From Polytrichum commune (taxonomy: Eukaryota > Streptophyta > Polytrichopsida > Polytrichales > Polytrichaceae): DNA of 64,000 nt. The notes beneath the pieces were generated by a model. That model worked only from the letters and a program-made list of their open reading frames with translations, was not told the DNA's origin and did no database searches. This document shows, one piece after another, positions 1 to 64,000 of the stretch. A program made the position numbers and the translations under genes. Location: NCBI GenBank assembly GCA_950295325.1, contig OX485803.1, forward strand, positions 57,363,554 through 57,427,553. Direction: 5' to 3'. Position 1 is the stretch's first letter. Every line of letters starts with the position of its first letter.

Positions 1-1085
1 GGTGTTTCCCCACACCAGAAGAAATCTTGTCTATTTCAACCATCCGTTGCAGCTCTTGGCAAAAAACAAAATGCATAAATGTATCAATTGTGTTTTTCCA
101 ACCACGGGTTTAGGTTTCTGGTTGCAATTTTGGAGCGGTTGCTAGCCAAATTGATGTCTTATACAATGTTTCCCGCCGGGAGTCGCAATGGGACAGCTGA
201 CATAGACAAGATTTCTCTAGTTCTCAAAATGTTGCAAAACTGTAACACATTTGATCACTGCAATCTGTCAGCTCACCCGTCCATGGTCCTTCTTGAACTT
301 GTGACCATTCATTGCCATTGAAAAAAAAAAAAATCAAGCGCTGCCGTCTTCCTGCACAAATTGCACACAAAATTACCCACAAATATGAGCTTCATAGCGC
401 CTCGCCCTCTCCCTCTCCTGCGAACATCCTAAGCACCACTCGAAAAAAGATCGCAGATGACTCCTAATCGGCGGACCGAGGACGCCTTTGCATAAAATGA
501 GCTCAAAGCATTCACCAATCTGCACGACGAGTGTTACAACCTCTGCAAGTGCCCCGGTGCTCCCACGGCAGGGTTTTGTGTTGCGGATTCGGGAGCGCAA
601 TGCAGGGGAAGCGAGAAGCGAAGAAGAAACGTCGAAGGTAAAGTAGTTAGAGACACAGACGAGGCTAAACCAGAGCTTGAGGAGAGACAACAGAGCAGTT
701 ATTAGTCACGTCACACTGTGCTCTGTAGCGAGGGCTCGGGGGGAGTTGGATTGTGGGGATGTGAATGCAGGGAGAATGTGAGTGCAGGGAGAACGAAGGG
801 AGAGCGTGAGTTTTATATGGAGAGCAGTTGGGGCTGAAAGGCGTCAGGAGCAGAGGATGGAAGCAAGACGAAGCGCGTGCGACTGGTGAGGAGGATGGCT
901 TACGGCGTCGCGGGTGAGCGGCGTGCGACTTCCAACTTCCAAGTTGCAGGGAGAGGAGGAGAGGCGGAGTGTGTAGTGTGTAGTGTGTAGTATGTACGGT
1001 GCGTATGATTCCGGTATACGTAGGAGAATCTTTCAATGATGATTGCGTCTCGTAAGATTCTTGTGCTCAGAATGTGTTGACTTTG
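1..1085. repeat. Dispersed repeat family X, copy 1
   Basis: This segment is a diverged direct repeat of about 20,737-21,700. Shared stretches come in the same order in both: the GGTGTTTCC start, the AACACATTTGATCACTGC block, the CCACCAATCTGCACGA-like block and the ATGTGTTGACTTTGGGT end. A minus-strand reading in each copy holds a similar peptide (VVTLVVQIGECFELIL here, AVTLIVQIGGYFELIF there), which may be old coding sequence or simply shared nucleotides. No intact gene is recognised. The left boundary may lie outside the window. Confidence 0.5.
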
Positions 1086-1199
1086 GGTACCGCCACTGAA
1101 GTCCGATGACGAGAGGGCGATCCCCTAGAATCCTAGAGAGAGAGAGATGCCTACGGTTATGGTTTCAGCGACAATTGAATGTCGTTCTTTATTGGTGGC

Positions 1200-1267
1200 T
1201 CCACCCCACCTTCTCCTCCACTGCTCCAGGGTCTTTTTAGAAGGTGCATAATTACTTAAGCTTACAC
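1200..1267. repeat. Host tandem repeat Y, unit 1, left part (LINE target)
   Basis: The sequence from the CTGCTCCAGGGTC block through GGTGCATAATTACTTAAGCTTACACCAATATC matches 8,829-8,867 joined to 9,371-9,390. It continues on the far side of the LINE at 8,630. This copy is the empty site for the TIR element found at 8,868-9,367. About 1,086-1,199 holds nothing recognisable. Confidence 0.7.
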
Positions 1268-1283
1268 CAATATCATCCATTTG
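1268..1283. repeat. LINE target-site duplication, 3' side
   Basis: CAATATCATCCATTTG occurs here and perfectly again at 8,614-8,629, bracketing the LINE. Confidence 0.9.
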
Positions 1284-1549
1284 TTTTTTTTTTTTGTTTT
1301 TTTTTTTTTTTGAGACAGAAGGCCAAACGGCCAACGCCAAAATGGATACCACAAAAGAAAAAACAACACCCCTCACAGAGGGGAGGCGGGCCCCTCGGGC
1401 GCGTGAACACCGCCACGTAAAAGAGAACTAACCGACCACAACCAAGGACAACCCCCGGACCACCCAAGCCAAGGACCACCCCCACCCCACCAACCAAGGA
1501 CAACCCCCAACCCACCAAGACCCCCGGGACCCAGACAAGGGTCGCCATC
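1284..1549 (-). other. LINE 3' UTR: G-rich tract and poly(A)
   Basis: Read on the element's sense strand, 1,385-1,535 holds repeated G runs in GT-rich sequence (several GGGGG, GGGG and GGTGGG blocks), followed by a terminal motif also seen in the stub at 21.8 kb, then A runs broken by C. Closely spaced G runs could form a G-quadruplex. A G-rich polypurine 3' UTR tract is known from mammalian L1; equivalence here is inference. Confidence 0.75.
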
Positions 1550-4500
1550 CTACCTACGATGTCTCTTCCAATTCCAGTTCATGTGCAAATCCTGTCGCCT
1601 ACAGAGGACCCCCCGCGCTCCCCACGTCTTGTCAAAGCCGCGCACCAAGGCCTCTTTGGAGAAGCTACTAATCTTAATGTGTTCCAACACCCTCTTCCAA
1701 GCCATCTTAGCATAGATGATCAAAGCATCCCAAATTTGTTGCTTAACCTTAGCTTCATGCCATTGTGTCTGGTTAAACACCTTGTCATTCCGTTCAATCC
1801 AGATGGTCCAAAGGGTAATGCCCCTAAGAAGGTGCCAGATTTTAACCACTTTCCCGTATCTTTTGGGGATTCTTTCCCCGAACATCACTTGCTTCCAGTT
1901 GAAGCAGTCATAATTACCGGACCTAACCCCGCACAGTTCGTGCATGATGTAAGTAGCCCATCTCCAAGCCCGTCTAGCTTGGATGCAATCCCAAAATTTA
2001 TGCTTAACTGATTCACTAGTGTTGGGTAAGCAAAACACACATTGCTTGGAGATAGAAACCGGAGCAATGCGAGCCCTCCACTCATTAACTGCCACCGCCT
2101 TATGCCAAATTGACCAAATGAATGCGGCTTCCTTCCCCGATCGCATTGGATCCCATACTTGTGACCAGTAAAACTTGTAGTTCCCTGGGAGATAACCTTG
2201 CCATTTATCCGCCGCCCGCGTGGTGCCCGGGTTCCTATTAAGAATGTTGTCACGGCCATCCTTAGTAGTGTAGTCAAGAAAGTGGCTCCCATCGATCCAT
2301 CTCCACCTATCCGGGTCCCACCCAAGTGTGGCTAGTTTGCCGTAGAAGAAGATAACCTCCTCCCTTTTCCCTTCTCTCTTCGGCCCCCTGTTTGTGTGAA
2401 TAATCTTAACCTTGTGAAAGAAACCTTCAAGTTCTCCCTGGGGGTTTTCCATTTCTCTAAGGCATCTCGAGTGCGTGCCAACTTTAAAACATTGCACCGG
2501 TAGAGGTAAGGTTAAAGTTTTCCGTTGAAAGCACTCGGGGGAGAATTCCTCGCCGCATCTAATCACAATGGCCGGGTCCTCTTCCATGTCAACATAAAAG
2601 CCTACCCATTGTCCAGGATACGTGGTGTCTTCTTCGGACTCCAAGAGGTGGCGCCAATATCGGGAGATCTCACCTACTACCTCCTCCCAATCTTCTTGTT
2701 CCAAATCCGTGAGATTAAATTTACCTTGGGCTCTTTCCCATGTGAGGAATTCCTGCTGCGTGCTGTCCCACACATCGTCTACGCATCTAATTCCTTTGCG
2801 GTAGAGGTGAATGCCTTTAGAATAATCGATACCTTTATTTAAGAGATCGACCCCCTCCGACCACCAAATATTAGAATGTAGAAGTTCCATTTTAGTGCGA
2901 GGGGGAAGTTGGTAAGTCCCATTAACCATGACCTTCCATGCCTTGCTAATGTGCCCCCATATCTTGGATCCCGGAAATCCTTGATGTTGTCGGCTGGTAA
3001 ACCACTCCATACTTACCCCCCATCTTCGACCCCTTTGCGGATTAAATCTTGCCATCCTATATCTAAGCATGAGCTGGAGATTGGAGTCCCCGGGTTCAAT
3101 TGCTTTAACTATCCATTTGCAAAGCAGACTGATTTTAGCCATCTCCGGGTCCACCAGTCCTAATCCTCCGTACTTCTTTTTCAAGCAGCATTCCCTCCAA
3201 CTGACTCTCGTCCGTGTGAGTTGTTCCTTACCCGACCATAGGTAGTTGCGAATGGCTCCTCTTATCTTAGTTAAGATTTTGTTGGAACCCCCCCACACTG
3301 TGATAAAGAACCATAATGTGGACAAAAGCACCTGATTACATATGACTATTCTACCGCCCAAGGACAATTTCATAGTGCTCCAGTAATCTAACTTTTTTGA
3401 TATTTTCTTATAAAGAAAATCATCTACGTCCGAGGTATTGAGGTTGAGACCGAACGGTGTGCCCAAAAGTTTGGACAAATCTCCTTCCTCCGCCCACTTC
3501 CAGTTGTACCCTGCAAGCCATTCCGGTTTATGTGTATACTTGTTAAACCAGTATGCACATGATTTCTCCCAGTTAATCTCCATTCCTGAAGCCTCACTAA
3601 ATGTCTTGAGGATTCTAACCAACTCATCTACATCCCTCTTTTCTCCTCTAACCATAAACGATGAATCATCCGCGTACTGAGAAATACACTGTTGTTTCTT
3701 CCCCCCCGGTAAAACCACCCCTTTTAGTCTACCTGTAGCCACTGCCTTTTTAATGATTTGGGTTAAGACCTCTCCGACTATCAGAAAAAGGTATGGGGCT
3801 AGGGGGCAACCTTGTCTAACCCCCCTCTCTACTTTGAAACTACGTCCAGGGCTACCATTGACGTTTACTGCCGCGGTCGCGTTCCCAAAGAGGAGTTTTA
3901 CCCATCTAATGTACTGTTCATGGATACCCATCTTGTGCATAGCGTGAAATAAGAATCTCCATGAGACCTTGTCGTACGCTTTGGAGAAATCTAGTTTTAG
4001 GAATACCGTGGGTTGCCTAGATGTTTTCGCCCAATGTAGAGTTTCCTGTGTTAGCACAATGTTGTCTAGAATGAACCTTAGTGGAAGAAACGCAGTTTGC
4101 TCCGGGCTAATCACGTCTCTCAGCATGGGTTGAAGTCTAAGTTGGAGTGTTTTGGCGAAGATTTTATAAATTACCGTGAGCAAGGTTATTGGCCGCCAGT
4201 AATTTAAGTCTTTGGAATCACCTTCTTTGGGAATGAGGCTAATTAGTCCTTTCGTAACCCCTTCGTGTAAAACCCCTTCCTCAATGCCCCTGAGTAACAT
4301 CTTATGAAAGTCTTGGCCTATCGTAGACCATAGCCGTTGAAAGAATTCCGTGGGGATTCCGTCATGCCCTGGTGCTTTCCCCTTGGCCATATCCCTTACT
4401 ACCGCTCCTAATTCCCTTTCCGTTATTTCCTTAGTAAGTGATGTGTTCATCTCCTCCGTGAATGTACCTTGATAGCCTTCAAATACTTCCCTAATTGCCT

Positions 4501-5803
4501 CCTCCGATACCTCTTTATGCGCATATAGGTATTTATAGAAGTCATAGCAAATAGTGTCCAAGTCCTCTTTCCTAGTAAAACATCTACCGTGCTTGTCCCT
4601 TAGCTCTGATAGAACTGTTTGAGAGTGTTTTTGTCGTACTGATTTAAAAAACTCCGCGGAACATTTGTCCCCTACCTGTTGCCATTTTACTCTAGCTCTT
4701 ATGGTCGCTCCTCTTGCCTTCCGCGCCTCAATCTCCTCTAGGATGTTGTTAAGTCGGCTTACCTCCCCTTGTTTATCCGTGTTGTATATGTCCTCATGTA
4801 ACTTGGCTATGGCTATTTCTAAATTGGCCCTCGCGTCAAGTTCCTCCTTTCTAAACTCTTTAGCCTTGAGTTTGCTAAGTTGCCTATAATGCCTAGTAAC
4901 ATTCCGTAATTTGTGAAAGAATGAGCTTTCCCCGGGTAGGCTAGTCCATCTATCTTTAAGGGTTGCAATCGTCTCTCCTTTAAGATGTGAGATATTCCAT
5001 TTGAAGGTAGACTTCCTATTACCTTCTTCCCCCATATTTATCTCCACTTGCACGGGGGAGTGGTCCGACCCCACCGAATAACCATGAATGAAGTAGGATG
5101 TGTGCTTCATGCCTATCCTACTAAGTGTTGGTAGATAGAACCTATCTAGGCGTGCAAGTCGTCGGGCGCGTCCCTTTTGTCCATTATGCCATGTAAATCT
5201 GGGCCCACCTTGATGAATGAAGGTATCGTGTACTTGGAAAGCATTTAACAAACCATTCCATGTGAGTTTCTCTAGGTCACTAATTGCTCGCCCACAATCA
5301 TTAGACTTGTCTTCTATCCTTTCTGTCATATTGAAGTCTCCACCTACTATCCATTCGCAATCCTTAGGTAAGGATTCGACCATAATATGCCAAAGGTGCC
5401 TCCTCTCCGTTGGGATATTGGGGGCATATACACAAGCAATACCTATGTTTCCCCCTTCAATTCCTTCTAGTTTAATCCATACGACTCTATTGTCGTACAA
5501 AGCCCCGTGATCCGTAACCAACTTTGCATATTTGTGTGCTAAGATTATTCCCACTCCTCCTTTTCCGGCCGCGTGGGGGTTGAGCCAACTCCTCTCCCCC
5601 GGCGCCGCCTCTAAAATCCAGCTGGCATATCCTGGCATGAGTCTAGAGCCTAGGTTTTCTAATGCCCTGCCCCTTAATTTGTGTTCTTGTATCATAACCA
5701 CATCTACCCTTGGTGTTAAAGAGTTAAGAAAACACCTTTCTTTTGTAATATTTTCTGGGTCATTAAGTCCCCGGATGTTGTGTGTGATTAGGTTCCACTT
5801 CAT
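1550..5803 (-). CDS. LINE ORF2: APE endonuclease, reverse transcriptase, zf-RVT
   Basis: This 1,417-residue protein nicks the target and reverse-transcribes the element RNA. Residues about 1-235 form an APE-type endonuclease, with NIRGLN near the start, QEHKL, GGDFN and SDHSPV. The reverse transcriptase lies at about 480-760, with LDFSKAYDKVSW (motif A), GVRQGCPLAPYLF (motif B) and the catalytic QYADD (motif C). Near residue 1,260 a zf-RVT-type region has a CVFC...H....C arrangement that is usual in plant L1 ORF2. The length is typical of the family. The chosen ATG is the first in frame after the ORF1 stop. No frameshift or stop is present, which is uncommon for a random genomic LINE copy. 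Confidence 0.95.
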   Translation of the reverse strand: MKWNLITHNIRGLNDPENITKERCFLNSLTPRVDVVMIQEHKLRGRALENLGSRLMPGYASWILEAAPGERSWLNPHAAGKGGVGIILAHKYAKLVTDHGALYDNRVVWIKLEGIEGGNIGIACVYAPNIPTERRHLWHIMVESLPKDCEWIVGGDFNMTERIEDKSNDCGRAISDLEKLTWNGLLNAFQVHDTFIHQGGPRFTWHNGQKGRARRLARLDRFYLPTLSRIGMKHTSYFIHGYSVGSDHSPVQVEINMGEEGNRKSTFKWNISHLKGETIATLKDRWTSLPGESSFFHKLRNVTRHYRQLSKLKAKEFRKEELDARANLEIAIAKLHEDIYNTDKQGEVSRLNNILEEIEARKARGATIRARVKWQQVGDKCSAEFFKSVRQKHSQTVLSELRDKHGRCFTRKEDLDTICYDFYKYLYAHKEVSEEAIREVFEGYQGTFTEEMNTSLTKEITERELGAVVRDMAKGKAPGHDGIPTEFFQRLWSTIGQDFHKMLLRGIEEGVLHEGVTKGLISLIPKEGDSKDLNYWRPITLLTVIYKIFAKTLQLRLQPMLRDVISPEQTAFLPLRFILDNIVLTQETLHWAKTSRQPTVFLKLDFSKAYDKVSWRFLFHAMHKMGIHEQYIRWVKLLFGNATAAVNVNGSPGRSFKVERGVRQGCPLAPYLFLIVGEVLTQIIKKAVATGRLKGVVLPGGKKQQCISQYADDSSFMVRGEKRDVDELVRILKTFSEASGMEINWEKSCAYWFNKYTHKPEWLAGYNWKWAEEGDLSKLLGTPFGLNLNTSDVDDFLYKKISKKLDYWSTMKLSLGGRIVICNQVLLSTLWFFITVWGGSNKILTKIRGAIRNYLWSGKEQLTRTRVSWRECCLKKKYGGLGLVDPEMAKISLLCKWIVKAIEPGDSNLQLMLRYRMARFNPQRGRRWGVSMEWFTSRQHQGFPGSKIWGHISKAWKVMVNGTYQLPPRTKMELLHSNIWWSEGVDLLNKGIDYSKGIHLYRKGIRCVDDVWDSTQQEFLTWERAQGKFNLTDLEQEDWEEVVGEISRYWRHLLESEEDTTYPGQWVGFYVDMEEDPAIVIRCGEEFSPECFQRKTLTLPLPVQCFKVGTHSRCLREMENPQGELEGFFHKVKIIHTNRGPKREGKREEVIFFYGKLATLGWDPDRWRWIDGSHFLDYTTKDGRDNILNRNPGTTRAADKWQGYLPGNYKFYWSQVWDPMRSGKEAAFIWSIWHKAVAVNEWRARIAPVSISKQCVFCLPNTSESVKHKFWDCIQARRAWRWATYIMHELCGVRSGNYDCFNWKQVMFGERIPKRYGKVVKIWHLLRGITLWTIWIERNDKVFNQTQWHEAKVKQQIWDALIIYAKMAWKRVLEHIKISSFSKEALVRGFDKTWGARGVLCRRQDLHMNWNWKRHRR

Positions 5804-5840
5804 CGAGATTCTTCAAGTATTTGCTTCCTTTCACTTACTC

Positions 5841-8315
5841 CTAATGCCTCCCTAGAGGGGATTTATTCCTGCATTCCCAAATATTCCCTTGCCCAGGTGT
5901 TAACATATGTTGGCCTAAGGCAATGAGGTTGGATGCACTGTTACGAATTGGTGTATTCACCAAATGACTACCTATGTCATTGCCATCATTATTCCTTGTG
6001 TCTTGTGAGGTGGTTGGGCTATCCAAGCCAATGCTTGCTAATATTGCCTTGAACACATTACCCTTACCATTCATTGGGACAAATTGTGTCTCTGGAATTA
6101 CCTCACTAGGAGCAGAACCTCCTAGAGGTGGAAGTGTTATGCCACTAGGAAAGCCCCTACCATAAGCCATTTCGGCATCCACTTGTGCCTCGCTTACCTT
6201 GCATCGTCTCTGTGCCTTTCCTCCTCTACCGTGTTTTACCCCTAGGTGCTTACTTCTCCCTAGAGGAGAATTATGTCTACTGCTTGTAGGTGTATACTCC
6301 CTTCCCCCTCCCGAGGGCGGGTCCCCCCCTTCCTTACCTCGGTTCCGCTGCCGTGGCCTGCCAGCTGCGCTGCTGGCTGGCCCCCTCTCTAGGCCCATGA
6401 GAGCCCCTGGGGTCTGGCTTCGAAGGCCGGGTCCCGACCCTTCCACGGCCGTAGAGCCTCTGTCCCTTCGAACGGCTAGCTCTGGTGCCGTTTCTCCTTC
6501 TTCGGCCCCTTGAGTTGTTTCTGCCGGGAGCTGGTCCCCGGGCGCAGGTGAGGCTTCCCTCTCCCCGTCAGGCTCCTTCTCCTGTTGCTCGTCTTGTCTA
6601 CCCTCTTCTTCCTCTTCCTCCCCTGCGTCCTCGCTTTCCTCCTCAGGGTCTACTGCCTCCATGTGTCTTTTTTGTCCTGCTGTCTTGTTTGGGGACCAAA
6701 GCATAGAGGTTTCGAGCTTTGATAGGCCTTCTTCCTCCTCACTAACGTCTTTACTTGTTCCTGCAGAGTTTCTGAACATCTGGGTATGCGCTCCGTCCGT
6801 TTCCTTTTGTGTTTGAACTTTTCCTTTTGAAGTTTCCTGCCTCCCACACATCCCAGGCTGTGAATCAGTGCTCTCCTTCGGAGGCCCTATTCCTTGGATC
6901 CCTTCCAGCTCCACTTCACCGCCCCTGGATTCTGCTCCAGCCTTCTCCGCTTCTTCTCCGGCACTCACCTCCTGTTGCTCCTGTCCTCCTTTCTGCCGCG
7001 CGAGGCTACAGGTTACCTCTTCCAGGGGCTGCTGGTTGTCTTCCCCGGTTAACCGGATACTCACATTCTCCGCTGTTTTCTCTGCAGGGTTGCTGGCGGC
7101 ACCCACTGCCTGCTCCTTACCCCTAGCAGTTAGATCTGCATTGGCTGGGTCACTGTTCATTGTTTTTTGTGCTGCGGCGGTAGCCGCAGCTCCGTCTGTG
7201 AAATTCTGATTGAATGTTGCTCTATCCCAATCATTGCCATGGCCCGAGTCATGATGTCCTTCAAATATGTTCCTTCTCGTGTTTTTGCGTCTCCTAACCT
7301 GCTGAAACCCATCCTGATCTATATCTACATTTTTACCTTTTTCCTGGTTTTGAAAGTACTGTGGTTGTGCTACTCTCTCCCTACCTCGTGCTGGCCTCCT
7401 TTGTAGCTCCTTGCAGTCGCTTGCTTTATGTTTCCAACTAAGACACACTCTGCATCTAATTGGAAGCTTATCATAGTCTACCAGTACTGTTTGTGGTGGC
7501 AAAATCCCCCCTTCCGTTATTAGCTCGATGCTTGTTGCCCATCCTTTGCTAATCTCTAGGTTAATGCAAAACCTGGGGTCCCTTGCGCTTTCATTTGCCG
7601 TATCCATACCAATCACTTCACCAAGCGTTTCTACTATGTTAATTGCTTGATCTTGGTGTTCCTGGGGCAAATTCCTCAGGCTTACCCATGTTGGGAATGC
7701 TAGATTGCTGGGGTTGTCCGGATTGAACCCCGGTACCCAACTTTGAAGCATGCATGTACCCCATTTGGATCTAAACGGTGAAACCATCAATGCTTTGTTC
7801 AAAATGTCTTTGTCTATTCCACTAAGAAGAAAGTAACCTTTCCCCACGTTCCTACACAAAGACAATGTATTTTCCCCGATCTCTTGGTTTAATGCTTGGA
7901 TCCAAAGCTTCATAGCAAGTGGTGGAGGTTTGGTTCCAACAAACTTGCCAATCAAGAGCTGATCTTTCAATTCATCTATTCTTGCAAGCAACTTTTCAGT
8001 ATTAACTGTAAACTTAATGGCCTCTTTTCTCACAAGGAACCCACTAAAGCTTCTTTCCAGATCTGATGGAAGGATCTCACCACTATGTCCTTTGAAGGGA
8101 TTGAGATCTCCTGAGCTCTGATGCCTAGCTTCCGCGAGGCCTTCAATCACCGTATCTTCCATCTCGATGTCTCGCCGGGGTGCCTCTCCAGCGATCCATC
8201 CTCCCCGTTCCTCCATCATTGGATCGAATCTTTGTGCGTTCCCACATCGCACCTTCGCTGCAAAGGATTCCTTCTCCCCTGGATTGGTAGCCATTCGCAT
8301 TGTTCCCATCACCAT
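5841..8315 (-). CDS. LINE ORF1: DUF4283-like RNA-binding protein with CCHC knuckle
   Basis: This 824-residue protein is the probable nucleic-acid chaperone of the LINE particle. Residues about 75-265 resemble the DUF4283 region of plant LINE and gag-like proteins (WIQALNQEIGENTL, then FPTWVSLRNLP). It is followed by a CRVCLSWKHKASDC knuckle (C-x2-C-x4-H-x4-C) near residue 290. The rest is low-complexity and charged, with a run of Glu/Asp near residue 560 and a basic Gly/Arg/Ser-rich stretch after it. The reading frame is intact and ends 37 nt before the ORF2 ATG, in a different frame, so ORF2 probably depends on reinitiation or a similar mechanism. Confidence 0.9.
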   Translation of the reverse strand: MVMGTMRMATNPGEKESFAAKVRCGNAQRFDPMMEERGGWIAGEAPRRDIEMEDTVIEGLAEARHQSSGDLNPFKGHSGEILPSDLERSFSGFLVRKEAIKFTVNTEKLLARIDELKDQLLIGKFVGTKPPPLAMKLWIQALNQEIGENTLSLCRNVGKGYFLLSGIDKDILNKALMVSPFRSKWGTCMLQSWVPGFNPDNPSNLAFPTWVSLRNLPQEHQDQAINIVETLGEVIGMDTANESARDPRFCINLEISKGWATSIELITEGGILPPQTVLVDYDKLPIRCRVCLSWKHKASDCKELQRRPARGRERVAQPQYFQNQEKGKNVDIDQDGFQQVRRRKNTRRNIFEGHHDSGHGNDWDRATFNQNFTDGAAATAAAQKTMNSDPANADLTARGKEQAVGAASNPAEKTAENVSIRLTGEDNQQPLEEVTCSLARQKGGQEQQEVSAGEEAEKAGAESRGGEVELEGIQGIGPPKESTDSQPGMCGRQETSKGKVQTQKETDGAHTQMFRNSAGTSKDVSEEEEGLSKLETSMLWSPNKTAGQKRHMEAVDPEEESEDAGEEEEEEGRQDEQQEKEPDGEREASPAPGDQLPAETTQGAEEGETAPELAVRRDRGSTAVEGSGPGLRSQTPGALMGLERGPASSAAGRPRQRNRGKEGGDPPSGGGREYTPTSSRHNSPLGRSKHLGVKHGRGGKAQRRCKVSEAQVDAEMAYGRGFPSGITLPPLGGSAPSEVIPETQFVPMNGKGNVFKAILASIGLDSPTTSQDTRNNDGNDIGSHLVNTPIRNSASNLIALGQHMLTPGQGNIWECRNKSPLGRH

Positions 8316-8613
8316 CTTTTCCGGATCTCCTCTGATCTAAGCTTTTCCAACCTCAAAATTACTTTCCGTACTCGAAATCAACACTGTTGACCACCGATCT
8401 AAGCTGGATATTGCCTACGCTTCCTATTTCCTACAGATCTGAGTACTGTTCTCTTTATTTTTCAATCGATTCTTCCTACTATTCCTCTTTCAAGGCACAG
8501 ATCTCCATGCGTTCCAGCTTTCGGCAGGGCTTCGCCTGCGCCTCTTGCGGCCTCTCATCATACTCCCTTTGAAAACCTCTGTCCTAAACCAATTTTGATC
8601 CGCTAATTATGAT
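8316..8613 (-). promoter_or_regulatory. LINE 5' UTR / presumed internal promoter
   Basis: This is non-coding sequence between the 5' target duplication and the ORF1 ATG. It is G/A-rich on the sense strand. Full-length LINEs carry an internal promoter here; I see no defined core motif, so the role is inferred from position only. Confidence 0.5.
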
Positions 8614-8629
8614 CAATATCATCCATTTG
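8614..8629. repeat. LINE target-site duplication, 5' side
   Basis: This is a perfect copy of the 16 bp at 1,268-1,283. Confidence 0.9.
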
Positions 8630-8867
8630 TGTGGATCGCCATTTGGAGTTTAACGGTGCTATAGCCATACATTGACAATATAATTAAATAGCCCATATTA
8701 GCATGAATAGATATATAGTGTACATTAAATAGGCCTATATATGTGGAAGGAAATAATTAGGGTGGGACTAATTAGCATGGGCCACATTAATTTTCTAGTC
8801 AAGGTGGAATTTTTGCCTTCTCCTTCACTGCTCCAGGAGTCCAGGGTCTTTTGAAGGTGCATAATTA
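8630..8867. repeat. Host tandem repeat Y, unit 1 right part and start of unit 2
   Basis: The sequence continues the repeat interrupted by the LINE (GTGTGGATCGCCATTTGGAGTT, TAAATAGGCCTATAT, GGGCCACATTAATTTTCTAGTCAAGG). It then re-enters the CTGCTCCAGG...GGTGCATAATTA block, i.e. a second tandem unit. ATTGACAATATAATTA near 8,673 is the empty-site counterpart of the hAT-like insertion at 9,447. No gene is seen. Confidence 0.7.
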
Positions 8868-9367
8868 GGGCCACTTCGCACACGAGACTGAGAGCCCGTG
8901 ACCATTACACTCCAAGCACTCTCATTACTGGAAAAGGCGGAACCGGTACAAGTTCGGTTCACACTGCACTTGAGGGACCAACGAAGTATGTGAATGCAAG
9001 ATGGATGTAAAGTCTACATGGATTCCTACGTGGCGTCGAATGGATCATGTTTCATGGTCACTTGGATTATTTTCAAAAACCACCTCTTGGAGGTAGGTCT
9101 AACACAGAACCGGGAGACCAATGCACTCCAAACGCTCACAACCGTTGGTTTGTTCTATTTTATCATGTGTGAAGACCCCGCATAAAGAGAAATTCATTGA
9201 AATAACATCTGATTAAAAACCCAGTCATTTATGACTTCACACTACACTTGAGGATCTGTGACCATACGACATGATTTTGGAGGTGTCTTGGGACGGCCTT
9301 TGGACTGTTTTTTTTGGGCCCTCACAATTTCATGGTCACGGCTCTTGGCTCGTGTGTGAAGTGGCCC
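8868..9367. mobile_element. 500-bp TIR element Z (Harbinger-like by target duplication)
   Basis: The ends are inverted repeats of about 40 bp: GGGCCACTTCGCACACGAG on the left and its complement CTCGTGTGTGAAGTGGCCC on the right. Each terminal block also contains the GTGACCAT motif. TTA flanks both ends (8,865-8,867 and 9,368-9,370). The matching empty site is GCATAATTACTTA at about 1,246. It is non-autonomous with no coding sequence. A partial second copy is at 24,554. TTA duplication suggests PIF/Harbinger, but the superfamily is inferred. Confidence 0.75.
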
Positions 9368-9370
9368 TTA

Positions 9371-9446
9371 CTTACACCAATATCATCCATTCGTGTGGGT
9401 CGCCATCTGAAGTTGAACATTTCTATAGCTTTATATTGACGATATG
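9371..9446. repeat. Host tandem repeat Y, unit 2, left part
   Basis: CTTACACCAATATCATCCATTCGTGTGGGTCGCCATC corresponds to the LINE target region. The unit is interrupted at 9,447 by the hAT-like element and resumes at 10,279. Confidence 0.7.
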
Positions 9447-10278
9447 CAGGGTTGTCTATCCTGACGTCATGACGGTGTCGTGCCGTCATGACGTGTCGTG
9501 TCGTGACGGACCCCTCCGTCACGACACAATAGGGTCCACGTAGGGTCAACCTAGGGGGAAGCTAGTAGGGTGGGTAAAATACTTACCTTCTTGCCAAGGT
9601 GGCGTCCTATGTGGCAGAAAAGGCCGACGTGGACATGGATATGCCTAGCGCCAGGTAAACCATTTTGCCATTTTGTTTATCATTCTGTTAAAATCAAACT
9701 AGTAAAATATGACTAAGGAGGGTGTGGGGCGGACGGGGGGGGGGGGGGACCGGAGCGGACGGGGGCGGGAACGGGGGCGGACGGGGGGGGGGAACGGAGC
9801 GGATGGGGGCGGGAACGGGGGCGGGAACGGGGGCAGACGGGGTCGGGAACGGGGGCGGACGGGGTCGGGAACGGGGCGGACGGGGTCGGGAATGGGGCGG
9901 ACGGGGGGGAACGGGGGGGAACGGGGGGGAACGGGGGCGGGAACGGGGGCGGGAACGGGGGCGGGAACGGGGGCGGACGGGGTTGGGAACGGGTGCGGAC
10001 AGGGGCGGGAACGGGTGCAAACGGGGGGGAACAGGGGCGGACGGGCGCTAGTAATTTTTTCCCCACTTTACCTCTACTTTGCTGACATGTCATCACACGT
10101 GGACATCTTACATCCTACGTGTCCGAAATGGGGTAATGTAATTACACACAGAATTCGCTAAAATTCAAGTCCGTCAGGATAAAGACAACATCCGGCATAA
10201 TGTCGTGACGGATACGTGTCGTGACGGCACGACATTATGCCGAGATTAGCCTCCATTACGACACAATAGACAACCCTG
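9447..10278. mobile_element. 832-bp non-autonomous hAT-like element
   Basis: Terminal inverted repeats CAGGGTTGTCTAT / ATAGACAACCCTG are followed inward by GTCGTGCCGTCATGAC-type subterminal repeats at both ends. The flanking 8-mers ACGATATG (9,439-9,446) and ATGATATG (10,279-10,286) differ at one base and fit a hAT 8-bp target duplication. The paralogous site near 8,673 lacks the insertion. There is no transposase; the interior is a G-rich minisatellite. Confidence 0.75.
9719..10046. repeat. G-rich minisatellite inside the hAT-like element
   Basis: Degenerate repeats of GGGGGCGGGAAC / GGGGCGGACGGG occupy about 330 bp, with one long pure G run near 9,737. The plus strand carries dozens of closely spaced G runs and is a strong candidate for G-quadruplex formation. 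Open frames through it on both strands are Gly/Arg or Pro/Arg low complexity and are not genes. Confidence 0.9.
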
Positions 10279-10286
10279 ATGATATG

Positions 10287-10470
10287 ATTATACAATCCAA
10301 ATTAACATCAATAGCTACACTAAATAGGCCTATTTGTGTATGTGGAAACAATAAATGTGAGAATAATTAGGATGAGCCACACTAATTTTCTACTTAAGGT
10401 GGAAATATTGTAGGTTCAAGACCGTGGGTCTTCTCCATGAAGGTTTCCCACCAACACCTTACTTACAATA
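10287..10470. repeat. Host tandem repeat Y, unit 2, right part
   Basis: It resumes after the hAT-like insertion, with ACTAAATAGGCCTAT and GAGCCACACTAATTTTCTACTTAAGGTGG matching 8,700-8,820. No gene is seen. Confidence 0.55.
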
Positions 10471-10499
10471 AGATAATTATCTTACATCAAAAGTAGCAT

Positions 10500-12935
10500 A
10501 AAAACTTATTGAACCACGTCAACAAGGTCAAGGCCGTGCAACGGACATTCATCATCAACATTAGTGGTCTTTAAATTGTTTGGAAATTCTCTTCCAACAG
10601 AAGTTTCCCACCGTAGACGATCCTCAATAGCAGTGGTCAATACAAGCTCACGTATAGTGTTATGGATGTCATCCCACAAAGAAGCTATTCTAATGCTCTA
10701 TGAAGGTGTTTCGAGTGAAGCAACCCAACCTATATCACGTTCTTCTCTTATTCTTAATGTCCGTGCCCACTGCCCCGATTTATCACTCCAATCGGAATAA
10801 TGTAATGTAGCCCAAGCCCGGTCAAAGTATTCAGGGTGTCAGCTACAAAATTTTGGAGTGCACGTATTTGCATAATCTGCATCCAGTCAAGAAATTCGCA
10901 AACTACATCCTTATATTTTTCCATCCGAACTTGAGCAATCAAAGATAGAATTCAACATCTAAGAGTGTCTTCAGATTCATCTCCTAAGTCAATTGTAGAT
11001 AACATGAAGGATCCGTAGTAAACAATTACAGACATTACTTTCATAATCTTGGTATTTTTACGGCAACTGTCTTCAATTTTTTTCATCATTAAATTATACA
11101 TAGGGAATGTTAATTAACAGTGACACTACTTTCATGCAACAAGAACACCTTCATGAGTTGAACGAAAATCGTTGATTTTTTCGCAGCTAGGCGGGTTTGA
11201 ATAAATCTCCCACGCACAATTTCTGCCTTAAACTTTAGATAAGACACACAACAATTATCATCATTCTCCACATTCTTCATCGTGGCAGTATGCACATGAA
11301 ATGGTTCAAACAACGATGCTGAAATTTTATTTCATTATAAATCACAAAATAATAATTGAAAGAGAAGCACGTATAAGGTACTTACTATCGTAGGTCCAAG
11401 TCACGGTTGGTATCTTATCAAATATCTTTCCGTGTGCGTGAAGTATACGCCAAATTAGACACCAATCCCAAGGAATTTTTTCTCGTAACATCACATTAGT
11501 TTCTTAAAATTCCTTCCTTATCCACTTGACCTCAGCTTTTCAATCAGTTGTTACATTTTTTAAATCTTCCTTGGTCAGTTTTTAGAAATTTATATAGTCG
11601 ATCGTCCATTGGTGGTATGCATAAAGTTGCTCAAGATCAGTGTACGGCTCATTTGTAATTTTGTTCTCCACAAGAGATTCTATGGATGTTGTAATGATGT
11701 TCCGAACTGCCTTGATAGTTTCGGACAATTTTTTTAGCTTCTGCAAAAATTTTAATCTCAATTAAAGAGTTAAACACCTAGTACTGCAATCCTTATATGG
11801 TTATAAATTATGTGTTATAATTTTACTGTTACAACTTTACTGTTAAAATTTCAGTGTTACAATTTTAGTGTTATAACTTCAGTGTTAGAATTTCCATATT
11901 AGATCTTCGGTGTTAGAATTTTCATATTAGAACTTCAGTGTTACAATTTCAATATTAGAATTTCAGTGTTACAATTTTCGTGTTAAAACTTCAGTGTTAC
12001 AATTTTAGTGTTTAAACTTCAGTGATACAAAATTATTGTTAGAACATGAGTATTACAATATGGGTATCAGAGCAGAAAATACTAAACTCTAAACATTTGT
12101 CAAAGAAGAACTAGCAATTAATTTTAAATCTACCACTTGAAGTTGAAAAATAATCGGTTAAAATTCAAGAGTCCGTGAAATTCACTAATCGTTTTAGAGG
12201 AATCTATAGACATATCTGAAATTAATCAAATAAAATCGTGAAACATATGTGTTTACCTTCTTCGTAGTCCACCACCAAAGACATCCTTGTAAACGTTCTT
12301 GGAATTTCTGAGTGCAAAAAAAAATCCTCCCACTCCCTACGAAAAATCTCCCCATTTGGATGATCCCAAAACCAAGGTAGTGTCACTTCATCATCGAATT
12401 GACGAAGGTAGTATAGACCGGGCATAGACATAGGCTTCAGGGGCGAGGATGGCATCCTTGAACTTCAAATTTCATCAAGTCTTTGTTTCCCCTAAACTAC
12501 ATAAATTTTCTTTTGGCGCAACAACTCATTCTGGCGAGCATTGAACATCCCTTTCATCCCCATGTGATAATGAAATGGCTTCGGAGCCCCATTGTTTTTT
12601 GCCCAGTAAATGAAGATTTCTGGAGTGGGTTCCCACCCGTTATCCCACGGAGTCATATTGGATACAATGTCTTGTAAAGTAACCTCTTGGACGTATCCTT
12701 CGCAAACATCATCATTCAATAGAGATGCATTTTGTGAAGAAATTGGCCGGACTTTCAAGAAGATATCATTAAAAGCCTTAGATACGTCATCCAATGTGTC
12801 ACTTAAAGGATACTTGGCCTCCCCCATCAGTTTCAAACGGGAGCGGACACGTCGTGGCACTAGGACGTCGCATTTGGGTCCCGACCGCCCCGTTGAAGGA
12901 TTGTAGAGGACAATGGACTTTTCTTGTACGCACAC
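10500..12935 (-). pseudogene. Decayed multi-exon coding region, function unknown
   Basis: Several minus-strand blocks read as protein rather than noise. They are about 12,492-12,935 (TPEIFIYWAKNNGAPKPFHY, 147 residues), 12,240-12,455 (LPWFWDHPNGEIFRREWEDF, ending at a possible GTAAAC donor), 11,600-11,755 (after a possible CAG acceptor), 11,390-11,480 (IPWDWCLIWRILHAHGK), 11,110-11,313 and 10,510-10,940. In-frame stops interrupt at least the last block, and a stop lies at 12,492. I do not recognise the family. It could be a dead host gene or the coding part of a decayed transposon. The LTR-like repeat at 12,940 abuts its 5' end. Confidence 0.4.
11815..12060. repeat. AT-rich degenerate tandem repeat
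   Basis: A unit of roughly 16 bp resembling CAGTGTTACAATTTTA recurs about fifteen times with substitutions. It lies between coding-like blocks of the decayed minus-strand region, probably in a former intron. Confidence 0.75.
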
Positions 12936-12939
12936 TCAG

Positions 12940-13661
12940 TGTAGCAACCCTTGCTAGCCCCATTAACAATATTGCCAATTTTCATTTCTAGCAAAGGTTA
13001 CAAACGCTAACCCTTCGCATTCCGCCATGCTAATAGTTAGCTCCTCCTACCCCGGACCTTATAGTTCATAAGAGGGGAACCAACCCTCCTACTTTGCTTT
13101 CGGGACTCACCCTTTAATCGGTAACCAATCCTTAGATGTGGACTTCCATCCATGGAAGTCCAACCTTATATTGATCATCGCGTGCCGGAGCAACACTACA
13201 ACAACCCAAAGCATACTAGGCAACTATGGCCTCACATTGGCCAAAGCCCACGGAGGCCGTGCCGTTCAGCCTCGGGTGGGTGAGGCCACACCACCTCACC
13301 CATATAAGCCTCTAGGACTCTAGGCGGGACCCCTACCCCATCGTCAAGAAACATTTTGTCTCTCTACCAAGAGTTGGGGCCAAGTAGACATTTTCCCTTA
13401 GCCGCTGGGCCTAGAAGCCCTTAGCAGCTTCAGACCATCATAACTTCCTTGTATGATGTCTGATGCTAACTAACCACCACTCCATCTTCATCTACGCTTC
13501 ACGTAGATGCCGATTGACTCCTCACTTGCCCCATTTGGGCAAGTATTGAGGAAGTTATGCCTGTTCAAACTTTGGCAGTCCCGGGAGCCACTCCCAGGCC
13601 ACTGCTGTACCCACTCAAATTACCATAACTCCTAGCTCACACCTCCAATTGAGGTGTTCTT
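12940..13661 (+). repeat. LTR-like dispersed repeat, copy 1
   Basis: This is about 720 bp starting TGTAGCAACCCTTGCTAG. It matches the minus strand of 51,912-52,658 over its whole length, including GGACTTCCATCCATGGAAGTCC, CATATAAGCCTCTAGGACTC and CTCACACCTCCAATTGAGGTGTTCTT. A TATAAG box after GC-rich sequence, the TGT start and the lack of coding suggest a solo LTR or TRIM-type unit. No paired LTR, primer-binding site or clear CA end was found, so the class is tentative. Confidence 0.55.
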
Positions 13662-13860
13662 GAGCAATGAACGGGTAGTGCCGGCAGTTAGTTCCAAGCT
13701 AGCCGGTTGATTTTGAGAATTTCCAAATGCAATTGGAAAGTTTAGGAAGGGGTTCCGGAAGAAAATCAAGGTTTATGGAAATGGGCCGATTTGAAGAAAA
13801 AAAATGCCAGCATTAAGGCAAGCTGCCCTAGAGTATCCACGGCAAATTACCGATTGAAAA

Positions 13861-14222
13861 ATGATTTTCACGGCGGGCAGTCGACCAAATATATATATTT
13901 TAGGTAAATTTTTCAATACTATGCAATGTGTTTCTATAGCGACATGTGAGCGTGCTTTCAGTGTGCAGAATTTGATCAAGACCAAAGTTAGAAATAGGTT
14001 GGGTAGTAAGATGCAATGCTGCGAATTGCCTTGGAAGGGCCAGATGAGGAGGTAGATGACATAATTGGTGACGCTATCCCACTTTGGAAGGACAGTAAGT
14101 GCCGTTTTTTGTGTGCTAATCCCTCTTCTTATTTGAATTCTCCTAATAAAGTGAGTGTGAGTGATATGTCTTGTTCGTTTGGGGCAATTGATACTAACGG
14201 CAATGGTACGCAAATTTCGTGA
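13861..14222 (+). pseudogene. hAT transposase C-terminal fragment, frameshifted
   Basis: A dimerisation-type motif ERAFSVQNLIKTKVRNRLG is read at about 13,948-14,004. The next block, RIALEGPDEEVDDIIGDAI, continues in another frame from about 14,016. The order and wording match the C-terminal end of hAT transposases (ERGFS...IK.K.RNRL...LRI..EGP). A one-base frameshift near 14,012 and the absence of the DDE core mark it as a dead fragment. A related tail lies at 23,620. Confidence 0.65.
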
Positions 14223-15983
14223 TTTTTCAATGCTAACTAGCCTCCGGATAATACTTGGACCCTTTTGTGGTGCTTGTATTTTCCGAAGGCTAAATCCTTA
14301 GCCCTAATATGGTAGGGGCTTTGTCAGGTTCAACTCTTGCTAAGGATACTATTTAGACGAAAAAAAATGGAGAGTGAATGCTCACATTATTTAATCCTAA
14401 ACACTTGAAAAAAGAAGAAGAATAAATGACAATGACACATCCACCACCAAAATATAAAACCGGCCCCACTTTAGACCTTTCGGAAATTGCATAAATGAAA
14501 AAAAAAATGTCAGCTAATTGCCTAAATACATTAGGAAATGGGGGCTATCAACCGATAAATTTTGCACTCTCTAGGCCCACTTCCGGGTAAAATTTGAAAA
14601 ATCCAAGCCACCTCCAAAAATATGCAGATCCAACCCTCTTTCCTCACTACTGACCACTCCCAATTTTGCTCACTACTGACCACTCCAAAGAATATGCCCA
14701 ACATTGTGACATTCACAGTGCCTGAAACTGACGCCATCAAAATTTGCAAAGAATACAACTTGTAACATACAATGTACGGAGAATTTTCAATCCGGTCTCC
14801 TTGCAAAACTTCACCAACATTCTCTGCACATTTTCCCATATTTGCAATAATCGAGTGAGTAGTACTCGTATGGAAGTTGTGTCTTTGTGGATGTGATCTT
14901 CTTGTTAACCTTCACTTGAAGTGGCGCCCCCCGTCTCAGCAGATTGAAAACATTAGTTTCTTACCTTTAGACAACACATTCAATAATGTGAATTTCCATG
15001 ACTGAATGAAGCACAAGACCCCCAAAACCTTGGAACTACAGCCCTCAAATGTGAATTTATTATAATTAAGGGAAATAAAATAATGACCAATCCATACTTC
15101 TTCCACATAACAGTCAGTGAAGTCAAGCAACCATAGTTTGATATGATTCAAATACTCCTAAATTTCTGTACTATCCTTTGAGCAACTTAATGGGAATCAT
15201 AGTAACTGTTCTAGGCACTTCCAACATTAAACAAGAGTTGTGAAAAAAATTAAGGAAGTTCGGACTTTCCAAATTCATGATCATTTGATTGACAGTCAAA
15301 TTCAATAAAGCTAACTCACAAATTACCACCCAATCATCATTAAAAAACCAGCCATGACACAAAAAAGATTGCTTATGTCCCTAGTCTACTGCATTGTACT
15401 CTTGCTGCTATAATTAACATTTGATTATTTTCAGGTGCTTTTAGAGCCTGCAATCCAAGGGATAAATATGTGTTCATCCTCGCTCAGCCTAATGCATCAA
15501 TGAACAAAGTTCTAGAACATCAGTTGACACAGATTGGCATTTGAGGTTGGCAATGAGAACATTTACCAGCGGTAAATGGATATAACTTTGGCGGTCTTGA
15601 TTTAGCAGGGTTGTAGAGGATATTTTGGTCACATCAAATCCAATTCTACCAATCAAAGCAATTGTTTCAAGACATTACTTTCAAGAGTTCTAGAATCGAT
15701 ACGGGAAACTCTGCATAGCAATTCTTTACAATAATCACTAATAGCAAGAAATATAGCTGCACAAGAAAACTAAGCATATTGTATGTGTATATGTACTTTG
15801 TAGCCCTCATCCATCATAGTAAAAAGGATATGTACAGAGCAATGGCAACAACATTGCACCAATTACATAAAGCCAAAGGTGGCTTACCTGATTGCAAAAA
15901 TGCTACAGTAATTACACTAGCAGGTATGGTGCCATCATCCTCTCACCTACTATTGAGTAATGGTTCTTCAATGAAACCACAAT
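14223..15983. other. No gene recognised
   Basis: AT-rich sequence with only short random-looking frames on both strands. I see no repeat structure, RNA gene or domain here. Confidence 0.5.
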
Positions 15984-16275
15984 TAGACACAACCTAACCT
16001 ACACTACTAATCACCCTCAATTTCTTGTAATATTCAGCACTCAAGTAAATTCGCCACCACAATGGCCATGTTATGTAAGACAAAAAGTACAGTGAATTTG
16101 AGTTGTTGCCTTCAATGTATGTGAGACCTATGAGACACAACCTAACCTACACTGTCAGTCAACCCCATTTTCTTGCAACATGCAGCACTCAGAAAACTTG
16201 GCACCCCAATAGCCAGGTTATACGAGATGACAGGTTTGGTTAACGATTTGAGTTGCTTCCTTCAAAGTATCTTAG
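15984..16275. repeat. Tandem duplication of about 150 bp
   Basis: Two diverged units begin ACACAACCTAACCTACACT (about 15,986 and 16,136). They share the cag-cactcag, CACCACAATGGCCATG-like and GATTTGAGTTGCTTCCTTCAA blocks. It is non-coding. Confidence 0.7.
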
Positions 16276-16739
16276 ACCGGAAGAGGCGGGGAATAAAAGA
16301 TTAAAATTTTAAAATAAAAGTTAAAACAATAGCAAACCAAACAAATTGTTGCCTAAAGTTCACACCCTAGAACTCCAAGAAAACCCACCAACCACTCCAC
16401 AATCTTGGTTGTGTGATGCATAACAGAAAGTCACAAACTGGAAGACATACTCAACAAAAGTCACACACTCGGAACTTTGCTTCAAGAAACCTTTTGTTTT
16501 TGTTTCCAATGTTGAGACATCTCTTAAATTATTTTCTATTTCAAATCAAAACAAGATGTCAAATGCTTTTGTTGCCTTTAATGATCTCGGATTTGCTGGC
16601 GATCTCAAAGTAATCCACACAGTAGTGTAAGCACATGCATAGATTTATGCACTATCACAAAATCGAGAAAGAATTAACCTCAATGAGCTACTATTAAGAA
16701 ACCATGGCAACAAACTACACCTGGAGTACATCGAGTGAA

Positions 16740-16900
16740 TTGGTACCTTAAGAATCGAAGACGACGTCTAAACTATTTGCAGGAACCACGACCACCGCCG
16801 AAGCCACACACCACACCCTCGCTCCAAACCCTAAACCCCGCTTCCGAGGCCTGAATGTTGCTCACCGAATACTCCAAAACTTATATAAACTTGTAGACAT
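16740..16900 (-). promoter_or_regulatory. Telo-box-containing GC-richer segment
   Basis: AAACCCTAAA at 16,826-16,835 is a plant telo-box-like motif, common near transcription starts of growth genes. A second (TAGGGTTTAGG) lies at 23,502-23,512. The surrounding 100 bp are GC-richer than the flanks. No gene could be attached to it, so this is only a candidate. Confidence 0.25.
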
Positions 16901-17166
16901 AAAACTAAAAAAATCTCACTGTGAGCTTACAAAACCTAACTAACTTAGTCTCCATAGGATTGTCAGGAACTCGCAACATCACGCTCCTTGGAGGAGTTGA
17001 TTATGCATGATTGACCTCTGCATGTGGCAAGAAGCTGGCTAATAAGTGCAAATTTAGCTCATTCCGATCCAATTATTTCATTTAAATCGTTCAACAATGT
17101 ATTAGATTCCTTTGTCTCTCACTTTGCATTGACGCATGCAGATCACCTCGGAACCTTACAGGTCTA

Positions 17167-17170
<4 letters not shown>

Positions 17171-17255
<85 letters not shown>
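17171..17255. repeat. (CT)n microsatellite
   Basis: An uninterrupted CT dinucleotide run of about 84 bp. The sequence up to it from 16,900 shows nothing recognisable. Confidence 0.98.
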
Positions 17256-17257
<2 letters not shown>

Positions 17258-18960
17258 GAAATTGCTCTCAATCTTTGTGAGCCCGAAAATTGTGCTCACA
17301 TGTTAATTAACCTTAACATAAATTGTGGGAAATGGAAATGCAATTTAAAGAAGTCAACCTCACCCTTAGAAAGAGGTAAAATTAAATGAGCTAAAATAAA
17401 AAGGAGTAAGTGCAATTAACGTGTGTGGGAGGGTGGAGTCTCAGAAGGGAAAAGGCCAAGGAGGGAGGACACACCCGTTTTTTTTCTTCGGGCGGCCTGA
17501 AGATGCCGGGCAACGCGAGAAAAAAAGAAAAGTTGGAGGGGTCTTAGGAGGTAGGAGGGGAAGTGCTCATTCATGCAGGGGGAGAGGAGATACTCCGAAC
17601 GGGAGGCGGAAGCACTCCGTCATTTTTTTTAATTTTGTTAGTGGATAGGCTTGTCGTGTTAACTCAATGCAAATCGGTGGTGGCAAGGGAATCGAGGATC
17701 AGGGGATGCGAGGCTGCACTGAGGAGCGATGCACAATGAATCATTAGATAGTCAGAGAGAAGAAAGAGGGATCTACACGAGGAGATCTCCTCACACACAC
17801 AAGGACAGGGACTGGAGGGGATTCAAGGCCGGCTGGAGGAGAGCAAGGATGAGGGAATCGCCAGGAGGGGCCGCCCAGGCTTAGCTTCACCGAGGCAGCT
17901 GAGGCGGAGATCGGGAAGATGTTATGGAGGACGAGCACTCTAAGGATCGAGGGGTCATCACCGAAGTCAGTGTCCACGCACGGAACAATGACGCTGCCAT
18001 GGCACTCAACCTCGGCTAGCAAGTGCTACTGATAACGGAAAGTGGGTGCATCCAGGAGTAGTTAATGAGGCGATCTCTAAGTTGGAGCTAACTCTGTTGA
18101 ATAGGCTCGGGAAGAGCAGCATGCATGGATGCCATGCGGGGGTCGGCACTCCAGCAAGCCCGGGCTCCGTCGACCATTGCCAGTGCACGGAAGCGATTCC
18201 AGCAGCAAGGGAGCCCCAAGCACTAGCAAGAGCAATGAGCGAGATTGCTCAGAGCACCGGGGCAGAAATCTAAGTGAGGTTGGACGAAAGGAAAAGGGAG
18301 CCGCCACAAATCTTTTGGGGACATTGAGGACAACCCATCGGTACTGAGTCCACCCTCAATGTGGGAAATCGTAGAACAAATAAGCCAGACAAAATGAGGG
18401 AGTTTCTTCTTCACGATCATGAGTTGAAGGGTTGACAAGTCATCTCCGAACGGCAATCCGTTGCCTCAAATTGGTGCTGCAATCTATCTCCAAGCCAGAT
18501 GTCATTGTTTTCTCTCTGTTTTTTTTTGTGCAAGGAAAGGGAAGGAGGTTCGGAGATTGTACCGATGACTGCAAATTGCCTTGCATTCACAAGTGATGTG
18601 GATTCAAGAGTAGGAGTAGGAGTGGTGAGGGACTGATGAGGTTCCAGGGAGCTCGGGTTTAAATGCCGAGCCACTGTGCAAGCTGTCTGCTCCACGGGGG
18701 GGGGGGGGGGGGGGGGGTCACATGCAGTGAACTGTGCAGCCCTGAATTTCCTTCGTGCCGGCAGTGGGTCCCTCGCCTCAATGGGGGTGAACGAGGAAAG
18801 TTGTGGATGGAGGAAGAGGGTTGCTGAACCTCTTCCCAGCGGAAGCTAACTGCATGGCAAGGAAGTGGGAAGGCCAAGCCGAGCAGGGGTTGCTGTCAAA
18901 GGAAGGAAAGGCCGAGGCCTAGGACTTGAAATTAAGCTTTTAGTCGAGTTGCGAGTGCAA
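17256..18960. other. No gene recognised; GC-richer block with G22 run
   Basis: From about 17,440 to 18,900 the sequence is GC-richer than its neighbours and carries several short overlapping frames on both strands, none with a recognisable domain or splice pattern. A pure run of 22 G lies at 18,696-18,717. It may include untranslated or exon sequence of an unrecognised gene. Confidence 0.4.
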
Positions 18961-20736
18961 TGTGAGTGACAAATTGAATTCTCAACATTAGGAAAAATAA
19001 AAGGGGGGGAACTCAATTAGTTCATTGTAGGTTGACATTGTTTGGTGACCGACATTTGTGAATGCTCACATGGTTTAATAAAAAGGGTGTTATATACCAT
19101 AGTACTACACCTACAATACTTGTAATAAGACATTTTTGAGGTCTAATTTGTCATATATCAGAGGTAATTAATGTACATAAGTGGTGGGATCCACATGTAT
19201 TTCAAGGTTCATATGTGATTCGTACTTTGGAACATGCAAGGAAACCTTAAGAAACATTATGATCATTGCGGAACCTAGTAAAACGTTGTGAACATATTTC
19301 TTCAATTCAAATGTTCTCTCATACTTATATGTATCTTCATTACGTATACAAAATGGCATTTCACATTGAAGTAGGCCACTTGAGTCCAAAATGTCATAGT
19401 ACCAAGAATACAACATTCAAATTATACAACACTTCCTTGCGTGACCAAACATGTCTTGACAAAGGAGAACGTAACAAGTCAAATAGGGAGCTCTGAAATG
19501 AAAAGGTACAGTATTTATTCCATAATTGAATCTGTGACAATCAATGACTTGCACCACTACAGAGTGACGCAAAATGCTATTGTATACAGTCAGTTGCACA
19601 TTCTCATTGGACCTTGAAGTGGTCCTTTACATGAGATTCCCTAAACCCTGCTTGCTAAAAAAACGCACACAATTCCGATATTTATTTTTTTAAATAATAA
19701 ATAAATAAATAACACCACTGCAACCGTTTGAGATTCTTGCAAACACAACAGGGTGCAAGGGAAACACCACTTGTAGAAGAAGAACAAAAACTGAACTAAA
19801 AATCCACACTCCAGGTACGCCCTTTGGCTGTTGATATACTATGCATCTTTTGTGGCAATTGGATGCAAGTTATGTTTGAGTCCCTCATAGAGATGTCACA
19901 CCGCGACGGCGGCTGGCCGAGCCAACCAACCTACCCTATCTAGTGGGCCCCAGGAAACGTGGCGGCCAGTTGCAAGCCCCATCCCCTAAGCCATCGAGCA
20001 GGGGGAGCTGCCCGCCCTTGCCATCCGGGCAGGGATAAGGTCGCCCTGGCAGCTAGCGACGACACTGGCTAGGTAGGTTGTTTTAATTTTTCTTCTTCAT
20101 TTTCACAATTTTCATAATTTTCCCAAATTTGTTTTCGTGCCGGGCAGGGACATCAAACCTTGCTGGCGACTCTCCAAGTTTAGCTGGTTGGTTGGGTGCC
20201 ACACTAGGACAGGTGGACCAGCTACTCCCCAAGCCCCAGCCACCGGCTGGCTGGGCCTGGCCACACAGGTGTGGCCAGGGGTATCAAACACATGTTCTTG
20301 GGTATTGACAGAAACTCGGCTTACATTTGTATCAAAATCACCTCCATAGCTCACTTTTTGTGAATTTAGAGAACCTGCCACCCATTTACATTTGAACTCT
20401 ATAAGTTTGGAACTCCAACTTGTATCTACCAATGACTTGTACATGGAATGTATTGACTTGCAGAAAAAACATCGACATTTGAAAGTGGAAACCTTTCTAA
20501 TTCAGACACATTTGATGGTATCAATAAATTCCTCTCAAAGCCTTCTTAGCTCACAAATTTGCCTGTGTGAGCAGATGATGTATAAAGCCCCCATTTACCA
20601 GTGCTGAAGAAATGTGAAGGTAGATTGATCGGAGTAAGATGACAACAGGGTCCACCATAAGCTGTTTAAGCTGTGTAAGCACCTGGTAGAAGAGCTGCGC
20701 AAGCAAGCAAGCCAGCCAGCCAAAGATCAAAATCAA
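18961..20736. other. No gene recognised; one strong hairpin
   Basis: Mostly AT-rich. A GC-rich island at about 19,895-20,080 and 20,130-20,280 includes a near-perfect palindrome, CCTGGCCACAC-AG-GTGTGGCCAGG (about 20,257-20,280), that could form a hairpin. It is not tied to any RNA family I know. Confidence 0.4.
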
Positions 20737-21700
20737 TGCAGACAGAGCAGGTGTTTCCTCGATCTAGAAGAAACCTCGTCTATGTCAATGGACAGGTGTG
20801 AAAATAGACAAAATGTTTTCTCTTCAGCTGTCAAAATGCTTGAACATCTGTAACACATTTGATCACTGCTTTTCATCAGCTCACCTCTCCACGCTTCGCC
20901 ATTAGATTTTGACGACCCATTGCAATAAACAAAAGGATCGTAGCGTTGTCGTCTTCCTGCACCAAAAATGCATACAGTGTGAGTTTGAGTAGGCAAGGTG
21001 TTCAAATTCTTAGATACATACCAAGATGAAGTTAAAGCTAAAACATAGAGATAGATATGCAAAGGTATGGTTTTGGAGGGATGGACCCTCCCAAGTTTTG
21101 GAAAGGCACATGGATATGTAGAAGAACGGTTTGGCCTCTGAATAAGAGGATGTTTTATGAAAGAACTATGCTTCTAAATAAACCTAGATCTACTCAAGAA
21201 ATGCCCAGCTCTCTCTCTCTCCAGCGGACAATCACCACCCCAAACAAAACCACAATCGGTGAAGCGATGAGTGGAGAGCCGATGACGACAGAAAAATACA
21301 CCCTTACAGAAAAAATGAGCTCGAAATATCCACCAATCTGCACGATGAGTGTTACCGCCTTTCCAAGCTCTCTCATGCTCCAATGGTCGTGTCTTGTGTC
21401 GTGGATCTGGAAGCGAGAAGTGAAGGAGAAATGTGAAAGGTGAAGTAGTGAGAGACACAGAAAGTGTGAGTTATGATAGGGAAGCTGGGCAGTTGGGATT
21501 TGAAGGCAGGATGAGCAGAGGATCAAAGAGAGGAACACGCGCGACTGGCACGACCTGCTTGATTGGGTTGTGATGCGAATACTTAATTAGCGAGATCATG
21601 TTTCCAGCGTACAAGCTCCGAGTACCAAATAGTGTGGATACGCATGAGTGGGTCCTTGAGTCGGGGGTTTCTTTTACAATGTGTTGACTTTGGGTGCCAC
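20737..21700. repeat. Dispersed repeat family X, copy 2
   Basis: Diverged direct repeat of 1-1,085 with the same block order. This copy has the AATGAGCTCGAAATATCCACCAATCTGCACGA block and ends at ATGTGTTGACTTTGGGTGCC. No complete gene is seen in either copy. Confidence 0.5.
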
Positions 21701-21739
21701 AACTCAGTGGCCAGGGAGATTTGGGGGGCATATATACAG

Positions 21740-22080
21740 TCGTTCGCCGAAGATCTACTGTAGTGTTTTCCAAGATCAACCGGGTTCAGTTACAAGTTGA
21801 CATCTTTCGTTTTTGTGGTATTCATTTTTGGCGTTGGCTGGCCTTCTGTCTCAAAAAAGAAAACAAAGAAAAAGAAGAAGAAGACATCTTCCGTTTTTCC
21901 CTTTTAAAATCAGGGAATATCATCCTGCATACTTATTATAAATGGGACCGTGATTTTCCTGAAGTCTTAAATTGGAGTCGGTTATTTCTCAACCTCAACA
22001 GGTTCATTTGTAACTAGCAGTTGGTTGTCTGTGTTCATTGACCACGAATTGACATTCAAACTCTGTTCCAGCTAGGCCTT
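21740..22080. repeat. Dispersed repeat family W, copy 1 (contains LINE stub)
   Basis: The sequence around the LINE stub (CAGTTACAAGTTGACATC...CCTGAAGTCTTAAATTGGAGTCGGTTATTTCTCAACC...GGTTCATTTGTAACT) matches 25,030-25,215. That second copy lacks the stub and acts as the empty site. Confidence 0.6.
21815..21882 (+). mobile_element. 5'-truncated LINE stub, 3' end only
   Basis: GTGGTATTCATTTTTGGCGTTGGCTGGCCTTCTGTCTC followed by an A-rich tail matches the last 50 bases of the LINE at 1,284 on its sense strand. It is bracketed by GACATCTTTCGTTTTT (21,799-21,814) and GACATCTTCCGTTTTT (21,883-21,898), a 16-bp target duplication with one mismatch. This is a dead-on-arrival insertion of the same or a closely related LINE family. 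Confidence 0.85.
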
Positions 22081-22790
22081 TGTGGAGTCTACGTAAACTC
22101 ATCCATTGCGAAGGTGAAAACGCAGTCAATAACTTACATAACTTGCAAATGGTTAATTTTTAGATGATTTGACTCCGGAATTGGAATTAGAGGCCTTCAA
22201 TTGCTATAGTACCTTTACCACACTGGCTATTCATAGGCAAATAATGGTTATATTTTTTTAATTTAGGTCCAACAATCTCGGATTCAAAGGAAAAATGGTT
22301 TCTTTCCGTAATATTTTTTTAGATTTTTTTTTAAATCCAAATATTCTTGGTTTTTCTAAAATTAATTTGATCACTGTCGAAGTGGTGAAGGGACAATGGT
22401 ATTCCTGTGGAGTCAAATTGGAATGAATCGGTCTTCAAACTCGTGTTGGGAGAATGTGAAATTGGTGTCTTTTTGTCCATTTATAAATAATACACGCCCT
22501 TTTCAGTTGGTCTAAGTCCACTTTACATTACGTCCAATGACCAAAATTTTTAACAAGCAATTTAGGATTGCCCTTGATCATGGCTCCAAACCAAGGACCA
22601 ACAAGAAATCCAAAGTCATTTTCTTCTCATGGCCCTCATTCACAAGTGTAAAATGGCCCTACACGAGATCGGCTGATGACAAACAATTTTGACAAACCTC
22701 ATGACAAGGTAACCAGCAATGACAAGGTGGATGAAGAACTGCAAAATGCAATGAACTCATTCATCCCATTTGCACCAGTTACCGACTGTA
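22081..22790. other. No gene recognised
   Basis: AT-rich, non-coding sequence with no repeat structure that I can define. Confidence 0.45.
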
Positions 22791-22792
22791 AT

Positions 22793-23278
22793 CAGTATTC
22801 ATATATAAATGAAACACGCCATGCACTTTGGATGAACACTGCTTAATTACAAACCTGCCTATGGAACACATAGAGTACAGAGCTCTGACTGTATACGGAA
22901 CACGTAGATTATACATGGGGATCCGTATATACATAACGCACCAAGTATAAATATACTACTACAGAATGTGTATAATACGTTTTTGGAACAGTACAAATGA
23001 GTCTACGACATGGTATCGGGGTGTACCATGAGAATGACTCGAACTGTGATGAGTATTCATAAATGAAACACGCCATTGTGGTTTGGATGAACACCGCTTA
23101 CAGACCTGCTTACAGAACGCATAACGTACGGAGCTCTGACTATATACGGAACGCGTGTATTATATGTCGGGTATCCGTATATATGGATCACGTATAGTAT
23201 CTATCTATGAATACGGAATGCGTATAATACGTGTTTGGAACAGTACAAATGAGTCTACGTCTACGACATGCAATGTCC
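22793..23278. repeat. Tandem duplication of about 250 bp
   Basis: Two units start at about 22,797 (TATATAAATGAAACACGCCAT) and 23,046 (CATAAATGAAACACGCCAT). Both carry GGATGAACAC, GGAGCTCTGACT, ACGGAAC-CG and GGAACAGTACAAATGAGTCTACG blocks. A CGACATGGTATCG(C/G)GGTGTACCATGAGAATGACTC fragment of the unit recurs at about 24,342. Confidence 0.8.
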
Positions 23279-23599
23279 GGGGAGAACCGGTATTTAGTGT
23301 AATGGCGGCCGGTTGGTTTTGTGAGAAGTCCGGTTGAATTGGGAAAGTGGAGGATGTGAAACCGGTGTTTTAAAAAAATTATGAAAAAAAAAGGATTTCA
23401 ACCGGCAACTATTTTGACGAGGAGGATTTTTTCCCAGATGAATTGTGAAATAGGCGGGTTTCATCCGGTTTGATTCATTTAGGATAGGATATCATCCGAT
23501 TCTAGGGTTTAGGTTATGTGTTTGTTGTAGGCTTGTAGCGATTTGGTGAATGGCGGATAGGCGAAGATTTTGCTTCATTATTGCATCTCATTGTTGACG

Positions 23600-23820
23600 G
23601 CTAGCGTTTAGAATGTATTATGCGTGTGTCTATGAAAGATCTTTGTGGTGATCTTAATAACGTACTAATGGAAGCCATAGCTTTATGGAGGAACTCTACA
23701 AAGTTTAGATGGTTGTTTCACACCCATAGAGATACCTTTCGAGGCGTTTCCCTCTTGAAGGTGAAGATGATACTGCTGATTTTGACTCTAACAGAAGATG
23801 AACTTCATTTTTGTATATAG
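23600..23820 (+). pseudogene. hAT transposase tail fragment
   Basis: The frame from 23,620 reads RVSMKDLCGDLNNVLMEAI then ALWRNSTKFRWLFHT. It parallels the fragment at 14,016 (RIALEGPDEEVDDIIGDAI then PLWKDSKCRFLCA) residue by residue in spacing. Only the extreme C-terminus survives; the core is absent. Confidence 0.45.
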
Positions 23821-24553
23821 TATGGTATGTTAGGTTACCCTTTATTAATAATGTGGCCTCAAATCTAATGTGAGGTTTTAAGACCTAGGTATGATAGAAG
23901 GGTAAATCCATGGCCATCAACTGGTTGATGGGTTATTTCAGGTTCAACTCCTACTATGGATAAACTATTGATCATTGTTGTTGTTTCTTGTATGTAATGA
24001 ATTGTTGATCATTGTTGTTGGATGTTGATATCATTGCATATTGTTGTTGTATGTTGATATGTCCTTTGAACGTTGTTGTTGAATGGTGTATATCGTTTGT
24101 AGATATAATTCCTCTACATTGGAAACCGCCTTACTTATCAATGCCCAAGCTTTTGGCCGCTTGTCATTACAATGAAGAGGAAATTAACCAGCACATCAAA
24201 ATATATATATATATATATAGGATATTGACCAGTCCAAATTAATGGCAACAAGTTTACAACTGGTCAAATCTTGGAAAAACCGGTAGAAGTTGTGAAGAGA
24301 CAGATTTTAGCTGGTTGAGCTCAAAAAATCTCCCGAACCCGGACGACATGGTATCGCGGTGTACCATGAGAATGACTCCAAAGAATCTGTGCCCTAACTT
24401 GGACCCAGGTCTGGTCACGTCAAGATGCGGTCACAGCAACAGAATCCATCTAATATGAGAGTGGGATGATATACATTCATCAAGACTCTGACCTTTCTGC
24501 ACGAAAACAGGACCTTCGTTTCTCAGTACGTGGATGATTTGTTCCCGGCATTA
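23821..24553. other. No gene recognised
   Basis: AT-rich, with repeated TTGTTGTTG stretches at 23,970-24,090 and a short (TA)n at 24,200-24,219. No domain is seen. Confidence 0.45.
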
Positions 24554-24885
24554 GGGCCACTTCACACACGAGACTGCGAGCCCGTGACCATTACACTTCA
24601 AGCACTCTCATTGGTGGAAAAGGCGGAGCCGGTCCAAGTTCAAGCTTCACACTACGCTTGAGGGACCAACGGAGTAAGTGAATGCAAGATGGATGTAAAG
24701 TCTACGTGGATTCTTACATGGCATCAAATGGATCATGTTTCATGATCACTGAACTATTTTCAAAACCTAGCAGACCATGGTACTCCGAACGTTCACAATC
24801 ATTGTTTTATTCTATTCTATCATATGTGAAGATCCACTTGAATAGAAAATCATTGAAATAGCACTTGCTTGAGGGCCTGGTTAAT
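24554..24885. mobile_element. TIR element Z, partial copy 2
   Basis: GGGCCACTTCACACACGAGACTGCGAGCCCGTGACCAT onward matches 8,868-9,200 with small differences and short deletions. The right terminal repeat was not found, so this copy is truncated or rearranged at its right end. Confidence 0.7.
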
Positions 24886-25029
24886 AATATACACTTATGT
24901 TGGGATCTTACTGTTCAGGAATCTCTCAGAGCAGGGTTGGTGAATCTTGCATTTAATTAGCATCCGGGAACATAAAAGTAGCCTCCCCAGTGTCCGAAGA
25001 GTTTTTTTGGGCGTAATCGGTCAAGATCC

Positions 25030-25215
25030 TAGTGTTTCCGAGTCCAACCAGTTACATGTTGCCATCTTCTGGTATTTCTTCAACACTTTGAGGTATGTTC
25101 CTCAAATTCCTCTAAAATGATGGGTAAATCTCTTGAAGTCTTGAACTTCAACCGGTTATTTCTCAAACTCGACCGGTTCATTTGTAACTTGCGATCAATT
25201 CTCCCCATTCATTGA
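25030..25215. repeat. Dispersed repeat family W, copy 2
   Basis: Matches 21,780-22,030 (CTTGAAGTCTTGAACTTCAACCGGTTATTTCTCAAACTCGACCGGTTCATTTGTAACT), without the LINE stub. Confidence 0.6.
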
Positions 25216-26304
25216 GCTTCCCCAGGACGCAGATGTAGTTCCAAGTAATCTTCCCCATCATTTTGAATCCCGGTTGTTTGTTCAATCTGAGCAAAGTCAT
25301 GCGTAAGGTGAAATTTTATAAATAAATAAATAAATAACCAACATCTGTCAATCTGATGTGAATTTGAACCGTTGGCCCTACCGTGCTCAAGAATTCTTTT
25401 GATGTAGGGTGGGGTTTATTGCCTACCTTGCGGTGGGTGGGCTCTTGACTTCCTACCTACTTAACTGACTTTTTTCATCAAGAAGAGAAAAAAATTCATG
25501 GCAGGAATCGAACCGCCGACCAGTCCATTCAGAAATGGGTACCTCTCCACTATCACACGGCAGTTAAGGGTCGTCTCGGACTGGTGTAATTCTTATGTAA
25601 GAAAGGTACCTTTGCATGTAAGTTAACAAAGGCCAAAATGCTATTACAATAACTTAGTGCCTGGATGCCATGTGTACAAGGGACGCGTGATATGACTAAA
25701 TTTTGGATTTGTATTAGGACAGATGGTAAGTCACTTGTTGATTGACTTGATCAAGTCGATTTACTAGATTTCGATCATATCATCAATATAAAGCTTTAGC
25801 ATCAGTAAAATTTCAAATGGTAACCCACACTAATAGGTGATATCTGTGTAAGGGGTGGGTCACATGAGGTCCCAAGTCCCACTCACGTTAGCAAGTCCCA
25901 ACATGGAGGCAAAGTCCCAACTTTTGAGCCTCAAGAAATTATTAAATATGAGTAATGATCATTACAACCGGATCTTGATTATGTATTGCAAAAATATTCG
26001 CGGGACTTGTGTTGAATGTTGGGTTTAGCTTTTTGTTTGATCCGAAGCTCAACACAAGTCCCAAGCCTCACCTCCAATAAGTGTTATCATGTAGGCATCC
26101 ATGTCATACTTGGACTTAGGACTTGGGACCCCATGTGAACATCGCCAATGGGCGCTTGTCAGATGCGCCTGTCACATGTCATTTGACAGGGCACCGGGGT
26201 AGTGCGGGCGAGTGGTGTGGGGAGGTGCCTCAACGCAGCACCCGCCATCCCATTCCCGCAGCCATGGTGGCCTGAGCTTGTAAAAGCATGAAGAGCAGCA
26301 CAAA

Positions 26305-26343
<39 letters not shown>

Positions 26344-27118
26344 ATTAAAGTCATACACAAATTAAAGGAAAAGTCGAAAAAGAATTGCATGAATTTTAGA
26401 ATGAAGATGTGAGGGATATGGATGATTTAGTACGTTATGACTAATGCATTGCTAGGGCATTACTCACATTAATCACAACGCACTAATGTGACTGTGATTA
26501 AGAGTGAAGATGGAAAAAATGGCCAACATAAAGACGTGAAACGAAAAGCAAAAAATCAAGCCAGCATGAAGACACAGAATGGAGAGCAAAAATCAGGCTA
26601 GCATCCACACTAAAAACAGAGACCAAAAAAATCAGGCCGGCATCAAGACACAAAACAAACACCCAAAAAAATCCACAATCAAGAAAACATGAACCAGGTC
26701 ATGGTGAAATTTTAAAAACCGCAGCTATAGCTGTGATATCAACCAAACATGGCGGGAAAAAATGAAAACGTTGTTGTAGCTATGAAACCAACATGGAGTT
26801 ACGATACAATTTTCGACTGTACCTGTAGGTGTGAAATCAAGAAAGAACCCCCCCAAGAACTTACATATTGCAATTGGAGCTGCAAATTAAGCAAAAACGC
26901 AGCTTTGACTGTCATCTTGGCGTTGACTATGTCTAGTGGGAGGAACAAAGCTCACGACAAAGGGACAAAATTTGCCGAGACCAGGAGATATTTGACGAGA
27001 CGTGGGAGACTAACAGGAGTCTTCCTGAGCCTGTTGATGCGCGCCGAAATTACCAAGCATGGTTGGTGAGAGTCGTTGGTGGGCGCGTTGCGGATGCTCT
27101 AAGGAATTATGCACCTTC
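25216..27118. other. No gene recognised; (TA)n at 26,308-26,338
   Basis: Non-coding sequence with a (TA)n microsatellite at 26,308-26,338. A tRNA-like patch on the minus strand near 25,500-25,570 contains a GGTTCGATTCC B-box match but does not fold as a tRNA. Confidence 0.5.
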
Positions 27119-27121
27119 TAA

Positions 27122-27527
27122 GAGCATCCCCACCAGACTGGGCATGGGGCATGCCAAAGCCAAAAATGGGGCATCCCGGGTTCTTAGGTGGCGGTATTGG
27201 CATAAATTGAGCCCCACCAATGTCCGGTCCCCCATAATTTAGAACCGGCCCATGTATATTAAAGACTCTCCCCCGCCATAAATGGTTCATATAACGGCCC
27301 GCCAAGAGATTACTTTAATATCAAATACTCCGATATCCTACTTTATCCCATGTCAGATAATAGGTGTCGTTGTCTTATTGATTGCTTCCTATTTATACCG
27401 GGGATATGCCTAGGCTTTGGTGGGCTTTGACTCAAGATGAGCTGCCCTGCCCAAGATGGAGGGCTCCCCAAAGGTAAAAAATATTATATACTCTATTTGG
27501 CGTGTACCCGATCTGGTGGGGATGCTC
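27122..27527. mobile_element. 406-bp Harbinger/Tourist-like MITE
   Basis: Terminal inverted repeats GAGCATCCCCACCAGA / TCTGGTGGGGATGCTC are flanked on both sides by TAA (27,119-27,121 and 27,528-27,530), the three-base duplication expected of PIF/Harbinger elements. The interior is non-coding, with GC-rich subterminal sequence. Another fragment of the same type of end (GCGGATGCTCTAAG) lies just upstream at about 27,091. Confidence 0.85.
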
Positions 27528-27788
27528 TAAGACCTTGGAGCAATGAAGGAGAAGGTGTGGTGGAGCCAACAATAAACAACGACATTACACTAGTTGAAAC
27601 CATAAACATAGGTATCTATTTAGGGGATCAATCTCATTGGACTTACAGTGGCGGTGCACAAGACATTCTAAATACAAGAATCTTACGAGACCAAATGATT
27701 AATAGGAATCCTGCACGTACATTGAGAAATGCGCCGTATAGTCGAGGTGTTGCACAATCAAGTTTTGTAATATGCATGGTAGATTGTA

Positions 27789-28738
27789 CACCCTAACCTT
27801 GATAATGTCACACCGTCCGTTTCACCAAAAAGTGTGATATAAACAAGGTGTGACATACTTGATAATGTCATATTTTGTGCATAATGTGATATTATCAAAA
27901 AAAAATGTAGAAAATCAAAATATAATTACAATTAAAAAAATAACAAATACGAGACTTCAATGTTTTTGAATGTAAAATCTAATTCAAAATTGTGAATAAC
28001 AACAAGAGCACATCATAATGTGTCATTGAGATCAGGTAAAGACCTCTCACTAGAGACAAAGAAAATTCTAATGTCACATTGTTTTGTTGATGTTAAATGT
28101 GCAACACCAATTCTAATGAGTTTGTCATGGATTTTTTCCATTTCTAACAACTCATGAGTGCTAAAAATCTGAGAACCTTGGCTAGCCATAAAATTCAAAA
28201 CATCTTTAGCATATTTTTGTGCATCGCTTAGCTTCACTACTTTAGACTCATCATCACTTCTATCAACAATCAATGGGTCCACTTCCATGGAATCAAGAAC
28301 ATGTTCGCCATCTTGCACTAATTGCACAAGCTCCTCAGTAGAAAATTCCACCTCAAAATCATCTTCACCTTCCATGTTTATGTACTCCAAAGGACAAAGC
28401 TTTTCTACAGGCTTGCCTTCAACATCCAAACCCAAATTTAATGCGGCGATGAGTCTACCCAATTCCAAAGTTGCTTCCTCCATTTTAGACTTCATACGTT
28501 CATCTTGCCCCATGCTCACCCATGAACAATAATATCGAACCCATGCCCACCCATACAATCCATCCAGACTTGATATTATCACATTTACACTACGGATTTT
28601 GAAAAAAAATAGTGACATTATCAAGGGTGATAGGGATAATAACGAGGGAGTTTTACACTATGAAAATCGGTTTCAAACTTTTAGGTGACAATATCAAGGT
28701 GTTCTATTAACAAGGGTGACATTATCAAGGTTAGACTG
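27789..28738. mobile_element. 950-bp pogo-like (Tc1/mariner) deletion derivative
   Basis: The ends read CACCCTAACCTTGATAATGTCAC on the left and, complemented on the right, CAGTCTAACCTTGATAATGTCAC, each preceded by TA. Extra copies of the GTGACATTATCAAG motif sit inside both ends as subterminal repeats. TA target and CAGT-type ends fit pogo/Tigger elements. The only coding sequence is a transposase C-terminal remnant on the minus strand. Confidence 0.7.
28013..28624 (-). pseudogene. pogo/Tigger-like transposase C-terminal remnant
   Basis: The 203-residue frame has an acidic central part (MEGEDDFEVEFSTEELVQLV) and a helical end (SDAQKYAKDVLNFMASQ). This resembles the variable acidic tail after the DDE domain of pogo/Tigger/jerky transposases. 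The HTH/CENP-B and DDE domains are absent. Its position between pogo-type inverted repeats supports the reading; sequence similarity alone would be weak. Confidence 0.45.
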
Positions 28739-29530
28739 TATTCGTGATGTGAATGATTTTTTCTTAACCCCAAAATTGATGAAGGATATCGTAACAAGTA
28801 CATTAAATAGCCCTATTATTGTGGGCCATGGTAATATTTTGAAGCTCAAGCTAATTCTCAATATGGCGATTATTGTGGGTCACATAAATTTTCAATCCAC
28901 ACTCAATTTCTAGTGTAAGATTATCTTGGTCCTAGGACATTACTTTGGTGATTGTTTTATTTTGTGCTACTTTTGTCGTGTAACTAATATTCAATGTGTT
29001 GGTCGGAAGTCTTCATTAAGACTTAGGGGGAAGGCCCGGGGTCTTGGACCTACATAGATCGATATAAACGCCAGCTCCACATGGAGCAACCATTAATGAC
29101 GAGGTTCTTTGCCTGTATGTTGCTTCCTCTTTTTGGAGGGTGGGCTCTATATGAGGTAACATTGTCATAAGTAAACAATGTGATTGTGGTAGTGTAGGGG
29201 GTAAGGAGTATTGTGTTTAAGTATGATAGTGGGTTGTGGTGATGTCACCTTGGAGTCATGTTGGTCGTTTGGTGGGTGCCTAAGATTTAAATTTGATTGA
29301 AGGCCCAAGGTCAAAACCATGTGGGGCCCCTTTGAGAGTTATTCAATCTTTGACCCACATTTATGCCACCTTGACTACAAAAATGGTATGGCCCACACTA
29401 ATTATTTCCATGCTAATTATCAACCCAAACTAATAGGACTATTTAGTGTAGTAGACTTATTCACATTGGAAAAAGATTCGATGAAGCCAATGTTTGGTAA
29501 TGTCAAAATGACCAAGTTTATTGAGTAAAT
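28739..29530. other. No gene recognised
   Basis: AT-rich sequence with some resemblance around 28,795-28,910 (ACATTAAATAGCCC, GTGGGCCA) to host repeat Y. No coding evidence. Confidence 0.4.
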
Positions 29531-29673
29531 AAATAGAAACTCCGGTCCCTTTTTAGCAAGGGGCCGGCGTGAATGAAGTGTCCGTTCGTAATGCCAATGA
29601 CCCGATGCCCACTAGACAAGGGGACATTGGGACAATACTACTCTCCCCTTTCGAGGATGGACACTATAGTGAC
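29531..29673 (+). repeat. Short dispersed repeat V, copy 1
   Basis: ACTCCGGTCCCTTTTTAGC...GGGGCCGGCGTGAAT...GTGTCCGTTCGTAATGCC...TTTCGAGGATGGACACTATAGT is repeated in direct orientation at 31,752-31,882. The unit contains small hairpins (CCGGTCCCTTTTAGGGGCCGG). The class is unknown. Confidence 0.7.
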
Positions 29674-31751
29674 ATATTGAGTATAAGTAAGCTTCAGGTC
29701 TTACAGATGTAATAGTTGGAGACTTCACATAACTTATACCCCTAATACCAAAAAAATTCCCCCTTTTCAAAATGATATACATACAATATGTACCTAAGAT
29801 ATCCCCTTGAATAAATAAATCATATAGACCCCAACCATATGTATACCCCGCAAAAATCATATGCCTAAAATACTCTTAGCAAGAAATATTCATTTATCAT
29901 TGATAGATTTATTGAACACTTGTTCGTCCATTGGATGTAACTCATATAAATTTGTTTCTACGATATAAATCATTGTAGCCAATGCAATAATGGTATCCAA
30001 CTCTACCATCAAATCGTTTGTCAAATTGCATGTCCATATTGATCCATTCTTATTTTGATACCAACATAACCTTATGTCCATATTACAAGGTTGGTTCAAG
30101 AGGTCAATTAGTTGTCGATACTCAATCCACATGTTGCCAATTTTGTAGCGCATCCTATAGACCCTTCCCAAATACCAAATCTTGGTGGTCAATGGTTTAG
30201 CCGACTTGCTTTTTAATCCCTTTCTTCACTTCTTCAACTAATGCTTGAGAGACAAATGATACTGCATAATCACATCTCAATTTCAAGGACTAATCATTAT
30301 CCCCAGCTCTGAATAGTCAAACTTTAGGGTTGGCATAAAACATACCATATATGTTTCTAGTGAACCTATCCTTGGACAATGTGGGATTACCATTCAACTC
30401 ACATATTGGATGAAATATTCATTTGGAGCTCTTGTAGATTACACACTTCATTATAATTGACCATGGGCCTAACGATAGAAATACAACTAAGAGTATATGA
30501 ATAATATGCCTAGTTTATTTATGAAGCTAAAATAAATAACACCCATACCTTATGTATATTTTGTAACCCCTAGGCATAATTAATACCCCTTTTGTGCTAC
30601 CCACGTGGATCAATACTTTTAAGAGTGAGTGTATCCCTCGAGAGGAGTATATAATCGATATATCTTATGTCACACATGTATCCATCTTCCTTTGGATACT
30701 CTCTTCAAATGTTACTAATTATTGAAATGTTAAGGATAAGAGAGATACTAATTTTTGCAAAAATCATGAGTATTCAAATCTTAGTATTTAAAATTCAACC
30801 TAATTATCTCAATTCCAACTTCTCTCAGATTCAATCAAACGATAGCTTTTAAACAAATATATCAAAATCGTTATAATTTTAATTTCCACTACCCAAATTG
30901 TATATTGTGAATGGATGGGCAAACATCGTGGAGCCTTTAATTGTGTGTAGTTTCACATTTACCTCATTCTCACTTCAAGTCAACAATAAAACATACATCA
31001 TAACAACTCATATCTTCTCCCCATGCATACTTACGTAGGCTTATAATGCAGTTGAAAATGAGGCACACTTTATGTTACCGTCCCCCCCCCCCCCCCCCGG
31101 ACATAACCTCATAAGAAGTAAGATTCCATCACTACGTATTTGAGAATGTCGTGTTCAGAAACCTCAGGTCTTTCTTTCAACTGGACGAGCAAGTCAACAG
31201 TAACCTCTATCTTACGGAGACTACCACTCTCCATCATTCTAGGAAATTACCTTATTTGAAACCAACTTGATGTACTTTTAGTCCTATTGGCCTTTTGGCA
31301 TCCCGAACTTGGAAGTTGATTTCATTTCATTAGATGTCAGTGACGAGTCATCCAAAATATAAAGGCCGTATACAGTATTTGGGCGATTGAAGAATATGTG
31401 TATTAGTTTGTAATATTTTGTATGCATATTATAAGGGCCTGCTCCGGAGGTATCATCTTTAATTAGCTAGAATGGAAGCCCAGGCTGGGCAGCGCCAGTC
31501 AACGCATCCCAAAGTATACTCATGGAAGGCGTATCGTACTCTGAAATGTACCTGGTACGAACATACGGTGGAGGGCATGTCTGGGCTCTGACGCAATCCG
31601 CATTCGAGTGACACGTGGACGGAGATCAAGGATGTATGGCATACGCGCTCCTTGGATGGATTGGGAAGAATGCCACGTGTCAACTTCTTTATGAAATAAG
31701 GCATGTATGCAGGCTCTATCTGGTCATTCTTCTTAATTGGACAGATAGATA
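29674..31751. other. No gene recognised; C17 run at 31,082
   Basis: AT-rich. A minus-strand frame at 29,890-30,192 (100 codons) has no recognisable domain. A pure C run of about 17 lies at 31,082-31,098. Confidence 0.45.
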
Positions 31752-31882
31752 GAAACTCCGGTCCCTTTTAGGGGCCGGCGTGAATAGAGTGTCCGTTCGT
31801 AATGCCAACAACCCGATGCCCACAGGACATGGGGAAGCTGGGACAAAACTACTCTCCTCTTTCGAGGATGGACACTATAGTA
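31752..31882 (+). repeat. Short dispersed repeat V, copy 2
   Basis: Direct repeat of 29,531-29,673, slightly shorter, with the same block order. Confidence 0.7.
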
Positions 31883-31934
31883 ACCGAGAAACAGTAACCG
31901 AGAAACAAATAACATGGGCCGATTATGGCCCACG

Positions 31935-32165
31935 GAGGTGCATGGCTTTTAAGGATAATTAGTGTTTTTGTAATGAGAGTGAACGCCAAGTCATGATTCC
32001 TCGGTTGGTTGTGGGAGGATGTTTGAGTTAAGACGTTCCGGGTTCGATTCCAGTTGAGTTCGTATGATTGTCTAAAATGTAACACATGACTTGGTGCTGT
32101 AAGTGAATAAAAGGCAGGAAATTTGTACCAACCAACCGGCACCAGTCCCTCATTCTGAGCTGTAA
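31935..32165 (+). repeat. Possible tRNA-derived SINE-like sequence
   Basis: TGGTTGTGGGAGG (about 32,005) and GGGTTCGATTCC (about 32,039) resemble Pol III A and B boxes at tRNA-like spacing. Roughly 100 bp of unrelated sequence follows, directly next to the 3' end of retroelement copy A. There is no second copy in the window, so this is a weak call. Confidence 0.3.
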
Positions 32166-32299
32166 GTAGATACTAGATATTATATAAGATATTATATAAG
32201 TTTTTGGGTTTTATGGAGGGTTTAAGTTTTGGGGGAGCGGTTGGTGGTTTTCAAGTCTCCTCTTATGTAGGAGGATGGACATGGCATATTGTATTGCAA

Positions 32300-32890
32300 T
32301 AGTATTAATGTTTTTAAAGGTATTTTTGATGGTAACCATGGGTATTTTGAGATTTTCTTCTAGTATTTTTATGGATGGGATGTGGGCCGTAGCTCGGGCC
32401 CCAGCTGTGAGGACAATAAGTGGTTCGATTTTCCATCCTCTAGAAGCGATACTGTCAATCAGTGGTTTGTATTTGTTGTTTTTTGCTTCTATAGTTTCTG
32501 GGGAAAATCTGTCGTTACAATATGTGAATTCGATAAATTGTATGGTGAGGTTAGGGTCAACGTCGATGGGAGGGTCATTTTGATATGGTAATCCTTTGAC
32601 GCATAGTATGTCAGGGCGAAACCTTGCATTGCAATTACATCTTTGTGTGTTACATGCACAGGGGAGTAGCCAATTGGGGACAGTATTTTCTTGGGGATTA
32701 TTATTGAAGGTACCGGCATTCATGAGGGTAAAACATCGGGATTTTTCGGACGAGATTAGGAGCTTCCTAATTTCTCCAACTGCTTTGTTATGTCTTTTAA
32801 CTCGTAGTGAGTGTATATGTTGTTGGTTACATTTCAGTAGTACATGTAGCCAAGTGTCTGGATCGTTTGAATTGCATATGGGACACGTGA
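32300..32890 (-). other. R2-type restriction-like endonuclease module in copy A ORF2
   Basis: Downstream of RNase H the protein has a CPIC...H....C cluster (C-x2-C-x9-H-x4-C), then KRHNKAVGEIRKLL, then RFRPDI, then FIEFTYCND and EAKNNKYKPLI. This order (CCHC, RHN, PD...E/D, A-x3-K-Y) is that of the RLE of R2-group elements. The gap between PD and the acidic residue is longer than usual because of an inserted Pro/Asp-rich loop. Function is inferred from motif order; fold prediction would settle it. Confidence 0.65.
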
Positions 32891-35800
32891 TAGAGGGGTA
32901 CCTCTGGTGACCGAAAAACATTTGTTTTCTAGCATTACCCATGTATGTTCTTGTGCGGAATTTAATAAGGCATGATTTTTGTTTGTCTGTGATTAAGGGA
33001 TTTGTCCAGAACTCGTTGGACAGTTCTTTGTCAATGTCTATATTTTCTGTCCATTTACACGTGTTGGGGGTTTGTGTGGCCATGACTGCTATATTGGTTT
33101 CCCTGTCATATTTTTTAATTTGTTTTTCTAAGAATCTTACTGGGCCTTTGTCTGGGACTTCTTCCATTGAGGCCCAGACGTCCTTTTGATAATAGTATGG
33201 GGTGGCGTGGGCATGTTCGTATGGGTGTATGGCGATTCTGTGTTCTAATTCTAACCCGTCTTTTGCTAGTTTATCCGCTTTTTCATTACCATCAATGTTG
33301 ACGTGTGCTCTGACTTTGTATAATGTGATAGGCTGTGTACGGTCTTGGAGGATTTTTACCATGGAGTTGAGTGTGGTTTGGTCTGGGTGACTATTATGGA
33401 GAGTGGGGTGTTTAATTTGTGTGTTGAGTAGATATAGTATGTTTAGACTGTCTGTGAATATAAATGCGGGTTCATTAGGGAATTGTGTATTGATGATTCT
33501 TAGTGTTTTGTGTATAGCCATCATTTCTGCACGTAGTATATTTTGATGCCCATGGAGTCTTTTGGCGATATTGAAGCCTTTGGGGCTATAGATACCGTAT
33601 CCAGCTCTTTCTCTTATCCATACTCCAGGGGCAATTTCTTTGGGTTTTATAAAGGATCCATTTGTGTAATAGCTAAATTGGGGGTGGAATTTTAGTGGTA
33701 AGTTGGTTTGGTAGTTTGGGAGTTGTGGGGTGGGGTTATTATTGTATAGGGGTGTGTTTGGGTAGTTTGATTGAGCCCATTTTTTACTAGGGTTAACGGT
33801 GATGTTCGGAGGGGTGGGTGGTGCAATTTGAGTGTGGCTTTGTAATATTTGGAGGTTATTTGCTGTGTCGTGTATTAGCTTCATTTGTTCGTAGGTACCT
33901 ATGTTATTATTTTGGTGATGGATACAGAATATTTGCATGGTAGATGGTTCTTTCCTTGTAGTATTGAGTTCGGGGGGTATTGTTGGTTCTTCGTATGTGA
34001 TTGTGTCAGTAGCAAAATGGGCAATGACATGTGTGTCTGGGAATGGGCCTATGTGTGGGTTCGAGTTTTGGTACCAGTCAGTGTCTGGGGATATAATTAT
34101 AGTGATTGTGTAAGGGTCATTTTGGGCCGCCATGCGCGCCCAGTGAATGGCTTGTTGTAGGTCTGTTGAGGTGTGAGGATGTGCGTATCCAATTCTTTGC
34201 CATTTATAGTCAAACACTTTTCCTAAGGATCCGAATATTATGTCTCGTGAGAAGGGTGAGTAGAATTGGGTGAATTGTGTAGGACATGTAACTGGGGATG
34301 AAAAGTATGAGTGGGTAATATTGAATGTTGTAATTAGTAGATCCAATATTTGAGTTGGTATTGTATATTGGGCTCTTTTGAGTGGGTCGTTTTTTGGGAT
34401 ACGGTATTTGTATCTTTGGTATAGCCAGACAATTTCAGTTTCGAATGATTGGATAGATGGTTCTAGACCATATGTGGTATTTTTTGCCAATTGGTATTGT
34501 TTCCATAGCCATGTTAGTCTAGCTTTCGGGATGGTGATGAGATGCCTTCCATTGTCTTCGTATATGTGGGCGACATCGAATTGTGTTTGGATAGTATCAG
34601 AATTTGTTTCAATGTCGTTTTCTGGGTTGCATTCACTAATAGAGATATGTGCTAGCGGAATTATTGTGGATGATGTGACGTATCTTGTGTCTCGGTGTTG
34701 TTCCGTGCTGAAGTAAGCGTTAATGATGTTTGAAAAATGATTGTGTTGTCTTTCTGTGTAATATTGGATAAGCATGTTTGTGTTGTGGTTGCATATGTGG
34801 GCTTCACAGTAGGGGTATAGGTCCCTTTGGGTTCGCCATTTATTATATGTGTTGTTATTTGTTGTGGTCCATTGATACATATATGACGTAACTGTTCTTT
34901 TTATTCCATTGTGGTCGTTAGTTTGTTTTTGTTTGTGATCGAGTATTTTGTGTATGGGAAATTGTCTGGGGTCTTTAAGCATGTTGTTGGGGGGAGGAGG
35001 TAGATGGGGGATGAGGGGGTGTACGGGGGCGGTCGGTGTGTGAGGTAGGATGTTGTGATTTCTTATTATATATTTGTTTTTGAGGGATCTTGGTGGGTGG
35101 TGTTGTTGGCAGGGTAGGGGGCATTGATTGTAGGGGGGGTGGCAGAATAGTTCATTAGCTATGTTAAGTGCGCTTTGGATAAGTTTAGAAGGAGTGGAGT
35201 GGTAGTTTTTGAATTCGTCCTTGTTCATCAGAGTGGTACCATTAGGCAAGGTAATTTGGTCTAGTGTGATTATATTATATATAAGTAATTTGTGTAGTAG
35301 TTTAAGTGAGGTGTTGGGGTTTAGGCCATGTAGTATTTGTGCTTCTTGCATCCATGCAGTTTCAAGTGAGGATGGGGTTAGTAGAAAGTTATTTATTGTG
35401 CTTTTTAGATGGACTCCGGCTTTATGTTTTAGCAGGAACAATGTTCTAGTGATGGGTGATCTAACACAGTGGTGGTATTTAATGCGAGTGATTTCTTGAG
35501 AGCCCCCATGTGTGGCGAGTATGAATTGTACTAGACCGGTATATATTCTCCCAATTCTCCCTTTGTCATTGAGGGCATTTTGTAATTGTTCTCCAATGCA
35601 CCTTAGATAGGCATTTTGTAATGAAAATGCTTCAATTCCAAATAGGTTGTGGGGGAGTTGTGTGGCAATATTAGATGTGCATTTAGGTATTCCGCATATT
35701 GTTTTATGGAGTGCGATGATTTTTTTGTCTAGTTTGTTGATGGCTGGTATGGAATATGGTACCGCATAAAAACTATATGCTATTCCAGCACGTATGACTG

Positions 35801-38800
35801 TGTCTGCCATATTGATTTTTTGTTTCATAGTAGCTGGGCAAGCTACGAGGGCTTGACATTGTTTGATTACTTTAGCTGTGGTGATATTTATTTGTGTTGT
35901 CCATTTGAGTGATGGTGCAAGATTTATTCCTAGGTATGTATAGGGTTCATGTTGGTTTAGGACTGGTATAGGTTGGTTTCTATAGTTTATGTTAGTGGAT
36001 TGGATTAGGGCCTTGAAGGTTGTGGGGTTAAGTTTGGATTTGTTTGGGCATCCAGTCACTGTACATTTTGGTATACCTAGGTCCATTCCTGCTCATTCAC
36101 AGAATTTGTCTAGTTTGTTTAATTGTGTTTGTAATAATTCTAGTTTGTTGGCTATTGCTGCAAGATCGTCTGCATATGCTGCTGATGAGATTTTCACTCT
36201 AGACGTACCGAAGGTATATCCATTATTTCTTTGTTGCAGCCATCTAATTAGGGGTTCCAAGAATATGATAAATAGATATGGGCTAAGGGTATCGCCTTGT
36301 ATTGTACCTCTTTGGATGTGGATTGGTAGAGTTTTCCCGAAGTGTTCGCCGGTAAATATGGTTGATGATTGTGAGTATATGTTTCCTATGAAGTTTATGG
36401 AGTCATTGGGATAACCCATGTCTTTCATTATGGCTAATAGTCTGGCGTGGTCAATGGAGCCAAAGGCGTTTTTGAAGTCAATATAAAGAATGTATATATC
36501 TTGGTTTGTGAGTCTGGCATCTTCAAGTGCTGCAATTAGTATTTGGATTTATCTGGAGGTGTTTCTTTCTGCTCTGAACCCTTCTTGGCTATCGTGTAGT
36601 ATTTTGTATCTTTCTCCGTATGCTGATAGGATAGAAGTTAGTGTGCTTGTGTATAATTTATATATAGTGTTAGCTAGTGCAATAGGTCTGTGATTTGTTA
36701 GTTGTGATGGGTTACCTTTTTTATATAGTAAAACTGTTAGGCTAGTTTTCCATGATGTTGGGATTTGTTTTTGTTTATAGCAGTGTTTAAAGAATAGAAA
36801 TAACATTTTGTGAAAGCGTGGAGGCATATTTTTTAGAATTGAGTTGGAAATTTTGTCTGGGCCTGGGACTTTATTATTACTTAGGTTTTTAAGACAGAAG
36901 TCGTATGTTTCTTTATCAAGGTATGTGTGTAAGGGAATTTGGGGTTCTCCTCGTCTGTCGATTGTATATCCATCTAAGTCGTGCCAAGGGTATTGCCTTA
37001 CTCCACATGTACAGTGAATTGGATGTGTATTTTGATGGTGGCATGTGGGGACTGTTGGGCGGTTACTGATGGATTGTTGTGCGTAAATCTCTAAAGCAAT
37101 GTCTTCAGGGTTGGTTAATATGTTGTTTTGTCTATCAATGATGGAGTCAAGAGGTGAGGTTTCAGTGTTCTTGAAGACTTTCCGATTTATTTTCTTGGGG
37201 CTTTTTTCATACATTTGACGGTATTTTGATACGGCTTTTAGGATGCAGTCTCTGGTGTATTTTGTGGTAATTTTTCTAGCTTCTTTATTTGCCATTTTTG
37301 CGATAGTTGCTATGGTGTCAATCCATTCGACAGGAGATGTTGTTGTAGTAGGTGGGTGCGGGATGTTGACGTGTTGGTGGTTTCGGATATCATTTAGGAT
37401 GGGGTGTACTTGCCAGCTTGGATCATTTTGTACAATGTAAATGGTTTTCCTGATGAGGTGATATGTGTTGAGGTGTCTTTTCCATTCTCTAGCTAGTTTG
37501 CGTGGTAAAAAACCACCTTGTTTTGATGTTTTGTTTGTGAGGTTGGGTAGAGGGTCTGCTTTGCAGGTTTTTTCAATTGTTTCTGAGATTTTGTTTATAA
37601 TGTATTCTAATAATGTGCAGGCATTTTGCCATTGATCAGGTGTTAAGTGTTGGTTGTCTTCTAATAGTGTGGTAAGTTCTTTAAGTTGGGTGGAATTTTC
37701 TTCGAAGAATGTTATGTTAAAGTTTTCTAGGTTTTCCGGTGGTATCGGGTTCAGTATCCTAGTTGGTGTGGTGTTTGTAGAGGGCGGAGGTCTAGCTATA
37801 AGTGTGTTGTGTGGGATGTGTAATGTGACTGGGTAGTGATCTGAATTTAGATTCATGTTTGTGTTTGTAGTGGAGGTAAATTTGCTGTTGTCAAGGGAGT
37901 GAATGTAGAAACCATCTATTAGGCTTGTTGATGTGTAGTTGTAGCCACCTTGTCTGGAGATACTAGTGTTGGTAGTGATATATTCTAAGTCGAGAGATGT
38001 AGTAAATTTTTTCCATTGGAAGTCCTCTTCTTGTGGGGGGGTAGTAGTGTTGTTATTTTGTCTGCCCCTAAGTGCAATATCTCTGTTAAAGTCACCGCAC
38101 AGTGTGTATATGTGATTGGGGTGTGTAGTGATTTGTTTAGTGATTTCATTCTTAAGGTGTGGGATAAGACATGTGTCTTCTGGGTGCGTAGGCATATACA
38201 TGTGTATAATTAGCCAAGGTGTTAGTGGGTGGTTGTTTATTTTTATTACTTGTAGGTACGGGGAGATGTTTGCTAGAGTGGGAATTTTGGTGACATTTCC
38301 CGGAAATGCATATTTGTGATGGATAAGTGTGAGTAGGCCACCTCTTCCGGGGGTATAGGGCATTCTTTGTTGGATGCACCTCGTGAGTGCGTGTGTGTTG
38401 TTGAAAGTGAGTTTGAATTCCGGAAATAAGTTTTGTATATATTTAGTAGATTTGTTTGCAGTGAGTTTGGTTTCTTGGATATGAATGATTGCTGTGTTAT
38501 TTAGAGAGTTGTTGATTAAGTCTTGTAAGTTTGGTAGTGATGTGTTGAGCGATGACGCATTCCAAGTTATTATGCTTGTTTCGTGCTCGGTGTTAGAGTT
38601 CATTCTTGTGATTGGTGTGGGAGCGGCCGGGAGTGGGGGTGGGTGTGAGTATTCGCTTATATTTTCTAAACATCTAAGTATTTCGGTTATTAACTGGTTT
38701 GGAAGGAAGGGGAATTCTTTCTTGAGGGTGATTGGTGTGGGTGTGGTGGCTTGGTTGTGGATGAAATCGTATATTTTGGTGTGTATTGAGTTTTGGGGGA

Positions 38801-38842
38801 GTATTATATGTTGATTGTTTTCTATGAATATTGTGTAGGGGT

Positions 38843-39223
38843 GCGGTGTCAGTATGTGTCTTTCGGGGGGTTGGTGAGGTTAGCTAGTCTAATAATTAGT
38901 GTGTTGGTCCATATGTCGTTAAAGTGGTAGTTTTGGGGTTGGGCTAGTATACTATTGCATGTGTCTATTGAGGGGTGGATGGTGATGACTATAGCATATA
39001 GCATATGGGTTGGTGGTGATTGCCTTTGTGTTTGGATGTATTGGTGTAGATGTGGGTGGGTAATTATTGCTTGATGGTGTAGAGGGTGTGTATTTCTTAG
39101 TATGGGAGCAAATGTATTTGCTATGTGTTGGTATTCGGGTTGTAGTTTGATAGTGTTTGGAATGAAGTATATCTTGGCTCTCTTTTTGTGTGTAGCAGGA
39201 TGCGTATGTAGGATGTTAGGCAT
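38843..39223 (-). other. Post-2A linker region of ORF2
   Basis: About 125 residues follow the NPGP motif before the C-tract lesion. They begin with a basic stretch (MPNILHTHPATHKKRAK) and include IYFIPNTIKLQPEYQ. No domain is recognised. If the 2A works, this is the new N-terminus of the enzymatic polyprotein. Confidence 0.4.
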
Positions 39224-39250
39224 TGGTCCGGGGTTGGATTCTATGTCTCC
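39224..39250 (-). other. 2A-like translational recoding sequence (GDIESNPGP)
   Basis: The ORF2 protein reads KLELLKCGDIESNPGP, matching the D-(V/I)-E-x-N-P-G-P consensus, with the leucine-rich helix that precedes functional 2A sequences. Such motifs make the ribosome skip the Gly-Pro bond and release the upstream chain. It lies near residue 880, between the basic low-complexity region and the enzymes. 2A sequences are known in some APE-type LINEs (for example trypanosome L1Tc and several animal clades). Activity here is inferred from the motif. Confidence 0.8.
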
Positions 39251-39500
39251 GCATTTTAGTAATTCTAGTTTGTTAATGAAGTAGTATCCGTGGAAGTGAA
39301 TTATTTTGGGGTTTTTCATGTTTGTTTTTAGATATATTGTGATTGTACATTTGGTTGTGGAAAATAGGTTAGGTATAGCGGGTATGGTTTTTTCTATTTG
39401 TATGGGTGAGAAGTGTGGTTTCGTATTATTTGTAGATTTATGGCTTGTTATTGAGTTAGGTTTCCAATTATTTATGAAGTGGTATTTGTTATTCTTTGTG

Positions 39501-39530
39501 TGGCGAGGCCGGTAGACCGAGGCCATTGTG
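39501..39530 (-). repeat. GC-rich MASVYRPRH block, copy 2 of internal duplication
   Basis: A nearly identical 27-nt GC-rich block (ATGGCCTCGGTCTACCGG...) in otherwise G-free sequence is also at 40,941-40,970 in copy A and 63,050-63,076 in copy B. About 80-90 residues after each block align loosely, and only this second copy runs into the 2A motif. Confidence 0.7.
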
Positions 39531-40940
39531 TTTTTTGGGTGGGGTTGGTATTTTATATGAGGGCTTAATAGGTGTTTGATTTTGTTATGGTGTTCGAATC
39601 TAGGGTAGGGTTTATTTTTGGAGCATTTGTTTTGTAGGTGTGCTTTGGTATTTGTTGAGAGGTGAGGTTGGTATGTTGAGGTTGCTTTGTTTTTCGGGTT
39701 GAATTTTTGTTTAATATGTATATTTAGTTTTGGGTGGGGGTGGTTTTTGGGGAATGGTTTGTGGTTTTGGTGGGTGTTGTATTTAGTTGTTAGGTGTGTA
39801 TGGGAGTTGTCTTGGAGTACGTGTTTTGTGGTTGTGCTTGGTTTCCATTTGGTTGTGATAGGGTTTGGTTTGTGGTGAAGATGGTAGGTCACGGTCATTT
39901 CGTAGTTTTGACATAGTTTGTTTTTCAAGTGGAGGTTGGGTTTGGAGCTAGGGTATGGTGTGCTTTTTGAGCTTAGGTTGGGATGTATTTTAGATAGTGG
40001 ATGGGGCTCTAGGTTAGGTTGGTTTTCTTGCTTTGGGTGGGTATTATGTTTTGGGCATTGTTGTGGATGCACTTTGTTTTTTAGGTAGAGTTTAACTTTT
40101 GAGTGTATTCTATATTTCGGATGAAGTTTATTATTTGGATGAGAGATGTGTCTTAGATGGAGTCTATGTTTTGGATGAGGTATGTATTGTGGGCGAAGTT
40201 GGGGGTGTTTGTGGTTTGGGGATAGTTTGGTTTTTGGATGAAGTTTGTGTTTTAGGTGGACTTTGTAATTTGGGTGTAGCTTGTTTCTTGGATGGAGATT
40301 GTGCTTTAAGTGGGGACTATATCTTATGTGAGGGTAGTATATTGGGTGGGGCCGTGGTGGTTTTTGTTTTGGGTGGGTATGTTGTTGTGGGGGGGGATGT
40401 TGTATTTCTTAGTTGATTGGGTGGAGGATAATTGATTAGGTTAGGGTAGGTTCCTAGTTCATAATGTGGGTTATGTTTTGGATGAGATATGTATTTTGGG
40501 TAGTTTATGTATTTTGGATGGGATCCGTGTCTTGGATGAAGGAGGTGCCTTGGATGTGGTATGAATTTTGAGTATTTAACGGAGTCCGGGTTGTGTATTA
40601 TGTTATTTGATTGTTTAGGTGTGAGGGAGGGATTTAGTTTTGAGTACGTCCTTTGTTTAGGATGCAACTTATATTTTAGATGTGGTTTGGATGTAAGATG
40701 GAGTTTGTTTGTTGGTATGGTGAAGGTATCTTTGATTTGGATGCATGATGAAGGTATCTTTGGTTTGTTCTTGTTTGATTTGTGGTATTTGTTTGGTGTG
40801 TATTTTGTTGTAGGGGGGGTGATGGGTGGGGTGGGTATAATGTTTTTTAGTTGTTTAGGTATGGATTGTAATTTTGTATGTTTGCTTGTAGTTAGGTTAG
40901 TTCCCCAATATTGTGTAAAGTTATTTTTGTATTTAATTTT

Positions 40941-40970
40941 ATGGCGAGGCCGGTAGGCCGAGGCCATTTT
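40941..40970 (-). repeat. GC-rich MASAYRPRH block, copy 1 of internal duplication
   Basis: First copy of the block described at 39,501-39,530, about 1,440 nt upstream in the same reading frame (before the C-tract lesion). Confidence 0.7.
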
Positions 40971-41442
40971 ATTTTTTGGGTATTTGTAATTTGAGTGGTA
41001 GTTTGGTGTTGAGAACGGTAGTTTATTAGGTATGGGTTGTGTTTTGTATGTTGGGTGGGGTTTGTATTTTTGGTGGAGTTTATATGTTTGGTGGGGATTA
41101 TATTTTGGGTGTAATATGTATTTTGTGTGGGGTTTGTATTTTGGGTGTGTATATTGTTTCGTTTGAGTTATGTCTTTGTGCATGTGTAAAGTAAAGTGAT
41201 TGTATTTATATTTCATATGGTATTTTGGCTGTCGTATGGTATCATGGCTAGTATGATGGTATCTTTTATTATAGAGTACGGACTTTGTTGTAGGCGTGTG
41301 TATGATGTTTGGGTATGGTCGGGTTTTAGTCTTATTTATTCTTTGGTTTTTTATGATCATGTTTTTGTTTATAGTGAAAGGGTTAGTTTTGGCGGGTGTT
41401 ATGCTTTTTATTTGTTTGAGTAGGGAGTATGTGTATTTTGGA

Positions 41443-41900
41443 TTAATTGTATGGTATTTGTATTTTGTTTGAGTATAATGTTTTGTTTGGGTGTTGTATT
41501 TTGCTTGAGTGTGGTATTTTGCTTGAGTATAACATTTTTCTTGAGCATGGCATTTTGCTTGAGTATGGTATTTTGTTTGAGTATGATGTGTTGCTTGGGT
41601 GTAGCATTTTGTTTGAGTATGGTATTTTGCTTGAGTATGGTATTTTTTTTGGGTATGATATTTTGCTTGGGTATGGTGTTTTGCTTGAGTATAGTATTTT
41701 TCTTGAGTATAGTATTTTGTTTGAGTATGGCATTTTGCTTGAGTATGGTTTTTTGCTTGAGTATGATATTTTGTTTGTGTATGGTATTTTGTATGGTATT
41801 TTTCTTGGGTATGGTATTTTGCTTGAGTATGGTATTTTGCTTGAGTATGGAATTTTGCTTGAGTATGGAGTTTGTTTTCGTATAAAGTAGATAACTTGTA
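41443..41900 (-). repeat. 18-bp minisatellite at the start of ORF2 (copy A)
   Basis: About 24 copies of an 18-mer like AAATACCATACTCAAGCA, encoding YHTQAK hexapeptides in the ORF2 frame (KIPYSS in another). Copy B has fewer units (about 18) at 62,240-62,560, so the array has changed length between copies while staying in frame. Confidence 0.9.
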
Positions 41901-42085
41901 TTTCATATGGTATTTTGGACATTGTGGGATACTATGAGTAGTACGATGGTATCTAGTATTTATTCTAGGTGAAATAGTATATAGAATACTATGTGTAATA
42001 CTATGTTTAATACTATGTCTACATATGTGTATGTATCTAAGATAGTATTGAAGTAAATACTTTTGTTTTACCCGGCGATTTGTGG

Positions 42086-43192
42086 TCAATCCACATTTGG
42101 CAGGTCTTTGATCATAAGATTTGGATTTACCAACCCAGTAATTTGTTGCATCCCGGTAAGTGCCATGGTTAATGTGCTTTGGATGTCCAACATTTGCTTC
42201 TTCAATTTTTCGTTGATGTCATCTACATAGTTGTGGGCCTCTTTGACTATGTCTTCCTTCAAGACCTTCATCTCTTCGTGTAGTTCAAGCTTGAGTTTCT
42301 TGTTGCCTTCTTCAATGGCTTCCTTCATGATGGAAAAAACTTCGCTTTTGGTGGCATTCTTCTCCCCTTGGTTTTGGTTTTGGATTGCTTCAATGGTGTT
42401 CACCAAGCAAGTGTTAGTATCCTCAAATCCAAACTTGATCAACAAATCTTTGGAGGGTTTGTCAATACCATCAAGACTTCTACGGTGTGAAGTGATTTCC
42501 ACATGATAAACACCAATTTTTTCCTCTTTTCCTACAAACTTTTTGTATACAAAGGGGTTGAGGCATTCAACATTTGCACTACCATTGTGTCTAATTCCAT
42601 CTTGCTTATGGAACCAAATGGAGACAACATTCTTGGTTCCAATTATCTTGCAAATTTCAAGAGATGTGTCATCAATGCTCATCAAGATGGGAAGGTTGTA
42701 GAGGGTGAGAGTTAGAGCTTCTTTCCTTTGTTTTTGCTCCAAGGTGAGAGAAGGTCCTTTGTTCACTTGTCCTTCCAAAATTTCATGGTGTGTTGCAACT
42801 TGGAGTTCTTGAATTTTCTTGGCTTGTGCGGGGGTCGGTGCAACAATGTAAGCATGGTTGTTGGAAGTGCCCTTTTGCACCTCTACAATCTCAAATTCAT
42901 AACCTCTCCTAAAACTATTCTCTAGAACATCTTTGAAGAGCATGTGTGAAGAGACATCAATCAAAGTTTCACTAGTGATTTTGATTGAGAGGTTGTTGTT
43001 CCTAGCTATGGAGTGGTAAGTCTTACATACCTTTCCAAGAGTACCTTGGGTTGATTTGGGGTCCAATTGTAGTATGAATGGTCTAAGTCCTTTCAACAAG
43101 ACCACACCATCAATTTCGGGGTGGAGAAGGTGGAGTTTGGCAATACCCGCCCAAACTCCTTTCTCTCCACCTCTCTTGACACTCATGCACAT
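42086..43192 (-). pseudogene. Copy A ORF1, 5'-truncated
   Basis: Matches residues 202-569 of the intact ORF1 in copy B almost identically, from MCMSVKRGGEKGVWAG to the final LPNVD. Homology continues only about 20 bp upstream of that Met, ending near 43,213, so roughly 200 N-terminal codons are missing. The rest of the frame is open. It includes an RRM-like block and the C-terminal coiled coil. Confidence 0.85.
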
Positions 43193-43213
43193 AATAGATA
43201 TGGGCGATATATT

Positions 43214-44510
43214 TTTTAACTCCGGATCTTGTCATAGGATTCATAAGGCAGAGGGAAGAAAAAATGGTTGAGCGGAGCTGAGGAACAGAAACAGGGAGGG
43301 ATTGTTGCGTGAAGGTATGTGTTAGGTCACAGATCTAAAGCTATATGTGAGTTCCGGGAGGAGTGATGCCCAGATCGTGATTCACAAGTGAAGATTGTTA
43401 GATCTAAACCTAGATTTCATTGAGTGATGTAGCTGCCTCAAAGTGGATTGGTACTGAAGCGGGCTGGAATCCACGAGTATGAGCATGTGTTGGTGCCAAT
43501 GGTTAATGGTGAAGCAGCAACACAAATATGAGATCTAGGGTTACCAGATACCCAAGCGCAACATGACCCAAACTGCATAACATACCAACAAGATACAACA
43601 CATTTGACACTGCCCCGACACTGCTTCGACTAGGAGGCGCAACAAGCATAGCTCCCGGCGATCAGTATCAACTCGAACCTCGGAGCAAGCGACACTGCTC
43701 CGACAAGGAGGCGCAACAAGCACAACTCTTAAACATCGGCACTACCCCGAAGGAATCACAAGGAAGAAGGCGGGACGGTGAAAACTGTGCTGATGATACA
43801 CCAAACAACGACACACCAAAAAGATTTGTAAAGCATTCTCCCAAGTAGATGATTAGGTTATATTATTGAGTGATTAATGCATAGACAGATTAGCAAAGTC
43901 CCAATTTGTGAAAGTCCAAAAGCTAGAAGCGAGATCTGTGAAAGCGAAATAACCTGTGATTAGGCCACTGATCTGGGTAGAGGAAAGCAGATCTGAAACA
44001 AAAGTTTAGAGATTCAGAGAACCTGCGAAGATAACTAGTTTGCAACAACAGCCTAGCTACTATTTGTTTGAAAAAACTGAGATCTGTAAGGTAACCGACT
44101 TTAAGAGTGTGTGGTAAGAATAAGTGTAAACTGATCTGAAGCTTCGCATTCTAGAAAATCTGTGAGGACAATCCAAACCCACAAACAGCAGCATAACTGC
44201 TACTCTGTTCGAAAAAACTAGGGGGCTACTGACGTTAGAAGTTAGAGACCGATTACATCTATTGTGTGATTAAAATGCATAGGCAGATTTGCGAGTCCCA
44301 ATCGGTGAACTAGAAGCGAGATCTATAGAGCTTCAGAAAGCTAAGGGGCAGCCGTCTTCAAAAACTAGAGGCCGATCCGAGAATAGTGAACTCCAAAACT
44401 TTAAATCCCAGCCGTAACCCAGAGACACTCCAAATTCTCTAAAGGGCAAGTAAGATCGACAAACAGCAGCCGCGCTGCCACACAGACATAAAAATTGGCC
44501 AATTGCTGAG
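43214..44510. other. No gene recognised
   Basis: Sequence upstream of the truncated retroelement. AGATCTGTGAAAGCG/AGATCTGAA-type motifs recur at about 43,330, 43,935, 43,990, 44,080 and 44,320, suggesting old degenerate repeats. No coding evidence. Confidence 0.4.
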
Positions 44511-45290
44511 GAAGGGAGCGGGAGACGACACAAGAGAGCGGGAGGCAACACTAGGGAAGCTACAGAAGGCAGTTGAGAGGAGAAGATAGTTGCTGATCGA
44601 CGCCGTGGAAGGGAGCGGGAGGAGACACAAGGGGGCTACAGAAGGTAGCTGCGACAGGAGGAGAAGAGAAACACAGTAACATCTGCCGAGATGCACTAAG
44701 GGGGAGTGACGAAAGTGCCGGAAGTCCTGATTAAAAGCACCAAAGGGAGCAGGAAAGAAAGCTGCCGATATAGCAGGTGCGCCGAGAAAATCTGCCCTGG
44801 TTGCCGAAAGATTGTAGAGACACCCAGCTGCAGATTTAGAGATCCCGAGAGAATTTCTGTGACAAGAAGCTAAGAGATACACAGTAACATCTACCGAGCT
44901 GTACTAAGAGGGAGTACCGAGAGTGCTGGAAGCCCTGTTTAGAAGTACCGAAGGGAGCAGACGAAAGGTGCACTGAGAAAATCAGGAGCGCCGAGAAGCT
45001 TAGGAGTACCAGGAGCGCCGAGAAGCTTAGGAGCACCAGGAGCGCCGAGAAGCTTAGGAGTACCAGGAGCGCCGAGAAGCTTAGGAGCACCAGGAGCGCC
45101 GAGAAGCTTAGGAGCACCAGGAGCGCCGAGAAGATCAGGAGCGCCGAGAAGACTTGACCCTGGTTGCCGAAGATTGAAGAGCTCCAAGAGTAACATCTGC
45201 CGAGCTACACTAAGAGGGAGCGCCGAAAGTGCTGGAAGTCCTGCTTAAAAGTACCGAAGGGAGCAAGAAAGAAACCTGCCGATACAGCAG
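44510..45290. repeat. Degenerate tandem repeats with a 27-bp minisatellite
   Basis: A block starting CAGTAACATCTGCCGAG...GAAGTCCTGATTAAAAG occurs three times (about 44,672, 44,881 and 45,190). GGGAGCGGGAGG...ACACAAG...GCTACAGAAGG occurs twice (44,515-44,620). At 44,985-45,150 a 27-bp unit, AGGAGCGCCGAGAAGCTTAGGAGCACC, repeats five to six times. Frames through it are repeat artefacts. Confidence 0.8.
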
Positions 45291-45535
45291 ACGAAAGGAG
45301 CTACTACTGGAGCTGCGGTGGAGCTGCGTTGGAGCTGCAAGATAGAGGTCAGCATTGTGGACGACCACCCTAGCACAAAAATTTGTCGAGTAACGGCACT
45401 ATCAGTCAATTCCGGAGCGAGGGAAGAGCTGAAGAGTCTCCAGAGCTGCAGAGTCTGCAGAACCAAAACATGGCATCGCCTTCCACATTCCGACCCATCT
45501 TGGGAGATGATGACAAGGGGAAAGTTAGTATGCGA

Positions 45536-45605
45536 GCGGAGAGCGGAGAGCGGAAAGCGGAGAGCGAAGACCGAAGAGCGGAGAACTCAATTTGAGACAT
45601 GAAAT
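45536..45605 (-). repeat. CTCTCCGCTC-rich segment resembling retroelement copy B leader
   Basis: The minus strand reads CTCTCCGCTTTCCGCTCTCC...CGCTCGCATAC, close to the sequence just before ORF1 of copy B (60,240-60,300: CTCTCCGCTCTCTGCTCACCGCTCACATAC). It may be a relic of the same 5' UTR or an independent simple repeat. Confidence 0.35.
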
Positions 45606-46686
45606 GAGAGAGAAATTGCACCTATAACCGCGGGATTGAGGGAAAAATGTTGAACTATTTTTAGAAACTTTGGAGAGTTATGGACTCTATTACCGTGGAA
45701 ATAAAGTAACATTTCCCTATTCATAAAGTTAATAGATTTTTGAAACATAGAAATATTAAAATAAAATACAAAATTAGGGCTTACATCACTATGACGTCAC
45801 AATTATAATTACCAAAATGGTGTACTATATTTTATATTACGGTAAATTAAATAATATTTACTATTTGAACGTGACACGAAGGAGGTTGGCGAAAAAAATT
45901 CTCCACATACAGTCCACCCTCTATTACTGTTACACCTATAAGTGTTAACCATTTCCAAACGTTCACTTTATTCTACTCTCTACATATTGCACACTATAAA
46001 TGTTAAACCTGTTAATTGTTAACAAAACGGTGTTCCCTTCTTTGTAAATTTGACTCTATAAATGTTAACGACTGAAATACATTCATAATTCACCCATGAT
46101 TTGTAAACTTGATATTGAATAAAGTTTTGATTGGGTTTGCAATTTTGTGTATGATATTCTCTCACAATTACTCTTCACAATTGCTTATAGTTAGGACATG
46201 TTAAGATTTGCATATTGTTCAAAGAAGTAATTTTATAATTGTTAACTGTTAACACCTTTATACATGTAAAGTTCGATCCACTCCCGAGGGTTAACATTTA
46301 TAGAGGGTGAACATTTGAGGGTGAACATTATAGATGGTGAACAAAAATGAAGAATGCAATGCGGGTAGTATGAATTGGAGTGTGTTGGGTGGTGTGCAAC
46401 AAGTATTATTGAATACTTATGATTCAAGGAAACAAGGAGGAGGTGTGTGAGGCAACAACTTTTTATTGGAGTGGGTGGATGCTACATTGTTTTGTGACTA
46501 GCGGTTAAGATTGTGAGAAGATGGTGGACTAAATTCTCTTTGGAGTATGACGACCACCAAGTGAAGCGTGATTTGAGAACAACGAAAAGATGCATTCAAT
46601 GAGATAATTGGAATATTGAAATCCACACAACACTTTATAAATCCAAATACCGATAAATCAAACCAACAAATCAATCAAACCCAAAA
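45606..46686. other. AT-rich spacer with possible mariner-like MITE remnant
   Basis: TACAGTCCACCCTCTATTACTGTTACACC (45,904) and GTTAACATTTATAGAGGGTGAAC (46,290-46,312) form inverted motifs. Repeats of TATAAATGTTAAC and GGGTGAACATT lie between and after them, similar in style to pogo subterminal repeats. The right end is unclear. It contains the 3' flank of the ParB-methyltransferase gene. Confidence 0.35.
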
Positions 46687-49600
46687 TCAATCAACCATGA
46701 GGTCGTCACTACTAGATTCCCTACTTCCAAAGATACTACCCTCATGGCCGCCCTCATCTGAAGTGGAATCTAAGCTATGGCACTCATTATCCACCTCCGC
46801 AGAATGCTCGAAGAAGTCTAAGGCACGGGGGTCATAACGTGGAGACGGGGAACTAGCTTCGGTAGGAGAAGGTTGTGCCGCTAGTACCATCGCCATATCA
46901 TGGGCATAGATAGGCAATGTGAATCCCATGGTGGGAGTACCCAACACATCCGCTCCAACGCCAAGTCTGAAAAAAAACACGATAAATGTAAGAAAGAGGA
47001 TGGAAAGTGTAAAAGCTGAATGGACAAAGAAAATAAGCGAAGAAGGTCATCATACTCACTTACTGCGAGGGCTCTGGCCTCGATCGCTTCAAGGCCGGCG
47101 GCCTCTTCTGCGTGCCTTGTGAAGCCTGCGTGGAAGCAACAACAATGGATGGAGCCTTCACCGTAGGCTGAACACTCTTAAGTGGCTTAAGGACACGGTT
47201 GAAGGTGTCCTCGTCCTCCTCAAGAGCAACGATATGGCGCCCAAGCTGCCTGCATGCATGGATAGAAGTCCCTGTTGCGGAGGAAAGGTTAGCAAAGGAA
47301 AAAAAAACAAACTTAGAAATTGAAAACTAGGATATGTTGGCAAGTGAATTAGGACATACCAACGCCTGCATTAATGTCCACCACAACCTGTCCAATGTCC
47401 GTAGTGGCCATGATCAAGGAGGACATGAAAGAAATATCTTTCTCCCGGGGACCACGCCAAGCTTTGGAGCCGTCCATGAGAGGAGTTGCGGTATAATTCA
47501 TAATCGCATCATCCATGTCGAGCTCAATGCCAAGAGCCTTGAGCTCATTGGCATCGCGAAGGCGAAATGACGAGTGCCGGGGCCGCTTATCAAGGTCAGA
47601 TCCAATTGTTTTGGTGGCACGAACAAGTAGTACAACTTGGAAGAGGTTGGTGGTCTTGTCCTTATGCTTAGCTGAATGTAGGCGAAGACGGTTGACTCCC
47701 AGCCACTCCTTGAAGATCGTGAACCCAAAAGCAGCGAAGTGGTCTTCAATGCTCTCCCTGAAATCACCATTGTCATCTGGATGAAAGAGGAGGAGAGCTC
47801 CATCGTCATGCAGGATCTCGTCCGCGAAATCGAAGAGTTCACCAATAAAATCGGAATCCAATGCATTCCAGGAAGGCACACTATAGGAAGGATCGGAGAC
47901 ATTGGGTACCGGCAGGTTCTCCGGGAGGTCGGCAATGACAAGATCAGCCATGCCCACATCTGACCTCGCAACGCCTAGAGCTCTCCGCGGATAGGAGGGT
48001 GGAAGAGAAAGAATGAAGTTGGAAACATCCTGAAAATGACGACGTTGATGAAGAATAGAGGCATTCAAGATGCATTCTGAAACAACTGGAGGACGCCTAG
48101 CAGATGAAAGAACGGGCGGAGGAGGCGGCCTGGAAAGAGTAGGAACTTGACTAAGAGTTGCAGTGGATGCAACTGCTGCCTCAGGTGAAGCAGGGGGATC
48201 ATCCTCCACAGTCTTCAGCTTCCTCGCGCGCTTCTTTAGTGAAGACTCGTCTTGAGTCGCACGCTTCCTCCTCTTGGACTTCTGAGTGTTGGGCTCATCG
48301 AGAGTCGCAACAACCTCATCCGCCTCCGGAAGCTGACTCTCTAGAAGAACAACCTCATCGCTTTGAGAAGGTGGCTCTCCACCGGAGAGCCGAATCTTCA
48401 AGGCCGCCTCCTCATCCGGCTGCCACGTCCTCTTACACTCCAAGTACCAGCAACACTCGCGGAGATGCGGGAGGGAGAAGTTGCGCTTTTGAGCCGGGGA
48501 AAAAATGAAGGTGGGCGAAGAGGAATCCGACCATGCATCCAGAAATGGAGGAAGCTTCTTCAAAGCCTTCTTCTTGAAAAGCTCGTGCTTGATGTACCTT
48601 CACAACCAAGGAGTGAGGCCAATAAGCAACTTAGAAAACAACTAGTTTGATATAAATGAGAACAAAAGATGGCCCAACTAACTTACCGGAAAATTAAGCG
48701 CTTGACAATGTTGTCAGCGCCTTTGACATCCTTCCACCACGTCCCCTTTCCATAGATATCTGACCCTGAGAAGTGACCAATGAACGCCTTATCCCAAAGG
48801 CAAATTCGCCACTTCTCCAAGTAATCCGGCAACGAATCAACTTCCACGTCTCCGTCAAGCCCACCCAATGCACTTAGTATATCCGGTAACTCCTTGACCG
48901 CAGCATCCTCTAGCTGTGAAGGAATTCAAGGCAAACATAAGAATTGGCACAAAATGAAGAATTGAAAGGTAAGCAAAGAAAATAGGATAGACGTACCCCT
49001 GCCCAGAACGCTGCTTTATTGAGCCAAGATTTCAAGTTGTCCTCGCTTGCAGGACTTTTGGGAAACCGGATAGCTTCACGATTGAAACTTCCACTGTTCC
49101 ACCACTTAAGCCAACGGGCTTTATACTCTGGCTCGACAGCGGCAGTGGCAATGAGTTGCAATTTCTCCAATGTCATCTCAATCTTTTGAGAATGGTGGGC
49201 GCTATAATGCCTAGTAATCTGAAACAAATGCAATCAAAATAGAAGGCCAAGTAAATTTTAGAATGTTTACTGAAAAAATGCTGCAAAGAATGCAAGCAAT
49301 ACGAAAAGCATAATTCCAAATTGGATGACAAGGAAATTACCTCATCTAGGAACTGTTTTCCAAGGGCAGGGTTTGCGATCGACTGTTGTTTGTTGAACTT
49401 GTGCCCAAGTTCCTCAGACGTCTTCTTAATTACAGCGTCCAATACATCACTCAACCCCTTCCCTGACTGCTCATCTAGAGGCACTTCCTCCTTGAAGATT
49501 TGGGCCGCCTCATCTACCGCATCGGCTATCTCTTGCTGGACATGTATTCTAAATTGTTAGACCATGACTAAAAGTAATGAATGCGAAGTAGGAGCTTGAT

Positions 49601-50618
49601 GAATTTGGAGTGACTTACATTGAAAATGAAGGACACCATAAGATCCTGGGTCAGCGGGTACCAAGGGCTCTTGGGGCCTCTGCTCTTGCACGCTTGGAAT
49701 TGCTCCTCGGTCAACAATGGCTGGTAGTAGCTAAGATCATACGAACCGTATTTTTGGATGCGGTGTAGAGTGTGAACAAGGCTAGTCTTAACGTGCGCAG
49801 TCTGGTTAGCCCTGTTGCGGTTGAGATAAATGGCATTAGATGAAAATAAAAAAATGAAGGAAAAAATGTTCAAAAAAATAACAAACTTACTTGTTTATGT
49901 CGTGCATTGCATTAAGGACGTCTCCACGCCCACCCGTTGTGTCGAGGATGACACATTCTGGGCAACCATGTTTCTCATACCAAAGTGCATCGTCCTTGTG
50001 ATCTGTTTCAATACACTCCTTCCACGCTAGCAAGCGGTGGTTACCATCATACACAAAGAACATGCATCCACTAAGGCTCATCAAGTCCTTATCCGAGCGC
50101 AAAAAAAACTCAAACTTATCATTTTCTGCATTCCATAGCTCTCCCCATTCACGCTTTTCTTTGGCAGAAATGAATCGATTCTCTCCACTCTCATTTGCAG
50201 TAGACACATAAAAAGTGGCAGACCCAGCTCGGTATCCAAATTGAAATGCTGCCATGAGCTTTGTAACGTCGCTGCGGAGAGTTGGCCGAACCAATGGCAT
50301 GTGAATCAACCTGCAGAGAGGGATTCTCATAGAGGACTTTTCGACCGGTTGTATCCTCATGCCCTCAACAACTGAAAAACTATCTTTTTTTAAATTGTGG
50401 CGAATCCGATACTCCATTACACGAACACCCACATCCGATTCTGGTGGTGAGCCGGTGAGTGTCATCCCGGGTGTCTGCGGTTCGCCACTACCAGGTGTAA
50501 GCCCAGTAGGTTCAGCACATGACAACGGAGACCCTTGCTCCATATGCTCCTCTACACTAAGGGATGACCCAGCACCAATGCGAACCCCAACATCCAATGA
50601 CTCTCCATCCGCAACCAT
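46687..50618 (-). CDS. ParB-like / amino-methyltransferase-like protein, eight exons
   Basis: Exons (minus): 50,618-49,891; 49,811-49,619; 49,535-49,341; 49,218-48,997; 48,913-48,687; 48,597-47,360; 47,271-47,064; 46,966-46,687. All introns are GT-AG, all phases agree and no stop interrupts, giving about 1,096 residues. Residues 95-215 look ParB-like (IPLCRLIHMPLVRPTLRSDV, then FFVYDGNHRLLAWKE). Exon 6 has a basic segment (KSKRRKRAT...KKRARKLK, possible nuclear signal), then ADLVIADLPEN where a DPPY motif is expected. The exon 6/7 join gives ATTDIGQVVVDINAGVGTS...LGRHIVALEED, a typical SAM-binding motif I. That order (IV before I) is of permuted N4/N6 amino-methyltransferases. The altered catalytic motif makes activity uncertain. 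An upstream exon (donor at 50,716, acceptor before 50,630) could extend the N-terminus in frame. Confidence 0.75.
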
Positions 50619-50629
50619 CTCAACAATCT

Positions 50630-51535
50630 CCTGAGAATCAATTACTTACCAACATAAGAACCAATAGAATGAACAATGCCACCCAATATTTACATGATAA
50701 TACAACCAAACTCACCTCAGCCTCATTGGGAGCTTTCGGCCATCCACAAAATCCACCTACCTCTAACCTTAGCCTTCTTGTGAGCTTTCAGCTACCCCCA
50801 AAATCCACCCGAAATCAGATTATATGCTAGCAAATATGCCATGTTTCTTTCAAATATAATCTGACCTCTAAATCCCCCCCTAGCTATCAATTCGAACCAC
50901 ACTAAGAGCATCTAAACATGACTAAACCCTCACTAACGTGCACAATCCCCCAACTAATACCTGCCCGAATGAGCATCTGGCCTACCAAAAAGTCCAACAA
51001 AAATCAAATTTTGGGTGCACATTTCTGCCCCTAGGGGACTGTCGGATCCGACAGTGCCCCTGGGCTTCCATATCATACCTCACAAGCTAAAGCCAGCCAC
51101 AAATATTCAGGTGCTAACAAACACATTTCAGACCCCTACCTCTAACCTTAGCCTCATTGGGAGCTTTCGGCCACCCACATAATCTACCATAATTCACATA
51201 ATATGCTAGCAAATCTGCCCTGTTTCTCTCCACCATAATCTGACCTCTAGTTTGTGCCCCTCCTAGCTATCAAATCGAACCACATTAAGAGCATCCCAAA
51301 CCCTTAAAGGCCAAACAGATTATAGAGCACCTCTAAATCCCCCCCTAGCTATCAATTCGAACCACACTAAGAGCATCTAAACATGACTAAACCCTCACTA
51401 ACGTGCATTAACCCCCAACTAATACCTGTCCAAATGAGCATCTGGCCTACCAAAAAGTCCAATAAAAATAAAAAATTCGGGTGCACATTTCTGCCCCAAG
51501 GGGACTGTCGGATCCGACAATGCCCCTAGCTCTCA
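50630..51535. repeat. Tandem duplication of about 466 bp upstream of the ParB gene
   Basis: CTAAATCCCCCCCTAGCTATCAATTCGAACC through GGTGCACATTTCTGCCCC...GGGGACTGTCGGATCCGAC occurs at 50,870-51,050 and again at 51,335-51,515. A GCCTCATTGGGAGCTTTCGGCCA block occurs at 50,721 and 51,150. The palindrome of the 170-bp array (CTGTCGGATCCGACAG) appears once per unit. On the minus strand the repeated block ends in a possible splice donor, so some units may be copies of a 5' exon. Confidence 0.75.
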
Positions 51536-51911
51536 CCTCTAACCTCACAAGGACCATCCAGCCACCCTAAACCTCCACCCCCAGCTCTCACCCTAAACCT
51601 CCCGAAAATCAAAAGCGAGGTGCCCATATCTGCCAATAGGAGTAGGGGTCTGTCGGATCCAACGCTCACCTCTAACCTTACTAAGAAACTCACACTCACA
51701 CTCACCTTCACCTTCACCTTCGTCTTTTTCTTTCTTTAAGGATGCCTAGTGGGTTTGAAGCAAGGGTTATGGGTTCGCCGCTCACATACTTCGCCGCTCC
51801 GCTCACACAGACTTCGCAGCCTAAAGACGCCGCTCACCCTCGGAGACTAGGAGGCACAAGACTAAGGCCATGAGCTATGCGTAGCTCATGGCGTGGTGAT
51901 TCTAGAAAGCT
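51536..51911. other. No gene recognised; palindrome relic at 51,650
   Basis: Continues the CTCACCTCTAACCTC-type repeated text with one half-palindrome (CTGTCGGATCC) at 51,650, then unique sequence to the LTR-like repeat. Confidence 0.45.
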
Positions 51912-52658
51912 GAAGAACACCTCAATCGGAGGTGTGAGCTAGGAGTTATGGCCATTTGAGTGGGGCGCTGTCGCGGGACAGCGCCCTGGTCGAGCATTGC
52001 CTGGGAGTCATTCCCGGGACTGCAAGGTTCAAACAGGCATAACGTCGTCAATACTTGCATGAATGGGTCAAGTGAGGGGTCCATCGGCATCTACGTGAAG
52101 CGTAGATGAAGATGGAGTGGTTGGTTGTTGGAATCAAAAATCATACAAGAAAGTTATGGTGGTCTGAAGCTGTTGGGGGCTTCTAGGCCCAGCAGCTAAA
52201 GGAAAATGTCTACTTGGCCCCAACTCTTGGTAGAGAGACAAGAGGTTGGTTGACGGTGGGGTAGGGGCCCCTCGTAGAGTCCTAGAGGCTTATATGGCTG
52301 AGGTGGTGTGGCCTCACCCACCCGAGGCCGAACGGCACGGCCTCATTGGGCTTTGGCCCATTGTGAGGCCATAGTTGCATAGTATGGTTCGGGTTGTTGT
52401 AGTGTTGCTCCGGCAACGCGATGATCAACATGGGATTGGACTTCCATCGATGGAAGTCCACATTTGGGAATGGGTTACCGATTAAGGGGTGAGTCCCGAA
52501 AGCAAAGTAGGAAGGTTGGTTCTCCTCCTATGAACTAACCGGTCCGGGTAGGAGGAGCTAACCATTAGCTTGGCGGTATGCGAAGGGTTAGTACTCGTAA
52601 CCTATGCTAGAAATGCGAATTGGCAAGATTTCTAAGGGGACTAGCAAGGGTTGCGACA
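51912..52658 (-). repeat. LTR-like dispersed repeat, copy 2 (inverted)
   Basis: Minus-strand counterpart of 12,940-13,661, starting TGTCGCAACCCTTGCTAG at 52,658 and ending AGGTGTTCTT at 51,912. It lies between the 466-bp and 170-bp tandem arrays, apparently splitting a formerly continuous array. Confidence 0.6.
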
Positions 52659-53760
52659 ATCTAGCCACCCTAGAAAGCCACCAAAAATCAGAGAATAACC
52701 TCACATTTCTGCCCCCAGCTTTCACCTTGAACCTCCCGAAAATCAAAAGCGAGGTGTCCATATCTGCCCCTAGGGGTCTGTCGGATCCGACAGTGCCCCT
52801 AGCTCTAACTTCTAACCTCACTAAGGACCATCCAGCCACACTAGGCTGCACCAAAAATCAGATAATAACCTTATATTTCTGCCCCAACTCTCACCTTGAA
52901 CCTCCCGAAAATCAAAAGCGATGTGTCCTTATCTGCCCCTAGGGGTCTGTCGGATCCGACAGTGCCCCTAGCTCTAACTTCTAACCTCACTAAGGACCAT
53001 CCAGCCACACTAGGCTGCCACCAAAAATCAGATAATAACCTTACATTTCTGCCCCAACTCTCACCTTGACCCTCCCGAAAATCAAAACCGAGGTGCTCAT
53101 GTCTGCCCCTAGGGGTCTGTCGGATCCGACAGTACCCCTAGCTCTAACTTCTAACCTCACTAAGGACCATCCAACCACACTAGGCTGCCACCAAAAATCA
53201 GAGAATAACCTCACATTTCTGCCCCCAGCTTTCACCTTGAACCTCCCGAAAATCAAAAGCGAGGTGTCCATATCTGCCCCTAGGGGTCTGTCGGATCCGA
53301 CAGTGCCCCTAGCTCTAACTTCTAACCTCACTAAGGACCATCCAGCCACACTAGGCTGCACCAAAAATCAGATAATAACCTTATATTTCTGCCCCAACTC
53401 TCACCTTGAACCTCCCGAAAATCAAAAGCGATGTGTCCTTATCTGCCCCTAGGGGTCTGTCGGATCCGACAGTGCCCCTAGCTCTAACTTCTAACCTCAC
53501 TAAGGACCATCCAGCCACACTAGGCTGCCACCAAAAATCAGATAATAACCTTACATTTCTGCCCCAACTCTCACCTCTAACCTCCCGAAAATAAAAAGCG
53601 AGGTGCGCATATCTGCCCCTAGGGGTCTGTCGGATCCGACAGTGCCCTTAGCTCTAACTTCTAACCTCACTAAGGACCATCCACCACCCTAGGAAGCCAC
53701 CAAAAATCAGATAATAACCTTACATTTCTGCCCCAGCTCTCACCTCTAACCTCACTAAGG
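52659..53760. repeat. About 170-bp tandem array with palindromic core
   Basis: Six units are phased by CTGTCGGATCCGACAG at 52,778, 52,947, 53,117, 53,288, 53,457 and 53,627 (spacing 169-171 bp). That 16-mer is a perfect palindrome with a BamHI core. The first two units recur nearly exactly three units later (52,670-53,010 and 53,180-53,520), so there is a higher-order period of about 510 bp. Open frames through it are repeat artefacts. The unit length resembles plant satellites, but the array is short. Confidence 0.9.
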
Positions 53761-55946
53761 ATGCTGAAAAAGAAAGCTGAAGAATGAAAGAAACGAAACG
53801 AAACGAACGAACGAAGGAACCGAACCGAACCGCACCGCACCGCCCGCTTCAACTTCCACTTCGAACCTCACTATGACCATCCAGCCACCGAAATTCATAT
53901 GATCACCTCTCATCTCTGGCCCCTAAGCTATCACATCGAACCACACTAAGAGCATCCAGCCACCCTACAAAGCCACCAAAATTTCTGCCGCCCCAGCTCT
54001 CACCTTGAACCTTACTAAGGATCATCCAGCTCTCACCTCATACCTCACTAAGGAGCCCTTTGCCAACCCTAAACCAGCCATCTAAAGTCATTTGCGAGGT
54101 TCAAATTTCATCCCCCAGGGCTCTCACCTCAAACCTCTCCACGGGGCGACCACTGCCCTTCCCTCGAGTCACTCCCCTGCTCCAAATCGTGGCTGCAACC
54201 CTGCAAGCCTAGTTCAGAGGTCCGTTGTAATGCGGGGAACGATGGTAGGCTACTGCCGCGGCAGTCTTGTTCCCTTCCACTTGTGACGGTCTCATTGTGA
54301 TGTCGAGTGCTTCAACGGGCCCACACTTGTTGCCTTCTCTAGCTCACGAATACAACCCCTAATTTCTAGTGCATATATGTTAACATCGACTTGAGGTTCA
54401 TACCTGGGTCTCGCAAATTCTCGATAGATCATGTGATATCTCCACTTGTCTGGTCGTACCCACTCCAGCTTCCTTGCTAGCAATGTCTTCACCACTGTGA
54501 GTCTGGCTTCTCCGTATACGAGACCTTGACCGTGTGCGGTCTGGGGAGAATTCCAATGCCTTGACTGTGCTGTTTAAGCTATCATATCGTTGTTTCGGTT
54601 GTCTCATCCTAGATGCCCTTAATTGCTTCCTGCTTGAGAAAAATGCCTTCCTCCTCCTCTTCGCCTTTGGTTTCACTAACTCTATCGGCGAGGACCCTGT
54701 CATGTAACTGAACCGGCTTCACAAATTCTACACTTCCCTCCTATGTGAACATCACTCTATCAATGTATGTGTCTCGCCTGTATTACATCCACACTAATAT
54801 TCCATCCCATAATCTTTTTCACATAATGTCGATATGTTTTGATTACAGTCAAGTTGCTATAAACATATAAGGAATCATAAAAATGAACATTAAAAGAATG
54901 GACACAGATGTCTAATAACATTTATAGAAATAATTCAGAAGTAATCTAAAAATGAAGAATATCATGTTTTATAAAAATAAAAATGATAGTACAAATGATA
55001 ATACATAATTCAAACTAAACTAATTAGAAGAAATATTCTGTATAGCCATACCTTGACGATACTCTTCCAACTAAACTAACTTATTCTAGCTTCTCCTTAA
55101 AGGTTAATGCTCTTCCCTTGCCCATTTCAATCTTCCACTCCAAAAGAAACACTTTACTTTAGGGTGTCCCTTATATCCACTAAATGGTTCACGTGGTCTC
55201 TGGTGTATTTATAAGTACGTCACTCGGCATCCAGCCTCATGTTTGTTATTAATATATCTAATTTGGATTGGCATATGATCATGACTAACTTAAGTAACTG
55301 CTCCACTGCATTTTCAATTTTAATTCAAATTGACCCTTACCTTACACACCTTTCTGGCAAGATGTTCTACGTTTGGGAGGGAAACTTTGTTAATTCCATT
55401 TGTCTCGTATCTTTCGTGTTGTGCCTTCTTCCTTCCCATTCTACTTGTCTTCAATGCCTTAGTGCTACTGAAATACAACTTCCCTCTCTTTTTCCTTCTC
55501 TTGATATGATTTTGCATGTCAGGTATCACCCTTCCAGAGCATGTCTACTCCAACATTCCCAAAATCCTCCCTTGAACCGAACACATCTTACGGCACTCGA
55601 GAGTCCATAACTTATGATTCTAAAACAAAGGAGTTGAGTATCACGAGATCTTATACAAGTGTTCGCACGAGGGACAGTCCTATATTTAATGCCCAATTGG
55701 GTCTTTGTCATTCGTTCTATTCCTGTCTTGAAACGTCAAGTCTATCTCTAGACCTAGTTATGATACATGCTTTAAGTCGGCGCCAAATAATCAAATTTAA
55801 TTGCTTGTCGAGTAGAATGTCTACCATGACTTGCACGCTGTACTTATATATATCGTGACAGCGTTACCCATCACTTTTAGACCCAAGGGCGGCTGTTTCC
55901 ATATTGAAAATATTAGTGAAGCTTTCGTTCAGAGTTCATCCATCAT
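53761..55946. other. No intact gene; two related basic minus-strand peptides
   Basis: After a (CGAAA)n/(GAAC)n simple stretch at 53,790-53,830, two minus-strand frames share a pattern. One is at 54,292-54,703 (KRRRKAFFSSRKQLRASRM); the other is at 55,320-55,529 (KRGKLYFSSTKALKTSRMG). They may be diverged copies of one exon or of an element end. The rest is AT-rich without recognised features. Confidence 0.35.
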
Positions 55947-58900
55947 GTGGATCATGTCGTTGTCGTTGGCAGCCCATTTGTAATATATAGATGGCCCACA
56001 ATGTTTAGAATCCTCTTTCATATTTCCATCTTGCCGCAAGGGCTCATTCCCCTTATCATGGCTCATATTCCTGCTATTGGAGACTTGGGGTTGGCTGTCC
56101 TCTATGCAGATGGTGTGAGAGTCCCAGTTACCTTTCGGATGCAAGAGGACGGTCTAGCTTACGTGACGTCCCAACGTCTGAGTATTCGGTTCGGCTTCAG
56201 AGAGGATACTATTATTGTTGACGAGGATATTTTTGATGTTGTCACGTCAGAACTTACATACACCCTTGGTCGGGTATCGCAGCGAGATGAGAACAATAAC
56301 TTGTTTTGGAGTCTTCCTCCAGGTAGTTACCGAGTGTATGGCCTCACTGATTCTCAGATGGCTGCGTCTATTGAGATCCTCACTCCTCGTAATTCCTCTA
56401 CGTGCACCATTCAAACTCCTCTGCCACGTGATGTGAAGGTCAAGCTCGAGCCCGGTCTCGACACGCCAATTGTAGAAAACGTTAGAGTTCAGTCTGTAAT
56501 TACACTTTCTTCAGATGAAGAGGGCAGTCCCACCAAGCCCCCGCCTCAGGTTATAGTTAGTGGGAATGCTCCTAAAGTATATCCTTTGTCCCAAGAGACT
56601 GTTAGCATATTTCCATTGCTAAAACAACTTGCAGGAAGGCCGGGAAAAAAAAATATTCTAAAAAAATTAGATTACTCAGTGATTAGACACGAGAGAGTAG
56701 AGTACCTTCCTGCTGAGTTCGATGGTGTCGTCATATTTGAGTTGCCACCCGCTAGTGACACGGCCGCACGGTCACAGGCCAAGTCAATGCAGGGAATGGA
56801 CAAGCGTTACGACGGCCATGTGTGGACGAAGACCATCACCACCAACATCACAAACGACTTTGGTTTGTCCTTCCGTTCTTCCGCTTGCGTTGGACACCTG
56901 CGTTGCAACAACAAGGAGTGCGAATATTTGATCCGCCGACCTCGTATTTTCGAAGTCAACGAGACAGAGTTTGAAGGTTGTACCCTCCAAGCCTTTGTAG
57001 TGGATCAAGCGCCCCCACCTGACTCTACGTTTGTTTGCAAGGTATGTAAAGAACCCCCAACATGTATTGCTACATGTGGAGCGAAAATTTATTATGTTGC
57101 TGGCAAAAACAACCACACAAGAGCGTGCATCCACATTGGAACTCACGATCACCCTGTCAAGGTGGGCGACTACAGAGACACTAAGGCTGAGATCAGTGGC
57201 CTAATTGAAGAACAGATCGAGAAGACTCCTCAGGCTACCAAGAGTGCACTTGTGTTGGAGGCTAGCAAAGTTCTAATTGGCAACTATCTTCTTCAATCCG
57301 ATGACGCGCCACCAAAGAAGCTCACTCTGGAGGAACTTGTTCCTGTATTCGACCGGTGCAAGGACATGGCTTCCCCGAACATCCGCAACAAGGTCATGAG
57401 CTTCCGATACCTCAAAAGGTATGGTGTCATGGACTCTATCACCAAACTCCGTGGAATCAGTTTATGGGCCTTTGTTCAGGAGAACAAATTCCCTGGTCAA
57501 GGGGCTGATCTTGACAAGGTTTTTGTCTTCAAGATGTCGGAAGTCGGGCCTGGTAGTGGGGTAGACTTGGTGAAGCGTATGCAGCCCGGCGAAGATCTGG
57601 AGAATGCTTGGATGATGTTCGACCATGTGAAACGGGTTAGACAATGGACCACAATGGCATGCCACGTGTATGACTCCACGTATTGTCGTGTCATGACCAT
57701 TGCAAGTTGTGACATGCAATCGGAGGACTGTGATGCCCAGATCGTTTTTTGGAAGAATCTCAATGCTGTGATGGAGAGGAATGGTGTTGTCGATACCAAC
57801 TTCAAGGGTTTCATGGCCGACAGCGCCCAGGCCAATTGGAATGCAGTTCGGGTCATATATGGCAACGGGAAGAAGGAGGACCGCATGGATGACCGGGAGA
57901 GAACCTGTCAGTTTCATTGGACCCAATCTATGGTTAAGTATACCGAGAAATACATTCCCGAAGAACTCTGGGAGCAGCACAAGAAGATGTGCCACCAATA
58001 TAGGACCGCGAGGACCATGGACGAAGCGGAAAACCTGTACCACGGGCTACGTGCATGGTGGGTATCCGCCGGGGCAGTGACAGAGAAGGCACTTGACAAA
58101 CTGGAGCTCTGGCTTGCATTCTGGCATTTCCGTTATCGCCAATGGGGAGGCTTCATGACCGGGGTATGTTGTCCCAAAACTTGTTGTTTTTTTTTTCTTT
58201 CACTGTAATTTTCACAACTCTTCTCCAATTTATAATTGCTTCCACTATGTGCACGCAAAAATTTACAGAAGGAGAACTAGCAGAAATGCCTTCATGTAAT
58301 CTCGCCGAATCAATACACAACAAGTGGCTTCAAGCGTCTGGAAATAGCGGCGGCGACCTCTATGTTGCTACCGTGGACGACTTCGTTCGAGGCTTCCTAC
58401 AGGTTGTCAATTACTACCAGTTCCTGAAAGGTGATGTCGGCGGTACAGGCCCTACAAAGAAAGAGCTCAAGCTAAGGTTGGCAGAGCGCAGGGCGAAGCA
58501 AACGGGTAATCCTTTAGTCCTCGAAGACCCCATGATGGACATGCCTGGAGCAGAAGAGTTCTGTACCCGGGTGCCTTGCATGGCTGGGGAAGAGGTATTC
58601 GGGTCCACGAAACGGAAAGCAGATCTACCTCTTGGAGCAGAAGAGGAGTCGCACAGACCTGATAAGGTCAACTTCTCACATCCCCGTGGCTCTGGTAGGG
58701 CTGTCCGGACTCGTTCCACTAACATGCCCATAATTATTGAAGAGGATGATTCCAATGTCCCGGAAGTTGCACCCATGGCGCCATATGCCGACAATGTCGT
58801 CCCGTCCCACATCCCCGAGGGACGGATCAGCCACGTCACTGCCGTCGAGGAGACTAGGGTGAACGTGAAGGAGTGGCACATCGCTCGGTTGCCAAAGACT

Positions 58901-59743
58901 TCTGCCAAATGTTGTTGGGCACAGAGAGCTGTCACCAAAAAGAAGTGTACTGAGAGAATCGTAAGGGGTGCAAAATCAACCCCTGCCCCTACGTACACCG
59001 GTCTATGGCACAGCACTAGGAAGAATGTGAAAGAGACCACAGAGTTTTTCTTCTGCTCAGATGATATCCATAGGTGCGTTAAGGGTAGCAGGCGCAAATG
59101 GGTTGTTCAATACTCTGCGGAACAGGAGAGACCAAGCATTCCGGATGTTTGGCCAGTGAAACTTGGCACTAACCTCAAGCAATGTGAGATCCTGGCCCTC
59201 GAGGCGGCCGGATTCTAACTGCCGCAGAAAGTGCCAGTCTCACCCAGAAGGCTCTTTTCCACTGCACCGTCTCCGGCAAATCTAGACTCCGTGCCGGTGC
59301 CAGCAGATGCGGACAGGTATCCTGGGAAGAGAGAAGGGAAGCTCGTTAAGCGCACCGCAACCCGTCCAAACCCTCAGCAGCGGCTATCCATGGGCTCTTC
59401 GGACTCCCTCAAAGCTCAACTCCGCTCGGTCACAATGATTCCTCACCCTGGCCATGGCTGCATCATTGCGCTAGACTCGATGATGCCACCCGATGTGACA
59501 CAATACCATATCACCATCAGTTCCCTCCCGGGTTGCACATGCCCTGCGTTCAAGAAGACAATGACCAACTTTCGAGGGCGGAATCAATTCTCGTATTGCA
59601 AGCATGTTTACTATATTCTTTTAAAGGTCTGCCATCGCAATCCTGATGTAGACCTTTTCATCCACGCGCCAACCTTCAGCTTCAACGAGGTCAAAGTAAT
59701 TCTCGAGAGTGGAATTTTAACTCACCCTTTAGATCGGACCTAG
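55947..59743 (+). pseudogene. WRKY-GCM1 / MULE transposase / SWIM zinc-finger gene, probably inactivated
   Basis: Blocks in order: N-terminal domain (a second possible start is MAHIPAIGD at 56,059); acidic linker; WRKY-GCM1-type zinc finger at about 56,800-57,180 (SACVGHLRCNNKECEY, then TRACIHIGTHDHPV); MULE-type DDE core at about 57,650-57,960 (VYDSTYCRVMT, MADSAQANWNAVRVIYG, C-x2-H in CQFHW); an intron at about 58,164-58,268; then a long tail to a SWIM finger at 59,535-59,620 (GCTCPAF...YCKHVYYILLK). Two problems: the obvious GT-AG splice leaves the downstream frame off by one, and TAA at 59,216-59,218 interrupts the same frame that continues to 59,743. This is the architecture of Mutator-like transposases. 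No terminal inverted repeats were identified. Confidence 0.75.
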
Positions 59744-60235
59744 GATTTACTCTAGGAGTGTCCCTTTCTCCCATCAACATGATAGATCGATGAAGTAGTG
59801 CCTATTCATCCATGTTTCTAATCGAGTACGACATAGACTAAGTGATATAAGATTTTCATTGAATAATTTAAGATTGTCAGCTCAATAATATAATAAATAC
59901 AATCGCATGGATTATTTTTATTCAACTCAAAATGTTGGATTACAATACTCAACTGTATCATGTGTCTCTATACATCTTGGGATCATCCTTGGTTTTCATC
60001 ATCTACTTATTTATTATATCACAATTTTACTATCATTTTTGCACTTCACGGTTCCCAAACTAAATCAGACCATTTCAAATTCAAGGCATTTATTTTATTT
60101 AGTGCCTACACATTCCACGGAAATAGGTCCCAAATTTTTTCTATTTCTGGCATAATCTAGAATATTCTAAGTATATTCTTGTACTATTTTAAGGAAATTC
60201 TAAATTTAATATAGAATATTTCCTATTTTTACACC
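59744..60235. other. No gene recognised
   Basis: AT-rich spacer between the MULE gene and the leader of retroelement copy B. It may hold the end of either element; no inverted or direct repeats were resolved. Confidence 0.4.
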
Positions 60236-60323
60236 ATTTCTGCTCTCCGCTCTCCAAATCGCCACTCTCTGCTCTCCGCTCTCTGCTCACCGCTCACATA
60301 CAAGTCTCGTCCATGATGACAAC
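60236..60323 (+). promoter_or_regulatory. Copy B 5' leader, CTCTCCGCTC repeats
   Basis: Repeated GCTCTCCGCTCTC motifs immediately before the ORF1 ATG form a pyrimidine-rich leader. The exact 5' end is not defined. Confidence 0.45.
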
Positions 60324-62033
60324 ATGGAGGTAGACACACCCACACAAAACCTCATGCGGCTCTTAGCGGAGAAGGCAAAGGAGAATCAAGCTGCGAAGGA
60401 AATAGGCACCAAGAGGACCCGGGAGAAGACAACACCGAACAAATCTCTACACCAAACCCCACAACGACGCCCACAAGCCACACAGGTAAACTCTATCTTC
60501 CCGGAACGAAGGTTCCGTCAAAAATTTTGGTATGGTTTCACTAACATGGAGAAATTGGCTATGGATGAGGGGTTGGAAGAGCTCTTCGATGGTGAATCCA
60601 TCAAAGATAGGGTACTTAGGGGTGTACCAAGGAAGGAAGCGGAAGAAATGGAGGAGGTCGCAATTTCCTTCCCAAGGATACCCCAAATCTACTACCCAGG
60701 TAAGAGAGAGGATGGTGTCCTTGGACAACACCTCAACCTAACACAAATCCCATATGATATCCCAATTGATCCCAATACATGTCTTGCTTTGGACTTTCAT
60801 GTTGCTATTGAATTTCAATTACCCAACACCCCTCTCCTACACAACCATGTGAAAGAACTAGTAAAGAAAAGACTTGAGTTTATGCAAATTCCTCTTGGCA
60901 CTAACCTTATTGAGCCCATATCTATCATGTGCATGAGTGTCAAGAGAGGTGGGGAAAAAGGAGTTTGGGCGGGAATTGCCAAACTCCACCTTCTCCACCC
61001 CGAAATTGATGGTGTGGCTTTGTTGAAAGGACTTAGACCATTCATTCTACAATTGGACCCCAAATCAACCCAAGGTACTCTTGGAAAGGTATGTAAGACT
61101 TACCACTCTATAGCTAGGAACAACAACCTTTCAATCAAAATCACTAGCGAAACTTTGATTGATGTCTCTTCACACATGCTCTTCAAAGATATCTTAGAGA
61201 ATAGTTTTAGGAGAGGTCATGAATTTGAGATTGTAGAGGTGCAAAAGAGCACTCCCAACAATCATGCTTACATTGTTGCACCAACCCCCTCACAAGCCAA
61301 GAAAATCCAAACACTTCAAGTTGCAACACACCATGAAATTTTGGAAGGACAAGTGAACAAAGGGCCTTCTCTCACCTTGGAGCAAAAACAAAGGAAAGAA
61401 GCTCTAACCCTCACCTTCTACAACCTTCCCATCTTGATGAGCATAGATGACACATCTCTTGAAATTTGCAAGATAATTGGAACCAAGAATGTTGTCTCCA
61501 TTTGGTTCCATAAGCAAGATGGAATTAGACACAATGGTAGTGCAAATGTTGAATGCCTCAACCCCTTTGTATACAAAAAGTTTGTAGGAAAAGAGGAAAA
61601 AATTGGTGTTTATCATGTGGAAATCACTCCACACCGTAGAAGTCTTGATGGTATTGACAAACCCTCCAAAGATTTGTTGGTCAAGTTTGGATTTGAAGAT
61701 ACTAACACTTGCTTGGTGAACACCATTGAAGCAATCCAAAACCAAAACCAAGGGGAGAAGAATGCCACAAAAAGCGAAGTTTTTACCATCATGAAGGAGG
61801 CCATTGAAGAAGGCAACAAGAAACTCAAGCTTGAACTACACGAAGAGATGAAGGTCTTGAAGGAAGACATAGTCAAAGAGGCCCACAACTATGTAGACGA
61901 CATCAACGAAAAATTGAAGAAGCAAATGTTGGACATCCAAAGCACATTAACCATGGCACTTACCGGGATGCAACAAATTACTGGGTTGGTAAACCCAAAT
62001 CTTATGATTAAAGACCTGCCAAATGTGGATTGA
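60324..62033 (+). CDS. Copy B ORF1: RRM-like and coiled-coil protein
   Basis: An intact 569-residue protein, presumably the RNA-binding partner of the element. The N-terminus is basic (GTKRTREKTTPNKSL). Around residues 365-450, LTFYNLP and NGSANVEC resemble RNP2 and RNP1 of an RRM-like fold. Residues about 490-540 are rich in Glu/Lys heptads (EEGNKKLKLELHEEMKVLKE) and form a probable coiled coil for multimerisation, as in L1 ORF1 proteins. No CCHC knuckle is visible. The start is the first ATG in a frame open to the stop. The stop TGA overlaps the opening of the ORF2 frame. Copy A retains residues 202-569. Confidence 0.85.
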   Translation: MEVDTPTQNLMRLLAEKAKENQAAKEIGTKRTREKTTPNKSLHQTPQRRPQATQVNSIFPERRFRQKFWYGFTNMEKLAMDEGLEELFDGESIKDRVLRGVPRKEAEEMEEVAISFPRIPQIYYPGKREDGVLGQHLNLTQIPYDIPIDPNTCLALDFHVAIEFQLPNTPLLHNHVKELVKKRLEFMQIPLGTNLIEPISIMCMSVKRGGEKGVWAGIAKLHLLHPEIDGVALLKGLRPFILQLDPKSTQGTLGKVCKTYHSIARNNNLSIKITSETLIDVSSHMLFKDILENSFRRGHEFEIVEVQKSTPNNHAYIVAPTPSQAKKIQTLQVATHHEILEGQVNKGPSLTLEQKQRKEALTLTFYNLPILMSIDDTSLEICKIIGTKNVVSIWFHKQDGIRHNGSANVECLNPFVYKKFVGKEEKIGVYHVEITPHRRSLDGIDKPSKDLLVKFGFEDTNTCLVNTIEAIQNQNQGEKNATKSEVFTIMKEAIEEGNKKLKLELHEEMKVLKEDIVKEAHNYVDDINEKLKKQMLDIQSTLTMALTGMQQITGLVNPNLMIKDLPNVD

Positions 62034-62212
62034 CCACAAATCGCCGGGTAAAACAAGAGTATTTACTTCAATACTGTCTTAGATACATACACATATGTAG
62101 ACATAGTATTAAACATAGTATTACACATAGTATTCTATATACTATTACACCTAGAATAAATACTAGATACCATCGTACTACTCATAGTATCCCACAATGT
62201 CCAAAATACCAT

Positions 62213-64000
62213 ATGAAATACAAGTTATCTACTTTATACAAACACAAATTCCATACTCAAGCAAAATTCCATACCCAAGCAAAATGCCATACTCAAACAA
62301 AATACTATTCTCGAGCAAAATACTGTACTCAAGCAAAATACCATACCCAAGCAAAATACCATACCCAAGCAAAATACCATACTCAAACAAAATACCATAC
62401 TCAAACAAAATACCATACTCAAACAAAATACCATACTCAAGCAACACACCATACTCAAACAAAATACCATTCTCAAGCAAAATGCCATGCTCAAGAAAAA
62501 GGCTATACTCAAGCAAAATACCATACCCAAACAAAACACTATACTCAAACAAAATACAAATACCATACAATTAATCCAAAATACACATACTTCCTACTCA
62601 TACAAATAAAAAGCATAACACCCGCCACAACTAACCCTTTCACTATAACCAAAAACATAATCATAAAGAACCAAAGAATAAACGAGACTAAAAACCGACC
62701 ACACCCAAACATCATACACACACCTACAACAAAGTCCGTACTCTATAATAAAAGATACCATCATACTAGCCATGATACCATACGATGGCCAAAATACCAT
62801 ATGAAATATAAATACAATCACTTTACTTTACGCATGCACAAAGACAGAACTCAAACGAAACAATATACACACCCAAAATACAAACCCCACACAAAATACA
62901 TATTACACCCAAAATATAATCCCCACCAAACATATAAACTCCACCAAAAATACAAACCCCACCCAACATACAAAACACAACCCATACCTAATAAACTACC
63001 GCTCTCAACACCAAACTACCACTCAAATTACAAATACCCAAAAAATAAAATGGCCTCGGCCTACCGGCCTCGCCATAAAACTAAATACAAAAATAGCTTT
63101 ACACAATATTGGGGAACTAACCTAACTACAAGCAAACATACAAAATTACAATCCATACCTAAACAACTAAAAAACATTATACCCACCCCACCCATCACCC
63201 CCCCTATAACAAAATCCACACCAAACAAATACCACAAATCAAACAAGAACAACCCAAAGATACCTTCATCATGCATCCAAATCAAAGATACCTTCACCAT
63301 ACCAACAAACAAACTCCATCTTACATCCAAACCACATCTAAAATATAAGTTGCATCCTAAACAAAGGACGTACTCAAAACTAAATCCCTCCCTCACACCT
63401 AAACAATCAAATAACATAATACACAACCCGAACTCCGTCAAATACTCAAAATTCATACCACATCCAAGGCACCTCCTTCATCCAAGACACGGATCCCATC
63501 CAAAATACATAAACCACCCAAAATACATATCTCATCCAAAACATAACCCACATTATGAACTAGGAACCTACCCTAACCTAATCAATTACCCTCCACCCAA
63601 TCAACTAAGAAATATAACATCCCCCCCACAACAACATACCCACCCAAAACAAAAACCACCACAGCCCCACCCAATATACTACCCTCACATAAGATATAGT
63701 CCCCACTTAAAGCACAATCTCCATCCAAGAAACAAGCTACATCCAAATTATAAAGTCCACCTAAAACATAAACTTCATCCAAAAACCAAATTATTCCCAA
63801 ACCACAAACACCCCCAACTTCGCTCACAATACATACCTCATCCAAAACATAGACTCCATCTAAGACACATCTCCCATCCAAATAATAAACTTCATCCGAA
63901 ATATAGAATACACTCAAAAGTTAAACTCTACTTAAAATACAAAGTGCATCCACAACAATGCCCAAAACATAATACCCACCCAAAGCAAGAAAACCAACCT
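62213..64000 (+). CDS. Copy B ORF2, N-terminal part (incomplete at window end)
   Basis: From the ATG at 62,213 the frame stays open to base 64,000 (about 596 codons), through the YHTQAK repeats, the MASAYRPRH block and the seven-C tract at 63,621-63,627. The same frame is already open upstream to a TAA near 62,009, crossing the ORF1 stop without an ATG. It corresponds to 41,906 to about 39,980 in copy A. The content is His/Lys/Pro/Tyr/Thr-rich, with no known domain before the window ends. Confidence 0.75.
   Translation, partial: MKYKLSTLYKHKFHTQAKFHTQAKCHTQTKYYSRAKYCTQAKYHTQAKYHTQAKYHTQTKYHTQTKYHTQTKYHTQATHHTQTKYHSQAKCHAQEKGYTQAKYHTQTKHYTQTKYKYHTINPKYTYFLLIQIKSITPATTNPFTITKNIIIKNQRINETKNRPHPNIIHTPTTKSVLYNKRYHHTSHDTIRWPKYHMKYKYNHFTLRMHKDRTQTKQYTHPKYKPHTKYILHPKYNPHQTYKLHQKYKPHPTYKTQPIPNKLPLSTPNYHSNYKYPKNKMASAYRPRHKTKYKNSFTQYWGTNLTTSKHTKLQSIPKQLKNIIPTPPITPPITKSTPNKYHKSNKNNPKIPSSCIQIKDTFTIPTNKLHLTSKPHLKYKLHPKQRTYSKLNPSLTPKQSNNIIHNPNSVKYSKFIPHPRHLLHPRHGSHPKYINHPKYISHPKHNPHYELGTYPNLINYPPPNQLRNITSPPQQHTHPKQKPPQPHPIYYPHIRYSPHLKHNLHPRNKLHPNYKVHLKHKLHPKTKLFPNHKHPQLRSQYIPHPKHRLHLRHISHPNNKLHPKYRIHSKVKLYLKYKVHPQQCPKHNTHPKQENQP
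62240..62560 (+). repeat. 18-bp minisatellite at the start of ORF2 (copy B)
   Basis: About 18 units of AAATACCATACTCAAGCA type, in frame, homologous to the longer array in copy A (41,443-41,900). Confidence 0.9.
63050..63076 (+). repeat. GC-rich MASAYRPRH block in copy B
   Basis: ATGGCCTCGGCCTACCGG... stands out in sequence otherwise nearly free of G and matches the two blocks in copy A. Confidence 0.7.

Follow-up and report, generated by a model that had tools for sequence, protein, structure and literature searches.

A putative Dualen/RandI-type retrotransposon of Polytrichum commune with two endonucleases, a 2A motif and a conserved PCIF1-like domain

The window, a 64-kb stretch of Polytrichum commune DNA, carries on its minus strand a non-LTR retrotransposon copy (copy 1, running from 43,205 to 31,743) in whose ORF2 a 2A motif, an APE-type endonuclease, a reverse transcriptase (RT), a domain resembling PCIF1/CAPAM, an RNase H and an R2-type endonuclease follow one another. 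The 2A motif is a boundary of selection, with weak constraint upstream and strong constraint downstream. The PCIF1-like domain is under strong selection though its catalytic signature is gone. We read the element as a Dualen/RandI variant in which the 2A would shed a dispensable leader and the PCIF1-like module would serve as a non-catalytic reader of the cap or of RNA, a combination that we consider rather probable. The features are as follows:

31,743–43,205, minus strand: whole element (copy 1), 5′-truncated inside ORF1; 3′ end placed by the shared (CTAT)n tail, 5′ edge by homology with copy 2
42,089–43,205, minus strand: ORF1, 5′-truncated; the 381-aa open frame (42,089–43,231) includes a few flank codons; homologues in other subfamilies
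39,263–42,089, minus strand: ORF2 leader upstream of the 2A, repeat-rich and weakly constrained (judged in copies L007, L027 and W2 by dN/dS and by the number of stops); frameshift within 40,320–40,408
39,224–39,262, minus strand: 2A motif LLKCGDIESNPGP, placed by motif and by conservation in relatives
38,582–39,223, minus strand: post-2A domain, about 215 aa; frameshift within 38,852–38,879
37,800–38,582, minus strand: APE-type endonuclease with IITWN, QET, GDFN and SDH motifs, placed by Pfam, motifs and the fold of the relative P0114
35,862–36,935, minus strand: RT core, with YADD at 36,162–36,176 and stops at 36,549–36,551 and 36,093–36,095
33,852–34,691, minus strand: PCIF1/CAPAM-like domain; the position of the catalytic loop reads AHPH (34,170–34,190)
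33,243–33,689, minus strand: RNase H, first catalytic Asp replaced by Asn in copy 1
32,232–33,071, minus strand: R2-type restriction-like endonuclease (RLE) region with CCHC knuckle (32,829–32,885), RHN and RPD..E..K
31,743–32,210, minus strand: 3′UTR ending GGGACCGGAGTTT(CTAT)n, a 3′ end shared among copies
60,324–64,000, plus strand: second copy (copy 2), ORF1 complete at 569 aa; the window ends within this copy, whose ORF2 is also broken further on

Copy 1 is damaged. Its homology with copy 2 ends at 43,205, inside ORF1, and its ORF2 is interrupted by the two frame changes listed above and by two in-frame stops, TAA at 36,549–36,551 and TGA at 36,093–36,095. The first-pass annotation had described ORF2 as one frame of about 3,230 codons, which does not hold for this copy, and had placed the limit of the element at 32,176; the true 3′ end is 31,743, past a 3′UTR of about 470 nt behind the ORF2 stop and the (CTAT)n tail. 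The frame is unbroken in copy 2 at the first frameshift site and in relatives such as P0102 and P0121 at the second. At the two stop positions the relatives P0004 and P0018 encode Q and W, and an alternative genetic code is therefore rejected. The first catalytic residue of RNase H is D in 27 of 30 copies, N in copy 1 and H in one, with no match in the last. Scans of the window for tRNA genes and Rfam families were empty.

The PCIF1-like domain, a feature absent from the first-pass annotation, was found by Pfam scan, and a predicted fold agrees with a PCIF1 fold. A profile seeded from five family members, which is to say trained on the clade itself, finds it in 38 of 97 proteins. It is present in all 30 members of the RT clade described below that have at least 779 aa behind the RT; members without it reach at most 558 aa. 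None of the 12 outside proteins checked carries it, only four of which (P0061, P0062, P0065 and P0067) exceed 1,100 aa behind the RT, two with non-significant matches (E 0.54 and 1.2). As an independent check, 16 of the 80 proteins from the RT search are listed with Pfam's own PCIF1 model, which scores above cut-off in P0023, P0020, P0031 and P0056.

In the host genome, the Pfam cut-off was passed at all 150 scored places (697 candidates). The ten of these loci that were inspected are all element copies with AHP[HP], and no host PCIF1 gene was found among them. There was no match in 14 control genomes, a weak control as plants are not known to be among them. Direct comparison by phmmer matches the window domain to PCIF1 chains at E 0.022, weak when taken alone, and the domain segment of P0046 had no match among PDB sequences at E 0.01.

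According to excerpts of two papers (PMC7927073, PMC10544176), NPPF at residues 553–556 is the catalytic motif of PCIF1, its mutants are inactive, mutation of these residues also kills METTL16, and the helical and methyltransferase domains of PCIF1 bind the m7G cap; the second also cites a catalytic-dead Drosophila Pcif1. The window family has no NPPF. In the phmmer alignment AHPH stands opposite ANPPF of PCIF1, with the Asn, the second Pro and the Phe all gone, and this AHPH loop is found in 29 of 30 window-family copies (no match in the other). Across 35 sequences the loop reads SPPF once, which fits the pattern [DNSH]PP[YFW], and NPEY ten times, and in three cases another residue precedes PP[YFW]. 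The other 21 are otherwise changed, including AHPH or AHPN of the window family; P0008 is frame-shifted there.

Despite this loss, dN/dS of the domain in six copy pairs is 0.06–0.08, equal to that of the RT (0.07–0.09). The same pairs give 0.06–0.12 for RNase H, 0.06–0.12 for the RLE region, 0.10–0.29 for the spacer behind the PCIF1-like domain and 0.07–0.19 for the other linkers. With strong selection and a lost catalytic signature, a reader rather than a writer seems the most economical interpretation of these sequences.

Against this interpretation, the linkers beside the PCIF1-like domain are themselves nearly as constrained (0.07–0.19).

Two other readings of the domain have to be weighed. 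It might be a structural or protein–protein module that has no role in binding caps or RNA, a possibility that we take seriously but think unlikely: the catalytic motif is lost in most of the clade and a fold alone shows no function, while the presence of the domain in 30 of 30 long members and its RT-like constraint fit any essential role and single out none. Alternatively, the domain might still be a methyltransferase that modifies the cap-proximal adenosine of the element, or another adenosine, through an altered loop. Strong purifying selection would suit such an enzyme, as would the NPEY and SPPF loops (10 and 1 of 35) and the tolerance expressed in the pattern [DNSH]PP[YFW] quoted in the excerpted PMC7927073. 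However, in 29 of 30 window-family copies three residues of the motif are gone, and mutating such residues kills PCIF1 and METTL16 in the excerpted studies (PMC10544176, PMC7927073), which makes a working methyltransferase improbable here. Nonetheless, the NPEY and SPPF sequences suggest that some clade members may still be catalytic. For the window family we keep to the non-catalytic reader.

The 2A motif LLKCGDIESNPGP lies on the minus strand within the span of the first-pass annotation, as that annotation had claimed. Its consensus D[VI]ExNPGP is kept in 31 of 50 relatives of the 2A region and is present in altered form in four more; the remaining 15 start at or after the 2A or do not show it. 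Five relatives (P0102, P0110, P0114, P0119 and P0121) carry the 2A together with QET, GDFN and SDH in one frame. Searching the remaining long members of the clade for the motif gave no hit, and the 2A is seen solely in the window's family.

Constraint around the 2A was measured in three pairs drawn from copies L007, L027 and W2. Between 170 and 100 codons before the motif dN/dS is 0.45–0.65. Between 100 and 30 codons before it the ratio is 0.65–1.11, an uncertain value because dS is low there (0.17–0.25). Across the 2A itself, taken as the 30 codons up to the Met, it is 0.11–0.25, behind it 0.12–0.16 and in the APE 0.04–0.08. The leader frame, for its part, contains no stop in 281, 580 and 923 codons compared with 20–57 stops in the other two frames. 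An open leader frame, weak constraint on the leader and strong constraint behind the 2A fit a leader that would have to be translated and then discarded. This sharp boundary also illustrates how a retroelement can live with an N-terminal leader that is almost free.

One could argue that the 2A-like motif is incidental and that translation of the enzyme starts from an AUG directly after NPGP, the open leader being untranslated. A Met does follow at once (NPGPMPNIL), several relatives' gene calls start at that Met, constraint upstream is weak, and L027, a copy with an intact frame, carries the off-consensus DIKPNPGP. Yet the 30 codons up to the Met are constrained, the consensus persists in 31 of the 50 relatives, and the leader is stop-free in the one frame only. 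We thus rate an incidental motif as unlikely and retain the discarded leader.

Ahead of the leader, the full ORF1 of copy 2 has 39% identity with the L007 ORF1 and 29% with the L027 one, compared with 87–93% between copy 1 and the same two copies in the C-terminal half of ORF2. ORF1 thus appears to be either exchanged or very fast evolving. It has no Pfam match. In L007 and copy 2 about 20 nt are common to ORF1 and ORF2, the latter lying in the −1 frame; the L027 ORF2 uses the other frame and has an ATG just ahead of the ORF1 stop.

For the remaining domains the first-pass annotation is confirmed: the APE motifs, RT, RNase H and CCHC-RHN-RPD..E block all lie on the minus strand inside its span. 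The APE scores below cut-off in the window copy (PF14529, 1.7e-4) and above it in the relative P0121 (PF03372, 5.4e-6), and the predicted fold of P0114 supports an APE upstream of the RT. Of the second structure model, a poor one at a mean pLDDT of 51.6, solely the APE part was used. RVT_1 matches at 6.5e-26 in the L031 copy, and RNase H is found by both Pfam scan and predicted fold. A predicted fold likewise supports an R2-type restriction-like endonuclease downstream of the RT, as the annotation had proposed for the C-terminal module. The CCHC/RHN/RPD block lies behind the RNase H region in 25 of the 30 long clade members, many of which are also listed with an APE model (PF03372 or PF14529).

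The RT search returned 80 proteins of 1,223–3,732 aa. The RT tree has 92 rows, three of them R2 sequences typed from a printed alignment; nine proteins were left out (seven whose RT stretch was insufficient and two whose rows were short), as were 50 proteins of a further search. A branch supported by UFboot 100 and SH-aLRT 99 sets 53 of the 92 rows apart, and the R2 rows and plant L1-like rows are outside, so that the element does not group with R2. The clade includes P0031 (OTU above cut-off, APE, RT, PCIF1 and RNase H) and P0052, a protein with APE, RT and a Josephin match from Pleodorina starrii, a volvocine alga related to Chlamydomonas. An N-terminal cysteine protease (OTU) is a feature of Dualen/RandI elements; no such match was found in the scanned parts of the window family's ORF2.

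The interpretation offered by the first-pass annotation, which named Dualen/RandI as the known elements with two endonuclease types, is partly supported. The putative Dualen label rests on the APE/RT/RNase H/R2-type endonuclease architecture and on the grouping of the RT with one protein of a named alga, Pleodorina. The underlying observation of that annotation is likewise confirmed in part.

The host has nuclear light-harvesting genes, with 58 matches to PF00504; its LHCII protein scores highest against an LHCI-2 chain of 620 residues (9vfj), followed by 8htu and 7xqp, which are Physcomitrium entries. A host from the green plant lineage, probably a streptophyte, would fit these matches. A protein search of the host assembly (408 Mb, 64 contigs) gave 7,608 first-look candidates, from which 36 copies of 86–100% identity were scored. 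The matched half is stop-free in 12 of them, and five have one open ORF2 (2,625, 2,625, 2,625, 2,663 and 2,924 aa). A degenerate locus in which two elements, nested or fused into a chimera, supply one endonuclease each, as the several breaks in copy 1 might suggest, is refuted for practical purposes by these intact frames and by the block shared among 25 of the 30 long members.

L007 and L010 are 99.13% identical over 12,014 nt, and L010 is flanked on either side by a 10-bp target site duplication, CCATTCTTAA; none was resolved for L007 or copy 1. The family thus appears to have been recently active and to have inserted by a LINE-type reaction. The 5′ truncation of copy 1 and the duplication at L010 are both as in non-LTR retrotransposons. 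The (CTAT)n tail is present in 28 of 28 copies examined (two further loci lacking the end motif are outside that count), and the flanks beyond it, judged by eye, are unrelated among these copies. Relatives of the element were also sought in viral contigs, and none was found.

Site-specific insertion beside a tRNA-like sequence was considered and rejected: the stretch is part of the shared 3′UTR, the flanks past the tail differ, and L030 does not have it.

We propose the following mechanism. The element encodes a fast-diverging ORF1 and a giant ORF2, which ribosomes would reach via the leader, its frame kept open and its residues nearly free. The 2A would skip a peptide bond, so that the enzyme begins at a clean N-terminus. 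As sequence and fold show, this enzyme consists of the APE, RT, PCIF1-like domain, RNase H and R2-type endonuclease. Its two nucleases most likely cut one strand each in target-primed reverse transcription, and insertion would lack site specificity, given that the flanks of 28 copies differ. The RNA copied by the RT would end in (CTAU)n, and RNase H would clear the template away. The PCIF1-like domain, probably a descendant of the cap-adenosine methyltransferase family that most likely no longer methylates, would hold the 5′ cap or cap-proximal RNA and thereby favour full-length capped element RNA.

A long-standing question about LINEs is how they single out their own full-length capped RNA among other RNAs and how the 5′ end is completed. 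The present clade, in which the polymerase protein contains a conserved fold of a cap enzyme, offers a direct handle on it, and the conserved module hints that these elements select the RNA to be copied by reading its cap. A broader scenario can be offered only tentatively. An ancient LINE branch may have taken up an mRNA-cap methyltransferase and made of it an internal cap reader, which all long members seen have retained, with catalysis eroding time and again. Through this reader the element would recognise full-length capped RNA, either ahead of target-primed reverse transcription or in its course; in the window lineage the 2A would have replaced the release of the enzyme from its N-terminal part by proteolysis.

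A PCIF1-like domain in Dualen is probably new, as far as a literature lacking key older papers goes. Excerpts of the Dualen papers (PMC4640811, PMC3747384, PMC8226300, PMC3636483) make no mention of a methyltransferase-like domain or a 2A, and none of the papers found for PCIF1 together with retrotransposons is listed as describing such a domain in a retrotransposon.

As in Dualen/RandI of green algae, a single ORF of the element combines APE and R2-type endonucleases with RT and RNase H (for Dualen, excerpts of PMC3636483 and PMC4640811), and its (CTAT)n tail is a non-A microsatellite of the kind tabulated for Dualen/RandI in the excerpted PMC3747384. Its RT-clade relatives share with Dualen/RandI OTU or Josephin-like N-terminal protease matches. 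It differs from Dualen/RandI, as far as the excerpts describe them, in its 2A, its PCIF1-like domain and the lack of a protease match in the scanned ORF2 parts. Unlike R2, its RT falls outside the R2 rows, it also has APE, RNase H, PCIF1-like domain and 2A, and 28 copies share no insertion site. Unlike PCIF1/CAPAM, the domain has no NPPF in the window family and no WW domain match in the ORF, and is embedded in a retrotransposon polyprotein. A D[VI]ExNPGP motif upstream of an APE-RT protein is shared with the 2A-bearing APE-type LINEs (L1Tc, sea urchin and other animal families) covered by an excerpt of PMC4981915; in contrast to those elements as described there, the 2A is here joined to a dual-endonuclease element. 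Finally, SymbioLINE-Dnmt, KnitGypsy-Dnmt3 and DIRS with its Dam-like domain (PMC5890265, in excerpt) are likewise retroelements in which a methyltransferase fold has been taken aboard and conserved, but those captures concern DNA methyltransferases, whereas the fold found here is that of an RNA-cap enzyme, sits inside ORF2 and has an eroded catalytic motif.

Between subfamilies of the element, the two open reading frames differ sharply in conservation. The following ORF1 proteins were compared:

P0148, from copy L031 elsewhere in the genome
P0150, from copy L033 elsewhere in the genome
window 60324-62030, plus strand, from copy 2, the second copy in the window

Between-subfamily identity of these proteins is just 29-39%, whereas the C-terminal halves of ORF2 from the same subfamilies are 87-93% identical to that of the window copy. 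Based on this contrast in the sequences, we suggest that ORF1 may have been exchanged or, alternatively, may be evolving very rapidly.

In the ORF2 leader (the part upstream of 2A), G is extremely depleted on the coding strand, at just 5.9-7.0% (window 38900-42000; genomic copies L007 and L027; copy 2). Strand composition skew spans the entire ORF2 and is absent from ORF1.

Within the element 3'UTR, a tRNA-like B-box stretch lies in antisense orientation inside 31,800-32,200; genomic copy L030 lacks it. Positions 29,529-29,673 match the 3' end of the element at 87%.

The window also contains other repeats:

1550-8315, minus strand: separate plant L1-like LINE
12940-13665 and 51909-52658: inverted repeat pair, 85% identity
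52655-53753: tandem array adjoining one inverted-repeat arm

The LINE has a 1,417-aa ORF (APE-RT-zf-RVT) and a second ORF of 824 aa with DUF4283.

In the RT tree, P0061, P0062, P0065 and P0067, which bear RNase H, make up a sister group. The PCIF1-like domain (a cap-methyltransferase-type fold) is absent from all four proteins checked, and a Ulp1-type protease is present in P0065 and P0067. The clade member P0056 has, in addition to RT and the PCIF1-like domain, a PHD finger and a match to cytosine DNA methyltransferase.
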